From: Cenarchaeum sp. SB0675_bin_21
Lineage (GTDB): Archaea; Thermoproteota; Nitrososphaeria; Nitrososphaerales; Nitrosopumilaceae
DNA length: 46,584 bases
Assembly: GCA_009843815.1 (NCBI GenBank)
Contig: VYCS01000033.1
Location: forward strand, 1 to 46,584
Direction of reading: 5' to 3'
The notes beneath the pieces were generated by a model. It made no database searches and had not been told where the DNA came from. It saw only the letters and a program-made list of their open reading frames with translations. Every line of letters starts with the position of its first letter. The stretch's first letter is position 1. The translations under genes and the position numbers were made by a program. Below are positions 1 through 46,584 of the stretch, piece by piece.

Positions 1-1056
1 GTATTGATCTGTGGGTCTTTCAAAATAGTATAGGCCAAGATCCGACGGTTCTAACACTTTTTGATTTACCATAGATAATAACTTCTTAACTATGTAATCG
101 CTATGGGTTGTAATAACAAGCTTAATTTTTTTGTCAGTAGACGCTGTATGTAGCATTTCCATCAGCGCAAACTGCCTGGTCGGCTCCAGATGTGCTTCGG
201 GTTCTTCAATTATTAATCGCCCACCGTTTTCTACATATTCAATACCTAGAAGTATTGGCAGTGATGAGATTACGCCAGATCCTGAATTTTCTAAGTTCGT
301 GAGAAATCCTTTTGGATCTTCAAAAATAATGGAGGGAGCTACACTTTCTTTTTCAGTATACACTCGTCCGGAAAACAGCGTAGAAAATTGGTTTTGAAAG
401 TCTTTAGTCATACCTTTTGTGTATGCATCTAATATCATATCATAGAACTCGTTCATATAATTTGGAAAACTACCAGCAGATCTTAAAAACTGTTTTAGAT
501 CAGGAGCTGAAAAAGTTTCTTGTTGATAATCATAACCGGCAAATGACACAAGAATGTCACGCAAAAGTCTATGTCGCATTTGCGCTATAGTGTAGAAAAA
601 TTCTATGGCGCCAGTTCGTCCTGCTGGAATATATAAGCTCTGTAGCTGAGATTGTGTTTGAGAGTCAAGATAATGACTTAATATAGTATATTTCCTGAGC
701 TCGTTTCTTTCAATGTTGTCTGAAAGTACCAGCTTAAAGGCTTTTTTATCATTTTCAACTGTTAAGTAGCTGTTCGATTGTCCATAAGTAATTAGCTGAT
801 GTGGGCGTAGGCTCAAATTGTTTAATACATAGTATGTCATTAATCGATCTGTAGAGATTTTTAATTTATTAACAATTGGCCAGTCTGAAAATTTATTACT
901 CATCATAAGGTCAAACATGGAAAATGTGTGTATTAGTTTTGAGATCATAGATTTTCCCGAGTTGTTAGATCCAAAAAGTACTATTATTTTTTCGTTACCT
1001 ATTTCACCGGTCAATACAGGGCCAAAATTTCTGACTATTAACTTATTATAATTCAT
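1..1056 (-). CDS. AAA-type ATPase, OLD/AAA15-like, cut by window edge
   Basis: The reading frame is open from an ATG at 1056 to the window edge (352 codons, 3' end missing). Near residues 30-37 there is a Walker A motif, GSNNSGKS, in the typical N-terminal context of SMC/OLD-like ATPases (a short strand, then 'FGSNNSGKSM'). Near the edge the protein reads IIEEPEAHLEPTRQ followed by KLVITTHSDY, which are the Walker B/D-loop and the H-loop region of ABC-type AAA15 proteins. Such ATPases act in OLD nucleases, Gabija GajA and other anti-phage systems. Whether a TOPRIM nuclease follows cannot be seen. The gene is AT-rich and sits at the edge of a defence-rich island. I am confident of the ATPase family but not of the system. 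Confidence 0.8.
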   Translation of the reverse strand, partial: MNYNKLIVRNFGPVLTGEIGNEKIIVLFGSNNSGKSMISKLIHTFSMFDLMMSNKFSDWPIVNKLKISTDRLMTYYVLNNLSLRPHQLITYGQSNSYLTVENDKKAFKLVLSDNIERNELRKYTILSHYLDSQTQSQLQSLYIPAGRTGAIEFFYTIAQMRHRLLRDILVSFAGYDYQQETFSAPDLKQFLRSAGSFPNYMNEFYDMILDAYTKGMTKDFQNQFSTLFSGRVYTEKESVAPSIIFEDPKGFLTNLENSGSGVISSLPILLGIEYVENGGRLIIEEPEAHLEPTRQFALMEMLHTASTDKKIKLVITTHSDYIVKKLLSMVNQKVLEPSDLGLYYFERPTDQY

Positions 1057-1634
1057 TGTAAGTAGCCTCTTGTAAAAGTGGTAGCACTAAGACAGTCCCA
1101 ATACCGCTGTGTTGGTTATGTTTTCGACTTTGATTCAATCTTGTTCGGTTTTGCATTGTGCAGGTTAAGATATACCTAGCATGTTTATTCAAGTTAACCT
1201 CTTTAATTGTCAGCAGACTCAACTGGACGTTTGTGTTTGTATTAAACATATGCCTTAATGAACATTCATGTAGTCTTGCATCGTGCATTCGTGTTTTGGC
1301 ATTGGTTGTTAAACATTGCAGTCTCATTACTGTGCACCTAGCATTATACCAGTACATGCAAAATACATAGTGTGTATAATGTGGAATATTCCGTATAGAA
1401 AGACTGGTTAGAATTGCAACAAACCAATAACCCATCTTTATCATTTGTACCAAAACCTCTTCAATACTAGCATTACCACTTTACACGCAAAACTGTCTAA
1501 TTTAAATTTTTGATCTAAATCTTGAACTGTCCCATTAATGGCGCTTGTCCCAAAGTGGCGCCTGACATCTACCTGACCTACGTTTCCACTCCAGACCCAT
1601 ATTTCCACTCCACACAGACAACCTACGTTTCTAC
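1057..1634. other. Intergenic stretch, no convincing gene
   Basis: Open frames here (for example 1046-1453 on the minus strand) have unbiased, cysteine- and threonine-rich content and no promoter, so I do not call them. The distal part, from 1528, holds the dispersed-repeat cluster annotated separately. Confidence 0.5.
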
Positions 1635-1642
1635 TCCAGGCA
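1528..1642. repeat. Dispersed repeat cluster 1
   Basis: The cluster starts with a motif of the form TGTCCCATTAATGGCGC followed by TGTCCCAAAGTGGCGCC. Then come three reverse-oriented copies of the short repeat (GACCTACGTTTCCACTCC at 1575-1592, ATTTCCACTCC near 1600, ACCTACGTTTCTACTCC at 1621). The same motifs recur at 11.8, 13.5, 19.4, 22.4, 23.7, 36.6 and 45.7 kb. The cluster abuts the right end of the SWIM-DDE transposon copy. Confidence 0.75.
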
Positions 1643-3130
1643 TAAAATACCGGATACTGAATGAATAAAAAATAAAAATCAGTTACGCGCCTTGGCAGCA
1701 GCTCGTATAATCGTGAGTATCTTGTTTACACCATCGACATGTATACCTGATGCCTCGCCTGGAGTCTGTCCGTCAGGCAGTCCCAGATGTGGCCTTACAT
1801 GGTTATGATACACCTTCAAACCGGCAAGCAGTGCTGCATCCTCCTTCTTCAAACCGCGTACAACCTTCTCGCGCAGCCGTATGGTATTTCCATTGAAAGA
1901 CTCCATCTGGTTGTTGTGTATATCGCCATCCATGCGTATGTGTGACTCATGCACAGAACTCTTCCACAGGTAGTTCTTGGGAGCGTACTCATCTTTGTGA
2001 GCCTCGGCAAAGTTAGATGCGCCATCAGATATCAGTTTGGATGGAGTTTTACCCGTTATGTCTTTTGCCTGCTTAAACATCGGTCTAACATCATCAGTAC
2101 CTTTGTGTGTGGCAACCTGTCTGGCAATCCAATATCTTGTCTCTGAATCCAGCATCGCGAACAGGTACTTTCGCTTCCCGCGTATCTTCATGTATATTTC
2201 GTCGGTACGCCACTCCTCGCCGACCAGTGGAGTTATCCCATCAAGATATTCATCCATCATATGGCCGTACTGTTCTGCCCAGCGATGTATGGTAGAGCGG
2301 CCAACCTTGCAGTATATTGAGTGTAGTGCCTTTACGGTCTTTCGTATAGACAGGCCGGCATATACCAGTTCTACAGCGACTGTAATGTACTCTGGGGCAG
2401 AACGCCGCCCCTCAAATCCAAGGTTGTCTGTAAAGTATTTGCCGCATGATTTGCATTGGAACCGGTGATTGCCGCTGCGCACCCCCTTCTGTATAATGTC
2501 GGATGAACCGCAGCGCAGACATAAAATCTGCCTTGGTTCTTCTATTACACGCCGTTCTCTATTGTTCCACTGTACGGCTTGGATATGCTTGCAGACTACA
2601 CCAGTATGCAGTTAATCTGGACAAGAGCACATCCAACCGTGTCCGAAATTTCGCACTTCGTATGATTCATCTCTACTCTGCGATTTTACAAGATAATGGT
2701 CTGGGGATATGCATTCAACTTGTCCGCCCATCTCATATATTAGATATCCCCTGTCGGCACGCGACTTTGCACCAAGATACTTTTCTAATGCATACGCGTG
2801 CTTGCAATATATCGCATCATCTGGACAGTTACAATCCCAACTACGGGATGTACGTACCAAAGTATACTTGACGCATGGTTCAGTCTGTGAACACACCTCG
2901 TACGTAGAATCATCTACTTGACGAATCTGATTCTTTTGTTTTGTTATCAATATACCTCTCTGTTTTCTGTAATTCATTTGTATGGTAGCGTATCGGTAGT
3001 ATTTAAGGCGGTAAAAGTTAATCTTGAGGCGTGAGAGCACATGTGAGCGTTGCGGTCATACGTGGACCATACAGAATGAGCTCTCGGTAACTGTCGTGGG
3101 TGTAATTCACCGTACTGGAACAAGCCTAGA
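1635..3130 (-). mobile_element. SWIM-DDE insertion sequence, decayed copy
   Basis: This is the same element as at 20.9-22.4 kb, in the opposite orientation. Homology between the copies extends upstream of the transposase through a shared leader to a common outer edge, GGCTTGTTCCAGTACGG (plus strand ...CAAGCCTAGA at 3130). The opposite ends match only over about seven bases (TCCAGGC / TCTAGGC), so the right boundary is approximate. The element carries one gene, broken by a stop codon. Confidence 0.7.
1679..2977 (-). pseudogene. SWIM zinc-finger DDE transposase, one nonsense codon
   Basis: The frame is continuous from an ATG at 2977 to 1679 (about 433 codons) except for one TAA at 2612-2614. 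The intact relative at 21043-22347 reads CPDHTHTG where this copy has CPD-stop-LHTG. Domains in order are: a first SWIM finger (CNCPD...CKH), a second SWIM finger (CSCPD...CKH, containing the stop), a CxxC zinc ribbon, a helix-turn-helix region, and a DDE core with WRTDE, LISDGASNF and MESFNG. The start is placed at MNYRKQRG because a TATA-like ATTTAAGG lies at 2999-3008 and the intact copy has the same arrangement. The two copies differ at many positions, so the duplication is not recent. Without readthrough the transposase is inactive. Confidence 0.85.
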
Positions 3131-3156
3131 AGGAGATAGCCACCTCAAAATATTGT

Positions 3157-4128
3157 TTATGTCTTTGGGCTGGTATGTTTGGAGTAATCCTCAAGCCATA
3201 TCGAAACCATACGTGCCAGACTGAGTTGCCATTTATAGTCAGAGTGTGCATCAACTTCCGATGATCCTCTTGGCGGAGGAAATGGAAATTTATGTTTAGT
3301 GACGAGTGTGTCAAATTTACTACAATCATCTTCGACTCGTTTCAGTTCTTTCTCGACTTTATCAGGCGGCATGCCTCTGACTAGGTGGGAGCCAACATTT
3401 CTGGAGTGTCGCAATACATTAAGCACAGCAAAGAGTAACTCAACATCGGGTCCGTCGTACCCACCATCCATTACTTGGGTTTTAAACCTGTCAAACTTCT
3501 CGAATGTTCGCATCTTCCATGCATTACACACTAACTCATTGATATGACCTTCAATTTCCCGAATCACATCAATAAACACACCTACTGCTGCCGACCTGTC
3601 ATTGCGCCTTCTGATATGCGCATGTATTGCGCATATGGCTTCCAAGTAGAACTTACAATCAGAAAACAGGGGCAGATTGCAGGGATTGCTATGTTGTTTT
3701 ACCCATTCTGTAGATTGTTCCGGCTTATAGTCTACACCATACCACAATATGTCATGGTATGGTATGAGTCCAAACCAACCTCTAGTCGTAAACCACAGTA
3801 GGTAATAAGCAGACATATCCCTAGCGACATCACTACCAATCATGAGCATGTCGGTGTCAATACCCACCGATATCACATCATTCTTGGTGAGCAAGCTCAA
3901 ATCATGTTTGATCTCTACCTTGTATCCCTTTCTCTTCATGAACTTGATCACACGGTCCATCTCGGGACGCGCCGCGTTTAGGTCGGTGCTGATGTGTAAC
4001 ACATTCACATATTTGTCCCGCTGCCACGTATTATTGGTAAACTCATACATTTCGGCGTCAAAGTTTTCCATATGTAATTTATGCTCCTTGAGGTCAAGTT
4101 TTGGTCCAAACTTTGGTGTGTTAGTCAT
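3157..4128 (-). CDS. Possible HEPN-type protein, function unknown
   Basis: This 323-residue protein is not firmly recognised. The start at 4128 (MTNTPK) is preferred over the in-frame codon at 4140 because a strong TATA box lies 28 nt upstream of it. The C-terminal third contains VLRHSRNVGSHLV, in which R243-N-V-G-S-H248 fits the RxxxxH motif of HEPN ribonucleases and the 'R.iRN..aH' pattern of HEPN/DUF4145-like proteins. The N-terminal half alternates strands and helices (VNVLHISTD, DVISVGIDTDMLMIGSDV) and could be a nucleotide-binding or PIN/NYN-like fold, but no family is clear. It lies 96 bp downstream of the Type ISP gene, on the same strand but with its own promoter. An accessory or abortive-infection role is inferred only from motif and position. 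Confidence 0.5.
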   Translation of the reverse strand: MTNTPKFGPKLDLKEHKLHMENFDAEMYEFTNNTWQRDKYVNVLHISTDLNAARPEMDRVIKFMKRKGYKVEIKHDLSLLTKNDVISVGIDTDMLMIGSDVARDMSAYYLLWFTTRGWFGLIPYHDILWYGVDYKPEQSTEWVKQHSNPCNLPLFSDCKFYLEAICAIHAHIRRRNDRSAAVGVFIDVIREIEGHINELVCNAWKMRTFEKFDRFKTQVMDGGYDGPDVELLFAVLNVLRHSRNVGSHLVRGMPPDKVEKELKRVEDDCSKFDTLVTKHKFPFPPPRGSSEVDAHSDYKWQLSLARMVSIWLEDYSKHTSPKT

Positions 4129-4151
4129 TGCTGATACCAATGCCTAATTGG

Positions 4152-4160
4152 TTATATAAT
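4152..4160 (-). promoter_or_regulatory. TATA box for the HEPN-like gene
   Basis: The minus strand reads ATTATATAAC, centred about 28 nt upstream of the ATG at 4128. This spacing implies a leaderless transcript and decides the start codon. Confidence 0.6.
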
Positions 4161-4224
4161 ATGTATTCGTAACTCAAACACACCACGATAAATATCAAGC
4201 CGTAAAATATTCGTTCTATTGACA

Positions 4225-7200
4225 TCAAAAACTATCCATACTCACCTGTTTTGGCTTCTCTTGCTTTATATCCATACCCTCAAATTTCTCTGGTAGATTC
4301 TCGATTATCCTGTCGGACTGTACGCCGATATATACAAGTCGTTCTATCATACCGCGCACCTCCTCGGACTTTACACCCTTCAATGGGTAGTTTGTTATGC
4401 CGGTTACGGGATCCTCCCTATATGAGTACCTTGATACCTGTACTATACCATTTGGTGCCGCGAACCATCCGATTGGAGTTAAACCGTTGACCTTGTAGTC
4501 TGTATGCGGGAGGTTGTCATATACTAATGTATCATCAAGATATAGTTTGGTTGCATCCCTTGTACCTGTGCCATCATTCTTCTTTTTGCCGAATGTTATC
4601 TTGCGCGGCGCGTCGGGTATTGGGTGTAAAGGTGCACCTAGGTCATATCGCGGTGTGACATCAGAGTCAAAATTCAGATGCATGTGTGCCAGTTCACGTC
4701 CAGCCGTACAAAATGCGTGAAAGTCTGGAGCCATTGGTATGTTTGGTATACCGCGCACCAAGAACGCCTGATATTTTTCTCGGAAGCCCGTATGATGTAG
4801 TATGCCGTATGTGTAGTAGAAGATGTCCTCTTTTGTGATGGTATCATCTTCATATGTTGTTCGGTATAGTTCGAGCGCCCAATCTGTAATATTGTCAATC
4901 ATTTCTCCATCACCTTCATCGGGAAGACTTGGCCGTGATGTACCACCTCCAGATCTGGCGTCATATTCGTTATGAAGACCGAGAACTCGCCCCTGATCTT
5001 GTCCGGTACTATTATTGCCAGATTCGCTTCTGGAGGAGTCTGGAGTCTGGAGTCTGGAGTCTGGAGTCTGGAGTCTGGAGTCTGGAGTCACACCCTGACG
5101 AACATTTTCACGGTTTTGTTTCTTTGCTTTTAGAGGGAAGGTTTGGGATGCCTCATGGATGTGCAAGTCAGGTGTGGTATTGGTCATCATGGTTGAGAAC
5201 TCGCCCCTGATTTTGTCAGGCACTAATATGGATGGGTTATTCGCTTCGCCTGTAGGATAGAATCTTGGAATCAATGCCGTATCGTTGGCAAATGCCTTGT
5301 CAAAATACAGATATTGTTTGAAGAATGGACGGAATAGTGCTTGTCGTATAAGATCATCATTGAATTGTAGTGGCGATGATTTTTTCATTGCTCTTGAGAG
5401 GTGTGGTGTCCACTGCACATGTTTTTCGTCTATCTTGAAGTCTGTAGGATCCTGAGTATTACAGTAGTCTATGGTTCGCTTCATATTAGATGTAAGTTGG
5501 CCTCTACTAGAGTTGTAAACCCAAGGGTCTCTGCGTGTTTTAAGTCCACTACAATACTGACTGAAGAGAATATTATCTTTTTTACCTCCCTTTCCAGCCC
5601 TACTACCCATTGGTGTAATATCGTCCCATTCATCAGCCAGTTCGCCGCGCTGGTTCAACCAGTCGTGATACTTGTCTGGAGATTTGGGCAGCCATGGAAC
5701 ATTAGACATATCCCCGAACCCGCGTATAATATCGAATTTCTGCTCGCGGGATAGATGGTCGCCAATATCGTGATAGCGTATGGTGCAACCTGTTTTGGAT
5801 GGGTTTTTGACTAGAATTACTATTGTAGTCGCCTCACGGGATCCACCACCAAAAATTTTCCCACCTTCTCTCCTCGACTGTTCTCCCCTAGTACCCTGCT
5901 GATTCCCACGCAGATTAAAACAATACACATCAGTAAACTCCTCTTTGATGCAAGCTCGTACACCCGCCTCCGCATTACCAGTAATCCATGCCGAGGGCAT
6001 GATAAAGCCGATTATCCCGGATTCGCCGATGCGGTCCGAGGCCCAACGGAGCGCTTTGAGATATGAATTATAGAGTGATCTCTTGTTACCCTTTGGTGCA
6101 TGTTTGATGTATGTATCTTTAACCAAACCCTCTAACTCAGGATGGCTGACGTTCTTGTTGTCATCATTGGCGGACTTTTGCCCCGCCGAATAAGGCGGAT
6201 TACCAATTATAACCTGTATACGCGCACTACGTTGCTCATCCCGCATCTGAAACACATCTTTGAAATCAGGATCAGTTATCTTTGTCTGCTCCAATGCCTC
6301 TGCCCTGCCCGAAGCCTTCAATTCCAGCCAGTTAGGACGCACAGTGAATGTATCCACATAACAACTTCGCTCAAACGGTTTATCCTCCCCCACTATCCGC
6401 GAATACGTGGTCTCTATATTCATACAGGCCGTATAATACGCCAATAGTTTATTCTCACCAAATCTAATATCCTTATACTTTGATTTCACTACATCTTTCG
6501 GCAACATATCAAGCAGTCTGGTAAGAAACACACCTGTACCTGCAAACGGGTCCAGTATGCTGATTTTCTTATCACCAAACCCGGCATTGAACTGCTCCTT
6601 CAATACATGTTGTATGGAATTTATGATGAAATCAACTATCACCACAGGTGTATACACGATGGTCTTGGCCTGCGCCCTGTCGAATGTCTGGAAGAAGTTT
6701 CCATATATCTTGTTTATGATGTTCTGTTTGGCAGCAGGGCTGTTGATATTTCCTATGTGGTATTTCATCAGTTTGTGCCACTCTTCCAACTCCTCCAATT
6801 CTACGTGAAAGTCCATCCGACCTACTGTATTATTAAAGGCCGTAATTACCGGATTGGTGGTCTCCCCGAACAATTCCCTGAATATAGGTTGTAGTACAAC
6901 ATGCTGCGCAACGGCCTGTATAGTATCACTGTACGTGACAGTATAGCCTACAGTTTCTTTGAGATTTTCGTGCAGGGTTTCTATATTCTGCTTGTATTTT
7001 GTATCTGCACGATTGGCCAGCCTCAATGCTACCACAGCCGCCCTCTCACCGAGTTTGCGCCCATATTCCTCCCAGTAAAACCCAGTGTCTAGTAATGTAG
7101 CCGGCAACACATCAAAGATTGGTCGGATTGTGGGTGGTATGTCTATCATGTTCTCTATTTTATCCCTTGATGGCTTTTCACCCGGTTCTAGAACAAGTGA

Positions 7201-8991
7201 TGCTTGGTTGAAGAATTTGTCGATTCGGTCATCATGTGCGCGTAATGCTTCTAATACCTGTAGTATCAGTTTATTTGCCTTTGATTTGTCTGCACTACTC
7301 GATATTGCCTCGTTCTTTGACACTACCACCGGTACAATAACATATCCCATCTTTTTGCTTGGATGCGTTCGTATTACGCGCCCTACTGCCTGTACCACAT
7401 CCACCACACTCTGTCGCGGCTCATAAAACACCACACCATCCAAAGACGGTACATCCACACCCTCTGACAGACATCTGACATTAGACAATACATGTACTGT
7501 ATCCTCGGAGGTATTCTCAAGCCAGTTTATGCTTTTCACTCTGTCCTTGGCACGGTCTTTTCCATCTACATGTTGTGTATCTACATGTATGGTTTGGTTG
7601 TTGCGTTCATTCTCAATATCCACAACCTTCTTGAATGCCTTGATGAATCTCTTTGAGTTTGGTATCTTGTTGTGGAACACCAGTATGCGGTTTAAAAGAT
7701 TGGGCGGTTCGTCTACATCCTGCTGTTTAATGGCGCTATATACAGACGCTAACTTACACTCCTCCTCAAGTGGTATCTCAGAGTCAATATCGGCATCGAC
7801 ATTCTTTTTATCCTCCTCATCCGCATCTATTGCAAGTCCAACCACCTGATATTCAGTCAATATACCATCGGTAATAGCCTTGGAGAAAGGTAGTTTGTGA
7901 AACTCCGGACCAAATATCTCCTTATCATTCATGGAGAATACATTGTCTCCCTCCAGTTCATACACGCGAGGTGTGGCGGTCATGTAAAGGCGCTTTCTGG
8001 CACTGATATTCTCATCATCATGCGCCAGTGTAAATGCCTTCTTCCCACTACCGGCCGTGCGATGTGCCTCATCGAATATGATAAGATCAAACACTACATC
8101 GTGGAATGCCTCCTGAACTACATCGGCAGACTGATACGTGGAGAATATTACACGCATTGACTTTTTATCATTCTTCAGTTTTTGGAAGTTATTCCTTAAT
8201 TTATTGGGATCAGTAGTGACGATACCACTGGTCAGACCTGTTATCGATATATCTTCAGGGTTACCCGCAGTCTTATCAGAACACACAATAATGGTCTGCT
8301 GTGGTATGTTGAAATTTTCGGCCCATGCATTATACGTCTGTTTGATGAGGGATATTGAAGGCACTAAATACAGTACGGTCTTGTCCTTGCCTACCATCTC
8401 TTCGGCAATGCGGAGAGATGTAAGCGTTTTACCTGTCCCACATGCCATTATGAGCTGGCCACGTGAGTTATTTTGGAATCCCCGTATTACTTTATTGTAT
8501 GCGGTTTCCTGGTATGGGCGTAGTGGAAGTGTGGCATTCTGTGTTATCTTCTTTGGGTCTATATCCCACTTTATCTTTGAGGTTTCCAGATCAGTACGCC
8601 GTATGATGGTAACACCCGTCTCTGCGCACTGCTTAACCAAAGTTTTTGTAGGTTCACCAGTAGTTACAATGATCCTGTTTTTGATGTTTTTTACCTCCGA
8701 CTCAACCCAGAGATTGGTAACATTTCCCTCGTAATGCAGGGAGGTGCCATCAGCCAGGAATTTACACTGTATGGCGTAAGGTTCTCCAAACCCATCATAC
8801 GCTATAATGTCTATGCCACGATCCTTCTCTATAGGAACACGGCGAACTTCTTTGAAATGTGCATACTGCCTATCTTTGCTGAAAAACTCTACCATGAGTA
8901 GCTCGAATAGATCGCCGAGTTTCTTGGCCTCTCCACCTGAAATCTTTCGTATGTGATTTAGTACATCACCAAAGGTAGTTGCATCTGACAC
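4225..8991 (-). CDS. Type ISP single-chain restriction-modification enzyme
   Basis: The 1588-residue protein has the order and length of LlaBIII-like Type ISP enzymes. First is an Mrr-like PD-(D/E)xK nuclease (D61 in RGIDIIA, Q75-C-K77). Next is an SF2 helicase/translocase with Walker A MACGTGKT at 182-189 and DEAH at 307-310. Then comes an N6-adenine methyltransferase with DPFAGTG near 810 and NPPY near 931, followed by a C-terminal target-recognition region (NITDWALELY, KEDIFYYTYGILHH). The enzyme would methylate host DNA and cleave unmodified DNA from one polypeptide. The start is a GTG 26 nt below a TATA box, so leaderless. Around residues 1301-1360 the gene carries a seven-base tandem repeat and an out-of-frame copy of the preceding coding segment (annotated separately). 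Currently the frame is open throughout. Confidence 0.9.
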   Translation of the reverse strand: MSDATTFGDVLNHIRKISGGEAKKLGDLFELLMVEFFSKDRQYAHFKEVRRVPIEKDRGIDIIAYDGFGEPYAIQCKFLADGTSLHYEGNVTNLWVESEVKNIKNRIIVTTGEPTKTLVKQCAETGVTIIRRTDLETSKIKWDIDPKKITQNATLPLRPYQETAYNKVIRGFQNNSRGQLIMACGTGKTLTSLRIAEEMVGKDKTVLYLVPSISLIKQTYNAWAENFNIPQQTIIVCSDKTAGNPEDISITGLTSGIVTTDPNKLRNNFQKLKNDKKSMRVIFSTYQSADVVQEAFHDVVFDLIIFDEAHRTAGSGKKAFTLAHDDENISARKRLYMTATPRVYELEGDNVFSMNDKEIFGPEFHKLPFSKAITDGILTEYQVVGLAIDADEEDKKNVDADIDSEIPLEEECKLASVYSAIKQQDVDEPPNLLNRILVFHNKIPNSKRFIKAFKKVVDIENERNNQTIHVDTQHVDGKDRAKDRVKSINWLENTSEDTVHVLSNVRCLSEGVDVPSLDGVVFYEPRQSVVDVVQAVGRVIRTHPSKKMGYVIVPVVVSKNEAISSSADKSKANKLILQVLEALRAHDDRIDKFFNQASLVLEPGEKPSRDKIENMIDIPPTIRPIFDVLPATLLDTGFYWEEYGRKLGERAAVVALRLANRADTKYKQNIETLHENLKETVGYTVTYSDTIQAVAQHVVLQPIFRELFGETTNPVITAFNNTVGRMDFHVELEELEEWHKLMKYHIGNINSPAAKQNIINKIYGNFFQTFDRAQAKTIVYTPVVIVDFIINSIQHVLKEQFNAGFGDKKISILDPFAGTGVFLTRLLDMLPKDVVKSKYKDIRFGENKLLAYYTACMNIETTYSRIVGEDKPFERSCYVDTFTVRPNWLELKASGRAEALEQTKITDPDFKDVFQMRDEQRSARIQVIIGNPPYSAGQKSANDDNKNVSHPELEGLVKDTYIKHAPKGNKRSLYNSYLKALRWASDRIGESGIIGFIMPSAWITGNAEAGVRACIKEEFTDVYCFNLRGNQQGTRGEQSRREGGKIFGGGSREATTIVILVKNPSKTGCTIRYHDIGDHLSREQKFDIIRGFGDMSNVPWLPKSPDKYHDWLNQRGELADEWDDITPMGSRAGKGGKKDNILFSQYCSGLKTRRDPWVYNSSRGQLTSNMKRTIDYCNTQDPTDFKIDEKHVQWTPHLSRAMKKSSPLQFNDDLIRQALFRPFFKQYLYFDKAFANDTALIPRFYPTGEANNPSILVPDKIRGEFSTMMTNTTPDLHIHEASQTFPLKAKKQNRENVRQGVTPDSRLQTPDSRLQTPDSSRSESGNNSTGQDQGRVLGLHNEYDARSGGGTSRPSLPDEGDGEMIDNITDWALELYRTTYEDDTITKEDIFYYTYGILHHTGFREKYQAFLVRGIPNIPMAPDFHAFCTAGRELAHMHLNFDSDVTPRYDLGAPLHPIPDAPRKITFGKKKNDGTGTRDATKLYLDDTLVYDNLPHTDYKVNGLTPIGWFAAPNGIVQVSRYSYREDPVTGITNYPLKGVKSEEVRGMIERLVYIGVQSDRIIENLPEKFEGMDIKQEKPKQVSMDSF
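4918..5252 (-). repeat. Diverged tandem duplication inside the Type ISP gene, second copy out of frame
   Basis: Copy A (about 5141-5252) encodes EANNPSILVPDKIRGEFS in frame. Copy B (about 4918-5033), after the heptamer tract, encodes EANLAIIVPDKIRGEFS, but in a different frame from the one used by the full-length protein. Read in its own frame, copy B ends at a TGA next to the codons for MIDNITDW. In the full-length frame it is read as low-complexity glycine/serine/asparagine sequence. The copies share roughly 60% of residues by eye, so B may be a recombined allele rather than a recent slip. Confidence 0.8.
5035..5089 (-). repeat. Heptanucleotide tandem repeat in the Type ISP coding region
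   Basis: Seven perfect GGAGTCT units start at 5035 and are followed by a six-base partial unit ending at 5089. On the coding strand they give the peptide cycle TPDSRLQ. Because seven is not a multiple of three, gain or loss of one unit shifts the reading frame of the remaining C-terminal region. Confidence 0.97.
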
Positions 8992-9013
8992 TCATACTTT
9001 TTGTTACCGGTTG

Positions 9014-9023
9014 CTTATAAAAC
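9014..9023 (-). promoter_or_regulatory. TATA box for the Type ISP gene
   Basis: The minus strand reads GTTTTATAAG, centred about 27 nt upstream of the GTG at 8991. This supports leaderless initiation at GTG. Confidence 0.6.
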
Positions 9024-9465
9024 GCCTTGTGTTATGATTTGTGTCAAATATCACATCTGGACCGGAGGCGAGGATAAGATACCTCTACCTATGTAATTTC
9101 CCCACTAGACACGAGTGGTAGGTGCTTTTTTGATGTGTCAAGATACTTATCAAAATGTATTACTGTAAAAGAAATGCGCAGGTGCCCCCACAAAAATATC
9201 CCGTAGAACAAGTTCGGTATGGGCAACTCAACTATGTGGCCCGCCCAAACGATATCATGAATTTCCACCGGACGAGGGGTGAAGGGACTTCGAAGCCGCC
9301 CTTCATACAAGTAGGGGCAGCGAGAGGTCCCGATTCTGGGAAAGTGTTTGCAATGTACCCCGAGTCGGTAGATGTTAGTGGTGGCTGTTTTTTCCAATGT
9401 ACCCAAAAAATTTGGGGACGGTTCAATCTTTTAATTGGTGTATCTAAGATGCCAGCGCCATCCCA
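9024..9465. other. Intergenic stretch, no convincing gene
   Basis: Open frames on both strands here are short and without promoters. The stretch may be the non-coding remainder of the IS110-type element whose transposase end follows, but I see no defined element ends. Confidence 0.4.
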
Positions 9466-9693
9466 TTATATTGGAGGGCTTAGTGCCGACGTTTTAGCTG
9501 CGCCATTTTTTTCGTATTTTTCTTTTACATGGTTTCGATACGGTTCATCGTTGTGTAGCATATGCCAGATGTATGTGGCAATCTTGTTGGCTATATGGCT
9601 ACGGGCTACCTTCTTGGGGTGTCGTTTGAGATAGTTTTGGTTCAGCTCCTTTAAGGATGCAGCGTGTTGTGCAGCTACCATTGCAGCATTCAT
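9466..9693 (-). pseudogene. IS110-family transposase remnant, C-terminal part
   Basis: A 75-codon frame contains LKRHPKKVARSHIANKIATY followed by IWHMLHNDEPY. This is the pattern of the extreme C-terminus of IS110/IS116/IS902 transposases (basic turn, conserved A..A.K, then 'ML..g..Y'). The RuvC-like DEDD domain and the rest of the transposase are absent, so this is a fragment. No bridge-RNA region can be identified with confidence. The assignment rests on one short motif. Confidence 0.5.
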
Positions 9694-9898
9694 TATAACT
9701 CAGGATACGGAGTTCTGTATGAGGGTCAGTGCTATTCTAGCCTAATTACAATCTTCAACATTCAGAAGACGATGATTTTTTTAAGCATAGAACGCCATAG
9801 TGATGTGTGAGGCGATGTAATCTTAATAACGTATGTGGTCTAAAAATGAATGTCATAGTCTGTAGTATGGCGCATGTATCCAAATATCGGATGTGATC

Positions 9899-10447
9899 AT
9901 GGTGTCGTATAGAAATAGATATGCAGATGTGAGGAATGTTTTATCGCGTACTATGTTTTTTGCAGTAGCCTTTATCCCACTGTGGCTCATACTGTCAATT
10001 AATGGTTGCATTGCAGGAATATGGAATTACGAAATTACAATTATCTGTATCACCCTCATTATAGCATTGACCATTTTTGTAAAGCATTACATAAAAAAAC
10101 TGTCTGGCACTAAAAAAGGAAATTACTTCAAAGTGGAAAAAAGAGATGACATAACACTTGGTATGGCATTCTATATACTGGCCTACACACCAGTGTTGTT
10201 TATAGACAAATTCGCGCTTTCCGAGATGGTCACATTTGGAATCCTACTATCCACCATCTACCTTGTATATGTGAAAGCAAACCTCATACACGTCAATCCA
10301 ATACTAGTTATGATGGGCTATAAGACATACCGGGTAACCGATGAGCATTCCAACACCGTCGTACTACTGTCACGCCTGAATGTCCGAATTCATACCGAGG
10401 TAAAATATGTAGAGATTACTCCCAACATAAATCTGGTTTTAGACTAA
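9899..10447 (+). CDS. kwaA: KwaA-like membrane protein of a Kiwa anti-phage system
   Basis: A membrane protein of about 182 residues with four predicted hydrophobic segments (roughly residues 17-37, 42-62, 85-104 and 108-130) ends in a soluble tail. After the last helix comes NPILVMMGYKTYRV, which fits the conserved NP-L--GY--Y-V stretch of KwaA as I remember it. The gene directly downstream is a DUF4868/KwaB-like protein, the known partner. In Kiwa, KwaA senses phage action at the membrane and KwaB acts on DNA (family knowledge). ATG at 9899 is preferred over the in-frame GTG at 9893, but no clear TATA box decides it. Confidence 0.72.
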   Translation: MVSYRNRYADVRNVLSRTMFFAVAFIPLWLILSINGCIAGIWNYEITIICITLIIALTIFVKHYIKKLSGTKKGNYFKVEKRDDITLGMAFYILAYTPVLFIDKFALSEMVTFGILLSTIYLVYVKANLIHVNPILVMMGYKTYRVTDEHSNTVVLLSRLNVRIHTEVKYVEITPNINLVLD

Positions 10448-10515
10448 CAGCAATAATCATATACGATGGTAGTTGTGTCATTTTATTGTCACCACAGCGA
10501 GAATATGAACAGATG

Positions 10516-11472
10516 AGAAAAAATGTTGATCTAGGAGACATACTTCCAATGGGATTTCTGTTGAAAAAGAATAGACATGGTAGGTATTTAGATGCATATA
10601 GAATGAAGCCGATTAAAATAGACTATTTCACAGAGAAGCTAAAGTCAACATTGGATACGGTACATGAGAGGTACGAGAATAGAGAGATCAGATTCGAACA
10701 TATGCATGAGGACACTGATGATGATGCAGTAGTAATACTAGACGTTGATGATTATCAGACAATAAGGCATACAATTGAAGGGATATTCCGGCATGCAGAC
10801 GCTAACCCGTTGGACAGCTTAAAAAGTATGAAAAATGTTAAGTTTTCTGCCATGTTGTTCGATATACAGAACGACAGTGCCGTGATCACCATAGACTCTG
10901 TCAGCGTATTCTCTAAAGCCTTTTTTGAGAAAGGGGGTTTTGTGGCCACGTATGATGACAAGTTCGTAGATGAGTTCAAAAAAGATTCGGTACTAGCATT
11001 TGAGTACGGGCTACCCTGCATTTATTTTGAAAAGGAACGCAAACTACTGGTATTGGACAGAAACAAAACAGAGGAGATTTTCAATCTCATAGAGTATTAC
11101 AAAAAGAATGCAGAAACAAAATTTCAGGAATTGGTTGACAGTGGCATAATTGAAGTTGCCGATGATATTTTAAATTCTGAGTTAAGAGGTATTACAGTTG
11201 CGCGTCAAGTTAACAACATGATCAAAGCAAATGCATTCACTAGAGATATTGACTATTATAAAAAATATGAAGAGAAAAGTTCGGATTTTGACGACAATAG
11301 AACAAAAATAACCATTAGAAACAACAAAGTGATTATAAATGATAAAGATGATTTTCGTTCTTTCCTACACATAACAAAAGATGATATTTTGGAATCCATA
11401 GTGGATTCGGACCAAAAGTTTCTTTCATATAAAAAACGCCCAATTACGCGCAGAACTGGTAAATCTACGTGA
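10516..11472 (+). CDS. kwaB: KwaB-like (DUF4868) effector of a Kiwa anti-phage system
   Basis: This soluble protein of 318 residues matches the layout of DUF4868/KwaB: an N-terminal alpha/beta half with DDDAVVILDVDDY, a central FSAMLFDIQNDSAVITID strand pair, and a C-terminal DNA-contacting half ending in a basic tail (KKRPITRRTGK). The longer frame starts at a TTG at 10486. I chose the ATG at 10516 because a TATA-like TTTTATTG lies about 32 nt upstream of it. It follows kwaA by 68 bp on the same strand, consistent with a two-gene Kiwa module. Codon use is AT-rich like KwaA and unlike the GC-richer nuclease gene that follows, suggesting separate acquisitions. Confidence 0.75.
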   Translation, partial: RKNVDLGDILPMGFLLKKNRHGRYLDAYRMKPIKIDYFTEKLKSTLDTVHERYENREIRFEHMHEDTDDDAVVILDVDDYQTIRHTIEGIFRHADANPLDSLKSMKNVKFSAMLFDIQNDSAVITIDSVSVFSKAFFEKGGFVATYDDKFVDEFKKDSVLAFEYGLPCIYFEKERKLLVLDRNKTEEIFNLIEYYKKNAETKFQELVDSGIIEVADDILNSELRGITVARQVNNMIKANAFTRDIDYYKKYEEKSSDFDDNRTKITIRNNKVIINDKDDFRSFLHITKDDILESIVDSDQKFLSYKKRPITRRTGKST

Positions 11473-11563
11473 CGTGAGTTCGGTTGGAAAGTAAGTGATG
11501 TGGGACGGAACTGGTAAAGTGTGCTGTTAATATTTGGATTGGTTGTTAAGGTCACATAGTGCC

Positions 11564-11743
11564 ATGGATTTAACAGATATTACTGATATGGGGCTGCGGG
11601 TGGTCATAATCGCGATGGCTTTTGTCGCTCTTAACGTATTCGCACTTGTAGTATGTCAAATTTATCCAGAGGGGTGCGTCTTTGGTCTCATTGTATGCAA
11701 TGTTGCAGGGTTTGGCATATGTGTGTATATTATGCGTGCCTAA
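11564..11743 (+). CDS. Small two-helix membrane protein, uncertain
   Basis: A 59-residue frame starting at MDLTDITD has two hydrophobic stretches (VVIIAMAFVALNVFALVVC and a second one after YPEGC) and would be an integral membrane microprotein. A weak TATA-like TTAATATTT lies upstream. It sits 91 bp after kwaB on the same strand and could be an accessory of that module or an unrelated frame. No family is recognised. Confidence 0.35.
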   Translation: MDLTDITDMGLRVVIIAMAFVALNVFALVVCQIYPEGCVFGLIVCNVAGFGICVYIMRA

Positions 11744-11779
11744 CCTGAACCATATTCGGACTGGGAACGGGGATTACAT

Positions 11780-11898
11780 GCCTGCATTTCCACTTCGCTA
11801 AAACAGACCTCATTTCCACTCCACACGTCTGATATACAAAGACCTGCGTTTCCAGTCCGGGTCAGCACTTTCCCTAGGTCAGTATTTCTTCCCAGTCC
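11780..11898. repeat. Dispersed repeat cluster 2
   Basis: It contains GACCTCATTTCCACTCC at 11806-11822 and GACCTGCGTTTCCAGTCCGG at 11841-11860. These are followed by GTCAGCACTTTCCCTAGGTC and GTCAGTATTTCTTCCCAGTCC. The last two recur almost unchanged near 22.5 kb. The cluster lies between the Kiwa module and the nuclease-cupredoxin gene. Confidence 0.75.
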
Positions 11899-11944
11899 CC
11901 CAACAACACAATCAATAAAAACCCGAATGCCATAAATGGCGCCA

Positions 11945-13294
11945 ATGGCAAGAGGACACCGTTCCGGCGATACACACAACACTCGGATGTTCGAGTTGTC
12001 GGCCGAATCCACTCTGGATGAGTTGAGCGATTATGCATTTGATAACGAAGACCAGATGCACAGGTTGATCGAAGCCAACATTGAGAAACTGTTTCCCGAC
12101 CTGACATTCCTAACAAGAGAGTTCAGAGAGATGGCCGGAGGCGAACTTCGCCCCGACACCGTCGCGTTTGACACAGACCTGAACACGTTCGTTGCCTTAG
12201 AGTACAAAAACAAACGTAACGCAGGGGCAGTAGACCAGGCTAGGACTTACCTGGACTCCATGGAGACGCACAAGGCGGATCTCGTGTTACTGTACAAAAA
12301 AAAGGAGGATAGTTCGCGCCAAAAGAATTCCTTTGATTGGGGAAAAATGTACGCGATCATAATGGCACCGGAATTCGGCGACTACCAGATCCTCGGAGCG
12401 AAGAAGGACTCCACGGTGGAGTTATACAAGATACGGAGGTATGGTAAGCACGTGATGCTGATGGCGCGTGTGGGTGGCGGCCACGTTCGAACCCACACCA
12501 CTGCGCGGTCAGTGCCCGCGACAAAGCGCAAAAAACCCACCCCCGATACCAACAGGCCGGCTACGGTACCAAGGCCGAACCGCCCAGATGGTGATGTCAA
12601 ACTGCCCGACATAGAAGACGCGACTGGTATGAGACATCCTAAGGAGTTGACATGTCCGGATGGTAGCAGAGTAGACCTGAAATCATGGGTGGACATGTTG
12701 TCTGGCGTGGCCAACTGGCTAGTCAGCAAAGATCACCTTAATGAGTCGCATTGTCCGGTGCAGACAGGTCCAAAAAACGCCATACTCCATACTCAACCAA
12801 TCCATCAGAACGGAAGGGCTTTTACTGCCAAAAGAGAGGTGGGCAAACTCTTTCTTAACACGGATCTAGGTTCTACCAACGCCCGAATACAACAATCTAT
12901 AAGTTTGATAAATCGTGCAGGACTCGACCCGTCTGGTTTTGTGTTGTCCTTTAGCGATTCCGTACGGCCGGTTAGATCGCACACATCACCAGTGTGCGTA
13001 ACCATCACCAAATGGTCTTCGGTGCCCGGTAGCAAGGAGGCGGACAGGTACTATGTTCCACACATGGTTACCGTGGATGTTGGCGGAGAGGTAGTTTGGA
13101 CGAACGACGATGTGACCGCGCATACTGTTACCAGCGGCGTGTTAACGGATGGAGGGCCGGACGGCATGTTCGACAGTGGTTTGTTCGCACCTAGGACCAA
13201 GTTCTCCCATATCTTTGAGAAAGCGGGCGAGTATCCGTATTTTGATAGAGTTCACCCATGGATGCAAGGCGTGGTGAAAGTCAAGGGTGTGTAA
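11945..13294 (+). CDS. PD-(D/E)xK nuclease-like protein fused to a cysteine-free cupredoxin domain
   Basis: The 449-residue protein has three parts. Residues 15-175 resemble NucS/DUF5655-type PD-(D/E)xK domains: D71 in RPDTVAFD, then E86-Y-K88 in ALEYKNK. Residues about 220-340 form an unrecognised middle domain (PDGSRVDLKSW, then RIQQSISLINRAGLDPSGF). Residues 360-449 are a cupredoxin closely similar to that of the secreted protein at 26126: VGGEVVWTND, TSGVLTDGGPDGMFDSGLF and VHPWMQG. H393, H437 and M440 are kept, but the copper-ligand cysteine is D434, and the two cysteines that frame the domain start in the secreted copy are S363 and Y369. There is no signal peptide, so it should be cytosolic. 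ATG at 11945 lies 28 nt below AATAAAA; 11936 is the alternative start. The gene is GC-richer than its neighbours. Confidence 0.75.
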   Translation: MARGHRSGDTHNTRMFELSAESTLDELSDYAFDNEDQMHRLIEANIEKLFPDLTFLTREFREMAGGELRPDTVAFDTDLNTFVALEYKNKRNAGAVDQARTYLDSMETHKADLVLLYKKKEDSSRQKNSFDWGKMYAIIMAPEFGDYQILGAKKDSTVELYKIRRYGKHVMLMARVGGGHVRTHTTARSVPATKRKKPTPDTNRPATVPRPNRPDGDVKLPDIEDATGMRHPKELTCPDGSRVDLKSWVDMLSGVANWLVSKDHLNESHCPVQTGPKNAILHTQPIHQNGRAFTAKREVGKLFLNTDLGSTNARIQQSISLINRAGLDPSGFVLSFSDSVRPVRSHTSPVCVTITKWSSVPGSKEADRYYVPHMVTVDVGGEVVWTNDDVTAHTVTSGVLTDGGPDGMFDSGLFAPRTKFSHIFEKAGEYPYFDRVHPWMQGVVKVKGV

Positions 13295-13404
13295 ACCCAG
13301 ACGGCGTCAAGATGAAGGTAGTTACAAACATTAGGAAATGGTAAGAATCTGTAACCTATACAAAGGTGGGAAATGTGTGACCTGAACTAGAAACATAGGT
13401 ATGC

Positions 13405-13638
13405 AACCCCAATTTCTACTCCACTGAAATGGACCTCATTTCCAGTCCGCACGCCTGATGTACAAGGACCTGCGTTTCCAATCCGGGGGGGCTGGGAAGA
13501 AATGCTGACCTGCGGTATAGCTGGGAAATTGCTGACCCAGACTGGAAATGTAGGTCTGTAAAAATCCATGCGTGGAGTAGAAATGAGGTCAAAATCACGG
13601 AGTAGAAACGTAGGTCGTAGACCATTATTTCCAGTCCA
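13405..13638. repeat. Dispersed repeat cluster 3
   Basis: This is the densest cluster. It has reverse copies at 13407-13450 (ATTTCTACTCC, GACCTCATTTCCAGTCC), GACCTGCGTTTCCAATCC near 13470, and a reverse copy of the CCCAG...GGTCAGCA motif (GGGAAGAAATGCTGACC). Forward copies follow: ACTGGAAATGTAGGTC, GGAGTAGAAATGAGGTC and GGAGTAGAAACGTAGGTC, ending near 13610. The forward and reverse halves face each other. The spacing is irregular and the spacers are not CRISPR-like. Confidence 0.75.
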
Positions 13639-13757
13639 GCCACAGTATATTGGGTTCGTACATTTTAGACTAGTGGTATTCTGTCCCAGTATTGCTAGGG
13701 GTTATTCACCGTACCCTACCAAGATTTACAGGCTTTCACTGTTGAATCAGAGCAAGG

Positions 13758-13767
13758 GTTATAACCA
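13758..13767 (+). promoter_or_regulatory. TATA box for the unknown pair
   Basis: GGTTATAACC is centred 25 nt upstream of the GTG at 13787. This supports the GTG as a leaderless start, excluding about 73 upstream codons that run through repeat sequence. Confidence 0.5.
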
Positions 13768-13786
13768 TATTTACAGAAAAATACGT

Positions 13787-14545
13787 GTGAGTGAGTTCGA
13801 TTCCGTGGAGGATGGTAGGGCCAGCATACAAATCTACACGTATAGGGAGGGAATTCAACGCTCACTTGCAGAAATAGGGCGCATGTTAGACGCGGATCCA
13901 AAAGGCATTATATCACGGCGGGTAAACAGAGAACCAGACAGAACTCTATTGTCTACTTTTGAGTTTACAAGGGTAGATGAAGACGGTAAAAGACTAATTT
14001 ATTCAGTACGGGGCAAAAGACAAATTCCTGATGCCGAAGAACCAATTCCAGTATACCATGACATATGTTTCACCAGTATGGGCTTTTTAATCGTTACAGG
14101 CATGAACTATCGTCCATCATTGATAAAATGCATGACTGAAAAACTACATCCAAACAGATCTAAAGCACCAGCGTTCATACGCAAATATTTGAACAGGGCA
14201 GATATGCAAAAATTTGTCAAAAAGTTTTTGAAACCGGATATAAATCGAATCTATCGACCTCGATTTCATTCGTCTTTAGGCTACCGTATGAGGGAATTTA
14301 ACGACTTTAGTGTAGTGGAGGATAAGTGTGCAACTAACGATCAAGAATATGAATCCATGTTGGCCAACTGCCATTATTTCGATCCTATTTTCAAAGTAAA
14401 CGAGATATGTGGAGAACCCCTCCAGCGCGAAGGAATGTTGCGGGTTCACCATATGGGATATTTTTATTACAGTTCGCGACGCATAACATTTGAAGCCTGG
14501 CTAAAATTCATTAGTACATATCTTCCTTGGTGTTTGAAGTGTTAG
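13787..14545 (+). CDS. Unknown soluble protein, first gene of a two-gene unit
   Basis: A protein of 252 residues with no recognised family. The frame stays open upstream to 13568, but that part runs through repeat sequence, so I place the start at the GTG at 13787, 25 nt below a TATA box. It is basic and has no transmembrane segment. Distinctive stretches include YREGIQRSLAEIGRML near the N-terminus, RLIYSVRGKRQIPD in the middle and HHMGYFYYSSRRITFEAWL at the end. The next gene overlaps it by 16 bp on the same strand. The unit is enclosed by repeat clusters and converges on the DUF4338-NurA-HerA operon. A defence role is possible from context only. Confidence 0.6.
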   Translation: MSEFDSVEDGRASIQIYTYREGIQRSLAEIGRMLDADPKGIISRRVNREPDRTLLSTFEFTRVDEDGKRLIYSVRGKRQIPDAEEPIPVYHDICFTSMGFLIVTGMNYRPSLIKCMTEKLHPNRSKAPAFIRKYLNRADMQKFVKKFLKPDINRIYRPRFHSSLGYRMREFNDFSVVEDKCATNDQEYESMLANCHYFDPIFKVNEICGEPLQREGMLRVHHMGYFYYSSRRITFEAWLKFISTYLPWCLKC

Positions 14546-14991
14546 AACTTTCAATCGCTGCCATTACACTCTCTATTGTATTGTTTTTTATCATGGCTTT
14601 TGTAATACCACAGTACAAGTACCGTGCCGAAAAAAAGCAGTTATACAATCAGGGTATAAAACTGTTAGAAGATATGGACTTGATTCTGAATGATGCTGAC
14701 TTAGACAACAGCGACCTGCTGTATGAAATAGATTTATCATTAATGGATTATTACAAGACCAACAATGCCGATATCATATATGTGGCAAACAAGCTGCGGG
14801 ATATTCGGACACCACTCTTCAGATCTGAAGACGAGATGTGTAAGTCACTAGGTGAGTTTCTAGATTGGACGATGAGAGACTTCTATGAGATGAATCAGGA
14901 CGATGAGGATGAACGGATACGCGTGTGGGCTAACAACGTTAAGACCTACCGAAAACGAAAGCATAGCCTGATGCACATGCGCTCAACATAA
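14530..14991 (+). CDS. Single-pass membrane protein, second gene of the unknown pair
   Basis: A protein of about 153 residues starts with one strong transmembrane helix (IAAITLSIVLFFIMAFVIP). An acidic, helical cytoplasmic domain with no recognised family follows (EDMDLILNDADLDNSDLLYE, RDFYEMNQDDEDERIRVW). The frame also has a TTG at 14527, but the GTG at 14530 is a better start codon. It overlaps the end of the preceding gene, so the two are probably co-translated. A soluble protein paired with a one-helix membrane protein resembles several membrane-tethered two-gene defence or toxin systems, but this is inference from architecture alone. Confidence 0.6.
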   Translation: MFEVLELSIAAITLSIVLFFIMAFVIPQYKYRAEKKQLYNQGIKLLEDMDLILNDADLDNSDLLYEIDLSLMDYYKTNNADIIYVANKLRDIRTPLFRSEDEMCKSLGEFLDWTMRDFYEMNQDDEDERIRVWANNVKTYRKRKHSLMHMRST

Positions 14992-15118
14992 CTAGTTAGA
15001 AGTGGTCATCTTAATATCGCATCATAGAAACTCATTTACTGTCCATACACATCATCTAATATTCTCAACCAGAAATAACACCACACATATGCCCAACACA
15101 AACTCCCAATAAGGTAAA

Positions 15119-16954
15119 CTACGCCGAACCACTCTGTAGTTGCGTATAATATGGGTATGTTACGGCAAAATGGCCAGAACCGTTAACGTTTGGTTGAAGG
15201 TATTTGCGTTCTTCGAGATATGTTCGTTCATCATCATCCAGTTTTTGATAAAGTAATTTTGTCTTTTCACCCATTTCTTCGTGTGGATGATCTCTTTCAA
15301 CCGCTTCATACTTTTTACGGATAGAAATCAGGTATGGGTCGTTTCTCTCTTCAATGATTTTATTCTGAATTTCAGCGAGAATTGGGTTTTGCTGTTGTAT
15401 GTGGTTACTCTGATCAGGTTTTGCTTGTTTTTCAAAATTCAATACCCGTATTGGTACGACGAATGGTTGATGTGATGTCCACATGTAGCTCTTACCAGGT
15501 ATTGGTTCACTCAGTATTTGAGTTATTATATCATCAGAATAATGTGCGTTTGATTTGGAAAGTGCCGCAAGGTCTGTCTTACTCAGCAGATGAAATACAA
15601 AAAAGTTGTCTCCCTGACTTACTATTTCGGTTGGAATGCTGCCAGGTTGTTGTGTTATGAATATGCCACCCAGTCCATACTTTCTGCCTTCCTTGGCAAG
15701 CTCCACGAAAGCTGAAGGTGCCTGCGTGGTGCCCGACAATACCGTATGTGCCTCCTCAAGGACAAACGTGGCGCGGATGAGCCTCTCACCACCATGCTTT
15801 ATGAAGTTATCCCGGTTTTCGTTGAAGATGTGACGTACTATTATGGAAGACACATCAAGCGCTGCTTGCGGCCCAATTCTTGATATGTCAAATATTACTA
15901 CATGTCCCGCCTTGAGTGCCCGTGTTACTATATCTATGGTATCGGAATTGTTGTCGTGTAGTTCTCTTATCGGTCTGACCAAATTGTTCAGAATTGGGCG
16001 CGCCTCATCTGATGACATAGATGCGCTTTCTCCAACAACCAGCTTACGTACATCCTCCGTCTCGGCTCCCCAACCGTCACGTCTCAGCAAGTCGACCAGC
16101 TTGGACCAATTCTCTTGTTTCATGGCCATAAGTTTATGAAAGAATACGTTGGTATGTTTGTCTGGATTTACTAAAATTGGCACTATGAGACTGTGTGATA
16201 GTTGCGCTAGGTTCAATTTGACTAAACGGTACACATTTTTTAGTACTGGGTCGACATTTTGATTTGTAAGCAGTATGGCTTCCCGTTTGTCCATCACTCC
16301 TGGCCGGCCTTTCTTATCGGTCGTTGCGTACTCTCCATCTGCATCAAACACGAGCAGCCCACCGTTCTTAGCATCCCATTTACTACAGATTATCTTCATC
16401 AGGTTGCTTTTGCCATATCCGGCTCGGGCAAAGATGAATGACCTTTTGGAGTTCATCTCACTCTGGTCAAATAGTATATCTATAGTTGGCTCCAAATCAT
16501 AATGTCCTATGTCACTACCTCCCGACTGTGTAGACATGGCCTGTTGTATGATGTTCTTTGTATCCTCCAAGTCAGGAATTGATACCTTACTGGTAATGTG
16601 AGGAATCTTTTTCAGTCCAGGTGAAAACTTACTGTCTTTAAATGCTCCAAGAACCTTAATCTTGACATTGTAGCTTATCTTATTTTGTTTTATGTCGGAA
16701 CCTATTTCATCAATTCCACCCTGAGCCGCCATATCACTCAACCACTTTGTACCCATTGCAGATGTCATTTCACCCCGTGGTTGGTAGTCAATCACCCGAA
16801 CCACTATATCACTGCCAACACCATGAATCAGAAGCAGGCTTCCTATGTTTAGAGCAAAATCCTGCCTGTATGGCGCTATGAGTGATGCGATATATTCATA
16901 GGAAGAGCTAGACAGGCCCATAAATATACCAATTATGTTATTATCGTTCATCAT
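15119..16954 (-). CDS. herA: HerA-family hexameric DNA translocase
   Basis: The 611-residue protein is a HerA/FtsK-clade ATPase. It has an N-terminal HAS-barrel-like region (residues about 5-120), Walker A ARAGYGKSN at about 177-184, LVFDADGEY just after it, Walker B VLEEAHTVL near 399-407, and TQQPGSIPTEIVSQ, the conserved glutamine/arginine-finger stretch. HerA pumps DNA as a hexamer and pairs with the NurA nuclease. The start is set at 16954 because its ATG overlaps the TGA of the upstream nurA-like gene (ATGA). The frame could begin 18 nt earlier. It is the last gene of a three-gene operon with DUF4338 and NurA-like genes. Archaeal housekeeping herA-nurA usually sits with mre11-rad50. Here the setting is a defence island, so this is probably a dedicated copy. 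Confidence 0.85.
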   Translation of the reverse strand: MMNDNNIIGIFMGLSSSSYEYIASLIAPYRQDFALNIGSLLLIHGVGSDIVVRVIDYQPRGEMTSAMGTKWLSDMAAQGGIDEIGSDIKQNKISYNVKIKVLGAFKDSKFSPGLKKIPHITSKVSIPDLEDTKNIIQQAMSTQSGGSDIGHYDLEPTIDILFDQSEMNSKRSFIFARAGYGKSNLMKIICSKWDAKNGGLLVFDADGEYATTDKKGRPGVMDKREAILLTNQNVDPVLKNVYRLVKLNLAQLSHSLIVPILVNPDKHTNVFFHKLMAMKQENWSKLVDLLRRDGWGAETEDVRKLVVGESASMSSDEARPILNNLVRPIRELHDNNSDTIDIVTRALKAGHVVIFDISRIGPQAALDVSSIIVRHIFNENRDNFIKHGGERLIRATFVLEEAHTVLSGTTQAPSAFVELAKEGRKYGLGGIFITQQPGSIPTEIVSQGDNFFVFHLLSKTDLAALSKSNAHYSDDIITQILSEPIPGKSYMWTSHQPFVVPIRVLNFEKQAKPDQSNHIQQQNPILAEIQNKIIEERNDPYLISIRKKYEAVERDHPHEEMGEKTKLLYQKLDDDERTYLEERKYLQPNVNGSGHFAVTYPYYTQLQSGSA

Positions 16955-18108
16955 GCTCGGCCCCCCAGCCATCCCTTGTCTAGGTTGTCTGCTTGCATCG
17001 CTTGGTCCCGGATATAATCACTTAGCACTGGATCTGAGTTCTGGCGCAGCTTCTCGATTATTCTGTCTCGCGTTATGGATGTGGGAAATCCTTGCTGTAC
17101 GGCATATTCATGTGCCCGCATCAATGTCTGTGGATAGCCTATGTTTGGGTATGAGGTACGGGAGTCTTTTGCCAAATAACTTATGATATTCATCACGTCA
17201 TCCTTGGAGTAGATGTCTTTATCAATCATGCTTGGAATCTCTATCGTAACTAGGAGGTTTTTCTGCCGTGACAGTTTGGCAATATACAGGTCGCCAAATG
17301 AGTAATCAAGTGGTTTATTTTCATCGGGTTTAAGTAGTCCGTGTCCGCTCCATGTATATGCACGCCGCTCTACATCAAGCGGTATCTTAACATAGCCTAT
17401 GTGGTCGGTTGGGAACACCTTTTCGCACACCAATGCAGCCTGTAGAAGAAACAGAATTTTAGATGTTTTGGCAACGCCCACCATCCAAACATGGTCCTTT
17501 TTGGTGAGTAGATTTTCCTTTAATTTACCGATGAGTTCAGCCTTTATCTTTTTTGTTCGCAATAATCTATCCCGCATTATGAGTGTCTTGTCATCTGTTT
17601 GTGCGGTCTGCACCTTGTCAAACATACAGGCAAATTCACCAATCTCCATCAAAGTATCTCTACGTGTCAGAATCTCTGAAATTTTTAGCAGTTCAGTCTT
17701 ATCCAGAAGGTCCAGAAAATTACGGATCACAGGTTCACGTTCAAATGGTTCGATGATCTTCTTCAACTCGTCATCATTACCCATATCTCCACTGGGTGAC
17801 GCAAACTCTAGTTTTCTATTACCGTTGGAGTCGGCTACAGACACAATGTCGAATTCAAACGGGTCAAAGTTGAGACTGAACATGCCACCATCAAACGCCT
17901 TAAAAGAGACAGACTCATAAGAGCCTCCTGGATCGAGTGGCACAAACTCTAACTCTTTCACAACATTGCGTAACTCCTGCATCTTCTTCTGCTGGTTTAC
18001 CATCAATTCGGATAGGTTCGTGATACGGTCTATATCTTGTGGAGATTGCAAAACGTTTTGTATTTCCGCCCAATAGTTAAAAACATTTGTTGGTTCTACT
18101 CTAGACAC
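16951..18108 (-). CDS. NurA-like nuclease, partner of HerA
   Basis: The 385-residue protein has NurA landmarks in order. KAFDGGMF (D73) is the first metal-binding aspartate. LIMRDRLLR (D179) sits where NurA has its second acidic motif, although the usual DG is DR here. MVGVAKTSKI (209-217) matches the 'GvsK.s' motif, and NIGYPQTLMRAHEYA (321-335) matches the C-terminal 'GYPypL..AH' motif. It is a little longer than many NurA proteins because of an N-terminal coiled segment. The start is a GTG at 18108 preceded by GGTGA at Shine-Dalgarno distance. It overlaps the DUF4338 gene by 13 bp and the herA start by 4 bp. I am fairly sure of NurA; the D-to-DR change should be checked in a structure. Confidence 0.7.
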   Translation of the reverse strand: MSRVEPTNVFNYWAEIQNVLQSPQDIDRITNLSELMVNQQKKMQELRNVVKELEFVPLDPGGSYESVSFKAFDGGMFSLNFDPFEFDIVSVADSNGNRKLEFASPSGDMGNDDELKKIIEPFEREPVIRNFLDLLDKTELLKISEILTRRDTLMEIGEFACMFDKVQTAQTDDKTLIMRDRLLRTKKIKAELIGKLKENLLTKKDHVWMVGVAKTSKILFLLQAALVCEKVFPTDHIGYVKIPLDVERRAYTWSGHGLLKPDENKPLDYSFGDLYIAKLSRQKNLLVTIEIPSMIDKDIYSKDDVMNIISYLAKDSRTSYPNIGYPQTLMRAHEYAVQQGFPTSITRDRIIEKLRQNSDPVLSDYIRDQAMQADNLDKGWLGGRA

Positions 18109-19232
18109 TGTCTCACCTTATCAAAAAATGGTTCTGCTTTAAAACGACACCATGAGTTAGTCCGTTTACTTCTTGGTAGACACCACCTTTCCTGCCAAAA
18201 CTGTACGATATCATCGAATGGGCGACTATGCCATGATGGTCGTTCCCCATGTTGTATTACATTGTGAAGGTTTTGTGCCAAAGGAAATAGGTATATCTCA
18301 CGCCTGACACCATGTTTAGAGAACCCAATCAAACCGAGGTGGGTAAGACCGCGTTTCAGTAATTGCATCTTGCGCGACGGACCATGTCCGTATCCCGATG
18401 TTGTATCCACACCATTTTTTTTCAACATATCATATATCTCCCGCACCATATAGTCTGGGATGTGAAAGGAACCATTGCCGGCTGTTTGTCCCACAGATAT
18501 TACTGCCTTCTCACCATGGTATTTGAGTCGGTCATATATGCTGGACTTACCGAATGCGCCAGTCGTAGTAATAAACAACATGCGTGGCTCAAGTATGCGG
18601 TTCTCAATAATTGTACTCCTATTCTTGTACTTTTCTGCGTAATGTTGTCGTACCTCGTTTGAGGTCATGGCCAGTGCCACCATCTTACCACCAATGAGTT
18701 CATTATACGGTGGGAGAGCACCCACACGTTGGGCGGACATGGATTGGTTTACCCAAATGTCTATATTTTTTCCCGTAAGACCCAAATATTCATCACGGGC
18801 TCTCATCTTCAGTATAGGACTCTGTAGTAGGAACATACCGAACGGTACATCATGATGCCTGTCCCACAACATGTATCGTATACGTCTACCATAACTTGCC
18901 TGATACGGCATACTCCACCACATCAGGTTCCACCACAGGAATAGATCCGATTCGAATGAGCTGGATTCAACACATCGTAACTCAAGATCTATCTTTCTAG
19001 GATCCAGATCGCGCCCATCAAGTCCATACTTTCTGGCCTTGTCAGTAAATTTTGAAAGGAATTTGTGGTGTTCTTGTATTTGTGCTTGTTTGGCACTCAC
19101 CTGTATACTCCTGTATGTCTCTCTGGTGTGACTGGCTAACCGCAGGTGTGGATTTACTTTAAAACCACTACCAGTCACCAACTTTAATATTCTGTTGCGG
19201 AGTTTCTGTTCCTCACTTGTCAGTTGTGCCAT
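18096..19232 (-). CDS. DUF4338 (Druantia DruA-like) protein
   Basis: The 378-residue protein fits the DUF4338 family, to which DruA of Druantia belongs. It has RDEYLGLTGKNIDIWVN, then a mid-protein RVGALPPYNELIGGKMVALA, then an EKY-N-STII segment, and LFITTTGAFGKSSIYDRL. The last two follow the family's 'YN.l.GGKl.al' and 'TTs..g.SS.Y.Rl' patterns. The biochemical role of DruA is not settled. It is the promoter-proximal gene of an operon with NurA-like and HerA proteins, with both junctions overlapping. This combination is not one of the Druantia types I know, which use the DruE helicase. The start at 19232 lies 26 nt below a TATA box. Confidence 0.6.
   Translation of the reverse strand: MAQLTSEEQKLRNRILKLVTGSGFKVNPHLRLASHTRETYRSIQVSAKQAQIQEHHKFLSKFTDKARKYGLDGRDLDPRKIDLELRCVESSSFESDLFLWWNLMWWSMPYQASYGRRIRYMLWDRHHDVPFGMFLLQSPILKMRARDEYLGLTGKNIDIWVNQSMSAQRVGALPPYNELIGGKMVALAMTSNEVRQHYAEKYKNRSTIIENRILEPRMLFITTTGAFGKSSIYDRLKYHGEKAVISVGQTAGNGSFHIPDYMVREIYDMLKKNGVDTTSGYGHGPSRKMQLLKRGLTHLGLIGFSKHGVRREIYLFPLAQNLHNVIQHGERPSWHSRPFDDIVQFWQERWCLPRSKRTNSWCRFKAEPFFDKVRQCLE
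18113..18118 (-). promoter_or_regulatory. Shine-Dalgarno site deciding the nurA-like start
   Basis: The minus strand reads AGGTGA six bases before the GTG at 18108. An internal operon gene would be expected to use a Shine-Dalgarno site rather than leaderless initiation. Confidence 0.55.
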
Positions 19233-19252
19233 GATGATATTTCCTCAAAGTC

Positions 19253-19263
19253 GGTTATAAAGC
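19253..19263 (-). promoter_or_regulatory. TATA box for the DUF4338-NurA-HerA operon
   Basis: The minus strand reads GCTTTATAACC, centred 26 nt upstream of the ATG at 19232. No other promoter is evident before the next two overlapping genes, so all three are probably one transcript. Confidence 0.6.
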
Positions 19264-19393
19264 AATTAACCAATTTTGTAAACGTGATTGGTAAAACACA
19301 TGAGTTGTAGTGTGATTAGACCATGTAGGTATATCGTACAAACACCCACAGATCATTCTGTTGCATCATCACTATTGAGCATGAACTGTTCCA

Positions 19394-19522
19394 AATATGG
19401 CGCCTGTCCCAAAGTGGCGCCTAGAGTGGAAACGGTGGTCTGGTGAGATCAGGAGTATGGAGTAGAAATGAGGTAGTTTTAGCGGAGTAGCAATAGAGGT
19501 ACTTCACCCACGTTTCCAGTCC
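19394..19522. repeat. Dispersed repeat cluster 4
   Basis: It begins with ATGGCGCCTGTCCCAAAGTG, the companion motif seen at 1.53 and 23.8 kb. Forward copies follow (AGAGTGGAAACGGTGGTC, GGAGTAGAAATGAGGTAG, GGAGTAGCAATAGAGGTA), then one reverse copy (CCCACGTTTCCAGTCC). A related AAACTGTCAAAAAAGTTGCC lies just beyond, near 19602. The cluster separates the DUF4338-NurA-HerA operon from the next small genes. Confidence 0.75.
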
Positions 19523-19700
19523 AAATGGGTTTCCGTTGCAACATCCAGCCATCAGTACTTACATCTTTAGGACATGATAGGGAAAGGATCCACTCTACGA
19601 AACTGTCAAAAAAGTTGCCGTGTGGAAATCGATGTAGATGTTAATGGGACAGTTCAGATATCCCACAAATATTAATACCGTTGGACGGCTAGTATGCATA

Positions 19701-19862
19701 ATGGTCTGGTATTATATTCTGGTAGGGGTGGCCGTCGCCGTCGCAGTAAAGCTACTGATTCCGTATATGCGCAGGCGGTACATCGATACGGTGACCTGCA
19801 ATCGCTGTGGCACCAGGCATCCAATAGGCGGGCAGTGCCCGGTGTGCAGCAGCCCGCTATAA
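19701..19862 (+). CDS. Small membrane-anchored zinc-ribbon protein
   Basis: The 53-residue protein starts with one transmembrane helix (MVWYYILVGVAVAVAVKLL), then a basic turn (MRRRY), then a zinc ribbon with two CxxC pairs (CNRCG and CPVCS). The start at 19701 is set by an AAATATTAAT box about 28 nt upstream. A second gene of the same design, also starting MVW, lies at 22677, and a larger relative lies at 22831. The zinc ribbon would face the cytoplasm. No function is known to me; rubredoxin-like or partner-recruiting roles are both possible. Confidence 0.6.
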   Translation: MVWYYILVGVAVAVAVKLLIPYMRRRYIDTVTCNRCGTRHPIGGQCPVCSSPL

Positions 19863-19894
19863 TACACATATAGATCTTTGCATGTCACAATACA

Positions 19895-20737
19895 ATGAAA
19901 AAAACCTACATAGTCCTCGCGATCTCGGCTGTAGCGTTGATACCTGTATCCGTGTTTGCGGTGGACCAGACAGATATCGAGATAGCGGCAAAACAGCAAC
20001 TAGACGAGATAATCAAACAGTTGGAAGACGACACAGACAAGGCAACCGCCCAAGAAGAGATTAAAAGGCTGGAGAAACTGCTGGCTGGAGCCTACGACCT
20101 CAAGGACGTGGTGACTCTGAGCGAGCAGGCAGTCGCAGCCACTGGTGACGATAAAATCCGGTTGGAAGCCGAACTGTCCGCCAAGATGGTCGATCTGGAC
20201 GAGCACGCGGGAGACCGCTACCACCACACGGAGATTACCGAGGTGGAGCAGTCCGGTGATGGTTCGGATGATGATCCCCTGTCAACGCAGTCGGCGTGGC
20301 CCCCGCAGGCTTACTCCTCCAACGACCTGACCGACTTTGAGTTCTAGAAGACCAACTACGGCGACTGCAATGGCTACAATTACAGCATGGAGTTTAGCGG
20401 CGTCATCGACAGCGGCGACAACGACATCAGTCTGGACTGGTCGTTTCCGAGCCATATGTACGTAGAGAATCATGACGATGACATATGGAACGACTGTCTA
20501 TACGTCAACTACGAGGATGCCACACTCTCCCATTATGGAATAGACTCGGACGGCATCTACTACTGCGGCGCGAACGTCCCGAGCTACCACCACGGTGTCT
20601 CCAATTATCCGTGCCCGTACGTTGACTCCGGTGAGGTGAACGTTCTCCGCACTTGGGTAGATTACGCGGATGATGACAGTGACAACGACCGCAACATCGC
20701 GCTCAACCCGTTCATACGGGTCCTGATTCTGGAGTAG
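19895..20737 (+). pseudogene. Secreted acidic protein split by one amber codon
   Basis: A single frame of 281 codons runs from the ATG at 19895 to the stop at 20737. It is interrupted once by TAG at 20345-20347 (FEF-stop-KTNYGDC). The N-terminus is a typical signal peptide (MKKTYIVLAISAVALIPVS, cleavage after VFA). Then comes a coiled, acidic segment (about residues 30-110), and beyond the stop a cysteine-containing, aspartate- and tyrosine-rich beta domain. A TATA-like CACATATAGA lies about 27 nt upstream. Both halves keep coding character, so the stop is recent, read through, or a sequence error. The 150-residue first part could still be exported. No family is recognised. Confidence 0.65.
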
Positions 20738-21042
20738 TAGTCGGCAGCGACGACAATAAAAAACAAACACCACTTCTTTTTTCCAATTCCATGATTATGA
20801 GGTTTGCAAGGAGTGATATCAGTCCCAGCCCAAACCAACGTTTCCCCGGCATGCAAAGTCCAATAAAACATGCCATGTTATCTAGTCCTAGGCTTGTTCC
20901 AGTACGGTGAGTTACATCCCCGACAGTTACCTGGCAGTTCATTCTGTGTAGTCCGTGTATGGTCACAACGTTCACAGGCGTACTTCCTTACCTCAAGATT
21001 GACTTTTACCGCCTTAAATACTGCCGATTACATACAATACAA
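20738..21042. other. Gap and left end of the second SWIM-DDE element
   Basis: From about 20887 the sequence is the leader of the insertion sequence, homologous to 2978-3130 on the other strand. Before that I see nothing. Confidence 0.5.
21012..21021 (+). promoter_or_regulatory. TATA box of the SWIM-DDE transposase
   Basis: CCTTAAATAC is centred 26 nt before the ATG at 21043 and is conserved in the other copy. It shows that the 28 upstream codons of the open frame are leader, not protein. Confidence 0.6.
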
Positions 21043-22347
21043 ATGAATTATAGACAACAAAGAGGTATTCTAATAAGCAAAACAAAGGACCAGATACGTC
21101 GTATAGACGCGGACACGTACGAGGTGTGGTCACAGACTACACCGGATGTGAGATATACGCTGAGGCGTACCGCGGCCGGCTGGGATTGTTCGTGTCCGGA
21201 TACTATACAACATTACTGCAAACATGCGTATGCGGTAGAACACAGGCTTGGCATGAAGGCACGCGCCGACCGAGGCATGTTGATACATCAGTCCAAAGAC
21301 CAGGTGGAACGTCTTGCATCAGACCATTATCTGGTACGTTCCCAGAGTGGCAATGGCACATACGAGGTACGCGACTTTGGACACGGTTGGATGTGTTCGT
21401 GTCCGGATCATACACATACGGGCTCCATCTGTAAACACATACAAGCCGTACAGTGGCATATGGGCGAGCGGCGTACGATAAGACCACACGATGACACGCA
21501 CTGTAAGTTCTGTGACTCTACAAATATTGTAAAGAAGGGTTATTGCCGTGGAAAACAACAGTACGGCTGTAAGACATGTGGCAGGCGATTCATACAGAAC
21601 TTGGGCTTTGAGATGAAGCACACAACACCAGAGCATATCTGCACAGCAGTGGACTTGTTGTACAGTGGACTATCATCACGAAAGGTAGCCGTACGGTTGA
21701 AGTTAGAAGGCATCCAGATAACATATAGAACTGTACAGAATTGGGGTGCCACATATGGTAAACTGATGGAGGAGTATGTAGAAACAATATGCCCACAAGT
21801 TGGTGAGGAGTGGCGCACTGATGAGTTGCACCTCAAAATAAAGGGTAAGAAGCGATACTTGTTTGCAATGTTAGATAGCGATACACGATACTGGATTGCG
21901 CAGATGGTCGCTACCCATAAAGGAAATGATGATGTCGCACCGATGTTTATGAAGGCAAAAGAAGTGTCCGGTAAGGTGCCTGCCACTCTCATATCTGATG
22001 GAGCATCCAACTTTCATCATGCGTGGAAGTCCCAATACAAGGCAAAAAACCCTCTATACAAGGATACCAGGCATATCAACGAGGTTGCGTTTGACGGCAT
22101 CCACCACAACAACAAGATGGAGTCGTTCAATGGAAATACGTTACGTCACCGTGAGAAGGTGACACGCGGTCTCAAAAAAGAGGATTCCGGCATACTCACT
22201 GGCTTGCAGATATACCACAACTTTATACGGCCGCATTTGGGACTGCCAGATGGCCAGACACCGGCAGAGGCTGCTGGCATATACGTACAAGGTATGGACA
22301 AGTGGAAGACTTTGATACAGGCAGCTGCCAAGGCCAAGCGGGAATAA
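21043..22347 (+). CDS. DDE transposase with two N-terminal SWIM zinc fingers
   Basis: The 434-residue protein has two SWIM fingers (WDCSCPD...CKHAYA and WMCSCPD...CKHIQA, each CxCxnCxH) within the first 150 residues. A zinc ribbon follows (CKFCDS...CKTCGRRF), then a helix-turn-helix, then an RNase H-like DDE core: D in WRTDELHLK, D in LISDGASNF, E in MESFNGNT. The C-terminus HNFIRPHLGLPDGQTPAEA is like IS6/IS240-type DDE transposases. All catalytic residues are present, so the element may be active. SWIM fingers also occur in eukaryotic Mutator-like transposases. I do not know whether this archaeal fusion has been described. Confidence 0.85.
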   Translation: MNYRQQRGILISKTKDQIRRIDADTYEVWSQTTPDVRYTLRRTAAGWDCSCPDTIQHYCKHAYAVEHRLGMKARADRGMLIHQSKDQVERLASDHYLVRSQSGNGTYEVRDFGHGWMCSCPDHTHTGSICKHIQAVQWHMGERRTIRPHDDTHCKFCDSTNIVKKGYCRGKQQYGCKTCGRRFIQNLGFEMKHTTPEHICTAVDLLYSGLSSRKVAVRLKLEGIQITYRTVQNWGATYGKLMEEYVETICPQVGEEWRTDELHLKIKGKKRYLFAMLDSDTRYWIAQMVATHKGNDDVAPMFMKAKEVSGKVPATLISDGASNFHHAWKSQYKAKNPLYKDTRHINEVAFDGIHHNNKMESFNGNTLRHREKVTRGLKKEDSGILTGLQIYHNFIRPHLGLPDGQTPAEAAGIYVQGMDKWKTLIQAAAKAKRE

Positions 22348-22394
22348 ACAACCCATTTTTCATTTTTCGTGTATTACTGGGTGGGTCGTTCATG

Positions 22395-22582
22395 CCTAGA
22401 CTGGAAATGTAGGTCGAGGTAGCGGAGTGGAAACGGGGGTCGGAGTGGAAACGGTGGTTAGGTCAGCATTTCTTCTCACTTTGGGTCAGCACTTTCCCAG
22501 CTGTGCGCAGGTCAGCATTTCTTCCCAGTTCCAATCCGGGTCAGCACTTTCCCTAGGTCAGCATTTCTTCCCAGTCCCGTCC
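22395..22582. repeat. Dispersed repeat cluster 5
   Basis: Forward copies are ACTGGAAATGTAGGTC, GGAGTGGAAACGGGGGTC and GGAGTGGAAACGGTGGTTAGG. They are followed by about five GGTCAGCA-type units (AGGTCAGCATTTCTTCCCAG, GGGTCAGCACTTTCCC and variants). The end of this cluster is nearly identical to 11857-11898. The cluster directly follows the intact SWIM-DDE element. Confidence 0.75.
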
Positions 22583-22676
22583 AAGCGGGACCTTTATTGT
22601 CTTCTTATCTAGCACACAGTAACTTTACAGCCCCCAACAACGTTACACTTAGAAAGTACGGGTTTGTATTGCCAAC

Positions 22677-22829
22677 ATGGTCTGGCCAATAGTGCTTGCG
22701 GTAGTACTTGGCGCATTAGGTGTTTATGCATTGTCTCAGGATCGACCAAAATGTCCTAATTGTGGCACGATAGTTGCCAAAAAGGCACATCGCTGTGGTC
22801 GGTGCGGAGCTCCATTAGGTTGGGAATGA
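22677..22829 (+). CDS. Small membrane-anchored zinc-ribbon protein
   Basis: The 50-residue protein starts MVWPIVLAVVLGALGVYAL, one transmembrane helix, followed by CPNCG and CGRCG, a two-knuckle zinc ribbon. It has the same design as the protein at 19701. It ends one base before the ATG of the next gene (TGAGATG), so the two are probably co-transcribed. Only a weak promoter (CTTAGAAAG, about 24 nt upstream) is seen. Function unknown. Confidence 0.6.
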   Translation: MVWPIVLAVVLGALGVYALSQDRPKCPNCGTIVAKKAHRCGRCGAPLGWE

Positions 22830-22830
22830 G

Positions 22831-23175
22831 ATGAATACAGTAGAAATAAAACATAAAATTGGTAATGCACTTGTAAGTGCAGAAAAGTATACTTGGGTTT
22901 ACCACATAGTGGTACTTGTTGTTATTGGTGCATTGCGGTTTGGTTTCATCACAGCACAAGATAGTTTTATAGATATAATTCTAGCCATAACGATTATTTC
23001 ATTAAGCGCGCAGGCAGTTAACAAACTTCGTAACCGAAGCGATGTCGAAATGCCAGTTTTGGTATGTATCAAATGCAAAAGCAATATTGAACCGGTAGGG
23101 GAGTGGGTTTGCAAAAACTGTGGTTGGAAATCAGTATTTCCGGATGATTCAAAAGACGTCGGAGAGCGTGCGTAA
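22831..23175 (+). CDS. Two-helix membrane protein with C-terminal zinc ribbon
   Basis: The 114-residue protein has two hydrophobic helices (about residues 24-42 and 49-64), a basic link (NKLRNRSD), and a C-terminal zinc ribbon with CIKCKS and CKNCGW. It follows the 50-residue zinc-ribbon gene by one base. The pair resembles small thaumarchaeal membrane zinc-ribbon proteins of unknown role. The tail after the ribbon is short and acidic. No catalytic motif is visible. Confidence 0.6.
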   Translation: MNTVEIKHKIGNALVSAEKYTWVYHIVVLVVIGALRFGFITAQDSFIDIILAITIISLSAQAVNKLRNRSDVEMPVLVCIKCKSNIEPVGEWVCKNCGWKSVFPDDSKDVGERA

Positions 23176-23217
23176 TATAGGAAATATTTGGCAAATTGTC
23201 GTTTGTTCTTATTCCAA

Positions 23218-23391
23218 ATGTCGGAGCTGGTCAAAGGTGTCAAAATAAGAATACTCGATCTTAATGGACTGAAAAAACTAAATAGAGATCGATTATGTGT
23301 GATATCTACATGGTATCTTGACTATAGATCCGATAATGATAGAATCACTTCCCATTTGTTATGGTTTATGTTTAGTCGGATCAATAGTTAA
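23218..23391 (+). CDS. Short hypothetical frame, weak
   Basis: A 57-codon frame (MSELVKGVKIRILDLN...) lies 42 bp after the zinc-ribbon gene on the same strand. Its composition is plausible for a protein but there is no recognisable domain or promoter. It may be a third gene of that unit or chance. Confidence 0.25.
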   Translation: MSELVKGVKIRILDLNGLKKLNRDRLCVISTWYLDYRSDNDRITSHLLWFMFSRINS

Positions 23392-24104
23392 ATTCCTATG
23401 AGGATACTAAAACAGAAAAACATGTTCTCGGTAACTTTTGGTCAAATCTCACCCATAGGTGAAAATTGACATATACAGCATTTGTTTTATCATGTCTAGT
23501 ATAGTATCAGGACATCTGCGCCTCCTGAATAGGAGCATGAACTGGTCATGTGTTGTGTACGCAGTCCCCGCCTGTGCAACATACAAGATTCTAAATGTAT
23601 TGAAAGCCTGTAAATTTTAGTAGGTGCACCAACACAACGGTGAACAAACCCCTAGCGACATCAGAATCTTATCAGTCTGATATGGCTGGACTGGAAATAG
23701 TGGTCTTCGACCTGTGTTTCTACTCCGCTATTTTAACCTCATTTCCACTCCACGTAGGAACTATCTACAAAACAGCCAGACCACAGTTTCCATTCTAGGC
23801 GCCACTTTGGGACAGGCGCCATTAATGGGACAGTTCACTAAATCTCTCTTTTTGATACCGTGCTTTGTGCTAATTTCTAATTATCCGCAGATTTATGGTG
23901 ACGCGCAAAGGTAATTTCCGTAAAAACTGTGTACCACACAACAAATCTTATAGATCCCACGATCTTCTATCCGGATCATGAACCGTTTTAATAAACTCAA
24001 TTCAGCAATACGCACGAAAAACCTAAAGGTCAGGGCCAGACTGATGGGCGTGCGCGCTGTGCTTGGGCTGAGACACTCCGCCGAAAGCATGGCGGTGAGA
24101 ATGC
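23392..24104. other. Gene-poor stretch with repeats
   Basis: A 44-codon frame beginning at 23492 (MSSIVSGHLRLL) has no supporting signal. The rest contains repeat cluster 6 and transposon-derived debris; I see no gene. Confidence 0.4.
23690..23834. repeat. Dispersed repeat cluster 6
   Basis: A forward ACTGGAAATAGTGGTC is followed by reverse copies (GACCTGTGTTTCTACTCC, CCTCATTTCCACTCC, CCACAGTTTCCATTC). Then comes GGCGCCACTTTGGGACAG and GGCGCCATTAATGGGACAG, the exact reverse of the companion motif at 1.53 kb. With cluster 4 it frames the 19.4-23.8 kb block in inverted orientation. Confidence 0.75.
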
Positions 24105-24250
24105 CGGACGATTGTGTACTAGCGGACGATAGGATCAGATAGTCTATCAGGTGAAGGGCGACACTCACGTGGTTTTTATTAAAGTCCGATAGTTTCGGTG
24201 CGGTCAGCCGTACAGGAAGAACCAGCAGGCGGCGCGCCATCATGCGCATA
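24105..24250 (+). repeat. Debris repeat family, copy 1
   Basis: The stretch contains AGGATCAGATAGTCTATCAG, AAAGTCCGATAGTTTCGGTG, CAGCCGTACAGGAAGAACC and GGCGGCGCGCCATCATGCGC. The same order is found in reverse at 25840-26025 and forward at 32925-33110. The IS630 element at 24251 is inserted at the end of this copy. Confidence 0.7.
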
Positions 24251-25544
24251 GTACTCGCCAAAAAGAATGGAAAAACTCAGAATGAATAGATAGACACTAT
24301 CGCCTCATCGTTTGTAAAGAGTTGGTTGTGGAAGACGGGTGGGTCTAAAGATATGGTTATTTGTAAAGAATAGTAATACAGGCAGGCCGCTTCCATCCAC
24401 ATGATAATTCCGAGATACGTTGGGCCGCTATGGTACTAGCAGCCAGCTGAACATTTTGACTATTGGTATCTCACCGTTGCGGATCACCTGCCTTATGGCA
24501 TCCCGCATACTGTCCAGACCATAAAAGAAGATGTCTGCGATGGCCGCCCTTATTTCCCTCCACTCTACCTCAATGGGGTTGAGCTGCGAGGTGTGGGGCG
24601 GCAGGTGCAGTATCTCTATATCGCCACCTGAGTCGTCTAGGCACTTTCGCATGGTAATATCGGTGAGGGCGCTGGCGTTGTCCGCTATAATTCCCACCTT
24701 CCTGTAACGCCGGTGTAGGTGTTTGATGAGCTCAACATAACTGGCAGCCGTCAGATTGTCATGAAACTGCAAATTCAGAGTACCATCTCCCAGAGCACCG
24801 ATCATGTGGATAGACTGCTTGGAGTAGTCGATGGGGACTGTCTTCCTTCCCGGCGCCTGATCCCCCTGCGGGATACAGGCGAGTCGCGCAGGGTGGCTGC
24901 GCCAACTGCCACTACCACGCGACCCTCCTCCCTCCACCTGACGGCGGCCGCCCGTCCTTTCTTGATTAACTTCCGCTGCTCTTCTTGTGTGGCACTGTTG
25001 TACGGGACGGGTCGTAGCTTTCTGACCGAGAATCCCAGTCGGTGCGCCAGTCGGATGGCCGCCCTGCTGCTGTACTGTACGTCGAACCGTTTCAGTATGT
25101 ATCTGGCAAGTATCCTGGCATTCCAACTGCCACGCTCAAAGCCGCTGTCACGTGGCGTCCCGTCTATACCCTCCTTGATGGTACGCTCCTGTTCGGTGTT
25201 CAGCAGCCGTGGTCTGCCTGGGCTCTTGGCATCGTGCCTGCACTCTAAATCTTCGCACTCTATCCTGTATAGACACCGATAGACGGTACTGATCCCCCGC
25301 CCCAAGGTACGGGCTATCTCTTTGAGCATCCTACCACGCTTTCTGAGCACGGCAGCCTGTAGCCTGTCCCTAGACTTGCCGGAGCACTCGCGCCTGTACG
25401 TCTCTTCCAGCTCGGACAACTGCACGCAGGACAGGTACTCGTCTCCCTTCTTTACCAGTGTCTTTGGCATAAGAATCTGGGGACGACAGGACGATCTATA
25501 TGTTTCGATTCGTCACGTAGTTTTCTATTCTTTTTGGCGAGTAC
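24251..25544 (-). mobile_element. IS630-family element with TIRs and TA target duplication
   Basis: The inverted ends are GTACTCGCCAAAAAGAATGG (from 24251) and its near-reverse CTATTCTTTTTGGCGAGTAC (to 25544), each flanked by TA. IS630/Tc1-mariner elements insert at TA. The sequence across the insertion, GCCATCATGCGCA | CGCACTAGATATTC, is found joined as GCCATCATGCGCACTAGATATTC on the minus strand near 25830-25855, which serves as an empty-site comparison. Confidence 0.85.
24428..25470 (-). pseudogene. IS630 transposase, frameshifted
   Basis: The N-terminal frame (from 25470) has a helix-turn-helix region (LKEIARTLGRGISTVYR) and a second one (KSPGRPRLL). It reaches VVVAVGAATLRDSP, where an active enzyme would have DE in place of GA, so the first catalytic aspartate is lost. 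The C-terminal frame, beginning around LACIPQGDQAPGRKTVPIDY, continues with IIADNASAL and LPPHTSQLNPIEVEW, the second D and the last acidic residue of the DDE core. The two frames overlap near 24870-24890 with no obvious slippery run. With both a frameshift and a missing catalytic residue, the gene is dead. Confidence 0.8.
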
Positions 25545-25546
25545 TA

Positions 25547-25838
25547 CGCACTAGATATTCTGGGCCTCACGCAACGATAACGTTAGTCATCCTGACTGGC
25601 CACACATCCCCAGTCTCGACAAGCGGATGACGGCCTCTTTCAGATTATCGATGGTCGCAAAGTACCTGCCAGCTAGTATATCTTTGATCACCTTCTACTG
25701 GACCTCAATCAGGTTCAGCTGAGGCGTGTAGGGCGGAAGGTGTGTTAGCACAACATCCCCGCTAGTCGAGACTGGAAAGGTGTGGCCAGTCAGGATGACT
25801 AACGTTATCGTTGCGTGAGGCCCAGAATATCTAGTGCG
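25547..25838. repeat. 74-bp inverted repeat around a transposase fragment
   Basis: The left arm at 25547-25620 and the right arm at 25765-25838 are reverse complements over 74 bp with about three mismatches (CGCACTAGATATTCTGGGCC ... GACTGGCCACAC ... CAGTCTCGAC). The 144-bp centre encodes a piece of an IS630-type transposase. Such a long, almost perfect inverted repeat implies a recent inversion-duplication and can extrude as a hairpin. Confidence 0.9.
25640..25764 (-). pseudogene. IS630 transposase C-terminal fragment
   Basis: The minus strand reads GDVVLTHLPPYTPQLNLIEV, then a stop, then KVIKDILAGRYFATIDNLKE in the same frame. LPPYTPQLNPIE is the hallmark end of the IS630 DDE core. Only this end of the gene remains, enclosed by the 74-bp inverted repeat. 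Confidence 0.7.
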
Positions 25839-25839
25839 C

Positions 25840-26025
25840 ATGATGGCGCGCCGCCTGCCTCTAGTCATATCTATGAACAATCACGTGTCTATTTACATGT
25901 CATCTACCACTGCCGGTTCTTCCTGTACGGCTGACCGCACTAAAACTATAGGACTTTGACAGATACCGCACGGGAGCCGCCCTCTGCCTGATAAACTATC
26001 GGATCCTATTGTCCGCTAGTAGGTA
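25840..26025 (-). repeat. Debris repeat family, copy 2 (reverse)
   Basis: The minus strand carries the series seen in copies 1 and 3: CGGACAATAGGATCCGATAG, CAGCCGTACAGGAAGAACC and GGCGGCGCGCCATCATGCGC. An extra 50-bp stretch lies between the last two. It continues directly into the IS630 fragment, suggesting that the family derives from an IS630-type element. Confidence 0.65.
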
Positions 26026-26095
26026 CAAGAGTGATGTGATTTCCAGACGCCACAATATTATAGTTAAAAGGAAAGTCCCAACCCCCAAACTTATC

Positions 26096-26105
26096 ATTTA
26101 TAACA
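26096..26105 (+). promoter_or_regulatory. TATA box for the secreted cupredoxin
   Basis: CATTTATAAC is centred 26 nt upstream of the ATG at 26126, predicting a leaderless transcript. Confidence 0.6.
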
Positions 26106-26125
26106 CTAGCATTTACTAAGCAATA

Positions 26126-27319
26126 ATGTTGCACTTGGTAACAATAGTCTCAGTATTTGTAATATTGAGCATAGCAACTATCCCCACAACGTTTGCAGAT
26201 CAAGACCCCACAATCGTACTAAACAAGGAAGGATCCGCCATACCCGGTTGTGAAGAGACCGACGACTGTTTTGTACCCAGTACAGTTACCATAAATGTGG
26301 GTGGAGAAGTAGTTTGGAAGAATGTTGACAGAACCTACCACAGTGCCACCAGTGGCATAATAAGGGATGGGGGTCCAGATGGCATATTCGATAGCGGTTT
26401 GTTTCCTCCGGGCGAGGAATTTTCTCACACATTTGATGCACCTGGTGAATATCCATACTATTGTATTGTCCACCCATGGATGAGGGGTCTGGTGATCGTA
26501 CAAGAGGCTGTAGACGATACCCCATCGGTCCAACCATACGTCAATGTAGAAGGCAACTTTTTCATGGAGTTTCCTGAAGGGTGGACTGTTCAAAGTATGG
26601 ATAGTACCGATCAGCCAAATGTAATAGCAACAAATCCCACGGCTGACATCATACCCTCAAACATAACATTACACATCAATGAAGCAGGTAATAACACACT
26701 AAATTCTATTCGTGAAAGTAGGATTGCAAATTTAGAGGGTCTGGCAGATGATAGTAATTTTCAGGTTTTAAACAATACATTAACAACCATAAACAACCTT
26801 GATGCTTTCATATTCGATACTACAGATGTACTTGATTCAGATGATGGTACCATAGAGACCAAACATCGCGAGGTGACAATTATAGCATCAGGGAAAATCT
26901 ATACGTTTCTGCTCAGTACTGCCCTGAATAACTTTGATTCGGAAGTGCGCGTGTTTGATCACTCACTGGAATCGTTCACAACAGATGCTCACATATTATC
27001 TTCTGGTTACTATTACGAAAAATTTAGAACGTTGATACTATCATTTGATGAACCCATTACACTATCAGATGGATGGCAGGATAACATACAGTTACGGAGT
27101 ATTGGTCCTAATGGTATCAATACATTAACACCAAGTACAATATCAAAGAACCTGGTTCCAGATGGTGCAAGTATGGTATGGATTGTATTCCCATATTCTG
27201 ATGTGGAACAATTGGCAGACATAACTAGTTTAACAGTGGTTGTTGAACCAGATACGTTCACAGATAGTCAAGACATCTACAACGGCTTGACTATATTTTC
27301 GGTTACGATTTTGGATTAA
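26126..27319 (+). CDS. Secreted blue-copper (plastocyanin-like) protein with PsbP-like region
   Basis: The 397-residue protein has a signal peptide (about residues 1-24, ending TTFA). Its cupredoxin domain (30-125) keeps all type 1 copper ligands: H72 in TYHSATSG, C113 in YYCIVHPW, H116 and M119. C42 and C48 probably form a disulfide. Residues about 130-290 look like a PsbP/lipoprotein-type domain (FMEFPEGWTVQSM), followed by a beta-rich C-terminal domain. Ammonia-oxidising archaea use many such proteins as extracellular electron carriers in place of cytochromes. Its cupredoxin is the closest relative in this window to the domain fused to the nuclease at 11945. The gene converges on the HD gene with a 17-bp overlap. 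Confidence 0.85.
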   Translation: MLHLVTIVSVFVILSIATIPTTFADQDPTIVLNKEGSAIPGCEETDDCFVPSTVTINVGGEVVWKNVDRTYHSATSGIIRDGGPDGIFDSGLFPPGEEFSHTFDAPGEYPYYCIVHPWMRGLVIVQEAVDDTPSVQPYVNVEGNFFMEFPEGWTVQSMDSTDQPNVIATNPTADIIPSNITLHINEAGNNTLNSIRESRIANLEGLADDSNFQVLNNTLTTINNLDAFIFDTTDVLDSDDGTIETKHREVTIIASGKIYTFLLSTALNNFDSEVRVFDHSLESFTTDAHILSSGYYYEKFRTLILSFDEPITLSDGWQDNIQLRSIGPNGINTLTPSTISKNLVPDGASMVWIVFPYSDVEQLADITSLTVVVEPDTFTDSQDIYNGLTIFSVTILD

Positions 27320-27923
27320 GTGTGTCATTTAGGAATACAGGCTCTAACCCGCATGACTCTAGTGTAATATCTACCTGACTTTGAATAGTGGAAACGTCAA
27401 AACACATTCCGTCTCGTATGGCCAACAGATACATTCGGAGACGGGATGTCTTTCTTCTCATCTTGACCACATCCATAGATGAATCAGTTACAGATTTTAG
27501 ATTAACCAGTATGTCCGCCAACTTTACTACTTTTGCCCGTGGTGAGGCAACACTAAGGCGTTGCGCATACTCTATCTCCCGTGAGCGTCTAGGCAATCTA
27601 CCATCCTTGGAAAGAGATGAAACCATATCTGCAATTACACGTCCAAATTTGTTGTTTATTTCATCATAATTCGTGCTTGTATCCTCAATTATATCGTGTA
27701 GCCAGGCCGCACTTAGTATGACATCATCATCTATACCCGCATCCGCCAATGTATCAACAACCTGTTTTACATGATCTATGGTGAAGCCATCACGGCGTCG
27801 CATTGTACCATGCTTGGCTTGAGCATATAGGCGGGCATCTACAACTTGCACATTACAACTTGTAGGCACATTATAATAACAACTTTGTGTAGGCATATGC
27901 GCAACTGTTCTGTTTGATACCAT
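27303..27923 (-). CDS. HD-domain phosphohydrolase, SpoT/MESH1-like
   Basis: The 206-residue protein has the HD signature of the RelA/SpoT hydrolase and MESH1 group: RRRDGFTIDH (H51), WLHDIIEDTSTNY (H76-D77, E80-D81), and KLADILVNL (D137). There is no synthetase or TGS domain. A role in hydrolysing (p)ppGpp or a related nucleotide (for example NADPH, as in MESH1) is suggested by family only. The start is uncertain: ATG at 27923 or 27896; a TATA-like stretch near 27942 fits neither perfectly. It overlaps the 3' end of the convergent cupredoxin gene by 17 bp. Confidence 0.75.
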   Translation of the reverse strand: MVSNRTVAHMPTQSCYYNVPTSCNVQVVDARLYAQAKHGTMRRRDGFTIDHVKQVVDTLADAGIDDDVILSAAWLHDIIEDTSTNYDEINNKFGRVIADMVSSLSKDGRLPRRSREIEYAQRLSVASPRAKVVKLADILVNLKSVTDSSMDVVKMRRKTSRLRMYLLAIRDGMCFDVSTIQSQVDITLESCGLEPVFLNDTLNPKS

Positions 27924-28010
27924 CGGTAAATTCAGATACTAAATTTTCATGTGTTCTATAGGCACGTATGCTCCTGAGCGGTTTTGTTTTTAAAATTAAA
28001 GTTGCACTTC

Positions 28011-28310
28011 TCATTTGTTTTTACGAGAGAGGCTGCCTATATTGATCAAGTCTGGGCTAGACTGTTTTTGCATGCCTTTTGTCTGCCACCTCAGCAATAC
28101 CTCCTTGAAGGCTTCCGCATCTTCCTCACTCTCAGTATACATAAGCATAGTAACCCATCTTCCCTTACCTGCTTTGCCTCCTACAGAGTTCATCCAGAAT
28201 GTATCGGGCAACGACATCATGACCCGGTTATCCGGGCTAGACGCAATATCATCCCATCGCTTTGAAATAAATCGCATGATCTGTGCCATCTCTTCTTTTC
28301 TTATCAACAA
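28011..28310 (-). CDS. Small hypothetical protein
   Basis: The 99-residue protein begins with a helix (KEEMAQIMRFISKRWDD). It continues with an alpha/beta core (RVMMSLPDTFWM, GRWVTMLMYTESEEDAEAFKE) and ends in a basic tail. The frame starts at a TTG at 28310, 26 nt below a clear AATTTAAATT box, so the TTG is a credible leaderless start. It is transcribed away from cdvA. I do not recognise the family. Gene-like composition and the promoter support it. Confidence 0.6.
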   Translation of the reverse strand: MLIRKEEMAQIMRFISKRWDDIASSPDNRVMMSLPDTFWMNSVGGKAGKGRWVTMLMYTESEEDAEAFKEVLLRWQTKGMQKQSSPDLINIGSLSRKNK

Positions 28311-28330
28311 TATATGGTGGTAAAGCGCGA

Positions 28331-28340
28331 AATTTAAATT
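28331..28340 (-). promoter_or_regulatory. TATA box selecting a TTG start
   Basis: AATTTAAATT is palindromic enough to serve either strand, but its centre is 26 nt from the TTG at 28310 on the minus strand. Confidence 0.5.
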
Positions 28341-28476
28341 TTTGATATGACAAAATCTAGCACAACTCAGAGCTCAACATAAAATTGACTTGTGGAACGT
28401 TGTTAACAAAATTTACCCAAATAATTAAAACGGTTTGACATAACAATCCTAATACTAAATATATCATCCAAGTACA

Positions 28477-29481
28477 ATGAATGAGAATAAACTCGGAATA
28501 ATGGGAAAACCAGTAAATGACATGTATGGCGCATATATGGGGAAAGCGGTTGGTACAGCAACTGACATTGACGGTACAGTTACATCGGTGGGCGTAGACT
28601 GTGGACTTCAAGGTCTGACAGAGATCCCCATCAGACATTTAGTAATACAGGAGGAATCCATCGTATATGTACCTCAATGGAGACTCGATTCACAAAAAAT
28701 ATTGCGTAAAAAAACGTTTCTGATTAGACGACTTCAGGCATTAAATACAATCCTCTTAGAAAATGATGCGTTAAAGGAAGATTCTGAACCCGTACGTAAA
28801 TTTTATGAGGAGAAATTAGATGCGATAAAAAATATCGAAGGTGAAGTGCTAGAAACATTAGTAAATAGATTAGAAGAACTAGGACAGCAATCAGCCCTCG
28901 CAAAATCAATGCATTTTGATGCAACTATACAATACAAGAGTAGTGAAATAGAGGAGAGTGACTACAAGACCGCAAAGGCAGAAGTATCTACAATCCTAGA
29001 GAGAATAGACTATGAGATCGAAGAGATCAAAAGCATGCAGGACAGATTGGCCGAACAATCCACCGCTGAATCTCAGGTTCGACACACAGAAGTATCAGAG
29101 GAAATAACAATTCAAGAAGATGAGAGTATTTCGTCTGAAATATCCACAGAACAAGTTTCTGTTGCAGAGGCACCGATTGTGGAAGCAGTTGCTGCGGAAG
29201 CACCAGCTGTTGAAGAGCCCGTTGTAGAGGCACCGATTGAAGCACCCATGACTGCAGTTATGGACGGCATAGCACCTGCACAGGACATACCAAAGTATGA
29301 CATCCCAGAGCCGCCACAGGCATATGTTCCTAGTGACATACCACCACCAGCACCCAAATATGACATTCCAGCACCACCTAGAACAGATGCTCCCAGTGAC
29401 ATACAGTCACCAGCACCAAAGTACAACATACCTGCTCCTTCCCCAAAGAACGATTGGTTGTCTCGAATGACCTCACAATAG
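28477..29481 (+). CDS. cdvA: CdvA, archaeal cell-division protein
   Basis: The 334-residue protein has the CdvA layout. An N-terminal PRC-barrel-like domain (about residues 1-80, with GIMGKPVNDMYGAYMGKAVG) is followed by a long coiled coil (about 85-195). A linker rich in Ala, Val and Glu comes next, then Pro/Tyr-rich near-repeats of KYDIPAPP, and a conserved C-terminal tail KNDWLSRM. CdvA binds DNA and membrane and recruits the ESCRT-III homologue CdvB through its C-terminus (known in Sulfolobales). In Nitrosopumilales the Cdv proteins form the division ring. The repeats number about three and may vary between strains. cdvB and cdvC are not in this window. The T-run after the gene (29482-29489) may terminate transcription. 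Confidence 0.88.
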   Translation: MNENKLGIMGKPVNDMYGAYMGKAVGTATDIDGTVTSVGVDCGLQGLTEIPIRHLVIQEESIVYVPQWRLDSQKILRKKTFLIRRLQALNTILLENDALKEDSEPVRKFYEEKLDAIKNIEGEVLETLVNRLEELGQQSALAKSMHFDATIQYKSSEIEESDYKTAKAEVSTILERIDYEIEEIKSMQDRLAEQSTAESQVRHTEVSEEITIQEDESISSEISTEQVSVAEAPIVEAVAAEAPAVEEPVVEAPIEAPMTAVMDGIAPAQDIPKYDIPEPPQAYVPSDIPPPAPKYDIPAPPRTDAPSDIQSPAPKYNIPAPSPKNDWLSRMTSQ

Positions 29482-29489
29482 ATTTTTTT
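29482..29489 (+). terminator. Oligo-T terminator after cdvA
   Basis: GATTTTTTT directly follows the stop codon. Archaeal RNA polymerase terminates at T-runs without a hairpin. Confidence 0.4.
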
Positions 29490-29549
29490 AAATGCGCCCA
29501 TATCTAGGCGCTTTCTTAATATCGGAGGTATATCCTTCCACATCATATA

Positions 29550-31436
29550 ATGGAAACCTACTCCACAAATCTTGGAAGGAATGACTCATCCATTAGATAT
29601 AATGCATCAAAAGATAATGTACAATTTTGGGATGAGCAGGCACGACTACTACACTGGTTTACGCCATGGGAAGAGACGCTTCAATGGAGTCCGCCCTTTG
29701 CCAGATGGTTCGTTGGAGGTACCACCAACATATCATATAATGCATTAGACATACATCAAGACGATATTGCCAGCAAGCCGGCCATACTTTGGGAGGGTGA
29801 AGATAATACATCACAGGCAGTATCATACGATACGCTATACCGCCAAGTACAAAGAGCTGCCAACCTGTTAAAGTCGCTGGGCGTCAAGAAGGGAGATCGT
29901 ATAACAATATACCTTCCCATGATTCCTGAGATAATAGTATCCATGATGGCGTGCGCCCGTATAGGTGCAGTTCACACGGTAGTGTTTTCGGGTTTTAGTG
30001 CAAAATCACTTACAGACCGAATGAACGATTCCGGTTCTACCATATTGATTACCGCAGATGTCGGGTATCGTCGCGGCAAAAAGATCCCATTGGCCCAGAC
30101 AGCTCAGGAGGCCCTAAGATCATCACCAAAAATACAACACGTCATAGTTGTACAACGTGAAGATACAATACCATCCAGTTGGATACCATGGACAGAGATT
30201 CATAATAAAAGTGACAATTGTGTTGCAGAGCCGGTCAAGTCAACGGACCCATTATTCATACTATACACATCAGGTACTACAGGTAAGCCAAAGGGTGTGT
30301 TACATGGTACCGGAGGATACATGACCCACATACATTCTACATTCAGGTGGGCATTTGATATACAGAATACAGATATCTACCACTGTACAGCAGATGTGGG
30401 TTGGGTAACTGGTCATAGTTATGTTGCATATGCTCCCTTTCTGTGTGGAGCCACACAGGTCATGTATGAGGGTGCGCCAGACTATCCTAGTCCATCCAGA
30501 ACATGGCAGATACTAGAAAAGTACAACGTCAGTATATTCTACACCACACCAACTGCACTGCGCATGCTTATGAGACATGACAGTATGGCGGCAAAATCAC
30601 ATGATCTAAGCTCCCTAAGACTACTAGGGAGCGTAGGCGAGCCCATAAACCCAGAGGTGTGGAGGTGGTATCATGACACAATAGGTGCTGGTAGGTGCCC
30701 AGTCATAGATACATGGTGGCAGACAGAGACAGGTGGTATGTTGATATCGGCCTTGCCTGGAATAGAGAGTATTCCGTTAAAGCCAGGGTCCGGAACGCTA
30801 CCAATTCCTGGCATAGATATGTCAATACTAGATGAGAATGGAGCTGTTGTACCTCCAGATACTAAAGGGTATTTGGTGGTGCGCAACCTCTGGCCAGGCA
30901 TGATGTTAACACTGTGGGGTGATGAACAGAAATATCGCGATACATACTGGTCTAGGTTTCCCAACTGTTACTATCCTGGAGATTATGCCATACAAGACAA
31001 GGATGGCTACATGTGGTTGTTGGGTCGAGCCGATGACATACTAAAGGTGTCCGGTCACCGTATTGGAACGGCAGAGTTGGAGAGTTGTCTGATATCTCAT
31101 GAGAGAGTTGCCGAGTCTGCCGTTATAGGGATACCTGATGAGATTCGTGGTGAGGGAATAGTGGCTTTTGTTGTACTGCGTTCTGGAATGGATAGTGCAG
31201 GCATGGAGTCTGAGTTAAAAAAGATGGTATCCGACCAGATAGGGGCAGTAGCCAGACCGGATGCCATACACATAGTACCCATACTACCAAAGACCCGCAG
31301 TGGCAAGATAATGCGAAGGTTGCTAAAAGGTTTGATTACCGGCGAGCAGATAGGCGATACCACCACTATGGAGGAACCCGGAGCGCTAGATGAGGTACGT
31401 CGTGTATTGAGAGTGACCACCAACAATACCAAATGA
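29550..31436 (+). CDS. acsA: AMP-forming acetyl-CoA synthetase
   Basis: The 628-residue protein has all adenylate-forming motifs: YTSGTTGKPKGV at 239-250 (P-loop), DTWWQTETGG at 387-396, GRADDILKVSGHR at 492-504 (hinge), and KTRSGKIMRR at 581-590 with the catalytic lysine. The tryptophan in TWWQTE limits the acyl pocket and points to acetate or propionate. It makes acetyl-CoA from acetate, ATP and CoA in the cytosol. In autotrophic thaumarchaea the 3-HP/4-HB cycle uses ADP-forming enzymes, so this gene is more likely for acetate or propionate salvage (inference). The lysine in KTRSGK is the usual acetylation control site. The length matches the family (about 630-650). Confidence 0.93.
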   Translation: METYSTNLGRNDSSIRYNASKDNVQFWDEQARLLHWFTPWEETLQWSPPFARWFVGGTTNISYNALDIHQDDIASKPAILWEGEDNTSQAVSYDTLYRQVQRAANLLKSLGVKKGDRITIYLPMIPEIIVSMMACARIGAVHTVVFSGFSAKSLTDRMNDSGSTILITADVGYRRGKKIPLAQTAQEALRSSPKIQHVIVVQREDTIPSSWIPWTEIHNKSDNCVAEPVKSTDPLFILYTSGTTGKPKGVLHGTGGYMTHIHSTFRWAFDIQNTDIYHCTADVGWVTGHSYVAYAPFLCGATQVMYEGAPDYPSPSRTWQILEKYNVSIFYTTPTALRMLMRHDSMAAKSHDLSSLRLLGSVGEPINPEVWRWYHDTIGAGRCPVIDTWWQTETGGMLISALPGIESIPLKPGSGTLPIPGIDMSILDENGAVVPPDTKGYLVVRNLWPGMMLTLWGDEQKYRDTYWSRFPNCYYPGDYAIQDKDGYMWLLGRADDILKVSGHRIGTAELESCLISHERVAESAVIGIPDEIRGEGIVAFVVLRSGMDSAGMESELKKMVSDQIGAVARPDAIHIVPILPKTRSGKIMRRLLKGLITGEQIGDTTTMEEPGALDEVRRVLRVTTNNTK

Positions 31437-31580
31437 TGGCCAGAGTTGATGATTCGAGAGCTCTCCATAAACAGCTTTAAACTATAACAGACACAGGATA
31501 CTTGGCTTAATATGGTCGCCTATTTTTACAGGGATATAGCAACCGGCAAGATATTTAATTACATATATCTCACATAATAC

Positions 31581-31973
31581 GTGGTATTCTTCACTGTAAC
31601 TGAGGCCAACGACATACTGCCGGAGGTAGTGAAAAAGTTCGAGATGATACTGGCCAAAAAGAGTAGTATTTCACGTGCTCAGGCCATTCTAGAATCCGCC
31701 ACAAATGCATCGCTATCTGATTTTATACTGGCAAAGCAGCAACTCAACCGTGCCATTACTGAGTACTATCTAGCCATACAGACGCTGGAAGATACTGGTG
31801 TCATCATAAAGAGTATAGAGCAGGGGCTACTGGACTTTCCCGCAAAGATGTTCGATGATGATGTATGGTTGTGTTGGAAGTATAACGAAGAGACTGTGAG
31901 TTTTTGGCATGAGAAAGACTCGGGGTTCATAAACCGAAAGCCACTTGCAACCAGTGATGAGTCATGGGTGTGA
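31581..31973 (+). CDS. DUF2203-family protein
   Basis: The 130-residue protein matches DUF2203: FFTVTEANDILPEV at the start, a helical middle, and the diagnostic end VWLCWKYNEETVSFWHEKD followed by GFINRK. The family occurs in archaea and bacteria with no established function. The start is a GTG at 31581, 25 nt below TATTTAATT (about 31550-31560), again suggesting a leaderless non-ATG start. It lies alone between acsA and the AbrB/MazF remnant. Confidence 0.8.
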   Translation: MVFFTVTEANDILPEVVKKFEMILAKKSSISRAQAILESATNASLSDFILAKQQLNRAITEYYLAIQTLEDTGVIIKSIEQGLLDFPAKMFDDDVWLCWKYNEETVSFWHEKDSGFINRKPLATSDESWV

Positions 31974-32051
31974 CAAGGATGCCCCAGTAACTGCATCATC
32001 CATCCAAACTATCTGGTTATATTTATGAGTAAGAAAAATCTTACATCATGC

Positions 32052-32321
32052 ATGCCAGAATCGATAATGAAGACCGTGACAGTTTCAGGAAAGGGTCAGA
32101 TCTCAATACCGCAGGAGATCAGAAAACAGCTCGCGGTTGAAAAGGGCTCTAAACTGGTGATCATCCTGAAAGACAAAAAACTACTGATCTGCAAGGCATC
32201 TGACATATCACAATCGATAGAGGACAGCTTTGAGGATGTGGTGCGATACTCGGAACGTTCGCTGGAGGAGACATGGGACAACGAGGAGGACGAGGTGTGG
32301 AACAGGTATCTGAAGACGTAA
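32052..32321 (+). CDS. AbrB/MazE-type antitoxin
   Basis: The protein of about 89 residues has a swapped-hairpin AbrB domain: TVSGKGQISIPQEIRKQL then EKGSKLVIILKDKKLLI. An acidic C-terminal tail (SIEDSFEDVVRY, EETWDNEEDEVW) of the kind that neutralises MazF follows. The frame also opens at 32025, but a GGTTATATTT box at 32015-32024 makes the ATG at 32052 the better start. The toxin-like gene begins immediately after. It would bind the toxin and repress the shared promoter. Confidence 0.75.
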   Translation: MPESIMKTVTVSGKGQISIPQEIRKQLAVEKGSKLVIILKDKKLLICKASDISQSIEDSFEDVVRYSERSLEETWDNEEDEVWNRYLKT

Positions 32322-32329
32322 TTCAGTAG

Positions 32330-32653
32330 CGCAGCGTCGTCATACTGCCGTTTCCGTTTTATGATCTGCAGAGGAGGAAAGCTAGGCCCGCAATCATCAT
32401 GTCAAACGACAAATACAACGAACGCTCGGAAGACGTAGTGGCCGTACCGCTTACGTCAAACCTGTGGCCATCCGAATACAGCATGCCAGTTACAAGCCTA
32501 GATATGGAATACGGGGAGCTGGTTATGGACAGCAATGTAAGGATCGACAAGGTGTTTAGCGTAGAGAAAAGGATCATATCAAGACGCATAGGCAGGGTAG
32601 ACAAAAAAACTCATACCGCTATACGCAAACTGCTTTTTGCATTTACCAAGTAG
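32330..32653 (+). pseudogene. MazF/PemK-type toxin with damaged 5' end
   Basis: The frame encodes VVILPFPFYDLQRRKARPAI from 32336, then VAVPLTSNLWPSEYSMPV, then a C-terminal half ending at 32653. This is a complete MazF/PemK domain, including the RP and LTS motifs at the active site. There is no start codon before PFPF. An in-frame TAG lies at 32327, just upstream, and the preceding codons overlap the antitoxin stop. The first usable ATG (32399) would remove the beta hairpin with PFPF and RP, so a functional toxin is unlikely. ATA or CTG initiation cannot be excluded. Confidence 0.7.
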
Positions 32654-33242
32654 CGTGTAGAGCTTGCGGGTAATGGATATTGAGTGCTAGCCATGGCGGT
32701 GTAGCAGCACTAACAAAGCCGGATATCCGGTCGCCGGCGCAATAATGTCTGGCTTGAGGATGTAGTGATATACAGGATGATCATAGAACTCGTTGCCATT
32801 ACACCGACATACGATGGCCATCCGAACGACAAAGCTATTAGACCGATAATGAGCCCGCAAACTTGGGCACCTGCGAATCCACCAAGGCGGCCTGCGAATC
32901 CTACCCTGATGACCTGCGCATCCACTATCATGCGCCTGCGCATACTAGGGGACAATAGGATCCGATAATACATCAGACAAAGGACAACATCCACATAGTT
33001 TTTGTCAAAGTCCGATGGTTTCGGTGCGGTAACCATACAGAAAGAACTGGTAGTGGTAGGCGGTGCGCCATAGCGCGCACTGGATATCCCGGGCCTCGCC
33101 TCTCCGGTTTAGACCAGCCGGAAGACAATCTCCAACCTCTGTTATCTCACGGTCCTGAACTGCTGTATCTTGTAGAAATAGATCAATACAGTGTGTATGT
33201 GGGATTTCAGCTGCGCAGAAACTTATGCACGCCGCTATACTA
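32654..33242. other. Gene-free stretch with repeat debris
   Basis: Open frames on the minus strand (to 33036) match the conceptual translation of debris copies 1 and 2 (PSDFDKNYVDVVL versus LSDFNKNHVSVAL) but lack promoters. At 32868-32945 there are short direct repeats of CACCTGCGAATCC/GCCTGCGAATCC and related CCTGCGCATCC units. I see no real gene. Confidence 0.45.
32925..33110 (+). repeat. Debris repeat family, copy 3
   Basis: It has the same order of blocks as copies 1 and 2: GGGGACAATAGGATCCGATA, CAAAGTCCGATGGTTTCGGTG, ACCATACAGAAAGAACTGG, GGCGGTGCGCCATAGCGCGC and ACTGGATATCCCGGGCCTCG. It sits in an otherwise core region, marking a past insertion. Confidence 0.65.
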
Positions 33243-33252
33243 CATAAATAAG
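33243..33252 (+). promoter_or_regulatory. TATA box for the formate/nitrite-family channel
   Basis: CATAAATAAG is centred 27 nt before the ATG at 33274, which rules out the upstream in-frame start at 33193. Confidence 0.6.
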
Positions 33253-33273
33253 ATAACACAAAAGTCTTACAAT

Positions 33274-34416
33274 ATGGCTCAAGATCAGGATGACACAAAA
33301 GACGACTCTGAACAGGAAGAGTCTCCGCCACGTATAATGACAGGTCTCTTTAACATTCCAGACACCATAAGGGCATTGAGTAATCTGGGAGTTGCAAAGA
33401 CCAAGGTGAATCCAGCGCAGGGAATACTCATGGGTTGGCAGGCAACCGTCTATCTGGCATTTGCCGCATTTTTGGCATGGATGATCGCATCCACAGTAGC
33501 CGTGGACCTGTCTGAGGGTTTGGCCAAGTTTCTCTCGTTTGCCGTATTCGGGTTCTCGGCATTGGTCCTGGTCATACTGTATGGCTCAAATCTGGTAACC
33601 GGGGACTACATGACTAGCGGCATATCGCTTATGACACGCCGCTCCCGGTGGCGAGAGGTGCTCTGGGAATGGTCCATCACTCATTCCGGACACTGGATTG
33701 CGGGTTTTGTCATAGGCTGGATGATAATAATCGGCGCAGGTCAGGCTGGCCCCATAGGATCCACATTAATGAGTACACTTGCAGAGATAGGCACCACAAA
33801 GGTGCATGACCTTTCATGGGATCAACTATTCTATAGAGGTATATTTGCCAACTGGTTGATTGCCATGGGTGTTTGGGGAGGATACAGAACACAGTCAATT
33901 GTCGGAAAGATTCTTCTGATTGGAATTCCCGTATCCGTATTCTTTGCCATAGGGTTTGAGCACAGTATAGTGAATCACTTTGCCTTGGCGGCAGGCATAT
34001 GGGCGGGGGCTGACTACACCTGGGGCGAGGCATGGTTTAACAATCTAGTACCTGTAACATTGGGAAACATAATTGGCGCGATGATATTTCAGGGTATGGT
34101 GTATTGGTATATCGGCGGCATGCAGATATGGCAAGGTCCAAACAAATGGAAGAAGCCGCATGGTACATACAGAGACCTTCTGCGAGCCATACGGGATACA
34201 GGTACCCTAATGCTCTTCTTTGTAGGCATGGCCCCGCTGACTGTCGGAGTCATATTCCTGTATGGTGTTGAACCGATGTTAAACATAAGTGCGGGTGTGG
34301 GTAACCAAAATTGGATAGAACCGATAGGCATAATGATATACCTTGTAGGAACGGCACTTGTGGTAAAGTGGTTCCTTATGCCCAAAAGGCTCTGGTACAA
34401 AATTCCTGACACATAA
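33274..34416 (+). CDS. Formate/nitrite transporter (FNT) family channel
   Basis: The 380-residue protein has an acidic N-terminal tail and about six to eight membrane helices with FNT features. FGFSALVLVILYGSNLVTGDY matches the FNT 'L-GseLfTgN' helix, NWLIAMGVWGGY matches the 'CNwLVclAvwma' segment, and FAIGFEHSIVNHFALAAGI matches the 'GfeHsVaNmf' segment. Nitrite export or import (NirC-like) would suit an ammonia oxidiser, but FocA-type substrates are possible. It is longer than typical FNT proteins (about 270-300) because of N- and C-terminal additions. It ends just before the left boundary of the McrBC island. Confidence 0.85.
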   Translation: MAQDQDDTKDDSEQEESPPRIMTGLFNIPDTIRALSNLGVAKTKVNPAQGILMGWQATVYLAFAAFLAWMIASTVAVDLSEGLAKFLSFAVFGFSALVLVILYGSNLVTGDYMTSGISLMTRRSRWREVLWEWSITHSGHWIAGFVIGWMIIIGAGQAGPIGSTLMSTLAEIGTTKVHDLSWDQLFYRGIFANWLIAMGVWGGYRTQSIVGKILLIGIPVSVFFAIGFEHSIVNHFALAAGIWAGADYTWGEAWFNNLVPVTLGNIIGAMIFQGMVYWYIGGMQIWQGPNKWKKPHGTYRDLLRAIRDTGTLMLFFVGMAPLTVGVIFLYGVEPMLNISAGVGNQNWIEPIGIMIYLVGTALVVKWFLMPKRLWYKIPDT

Positions 34417-34433
34417 CTAGAGTTATACTCTGA

Positions 34434-34735
34434 GCTGGTAACTAAACGTCGCGTAAATTACCGGCCTGCCGTGCGGCAAATGTTGGTGGTGAACCACCAT
34501 TCAGAGGAGATCCTGAAAGATGTCCTTTGTTGGCCTGGCTTTAACGCCCGACCTTTGGACAGCCTGTGCTGGCCATCATATCATTAACACCTGGAGGAAG
34601 CGTACAGGTGCCAAGATGTATCTTCCCTCTCAAAACCATTCCGGCCTTGTTGTACAGTGTGTAAACGGCTTGCGCACGCTTGCTCCACTGATGCCACATC
34701 ACACTCTCATTGATCCACATATATGGCGCAGTAAC
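34434..34735 (-). mobile_element. IS605-type right-end fragment, left border of the McrBC island
   Basis: On the minus strand this repeats the last 250 bp of the TnpB element at 41.2-41.48 kb. It matches the C-terminal codons (AVYTLYNKAGMVLRGKIHL) and then a near-identical right end (GGTGGTTCACCACC, TTTGCCGCACGGCAGGCC, GTTTAGTTACCAGCTC). The rest of tnpB is absent. The right end faces outward, towards the FNT gene. Confidence 0.8.
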
Positions 34736-34819
34736 TGACTACCCTGCAATGCTTTCCTGTCTTGGGCCAAAGTTCGCCGAATTCGGGGTACGGCCTGCCG
34801 GGCGTGAAGGCGACCTGAG

Positions 34820-35344
34820 TTGACCTACCTTGACCCAACTTGGCTGCCGACCATCATAGAGGCGCTGGCAATCGTGGTCGGGCTGATGTTCTACCTGGCC
34901 AACTGGCGTGCGCGTGACCGGCTGCGGAAGGTGCGCTACGCCAACATGCTCTTGGCCGAACTTGCAACACTGCACCGGATGATGAAGCCGTATGACGGCG
35001 AAGGCGGTGTTGACACCATAGAGAACTCAACCGAGATTCTGCTGCACAACGTGTACGACGGCTTGGTGTCCTCCACCAACCTGTCCTACTTTGACAAGCC
35101 CGTCCAACACAAGATACACTCGTTCTACGAGTTGGTTATGGTGCATGACCGCAAGTTCAACCCAAGGCCTGCAATGCCTGTGTCCGACCTGTTGGGACCA
35201 ACCGACGAGGGCGGGGAACCGAGGTACCTGAAGAGCAGCCTGCCGTCAGTTATGCGCGCAGTAACACTATTTCGGGATAAGAATCAGCCGGACGAACGCT
35301 GGAGGCCGGTCTTGAAGCTTTTGCGGTGGTACTATGAGGACTAG
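34820..35344 (+). CDS. Hypothetical single-pass membrane protein
   Basis: The 174-residue protein starts with one transmembrane helix (IIEALAIVVGLMFYLANW) followed by a basic stop-transfer segment (RARDRLRKVRY). A helical cytoplasmic domain follows. The C-terminus RPVLKLLRWYYED is aromatic. The start is a TTG at 34820; no ATG is available nearby. The base composition is GC-rich, unlike the AT-rich genes around it, consistent with separate transfer. It resembles small membrane-anchored hypothetical proteins often found in accessory regions; no family is recognised. Confidence 0.55.
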   Translation: MTYLDPTWLPTIIEALAIVVGLMFYLANWRARDRLRKVRYANMLLAELATLHRMMKPYDGEGGVDTIENSTEILLHNVYDGLVSSTNLSYFDKPVQHKIHSFYELVMVHDRKFNPRPAMPVSDLLGPTDEGGEPRYLKSSLPSVMRAVTLFRDKNQPDERWRPVLKLLRWYYED

Positions 35345-35629
35345 AGCAGGCGGCGCGCCCACTTGCCCGGCTACCGGCGCCGGAAATGCATTGCCAATCT
35401 GTATATATTGAGACTGCGTTCTCCCAAAGAACTCATAATGTGTGGAAAAACCCCTGAATAGCAGATACATTGCGCATGGAGAGGCGAACCAAACCCTCAT
35501 GTGGTCTTTTTGCATCCATGCCGTAAAACACACCATATGGGCATAGTCATGCGTTGGACGCTCACAGGTGGGAGAAACAGGGTGAAAGCCCCCGTTCCAT
35601 TGAAGTTAGAGGAGAGGGTAAAGGGCGCG
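35345..35629. other. Short gap with hairpin-rich sequence
   Basis: Between 35545 and 35600 lies AACAGGGTGAAAGCCCCCGT followed by TCCATTGAAG. This has the look of an insertion-sequence end, but no element can be delimited. Confidence 0.3.
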
Positions 35630-36555
35630 TTATTTTTTGGCAACGGGCATGCTGACCCTCTCACCCAACGGCGAGTCAGGCATGTCGCGCAGGCGCCCTA
35701 TGACACGCCGTATCTTTCGTAAAGTCACACCGCTGACCCCAGTATGTCTGACAAACGTGTCCAATGTTAAATTTTCCCTAGTAAGCAGTGAGGCCGCATA
35801 TACTAATCCAGCAGCCAGCGCCATCGGACGACTGCCGGCGGTGAGCATATTCTCTTGCATATACAGCAGTGTGTCCAGTGCGATACGCTGGTCCTTTCGG
35901 TGAGTTTTAGGTTGTTGGATATCTTCACGACAAAGGAGGATATGTCGTATTGTTCCATCTGTGTATCGAACTTCTTGGCGATGGTGGCCAAGTCCCTATA
36001 GAGTATCTTTTTGTCTATGTTTGCTGCGGTAGAGAGATCAAGAAGTGTGCGGGGCGTGCCGCTCTCACGGCAGGCGATGTATAGTGATGCTGTTCATATA
36101 GAAGATATAGTTCTGCCCCGGGTGAGTTTTGCACTTACTGCCTTGCGGTATATTGTGGCGGCCCTCTCTACCACATGATCCGATATGGTCAGTTTGGTTT
36201 TCATCGAAGACAGTAGTATGAAGGCCTTGCACAGCGAGGCGGTCGAACTGGACTTGCTTCGCAAATCCCACCTGCGCAGCCGGGTAAGGTCGTGCTTTGA
36301 CTTTGCCGGGAGCGTTTTTCCCGCAGAGTCCCGGTTGGAGCCGATAACTGTGGAGAGTCCCTTATCATACATCGCCAATGACGGGGAGGGGCCGTTCTGT
36401 GCGTGCTTCGCATACTGCTCTGATGTATAGTGCTGATCAGGGCGTATCTGATCCGGTATTGAGTGCGTAATTACCTCACCACACGCACTGCAGATGACCT
36501 CACCCCGTTCAAGATCGGTTACCGTGTTCGTGTGGGTGCATTCCATGCCGTGCAA
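35630..36555 (-). pseudogene. TFB (transcription factor B) pseudogene
   Basis: The protein would be about 308 residues. It has a zinc ribbon (CTHTNTVTDLERGEVICSAC), a B-reader/linker region, and two cyclin folds (first: ASLYIACRESGTPRTLLDL; second: SRPMALAAGLVYAASLLT). Two lesions break it. The first is an in-frame TGA at 36094-36096 (GRTISSI-stop-TASLYIAC). The second is a one-base loss near 35900 (LKLTE to KDQRIALDT). Both flanks remain clearly recognisable, so decay is recent. Thaumarchaea carry several TFB paralogues; an intact one lies at 43875. It sits within the island framed by IS605 ends. Confidence 0.85.
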
Positions 36556-36976
36556 CGAAACGGTGGTTTAAAAACATGGATGTGGGTTGGGAAGAAGTAG
36601 GGCTGGTCTATTTCCACTGCAGTATTTTGACCTCATGTACGACTCCACACGCCTGATGTATAAGGCCCAGTATTTCCAGTCCCGCCCCTTTTGACACACT
36701 ACTTCCTCCCCCAAGATTTGACAGCCTCCAGCCCAGGCTTGGCTCAGTAAGAGTCGCCCGTCTCCTTGACGGTCTCCAGTATGGTGCTCAGTATCATGCC
36801 CGGCAGGTACTGCTGTACCATATTGAACGGTCGCTAATCACGTTTTGATTTTGTCATTGGGCGTGGCTGCGATCATCGGATCAATATGCTTTGGTTTTGA
36901 AAATGATATATGTCTATGGGACACAGCCGCAAAAATGGGCAAAGCACCGTGGTGCAGTTACGGCCTTGCTATGCGC
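36556..36976. other. Intergenic stretch with repeat cluster 7
   Basis: From about 36591 to 36690 dispersed repeats are present in degenerate form (see the repeat entry). The remainder to 36976 shows no gene. Confidence 0.45.
36597..36690. repeat. Dispersed repeat cluster 7
   Basis: Reverse-type units: GGTCTATTTCCACTGC, GACCTCATGTACGACTCC, then CACGCCTGATGTATAAGGCC (nearly the CACGCCTGATGTACAAGGACC of cluster 3), and CCAGTATTTCCAGTCCC. It lies between the TFB pseudogene and mcrC. Confidence 0.65.
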
Positions 36977-38065
36977 CTAGGCCGGAATCAGATCTCGTAA
37001 CCTGTTTCGTATGCTTGCGGTGTCAGATGCCAGATCCACGGTGACAAAGCGGAGTTTGTGCCCTTGTATTGTCGCCGATTCATCATAATCGATTCCCACC
37101 GATGGGTACAGAAGCATTCCAGTGGAAGTCATAGACAGATCGTCGCCGTCGTGTTCCTGAGATCTCAGATACGAGTATATCTGGTATATGTTCTGGCTTT
37201 TCAATGTTTCACGGTGCCACTGCGCTGTGATTTCTGTAAATTTGGTATCAATGATTATTCGATGCGATTTGTCCGATTTTTCAACAATGATGTCAGTCTT
37301 CATTTCAGGCAGGATTTCTTTTATTCTGTGAGTGTGTGGTTCGGCAGGCCACTCAAACCGCTTGCCCCGATGTACTTGCCATTTATCGAGCACTATGCTG
37401 TAAAAACCACCCACGGCCCTTTCAAATAGATATCTTACCCAATTCTCCTTGCTCCTGTCAGGTAAAACCACATCCAAATACCCTGATTCTTCTGTAGGTA
37501 TTCTAAGATCCCATGCCAGCTGTGCAGCAGCAATCATTTTTGCATCATCCTTACCGTATCCTGTGTTTCTAGTGTTGACTGCATACTGTCTTGCATCAAA
37601 CAGATTGGAAACTCCGTACCTTGCAAATGTGGCGGCATCTATGCGGCAGCGCTGCTTGAGATTCTCATCAACGACGATCGCACTCAATCGATTCAGTGCC
37701 GCTATGACGAACCTGTTTCTTGGAATGTCTACGGTAAACTCATCAAAACTGCATGCTATCTTGCCCTGGTGGAGTAGGTGTCGGCGTTTTGTACGGATGT
37801 GGTTGATACGTCCCCTAACACGGGTCAAGTCGGCCTGTCTGAGCTGCAATTCATAGGTGAGCATGCGCCGTAGACGCCACTCTACCTCTACAGTTAAAAT
37901 TTCTGCAACCAGATCTGGAATTTTGTCTGGATTTTGCTCTGCATCCAGTCTTTTTTCGGGCATGTCCCGCAGCTTTTTGTAAAGATCCGACGCATACAAC
38001 ATTAGCAGCCACAGGTTTCGAACCGGGATCTTGCCAATGGTTTTTGTGTTTGACTGTTCGCTCAA
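36977..38065 (-). CDS. mcrC: McrC-like subunit of a Type IV restriction system
   Basis: The 362-residue protein has the McrC layout: an N-terminal region starting with IPVRNLWLLMLYASDL, a central helical part (LTRVRGRINHIRTKRR, IPRNRFVIAALNRL), and a PD-(D/E)xK nuclease fold near the C-terminus (EMKTDIIVEKSDKSHRIIID followed by TKF). McrC stimulates the McrB motor and supplies the nuclease that cuts modified DNA. The frame starts at a TTG at 38065 that overlaps the mcrB stop (TTGA), so the two are translationally coupled. All catalytic residues expected of the fold appear present. Confidence 0.85.
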   Translation of the reverse strand: MSEQSNTKTIGKIPVRNLWLLMLYASDLYKKLRDMPEKRLDAEQNPDKIPDLVAEILTVEVEWRLRRMLTYELQLRQADLTRVRGRINHIRTKRRHLLHQGKIACSFDEFTVDIPRNRFVIAALNRLSAIVVDENLKQRCRIDAATFARYGVSNLFDARQYAVNTRNTGYGKDDAKMIAAAQLAWDLRIPTEESGYLDVVLPDRSKENWVRYLFERAVGGFYSIVLDKWQVHRGKRFEWPAEPHTHRIKEILPEMKTDIIVEKSDKSHRIIIDTKFTEITAQWHRETLKSQNIYQIYSYLRSQEHDGDDLSMTSTGMLLYPSVGIDYDESATIQGHKLRFVTVDLASDTASIRNRLRDLIPA

Positions 38066-39732
38066 GTCTCCAATACCGAAAGCAGTTTTTTCTCTTCGGC
38101 TAGTGCTGTCTCTGGATCTTCAAACCAGTACTCTTGCAAAAGCGGACCGATCTTATACTTTACCACATCTCGCCACCATGTCTCTGCATCTAAGATCTTG
38201 TCATTGATTTTGGGCATCGCATAGCTGTGTCCTATTGTAAAGTTGGGACCCAACATTCTGGTCTTTGTTATTCTTTCGTTGAGGGATGTCATGGCAATCC
38301 CGATTTTGTCCAAAATGTCAGGTTCTATTACTCTAAAATTCTCGTGCACCCATCCACTCCACGTCTTATCAAAGACAGGCTCTAGACGGAAAAAGTCAAA
38401 ACGGCGCCTCAGGGCCATATCGACTAGGGCTATGGAGCGGTCAGCCACGTTCATGGTGCCTATAATGTAGAGATTTGGGGGTACGTATACTTGTTCAGAC
38501 TTGTTATGCGAATGGCTTAGCGATATGGCATCATCATTACTGCGCTTGTCTGCTTCAATCAATGTGAGCATCTCTCCAAATATGCTTGCGGGGTTGCCGC
38601 GGTTTATCTCATCTATGATTATGACAAATTTGCGATTTTGGTTTTGTTCCTCTTTGGCCTCATTTATGGCATCAAAAAACGGTCCATCTTGTAAAACAAG
38701 CTCGCTTCCAGCCGGCCGCCAGCCCCTCACAAAATCCTCGTACGTGAGATTTGGGTGGAACTGGATCGCTCTCACTCCGGAATCTGACTTGTGACCTACG
38801 AGTGCAAACGCTAGTTTCTTTGCTAGGTATGTCTTGCCGGTACCCGGAGGACCTTCAAGAATCAAGTTTTTTGTATTCTTCAGCATGCGCATGATAGATT
38901 CTAGATCAGATTTTTTTACAAAACACCCGTCATCTACTATGTTCCCGATAGAATATGATGAACCGTAAGGGTCAGAATCGCCACTGCTTTCGGATTCATG
39001 GTCATCGTTGCTGCCGGTCTCCTCGACACTATTATGCATGTATGCGGTAATTGATAGTTTTGGAAATGAGTCTATGTTGGTTTTTGTTTTGAGTATGATT
39101 TGTATTTTTTCAGTCAGATCTAGATATTCTTCACCACTCTTTGGATTTAGATCAGATATTTTGATTTTCTCCTCAAGATATAGTCTTGTCTTAGAGTCCA
39201 ATGGAAGGAACTCGTATGGTCTGATCCAGAATAATCCAATGGTGAGCATTGTAATCGTAGTACCAAGCTTGATTACAGTATCAAATGATTTTATAAACTT
39301 GGAACGGTTGGACTTGTTTTTGGCATATGCCAACGCAGCTGCAAAGGCGTTCCAGAGTTCCTCAATGTGGTCAGGGTTGCGCGTGCGAGCGTATGGGTAG
39401 AACCAGCGCCATTGGCTATTCAGTACCGGGACACCAGGCCAGTCATTGGGCGGAGATGCACGGACTTCCAAAAGATTTGCAAGTTGGCCTTGTGTATGGA
39501 TGCGGTTCGGAGGGCGCAGGTTGCGGTTAAACTCGCTCATGACTGTGAATGGGCATATGTCCTGTATCGGTCCTAAAGACCCGTCCTTAAACTTGTCTGT
39601 CATTATTTTAAAACCTAGTTCTTTGTGAATTCCATGAATGGTATCAATCAGCAGCTTGCGATCGTTTCTGTATCTTGGTAGTTTGTCTGCAAACTCACTG
39701 TAAAATCTAATCCAGCTCAAACTATCGGCCAT
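38062..39732 (-). CDS. mcrB: McrB-like AAA+ GTPase of a Type IV restriction system
   Basis: The 556-residue protein has an N-terminal recognition region (WIRFYSEFADKLPRYRNDR, then WPGVPVLNSQWRWFYPY) of the kind found in many McrB-like proteins. It is followed by an AAA+ motor: Walker A EGPPGTGKTYLAKK near 292-305, Walker B FVIIIDEINRGNPASIFGE near 370-388, and sensor I TMNVADRSIALVD near 425-437, the McrB MNxxDRS signature. McrB uses GTP and translocates DNA towards cleavage by McrC. ATG at 39732 is preferred because a TATATT box is 25 nt upstream. Target modification cannot be predicted from this N-terminus. Confidence 0.88.
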   Translation of the reverse strand: MADSLSWIRFYSEFADKLPRYRNDRKLLIDTIHGIHKELGFKIMTDKFKDGSLGPIQDICPFTVMSEFNRNLRPPNRIHTQGQLANLLEVRASPPNDWPGVPVLNSQWRWFYPYARTRNPDHIEELWNAFAAALAYAKNKSNRSKFIKSFDTVIKLGTTITMLTIGLFWIRPYEFLPLDSKTRLYLEEKIKISDLNPKSGEEYLDLTEKIQIILKTKTNIDSFPKLSITAYMHNSVEETGSNDDHESESSGDSDPYGSSYSIGNIVDDGCFVKKSDLESIMRMLKNTKNLILEGPPGTGKTYLAKKLAFALVGHKSDSGVRAIQFHPNLTYEDFVRGWRPAGSELVLQDGPFFDAINEAKEEQNQNRKFVIIIDEINRGNPASIFGEMLTLIEADKRSNDDAISLSHSHNKSEQVYVPPNLYIIGTMNVADRSIALVDMALRRRFDFFRLEPVFDKTWSGWVHENFRVIEPDILDKIGIAMTSLNERITKTRMLGPNFTIGHSYAMPKINDKILDAETWWRDVVKYKIGPLLQEYWFEDPETALAEEKKLLSVLET

Positions 39733-39751
39733 GGCTATTTGCACAATGCGT

Positions 39752-39761
39752 GCTTTATATT
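39752..39761 (-). promoter_or_regulatory. TATA box for mcrBC
   Basis: The minus strand reads AATATAAAGC, centred 25 nt upstream of the ATG at 39732. It selects that ATG over the GTG at 39744. Confidence 0.55.
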
Positions 39762-39854
39762 GTTTGATTTGTACATTACAGGTTCATTGTATGCAAATTA
39801 GTCTATCTATTTTTGCAATGGAATCCATAAAAAATCTACCATATATGCATCCCG

Positions 39855-40300
39855 GTGCCTGATGGGGTGCTAAGGATAGGACTTGACACCGGGACCTACT
39901 GTGTAAAGTGCATCTCAGACCGCAGCTCTGTTCTGTTACCGTCACTGTACGTCAGAAGGACGCGTGAGAACTGGACCGAGGCGGATTCCGAAGCTGTGGA
40001 AAAGGGGACGGCCAAGGTGCTGCATACTGTAGGAGTGGACACCGTACAGCCCATCGTACATGGCAAACCCGATCCCAGGTACCAAAAACAAGTAAAGATG
40101 CTGATCCAAGAAGTATTTCGGATTCGCGTCGTAGCCGCCGCCATTATTGTGACCACTACGACGCACTCCATGTCATCCGCCTCGGATAAACCCGACATGT
40201 TCCTCCTCCGCTGGCCCCTCTCTGGACTTCGGCGGGGCGGTGCTGAACAGCACCATCTACTCGTTCGTCGGCATCACCCGCATCATCAACCGACTGTCGT
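39855..40300 (+). pseudogene. Actin/MreB-like ATPase fragment
   Basis: The first about 90 codons look like an actin-fold protein: LRIGLDTGTYCVKC (phosphate-1 loop), SVLLPSLYVRR, then a segment reading VQPIVHGKPDPRYQKQVKML, as in MreB-type 'P..~G.v.D...~~~~L'. After about residue 110 the frame becomes low-complexity and histidine-rich, indicating a frameshift, and it runs into the TnpB element. A CATAAAAAAT box about 23 nt upstream supports the GTG at 39855. The rest of the gene, including phosphate-2 and the adenosine motif, is missing. The fold assignment is moderate. Confidence 0.45.
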
Positions 40301-40312
40301 CAAGCCGTTGTT

Positions 40313-41464
40313 TTGGAACCAAATAATGCACGGTATAGTATTCAGAACATCTGGGATTGGGTTCGGGGCGCAATACTGGAAGGCCACAAGATGGAGGGAT
40401 GTAGTCACGTGAAGTACGGGCGCAAGACGTATCCCCTGTACAGCGCGGTCCCGTTGAGTAAGAAGTCCAAGGGCAATACGGTGTACTTTCCAAAGTGCGA
40501 TACACCTTTCAAACTCCAGAAAGGAAGCCTGCCCGACACATCACAGTAGTACAAAATCGTAGATGTGTCGAATAGCACAGACAGGGAAAGGTAGTTCGAA
40601 CTACACGTTACAATACGCGAGCATGTCCCGGACCGCGTATGTACCGGCGTACATGCGGGGATTGACATGGGCAGCAAGCACACGCTTATAGTCGGAAAGT
40701 CGGACGGCAGTATTGCCATGCTGACGCTTCGTGAAAAAGACACCCTGCGGAATATCGCACGGATTCAAACAAAGATGTCGCGCTGCAAACTTCACTCCCA
40801 CAAGTGGTGTAGCCTGCATGCGCAGCTGCAATTGGTCTACAAGAAGATGGAGAACAAGCAGAAAGACAAGCTGCGCAAGTTTGCCAAAAAACTGTTCGCG
40901 CAGTGCGACAGAATCATCATGGAGGGCATGAACCTCAGAACCATGACGACCAAGGGTCCAGGGCAGAAGAACAAGAATCGCATGATACGGCAGTCCAAGT
41001 GCGGCGAGGCGCGGTCCCACATGGCGCAGCAGGCTTTACAACACAACACCGAATATGTCGAGATTGACCAGAAATATACATCACAGCGGTGCTGTATGTG
41101 CGGCAACACAAACACATGGCGCGACGGTAGCCGGTTCAGGTGCCATGACTGCGGCGTTCTGATGCACGCTGATGTAAACGCGGCATTCAACATCCTTTTC
41201 ACTTTTCGTACCATACAGTGGAGCAAGCGGGCGCAGGCCGTTTACGCACTGTACAACAAGGCCGGAATGGTCTTGAGAGGGAAGATACATCTCGCGACAC
41301 TCACAATACTCAGTGTCGTTGGTGACGTGATGGCCGGTACAGGCTGTCCAAAGGACGGGCATCAAACCCCGGCCAACAAAGGGTGTCTTTTAGGAGATCC
41401 TCTGAATGGTGGTTCGCCACCAACATTTGCCGCACGGCAGGCCGGTAATTTACGCGACGTTTAG
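40313..41464 (+). pseudogene. tnpB: TnpB (IS605 OrfB) gene, N-terminally truncated, two amber codons
   Basis: One frame from 40313 to 41464 is interrupted by TAG at 40547-40549 and 40592-40594. Between and after them the RuvC-like nuclease is complete: D in HAGIDMGSKHT (the frame continues upstream of the ATG at 40667), E in RIIMEGMNLRTM, a zinc ribbon CCMCGNTN...CHDCG, and D in MHADVNAAFNI. The normal N-terminal helix-turn-helix region is missing. TnpB is an RNA-guided nuclease that uses an RNA from the element's right end; its 3' codons overlap that end here, as usual. Catalytic residues survive, but without suppression of the stops the protein is not made whole. Confidence 0.8.
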
Positions 41465-41475
41465 TTACCAGCTCC
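41210..41475 (+). mobile_element. IS605-type right end, right border of the McrBC island
   Basis: This repeats 34434-34735 in reverse. The end contains GGTGGTTCGCCACC and TTTGCCGCACGGCAGGCC, both able to form hairpins, and stops at GTTTAGTTACCAGCTC. The left end and tnpA are not found. Confidence 0.75.
41395..41475 (+). ncRNA. Candidate omega (guide) RNA scaffold of the TnpB element
   Basis: The right end is conserved between the two copies far better than the preceding tnpB codons and contains two stable hairpins (GGTGGTTCGCCACC; TTGCCGCACGGCAGG). In characterised IS605 elements the omega RNA ends at the right-end boundary, with the guide just outside. Here the guide would be the bases after about 41475. 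This is inference from position and folding. Confidence 0.4.
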
Positions 41476-41539
41476 TTACACTCCGCTCAATTACGCAGTA
41501 TCTATTTTACTATGTATGATGGTACTGATAGAGTGTATA

Positions 41540-42442
41540 ATGTCCCCATATGTCTGGCTTAGGGCCATTAGGGTAAAGTTTCTGTTATCATCAGTCATAT
41601 CCGCCACATTGGGAGGTGTAACATCACTATACACGCACCATACGATAAACCTGCTTGATCTACTACTTGTCATATTTGGAGTCATGGCATTGCATGCGAG
41701 TGTAGACCTACTAAACGACTACAGGGACTACAAGCGCGGTATTGATACAAAAACCAAAAAGACTGGTATGAGTGGTGGTACAGGTGTACTTCCAGAAGGA
41801 CTACTCCCACCCAATACAGTATACAGGGCGGGCATACTGTGCCTGCTTGTTGGTGGCGCAGTAGGCGCATATTACATATACACGCATGGAGTGGTGGTCG
41901 GCATAATTTTGGGCTTTGCCATACTCTCCATATACTTTTACTCAACAAAGATAGTGGATTGGGGTTTAGGAGAGACATTTGTTGGCATAAAGGGGGCCCT
42001 TATCGTTTTGGGATCATACTACATACAAACCACACAACTAAACGAGATAGCCGTACTGGCAGGAGTTGCTGCAGGTTCGCTATCTGCGTTTGTCCTATAC
42101 ATGACATCATTCCCGGACCATGATGCTGATAAGAGTGGTGGTCGCAAGACTTTGGTGATACGTTTAGGTCCAGTACGTGCCGCCCGACTATGCATAATAT
42201 TTCCCGTATTGTTTACTGCAATAATATTATACGGCATATACAGTAATGCATTTCCAATATACTGTATGATATCGCTATTCAGTATACCATTTGGGGTACT
42301 AGCCAACAAGAATTTGCGCAGAGACCACGTGATGCCAAAGAGACAGATGAGGTATGCCCTGATGTATTCGCGTATATCCGGAGTGTTATTGATAATTGGG
42401 TTTGCCATTCCCGCTATAATCGCCACACTCGAGGTCGTATGA
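41540..42442 (+). CDS. UbiA-family prenyltransferase
   Basis: The 300-residue membrane protein has the two aspartate-rich motifs of UbiA enzymes: DLLNDYRDYKRGIDTKTKK near residue 55-73 and FPDHDADKSGGRKTL near 190-204, with about eight helices. MenA-type 1,4-dihydroxy-2-naphthoate prenyltransferases (menaquinone) and archaeal lipid enzymes share this fold. The 'NDYRDYKRGID' form is closest to MenA, but the substrate is not certain. The start is set at 41540 (MSPYVWLRAI) because a TCTATTTTAC box lies upstream at 41501-41510, too close to 41516. Its 3' end overlaps the convergent VTT gene by 29 bp. Confidence 0.85.
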   Translation: MSPYVWLRAIRVKFLLSSVISATLGGVTSLYTHHTINLLDLLLVIFGVMALHASVDLLNDYRDYKRGIDTKTKKTGMSGGTGVLPEGLLPPNTVYRAGILCLLVGGAVGAYYIYTHGVVVGIILGFAILSIYFYSTKIVDWGLGETFVGIKGALIVLGSYYIQTTQLNEIAVLAGVAAGSLSAFVLYMTSFPDHDADKSGGRKTLVIRLGPVRAARLCIIFPVLFTAIILYGIYSNAFPIYCMISLFSIPFGVLANKNLRRDHVMPKRQMRYALMYSRISGVLLIIGFAIPAIIATLEVV

Positions 42443-43034
42443 ATCGTAACTTTTTATCAGTCAACAACAGGTCCCAATCGATACATGCAAACAATATTAC
42501 AACACCTACGCCCGCAGCGTCAGCCACAAGAATTCCCACATACCTGTCTTGAAATAACTGCAAAAACGGCACCAAGACCACACGACTCACAGATATCATC
42601 ACATAGTATGAGACCACCCGCCCACACCAAAATCCCACATACATGCCAATATTTTTGGCACCCATCAAGCCATATGCCACAAACAGCATGTTACTAGGTA
42701 AGGGCGTGGCCGCAAACAAAAATGAGGCTACGCCGTACCCGTACCGTCTCTTGGACAGTGTCTTGTTTATGATGTCCAAGCCGGCACGTCTTTGTGGCCC
42801 AGCAAAGCGTCGAAAGAAGCTGCTATACCGTTGCAGTATAAAACGTCCTAGTGTGGCGCCGCTTGAGCCCACCAAAGACAGCAACAGCACATCATATGTG
42901 GGGTCTACAGTATAAAATGATGCCAATACAATCCAAGTGGGCGGCATCAGTAGGGGTGCGGCATTCAATGCCACCAATATTGCAAATATGCCCGCGTACG
43001 AGTATTCTGTAAATATGTCAAATATGTCTGCCAT
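42414..43034 (-). CDS. VTT/DedA-type membrane protein
   Basis: The 206-residue protein has about five membrane helices. It carries the VTT (SNARE-associated) pattern: NAAPLLMPPTWIVLASFYTV early, LSLVGSSGATLGRFILQRY in the centre, and FLFAATPLPSNMLFVAYGL late, with proline- and glycine-rich re-entrant segments. DedA/VTT proteins are linked to lipid scrambling and membrane homeostasis. It starts at MADIFD (43034), 24 bp downstream of the sufC stop, so it may be co-transcribed with sufC. The overlap with ubiA is antisense. Confidence 0.75.
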   Translation of the reverse strand: MADIFDIFTEYSYAGIFAILVALNAAPLLMPPTWIVLASFYTVDPTYDVLLLSLVGSSGATLGRFILQRYSSFFRRFAGPQRRAGLDIINKTLSKRRYGYGVASFLFAATPLPSNMLFVAYGLMGAKNIGMYVGFWCGRVVSYYVMISVSRVVLVPFLQLFQDRYVGILVADAAGVGVVILFACIDWDLLLTDKKLRFIRPRVWRL

Positions 43035-43058
43035 TGGCGGACGCACCTGATTGTATGC

Positions 43059-43820
43059 TTATTGTGTTATCCATTCGTAACCGCGCTTCTCCAGCTCTTC
43101 GGCCAGTGAAGCGTCGCCGCTGCGGAGTATTTGACCCTTGGCAAAGACGTGTACATAGTCTAGTTTTTTCAGAAACTTCAATATTCGTGCATAGTGGGTT
43201 ATCACCACTACAGTGGCATCACTTACAGATACATCACTAATGGCCTTTGCCACAGCCTGTACTGCATCTATATCCAAACCCGAGTCGGGTTCATCTAGAA
43301 TCGATATCTTGGGTTTGAGTACTGCCATCTGTAGCACTTCAGAACGCTTCTTCTCGCCTCCAGAAAAGCCTTCGTTCAAATATCTACTAAGAAACTCTTT
43401 GTCCAAACCTACCTGCTCAAGATTGTTCCTCAGATACTTTTGAAACTCCCGGACAGTAATAAAGACCTCCCGGTCTTCGCCCTGCATGGCCTTGCTCAAT
43501 GAGTTGTATGAGGTTCTGAGAAAATGCGAAAACCCGACTCCTGATACTTCTGTAGGGTATTGAAATCCCAAGAAAAGCCCTTTACGTGCTCTCTCATCAG
43601 CGGTCAGTTCCAGTATACTTTCACCATCCAGCAGTATATCTCCAGATGTGACCTCATACTTTGGATGGGCAAGCAGCGTATATGCCAAGGTAGACTTGCC
43701 CGAACCATTGGGGCCCATAATGGCATGTACCTCACCAGGTCCCGTAGTAAGGTTGACCCCTTTGAGAATATCCTTACCGTCTCGGTTTACATGCAAATCC
43801 ACTATCTTGAGTTTTGCCAT
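43059..43820 (-). CDS. sufC: SufC, Fe-S cluster assembly ATPase
   Basis: The 253-residue ABC ATPase has Walker A GPNGSGKSTLAY, signature GFSGGEKKRSEVLQM, Walker B ISILDEPDSGLDIDA and the H-loop VVITHYAR. The sequence is typical of SufC, which drives the SufBCD scaffold in the cytosol. sufB and sufD are not adjacent, which is unusual; they must lie elsewhere. A strong TATA box precedes the gene. Confidence 0.93.
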   Translation of the reverse strand: MAKLKIVDLHVNRDGKDILKGVNLTTGPGEVHAIMGPNGSGKSTLAYTLLAHPKYEVTSGDILLDGESILELTADERARKGLFLGFQYPTEVSGVGFSHFLRTSYNSLSKAMQGEDREVFITVREFQKYLRNNLEQVGLDKEFLSRYLNEGFSGGEKKRSEVLQMAVLKPKISILDEPDSGLDIDAVQAVAKAISDVSVSDATVVVITHYARILKFLKKLDYVHVFAKGQILRSGDASLAEELEKRGYEWITQ

Positions 43821-43839
43821 ATTGCAGATATCATTATTC

Positions 43840-43848
43840 TATATAAAA
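43840..43848 (-). promoter_or_regulatory. TATA box for sufC
   Basis: The minus strand reads TTTTATATAG, centred about 25 nt upstream of the ATG at 43820. Confidence 0.65.
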
Positions 43849-43874
43849 TGCCTGCGAAATTTAGCTTGTGCTAA

Positions 43875-44816
43875 TTATGAAGGATTTAGTGTCACACGTA
43901 TATCATATGTGGAGAGTATTGCTTTACATCTACCTCTGACGGTAACATTGGTTACGCCCGACGCTTCAGTAATGTCTCGCTGAATATTGTCTGGACTGAG
44001 CAACATACTTGCGATACATAGATATGCGGCGGCCAGACCCCCGGGGTCACGACCATTACTAATATCTTGATTTTTGGTCTTGTGGGCCAGTCGTAAGGCC
44101 AATCGCTCAGCATGTCCACTAGCCTCAGATATGTTCGATATCTTTGAGATATACTTGTCTATTGGTATTGGCTCAGAACGGGGACTTCCGGTCTCTAGTA
44201 CCAGTGTACGATAGTAGCGGTTCGCCAATCTTGTTTTGAGGCGCACCTCCTTTTGCGGGCAGATGGAGTTGACCAGCTCCTGCATGGATCTTATGGCATC
44301 GCATTTTTTACAGCCCATATACACCATGGCGCATGCAACTGCCACTGTGGATTTATTTTTAAGATCCACAGTACTATCTAAGTTACGATATGTCAGCGAG
44401 GCACTCTCCAAAACTGTCTTTGGTAATGACAGTGCATTGCATATATCAGAAACCCTATTCAAAACTTCAGATGTACGCCTGTCCCGATTTCCATTAATAC
44501 GAATTCTATTCTGCCATCTTCGTAGTTTGGTCATCTTTGACTGTGTGACCCGCGCTATGACATTTCCGCTAAAGTCTGTGCTGCCAGATGCAATACCTGT
44601 CATCACACCCATATCATGCTGAGATAGCGTCAGCTGGCCCGAAACCCGGGGCATTCTTTGACCCTGATCATCAAACAGACCCAAGGGCGACATGACAGGA
44701 TCCGGCATGTGATCATCTGCCACAATACCACATTTGCAACATACCATCTCCCCACTATCCATATCATGTATGAGTGGAGCACTACACTCTGCACAGCTAG
44801 AGGTTTTAGGCATCAA
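43875..44816 (-). CDS. tfb: Transcription initiation factor B (TFB), intact paralogue
   Basis: The 313-residue protein has an N-terminal zinc ribbon (CAECSAPL...CCKCG), a B-reader/linker with TKLRRWQNRIRI, and two cyclin repeats (first: STVAVACAMVYMGCKK; second: DPGGLAAAYLCIASMLL). The end VTNVTVRGRCKAIL is the usual second-repeat helix-turn-helix that binds BRE. It bridges TBP at TATA boxes and RNA polymerase. Its ATG overlaps the gar1 stop (ATGA), making a probable SRP19-Gar1-TFB operon. It is clearly different from the pseudogene at 35630. Confidence 0.93.
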   Translation of the reverse strand: MMPKTSSCAECSAPLIHDMDSGEMVCCKCGIVADDHMPDPVMSPLGLFDDQGQRMPRVSGQLTLSQHDMGVMTGIASGSTDFSGNVIARVTQSKMTKLRRWQNRIRINGNRDRRTSEVLNRVSDICNALSLPKTVLESASLTYRNLDSTVDLKNKSTVAVACAMVYMGCKKCDAIRSMQELVNSICPQKEVRLKTRLANRYYRTLVLETGSPRSEPIPIDKYISKISNISEASGHAERLALRLAHKTKNQDISNGRDPGGLAAAYLCIASMLLSPDNIQRDITEASGVTNVTVRGRCKAILSTYDIRVTLNPS

Positions 44817-45073
44817 TGTCTCTTCCCCCTATTGCATACGCTCACCGGCTCACCCATATGCCGTTGTATATTGTTAGTTAGTGGTTCAGCCGAAGCATAT
44901 GGTGCCCTTACCGGCCCTATAACCTCTCTAATTCGGGCTACGCGCACACCCTGCGAATTACACAATATATCTCCCTCAGAAGCCTCTCCATTCAGTCTTA
45001 TTATTACACGTCCACTACCGGCCTGATGTAGTACTACTCCTGCCTGTTTCATAGCAGGTGTTGCAATGTACAT
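44813..45073 (-). CDS. gar1: Gar1-like H/ACA RNA-protein component
   Basis: The 86-residue protein has a Gar1 barrel with the conserved VIGPVRAPYAS (family G-V-.-GPv..Py). Gar1 joins Cbf5, Nop10 and L7Ae to make pseudouridines in rRNA. The start at 45073 is 27 nt below GTTTAAAAAA. It lies 40 bp after the SRP19 gene and overlaps the TFB start by 4 bp. Confidence 0.85.
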   Translation of the reverse strand: MYIATPAMKQAGVVLHQAGSGRVIIRLNGEASEGDILCNSQGVRVARIREVIGPVRAPYASAEPLTNNIQRHMGEPVSVCNRGKRH

Positions 45074-45094
45074 ATTTACAAACTATATTGTTTG

Positions 45095-45104
45095 TTTTTT
45101 TAAA
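45095..45104 (-). promoter_or_regulatory. TATA-like box ahead of gar1
   Basis: The minus strand reads GTTTAAAAAA, centred 27 nt from the start at 45073, within the end of the SRP19 gene. It could give gar1-tfb a second promoter. Confidence 0.4.
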
Positions 45105-45113
45105 CAAAGTAGC

Positions 45114-45416
45114 CTATTTTTTTTTACTGCCCTTGTCTACCCGCACAAGTTTTGGAGCAATCCTGTACAGTACGCGAGTCTTTGGGTCAGTCTTTGGTAT
45201 AGTGATATATCCTGATCTAATGTTGGCACGACGGGGGTGACGGACTTTATAATTTGTGTCTTGTACAGTATAGCCGGCCATCTTTGCAGCTGCACTTAAA
45301 TCATCCAATACTGGGGCCGATACGCAATAGTCTTTGCTCAGTCGTCTACCCTGAGAGCGAGACAGGTTTTTGTTAAAGTAATCCAGCCAGACCACTATAT
45401 GGTCATAATCTTTCAT
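45114..45416 (-). CDS. srp19: Signal recognition particle subunit SRP19
   Basis: The 100-residue protein matches archaeal SRP19: HIVVWLDYFNKNLSRSQGRR at the start, then YKVRHPRRANIRSGYITIPK and a lysine-rich tail. It binds the SRP RNA tips and lets SRP54 join. A CTTTAAGG box is about 27 nt upstream of the start. The linked gar1 and tfb suggest a translation/transcription operon. Confidence 0.9.
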   Translation of the reverse strand: MKDYDHIVVWLDYFNKNLSRSQGRRLSKDYCVSAPVLDDLSAAAKMAGYTVQDTNYKVRHPRRANIRSGYITIPKTDPKTRVLYRIAPKLVRVDKGSKKK

Positions 45417-45540
45417 GTCTGTTTATAATTACATACTTGCTTTAAGGATTTAGTAGAGTTTATGCGTAATCAAACCACTTTCAAGCGATCTAAAATACAT
45501 AACACGCTGTTGGTGTTTCCACCATCCAGAGGGATATAAT

Positions 45541-45596
45541 GAGCCTTCCGCGTATCGGGAAGGGTTGCTCCAACCACAGGGAGAATCATACCCGTG
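45541..45596 (+). ncRNA. Candidate structured RNA: three successive hairpins
   Basis: Three stems lie end to end: CCTTCC/GGAAGG (45544-45549 with 45558-45563), GGTTG/CAACC (45563-45567 with 45571-45575), and CAC-GGG/CCC-GTG (45575-45581 with 45591-45596, one bulged A). A TAAAATA box about 50 nt upstream could be its promoter. No known family is recognised; it is not a tRNA. Confidence 0.35.
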
Positions 45597-45639
45597 TCAA
45601 GGGCGGTGTCAAGACATGGTGACCTATGAGTAGCTGTCA

Positions 45640-45787
45640 AAAAAGTGACCCGGTGTGGAAATTCAGGTAGTGCCTAGTGGGGGCAGAAACGGGTCGGAGC
45701 GTACCATACATCAGGTTACAAACTTTCTAATCAGACGTTAGATCTTTTCCAACCATACGAAGGTCAGCACTTCTTACCAGTCCCGTG
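45640..45787. repeat. Dispersed repeat cluster 8
   Basis: CTGTCAAAAAAGTGACC is followed by GGTGTGGAAATTCAGGTAG and GGGGGCAGAAACGGGTCGG, then near the end AAGGTCAGCACTTCTTACCAG. The first motif also occurs near 19.6 kb and, degenerate and in reverse, at 46.25-46.32 kb. Confidence 0.6.
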
Positions 45788-45829
45788 TCGGCGTGATGGT
45801 TTTTATGTTATAGTGGGCATATGTAATGT

Positions 45830-46214
45830 ATGAGTGAGATAGAGAGATATGCGAGTGATTTTGAGAGAAGGGCAGACGCTATAGAGGCACGCTATATACC
45901 GGAAGCCGAGGGTCTTGCTGAGCAGATACGTGGTTGTGCAGCGCTCGTACGAGAGGTTGGAGAAGATTTCAGACGAGCTTTCGGAGAATATTACTAAGGT
46001 ACGCCAACATCTGAACCGCATGCTCCATAAAATAAAAGAAGATATCAAAAAATGTGATGAGGTTACCGCCATAATGTCCTAGAAGTATGATGAAATAATA
46101 GATCACAGACAAGATCTCGCCAAATGTAAGAATTTTGTAAAAAATGATGAACATGTAATTAGACTACTTCATGATGAATTACGTCGGTTGGAAGGGTTAC
46201 GGGATTCAACTTAG
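45830..46214 (+). pseudogene. Coiled-coil protein gene, frameshifted
   Basis: A first frame (MSEIERYASDFERRADAIEA) starts 25 nt below a TTTTATGTTATAG box. It gives way near 45930 to a second frame (RLEKISDELSENITKVRQHL) that continues to 46214, interrupted by TAG at 46078-46080 (IMS-stop-KYDEI). All segments are heptad-rich alpha-helix with many Glu, Arg and Leu, so they appear to be one former protein of about 128 residues. No family is recognised. Confidence 0.55.
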
Positions 46215-46584
46215 CCGGTATAAGACATGTATGGTAACCTGTGAGGAATTGCCAAAAAGGTAACCTCGTGTGGAGATGGTTGTCAAGTTTGGTGCAGGTC
46301 ACTTTTTTGACAGATTCTTATAGGTCACCGTGTCTTGACACCTTCCATGGCAGACTTGTCGATACACCTTGTACGATAATATTGGTGTGATAACCCACAA
46401 AGCCCAGAACTATATATTTTGTCTATAATACATAATGATATCATCTTCAACCGGTAATTGTATAATATCTTTGATTTGACGTCATACTTTAGCATAACCC
46501 ACTGCGCAACACAACTTTGATTTGGCATTCTGACTCTGTAACACTTTGCACTTTTAGCACAGTGTAATTAATTATGATAAAAAT
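46215..46584. other. Terminal stretch, repeats, no convincing gene
   Basis: ATTGCCAAAAAGGTAACCTC near 46251 and GGTCACTTTTTTGACAG near 46305 are copies of the CTGTCAAAAAAGTGACC motif in both orientations. A minus-strand frame ending at 46325 (67 codons) has a TATA-like box near 46556 but unlikely composition. Confidence 0.4.

Follow-up and report, generated by a model that had tools for sequence, protein, structure and literature searches.

The window analysed here, i.e., the whole stretch of 46,584 nucleotides of contig VYCS01000033.1 from Cenarchaeum sp. SB0675_bin_21, carries an operon that links a protein of the family of Druantia DruA (DUF4338) to a NurA-like nuclease and a HerA translocase. 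This raised the question of whether the three genes constitute an undescribed defence system, as an initial annotation of the DNA had suggested, and, if so, what DruA contributes to it.

The operon and its surroundings

The operon comprises the following features.

19255–19261, minus strand: TATA-like box TTTATAA, from a box search upstream of druA, with its centre 26 nt upstream of the DruA ATG
19232–18096, minus strand: druA (378 aa, full length)
18108–16951, minus strand: nurA-like gene (385 aa, GTG start)
16954–15119, minus strand: herA (611 aa from the ATG at 16954; 617 aa from the ATG at 16972)

The whole operon spans 15119–19232 on the minus strand. According to the ORF coordinates, druA and nurA overlap by 13 bp and nurA and herA by 4 bp; the start ATG of herA sits within the stop of nurA (ATGA), and the alternative ATG at 16972 adds 6 aa. 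The spacing of 26 nt between the centre of TTTATAA and the druA ATG is presumably that of a leaderless archaeal promoter. Direct reading of the sequence bore out the overlaps and the preceding TATA box, both of which had been noted in the initial annotation.

The assignment of the first protein to DUF4338 was confirmed by matches to PF14236 (Pfam, E = 2.1e-64) and, over nearly the full length, to the PADLOC DruA1 profile (E = 1.9e-79). The protein is about 30% identical to Druantia homologues, and its gene is the only druA in the genome (1.61 Mb, 99.6% complete). The third gene was likewise found to encode a HerA translocase, as proposed: it matched PF01935 (Pfam, E = 3.3e-15) and the PADLOC HerA profile, and its Walker A (AGYGKS), Walker B-like (FVLEEAH), and GRKYG motifs are intact. 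Its profile matched TdpA best among the PDB proteins (E = 2e-32). The middle protein scored 17.4 bits against the NurA family PF09376 (E = 0.0034), which is under the curated cut-off of 21. Despite this score, its family profile matched TdpB as the sole PDB protein (E = 1.6e-8), and hhalign aligned it with housekeeping NurAs with the motifs in register (E = 2.6e-5, 75% probability). The motifs are FDGG (from residue 72), EIGEF (155), RDRLLR (179), VGVAK (210), and GYPQ...RAHE (324–334), and the D/E/D/K/AH catalytic positions correspond to those of the housekeeping NurAs (pattern D-E-D-K-(Y/A)H). These profiles and motifs mark the middle protein as a divergent NurA, in agreement with its first description as NurA-like. 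Its predicted model was of low confidence (pLDDT 37).

The AlphaFold2 model of DruA was of high confidence (pLDDT 91.7). Its best PDB fold matches were nearly all GNATs, each of them weak (best E = 0.076, none below 0.001), and the DruA sequence gave no significant match when compared with solved PDB proteins. A GNAT-like fold has been assigned to DUF4338 (PMC10853773). The model of DruA thus looks like a GNAT-like (acyltransferase) fold.

The following defence genes were identified on the same contig.

4225–8991, minus strand: type ISP restriction-modification enzyme (PF18135, E = 2e-62; PADLOC)
9893–10447, plus strand: KwaA of Kiwa (PADLOC, E = 1e-14)
10486–11472, plus strand: KwaB of Kiwa (PADLOC, E = 1.3e-6; PF16162)
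11936–13294: PDC-S18-like gene (N-terminal half)
36977–38065, minus strand: McrC (PF10117, E = 1.4e-19)
38062–39744, minus strand: McrB (AAA_5, E = 3e-25)

The operon therefore lies in a defence island, as had been described. It is also away from mre11-rad50, again as stated before: a complete housekeeping nurA-herA-mre11-rad50 operon is present on another contig of the genome (G000:C21, L023). Since this operon is kept elsewhere, the NurA-HerA of the window is an extra, distant second pair.

Several features of the island were observed in passing. The Kiwa pair (9893–11472) occurs here in an archaeal genome. The single ORF at 11936–13294 fuses its PDC-S18-like half to a second half that, by eye, is an apparent cupredoxin domain. 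A tandem-repeat scan of the window yielded four short arrays, one of which (5035–5089) consists of eight copies of the 7-bp unit GGAGTCT within the ORF of the type ISP enzyme; as the unit is not a multiple of three, phase variation of the enzyme is suggested. A DDE transposase with a SWIM zinc-finger region is encoded at 20959–22347, and a second copy, split across frames as judged by eye from the translations, at 1679–3040.

Recurrence of the gene trio

A total of 84,980 species genomes (GTDB) were scanned for DruA, the best 80 of 96 DruA loci were kept, and their ORFs were compared by homology with the Druantia type I partners, HerA, and NurA. Among these best 80 loci, 70 carried Druantia type I partners (DruB/C/D/E-type), seven carried HerA and/or a NurA-like gene (L046, L047, L048, L078, L102, L116, and L118), and three carried neither (L053, L069, and L113); none of the 80 had both partner sets. 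The hosts of the seven loci were Chloroflexota, Bacillota, an unclassified bacterium, and a micrarchaeon. Together with L128, from another class of Thermoproteota, they indicate that the trio recurs in other neighbourhoods.

The genes druA, nurA, and herA are neighbours in the window, and likewise in L046, L047, L048, L116, L118, and L128. The order DruA-NurA-HerA was found in L046 and L047, in both of which Pfam recognised NurA (over the cut-off in L046 only). L048 is close to L047, and its NurA ORF seems shortened in the ORF call. The middle gene of L116 is related to the NurA of the window (E = 7e-19). In L118 and L128, DruA is tail to tail with the NurA-HerA pair, and the herA ORF of L128 is split. 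L078 is a partial case, as the contig stops inside the NurA gene, and L102 is a weaker one, with a weak NurA match of unsure identity.

Within the archaeal phylum the trio is rare. Within the order and phylum, relatives of the window NurA were detected in the genome that carries the window, in G273, and in G277 (three of 300 genomes), besides a weak match in G357. The NurA-HerA genes of G273 and G277 are the nearest relatives (55–59% identical); they are without DruA, lie beside a V-ATPase subunit gene, and contain frame breaks, and may be decaying or badly assembled. In two related genomes (L014 and L015), a broken nurA, accompanied in L015 by a broken herA, was seen between V-ATPase subunit and rhodanese genes. 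NurA-HerA pairs of type 2 without DruA were found in L130 and L131, and many genomes of the order carry two or more NurA-HerA pairs. One pair of the same genus, which differs from that of the window, lies inside a restriction-modification cluster (L024, G084:C148, 2088–9161), where genes for a cytosine methylase, NurA (610 aa), HerA, an Eco57I-type methylase, and a BsuBI/PstI endonuclease stand in a row.

DruA was found on three viral contigs, one of which (L043) has Druantia type I partners and none of which has a NurA or HerA match; no relative of the window NurA or HerA was detectable on viral contigs, and none of the NurA on plasmids. Weak DruA matches in G019, G207, G288, and G339 were not counted, since the best reached 34.3 bits and the others stayed below the cut-off; the contig in G019 has a viral appearance.

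The DruAs linked to NurA-HerA group together in the DruA tree, outside the main Druantia type I clade; 0 of 500 shuffles gave so low a value. The window DruA grouped with the examples from Chloroflexota and a single Xanthomonas DruA from a different context (support 100/99), in a tree whose long branches leave the exact placement unsure. In the HerA tree, the window grouped with G277 and L116 (support 96/98), while L046, L047, L118, and L128 formed a separate clade (100/100) with the DruA-less L130 and L131. The HerA of L102 probably represents a third DruA-linked clade, and the housekeeping HerA fell in a different clade from the window HerA. The DruA closest to that of the window is the one in L128 (46.6% identical); identity is 37.9% to that of L046 and 29.4% to that of L116. 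DruA is thus nearer to L128 and L046, but HerA groups with L116, indicating that the two genes have different histories. On these trees, DruA was combined with NurA-HerA modules on two or more occasions, or its partners were swapped. Such repeated joining is strong evidence of a functional link, beyond what a single conserved operon would give.

DruA was also seen in other company. On two haloarchaeal plasmids (L008:5969–14974 and L134:4639–12645), a longer DruA is followed by SspF- and SspG-like genes; L008 also has an SspH-like gene, the counterpart of which in L134 is annotated as an FtsK translocase. The SspF/SspG/SspH module belongs to phosphorothioate defence. In three loci (L128:7520–13712, L113:7713–12727, and L069:7941–14003), DruA is found with a CARF6-like protein and with a fusion of a kinase to an ORC/CDC6-like ATPase, which Pfam detected in L128 and L113 and which was seen by eye in L069; L128 and L069 each carry a third, uncharacterised gene in addition. 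In L128, NurA-HerA and this set both flank one DruA. The occurrence of DruA with the Druantia type I set or with the kinase-ATPase-CARF set means that it is not tied to a single mechanism. These contexts suggest that DruA may be a shared discriminator coupled to various effectors.

Relationship to known systems

The window DruA belongs to the same family as that of Druantia type I (DruABCDE), whereas DruB, DruC, DruD, and DruE are not next to it and NurA and HerA are found instead. No DruE was detected in the operon or in the large ORFs of the window that were scanned, and when a 1807-aa DruE was searched against the genome, the only match was a weak one, to a helicase-like frame of 891 aa. 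Plain membership in Druantia was rejected for want of DruE, which places the operon outside Druantia by the current definition. The same holds for type III (DruH-DruE; PMC8565338) and type IV (DruE-DruF-DruL; PMC13316683), both of which contain DruE, unlike the operon.

By sequence profile, the solved proteins closest to the window NurA and HerA are TdpB and TdpA. Tdp is a phosphorothioate-linked antiphage system of Thermus, in which TdpAB is the restriction half and TdpC the modification enzyme; its PDB entry is 8wet, and An et al. (2025) is cited as its reference. The operon differs in that DruA stands in place of TdpC and no sulfur-inserting gene is adjacent. In a comparison made with the general PAPS-reductase family, no such gene lay beside the operon. 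The sole member of this family in the genome is on another contig (C22), in a frame of 240 aa that scores 157 bits against the family, and looks like an ordinary sulfur-assimilation enzyme.

The window pair shares its motor and nuclease families and the nurA-herA gene order with the housekeeping archaeal HerA-NurA, which is a separate copy flanked by mre11-rad50; the window pair is without these genes. HerA-DUF4297 and HerA-Sir2 likewise combine a HerA ring with an effector in defence, but the effector of the window is NurA and DruA is added as a third component. HerA-effector pairs are known to function in antiphage defence (PMC11291478), of which the trio may be a new variant. Our literature search on DUF4338/DruA in combination with HerA/NurA turned up no account of the trio, in line with the earlier remark that no system joining them was known.

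Possible function of DruA with NurA-HerA

Considering these results, we propose that the operon encodes an antiviral system that degrades DNA, in which DruA makes the self/non-self decision, likeliest by marking or protecting host DNA; we put the probability of this reading at roughly 0.55. The HerA ring would thread double-stranded DNA, with ATP, into NurA, and the nuclease would cut up the threaded DNA. Archaeal NurA-HerA has been reported to pump and digest duplex DNA (PMC12977600). DruA, with its putative GNAT fold, would decide which DNA is spared, possibly by marking or protecting host DNA and so filling the place of TdpC beside TdpAB. The association of the three genes is well established, and we infer that HerA, NurA, and DruA form a complex that degrades foreign DNA with DruA as the discriminator. 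That DruA discriminates by modifying DNA is speculative, and any chemistry assigned to it is a guess.

The proposal draws support from the recurrence of the trio, its exclusion of Druantia type I partners, and its repeated joining, and also from the kinship with TdpAB, the GNAT-like model of DruA, the SspFGH-like neighbours, the restriction-modification cluster of L024, and the separate housekeeping operon. The weakness of the GNAT matches, the pairs without DruA (G273/G277 and L130/L131), and the other partners of DruA counted against it. Both tests that the initial annotation had set for itself, the profile search and the neighbourhood search, spoke for the undescribed defence system that it had raised as a possibility, through the firm DUF4338 identity and the recurrence, with defence as its inferred part.

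A more specific form of this proposal is that DruA is a DNA-modifying acyltransferase like Mom of phage Mu, the trio then resembling restriction-modification: the DNA mark would be new, and HerA-NurA would act as the shredder on the restriction side. Enzymes of the Mom family have a GNAT fold and modify DNA bases (PMC7824862). We regard this form as rather unlikely; if it held, the same mark would serve Druantia type I and the SspFGH-like modules too. In the literature searched, no mechanism for DruA in Druantia type I was found, and the three-gene system is small enough for a direct test of its role. If DruA marks DNA, several defence families would be united under one self-marking idea.

Among the alternatives, it is possible, albeit doubtful, that the operon acts in defence with DruA as a sensor or switch and no DNA marking. 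DruA would acetylate or bind a protein, or recognise an infection intermediate, and thereby release a NurA-HerA killer that may degrade host DNA too. DUF4297-HerA, which degrades the DNA of phage and host alike and has to be tightly controlled (PMC11291478), offers a precedent, and the presence of DruA beside machinery as different as the Druantia type I and kinase-ATPase-CARF sets fits a general sensor or adaptor. Against this, the closest motor-nuclease kin, TdpAB, come from a modification-based system, and DruA also accompanies SspFGH-like genes.

It seems improbable that the genes form a second DNA end-resection or repair pair with an accessory factor and no defence role. NurA-HerA is the classic archaeal repair pair (PMC5715905), and the presence of two or more such pairs in many genomes of the order would suit this idea. 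However, the genome retains a complete nurA-herA-mre11-rad50 operon, and the window pair belongs to another HerA clade, has a patchy distribution (3/300 genomes), and is apparently decaying in two relatives. The operon also lies inside a defence island and is tied to a defence gene family.

Given that no solved proteins are closer than TdpB and TdpA, the operon might also be a divergent Tdp system with its modification enzyme elsewhere in the genome and DruA as a bystander. We consider this very improbable, because the only PAPS-reductase-family gene is on another contig and appears to serve sulfur assimilation, and the association of DruA with at least two NurA-HerA lineages makes a bystander role unlikely. 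It is scarcely credible that the genes are adjacent by chance or travel as a mobile-element module with no joint function: the contig is rich in transposases, and in G767 a DruA-like gene adjoins an IS66-like transposase, but the association is found in several phyla, the genes overlap or abut, a number of loci share the same order, and a rough estimate gave well below one chance case per 80 loci against the seven observed.

In addition, the DruA model was compared with viral models, and good matches were obtained to a phage fragment and to three proteins from giant viruses. The three DruA-like folds (BFVD entries A0A3G4ZXG3, A0A5K0UAJ3, and A0A3G4ZRA1) come from Faunusvirus, Yasminevirus, and Dasosvirus, with E values from 2.6e-15 to 4.8e-8.
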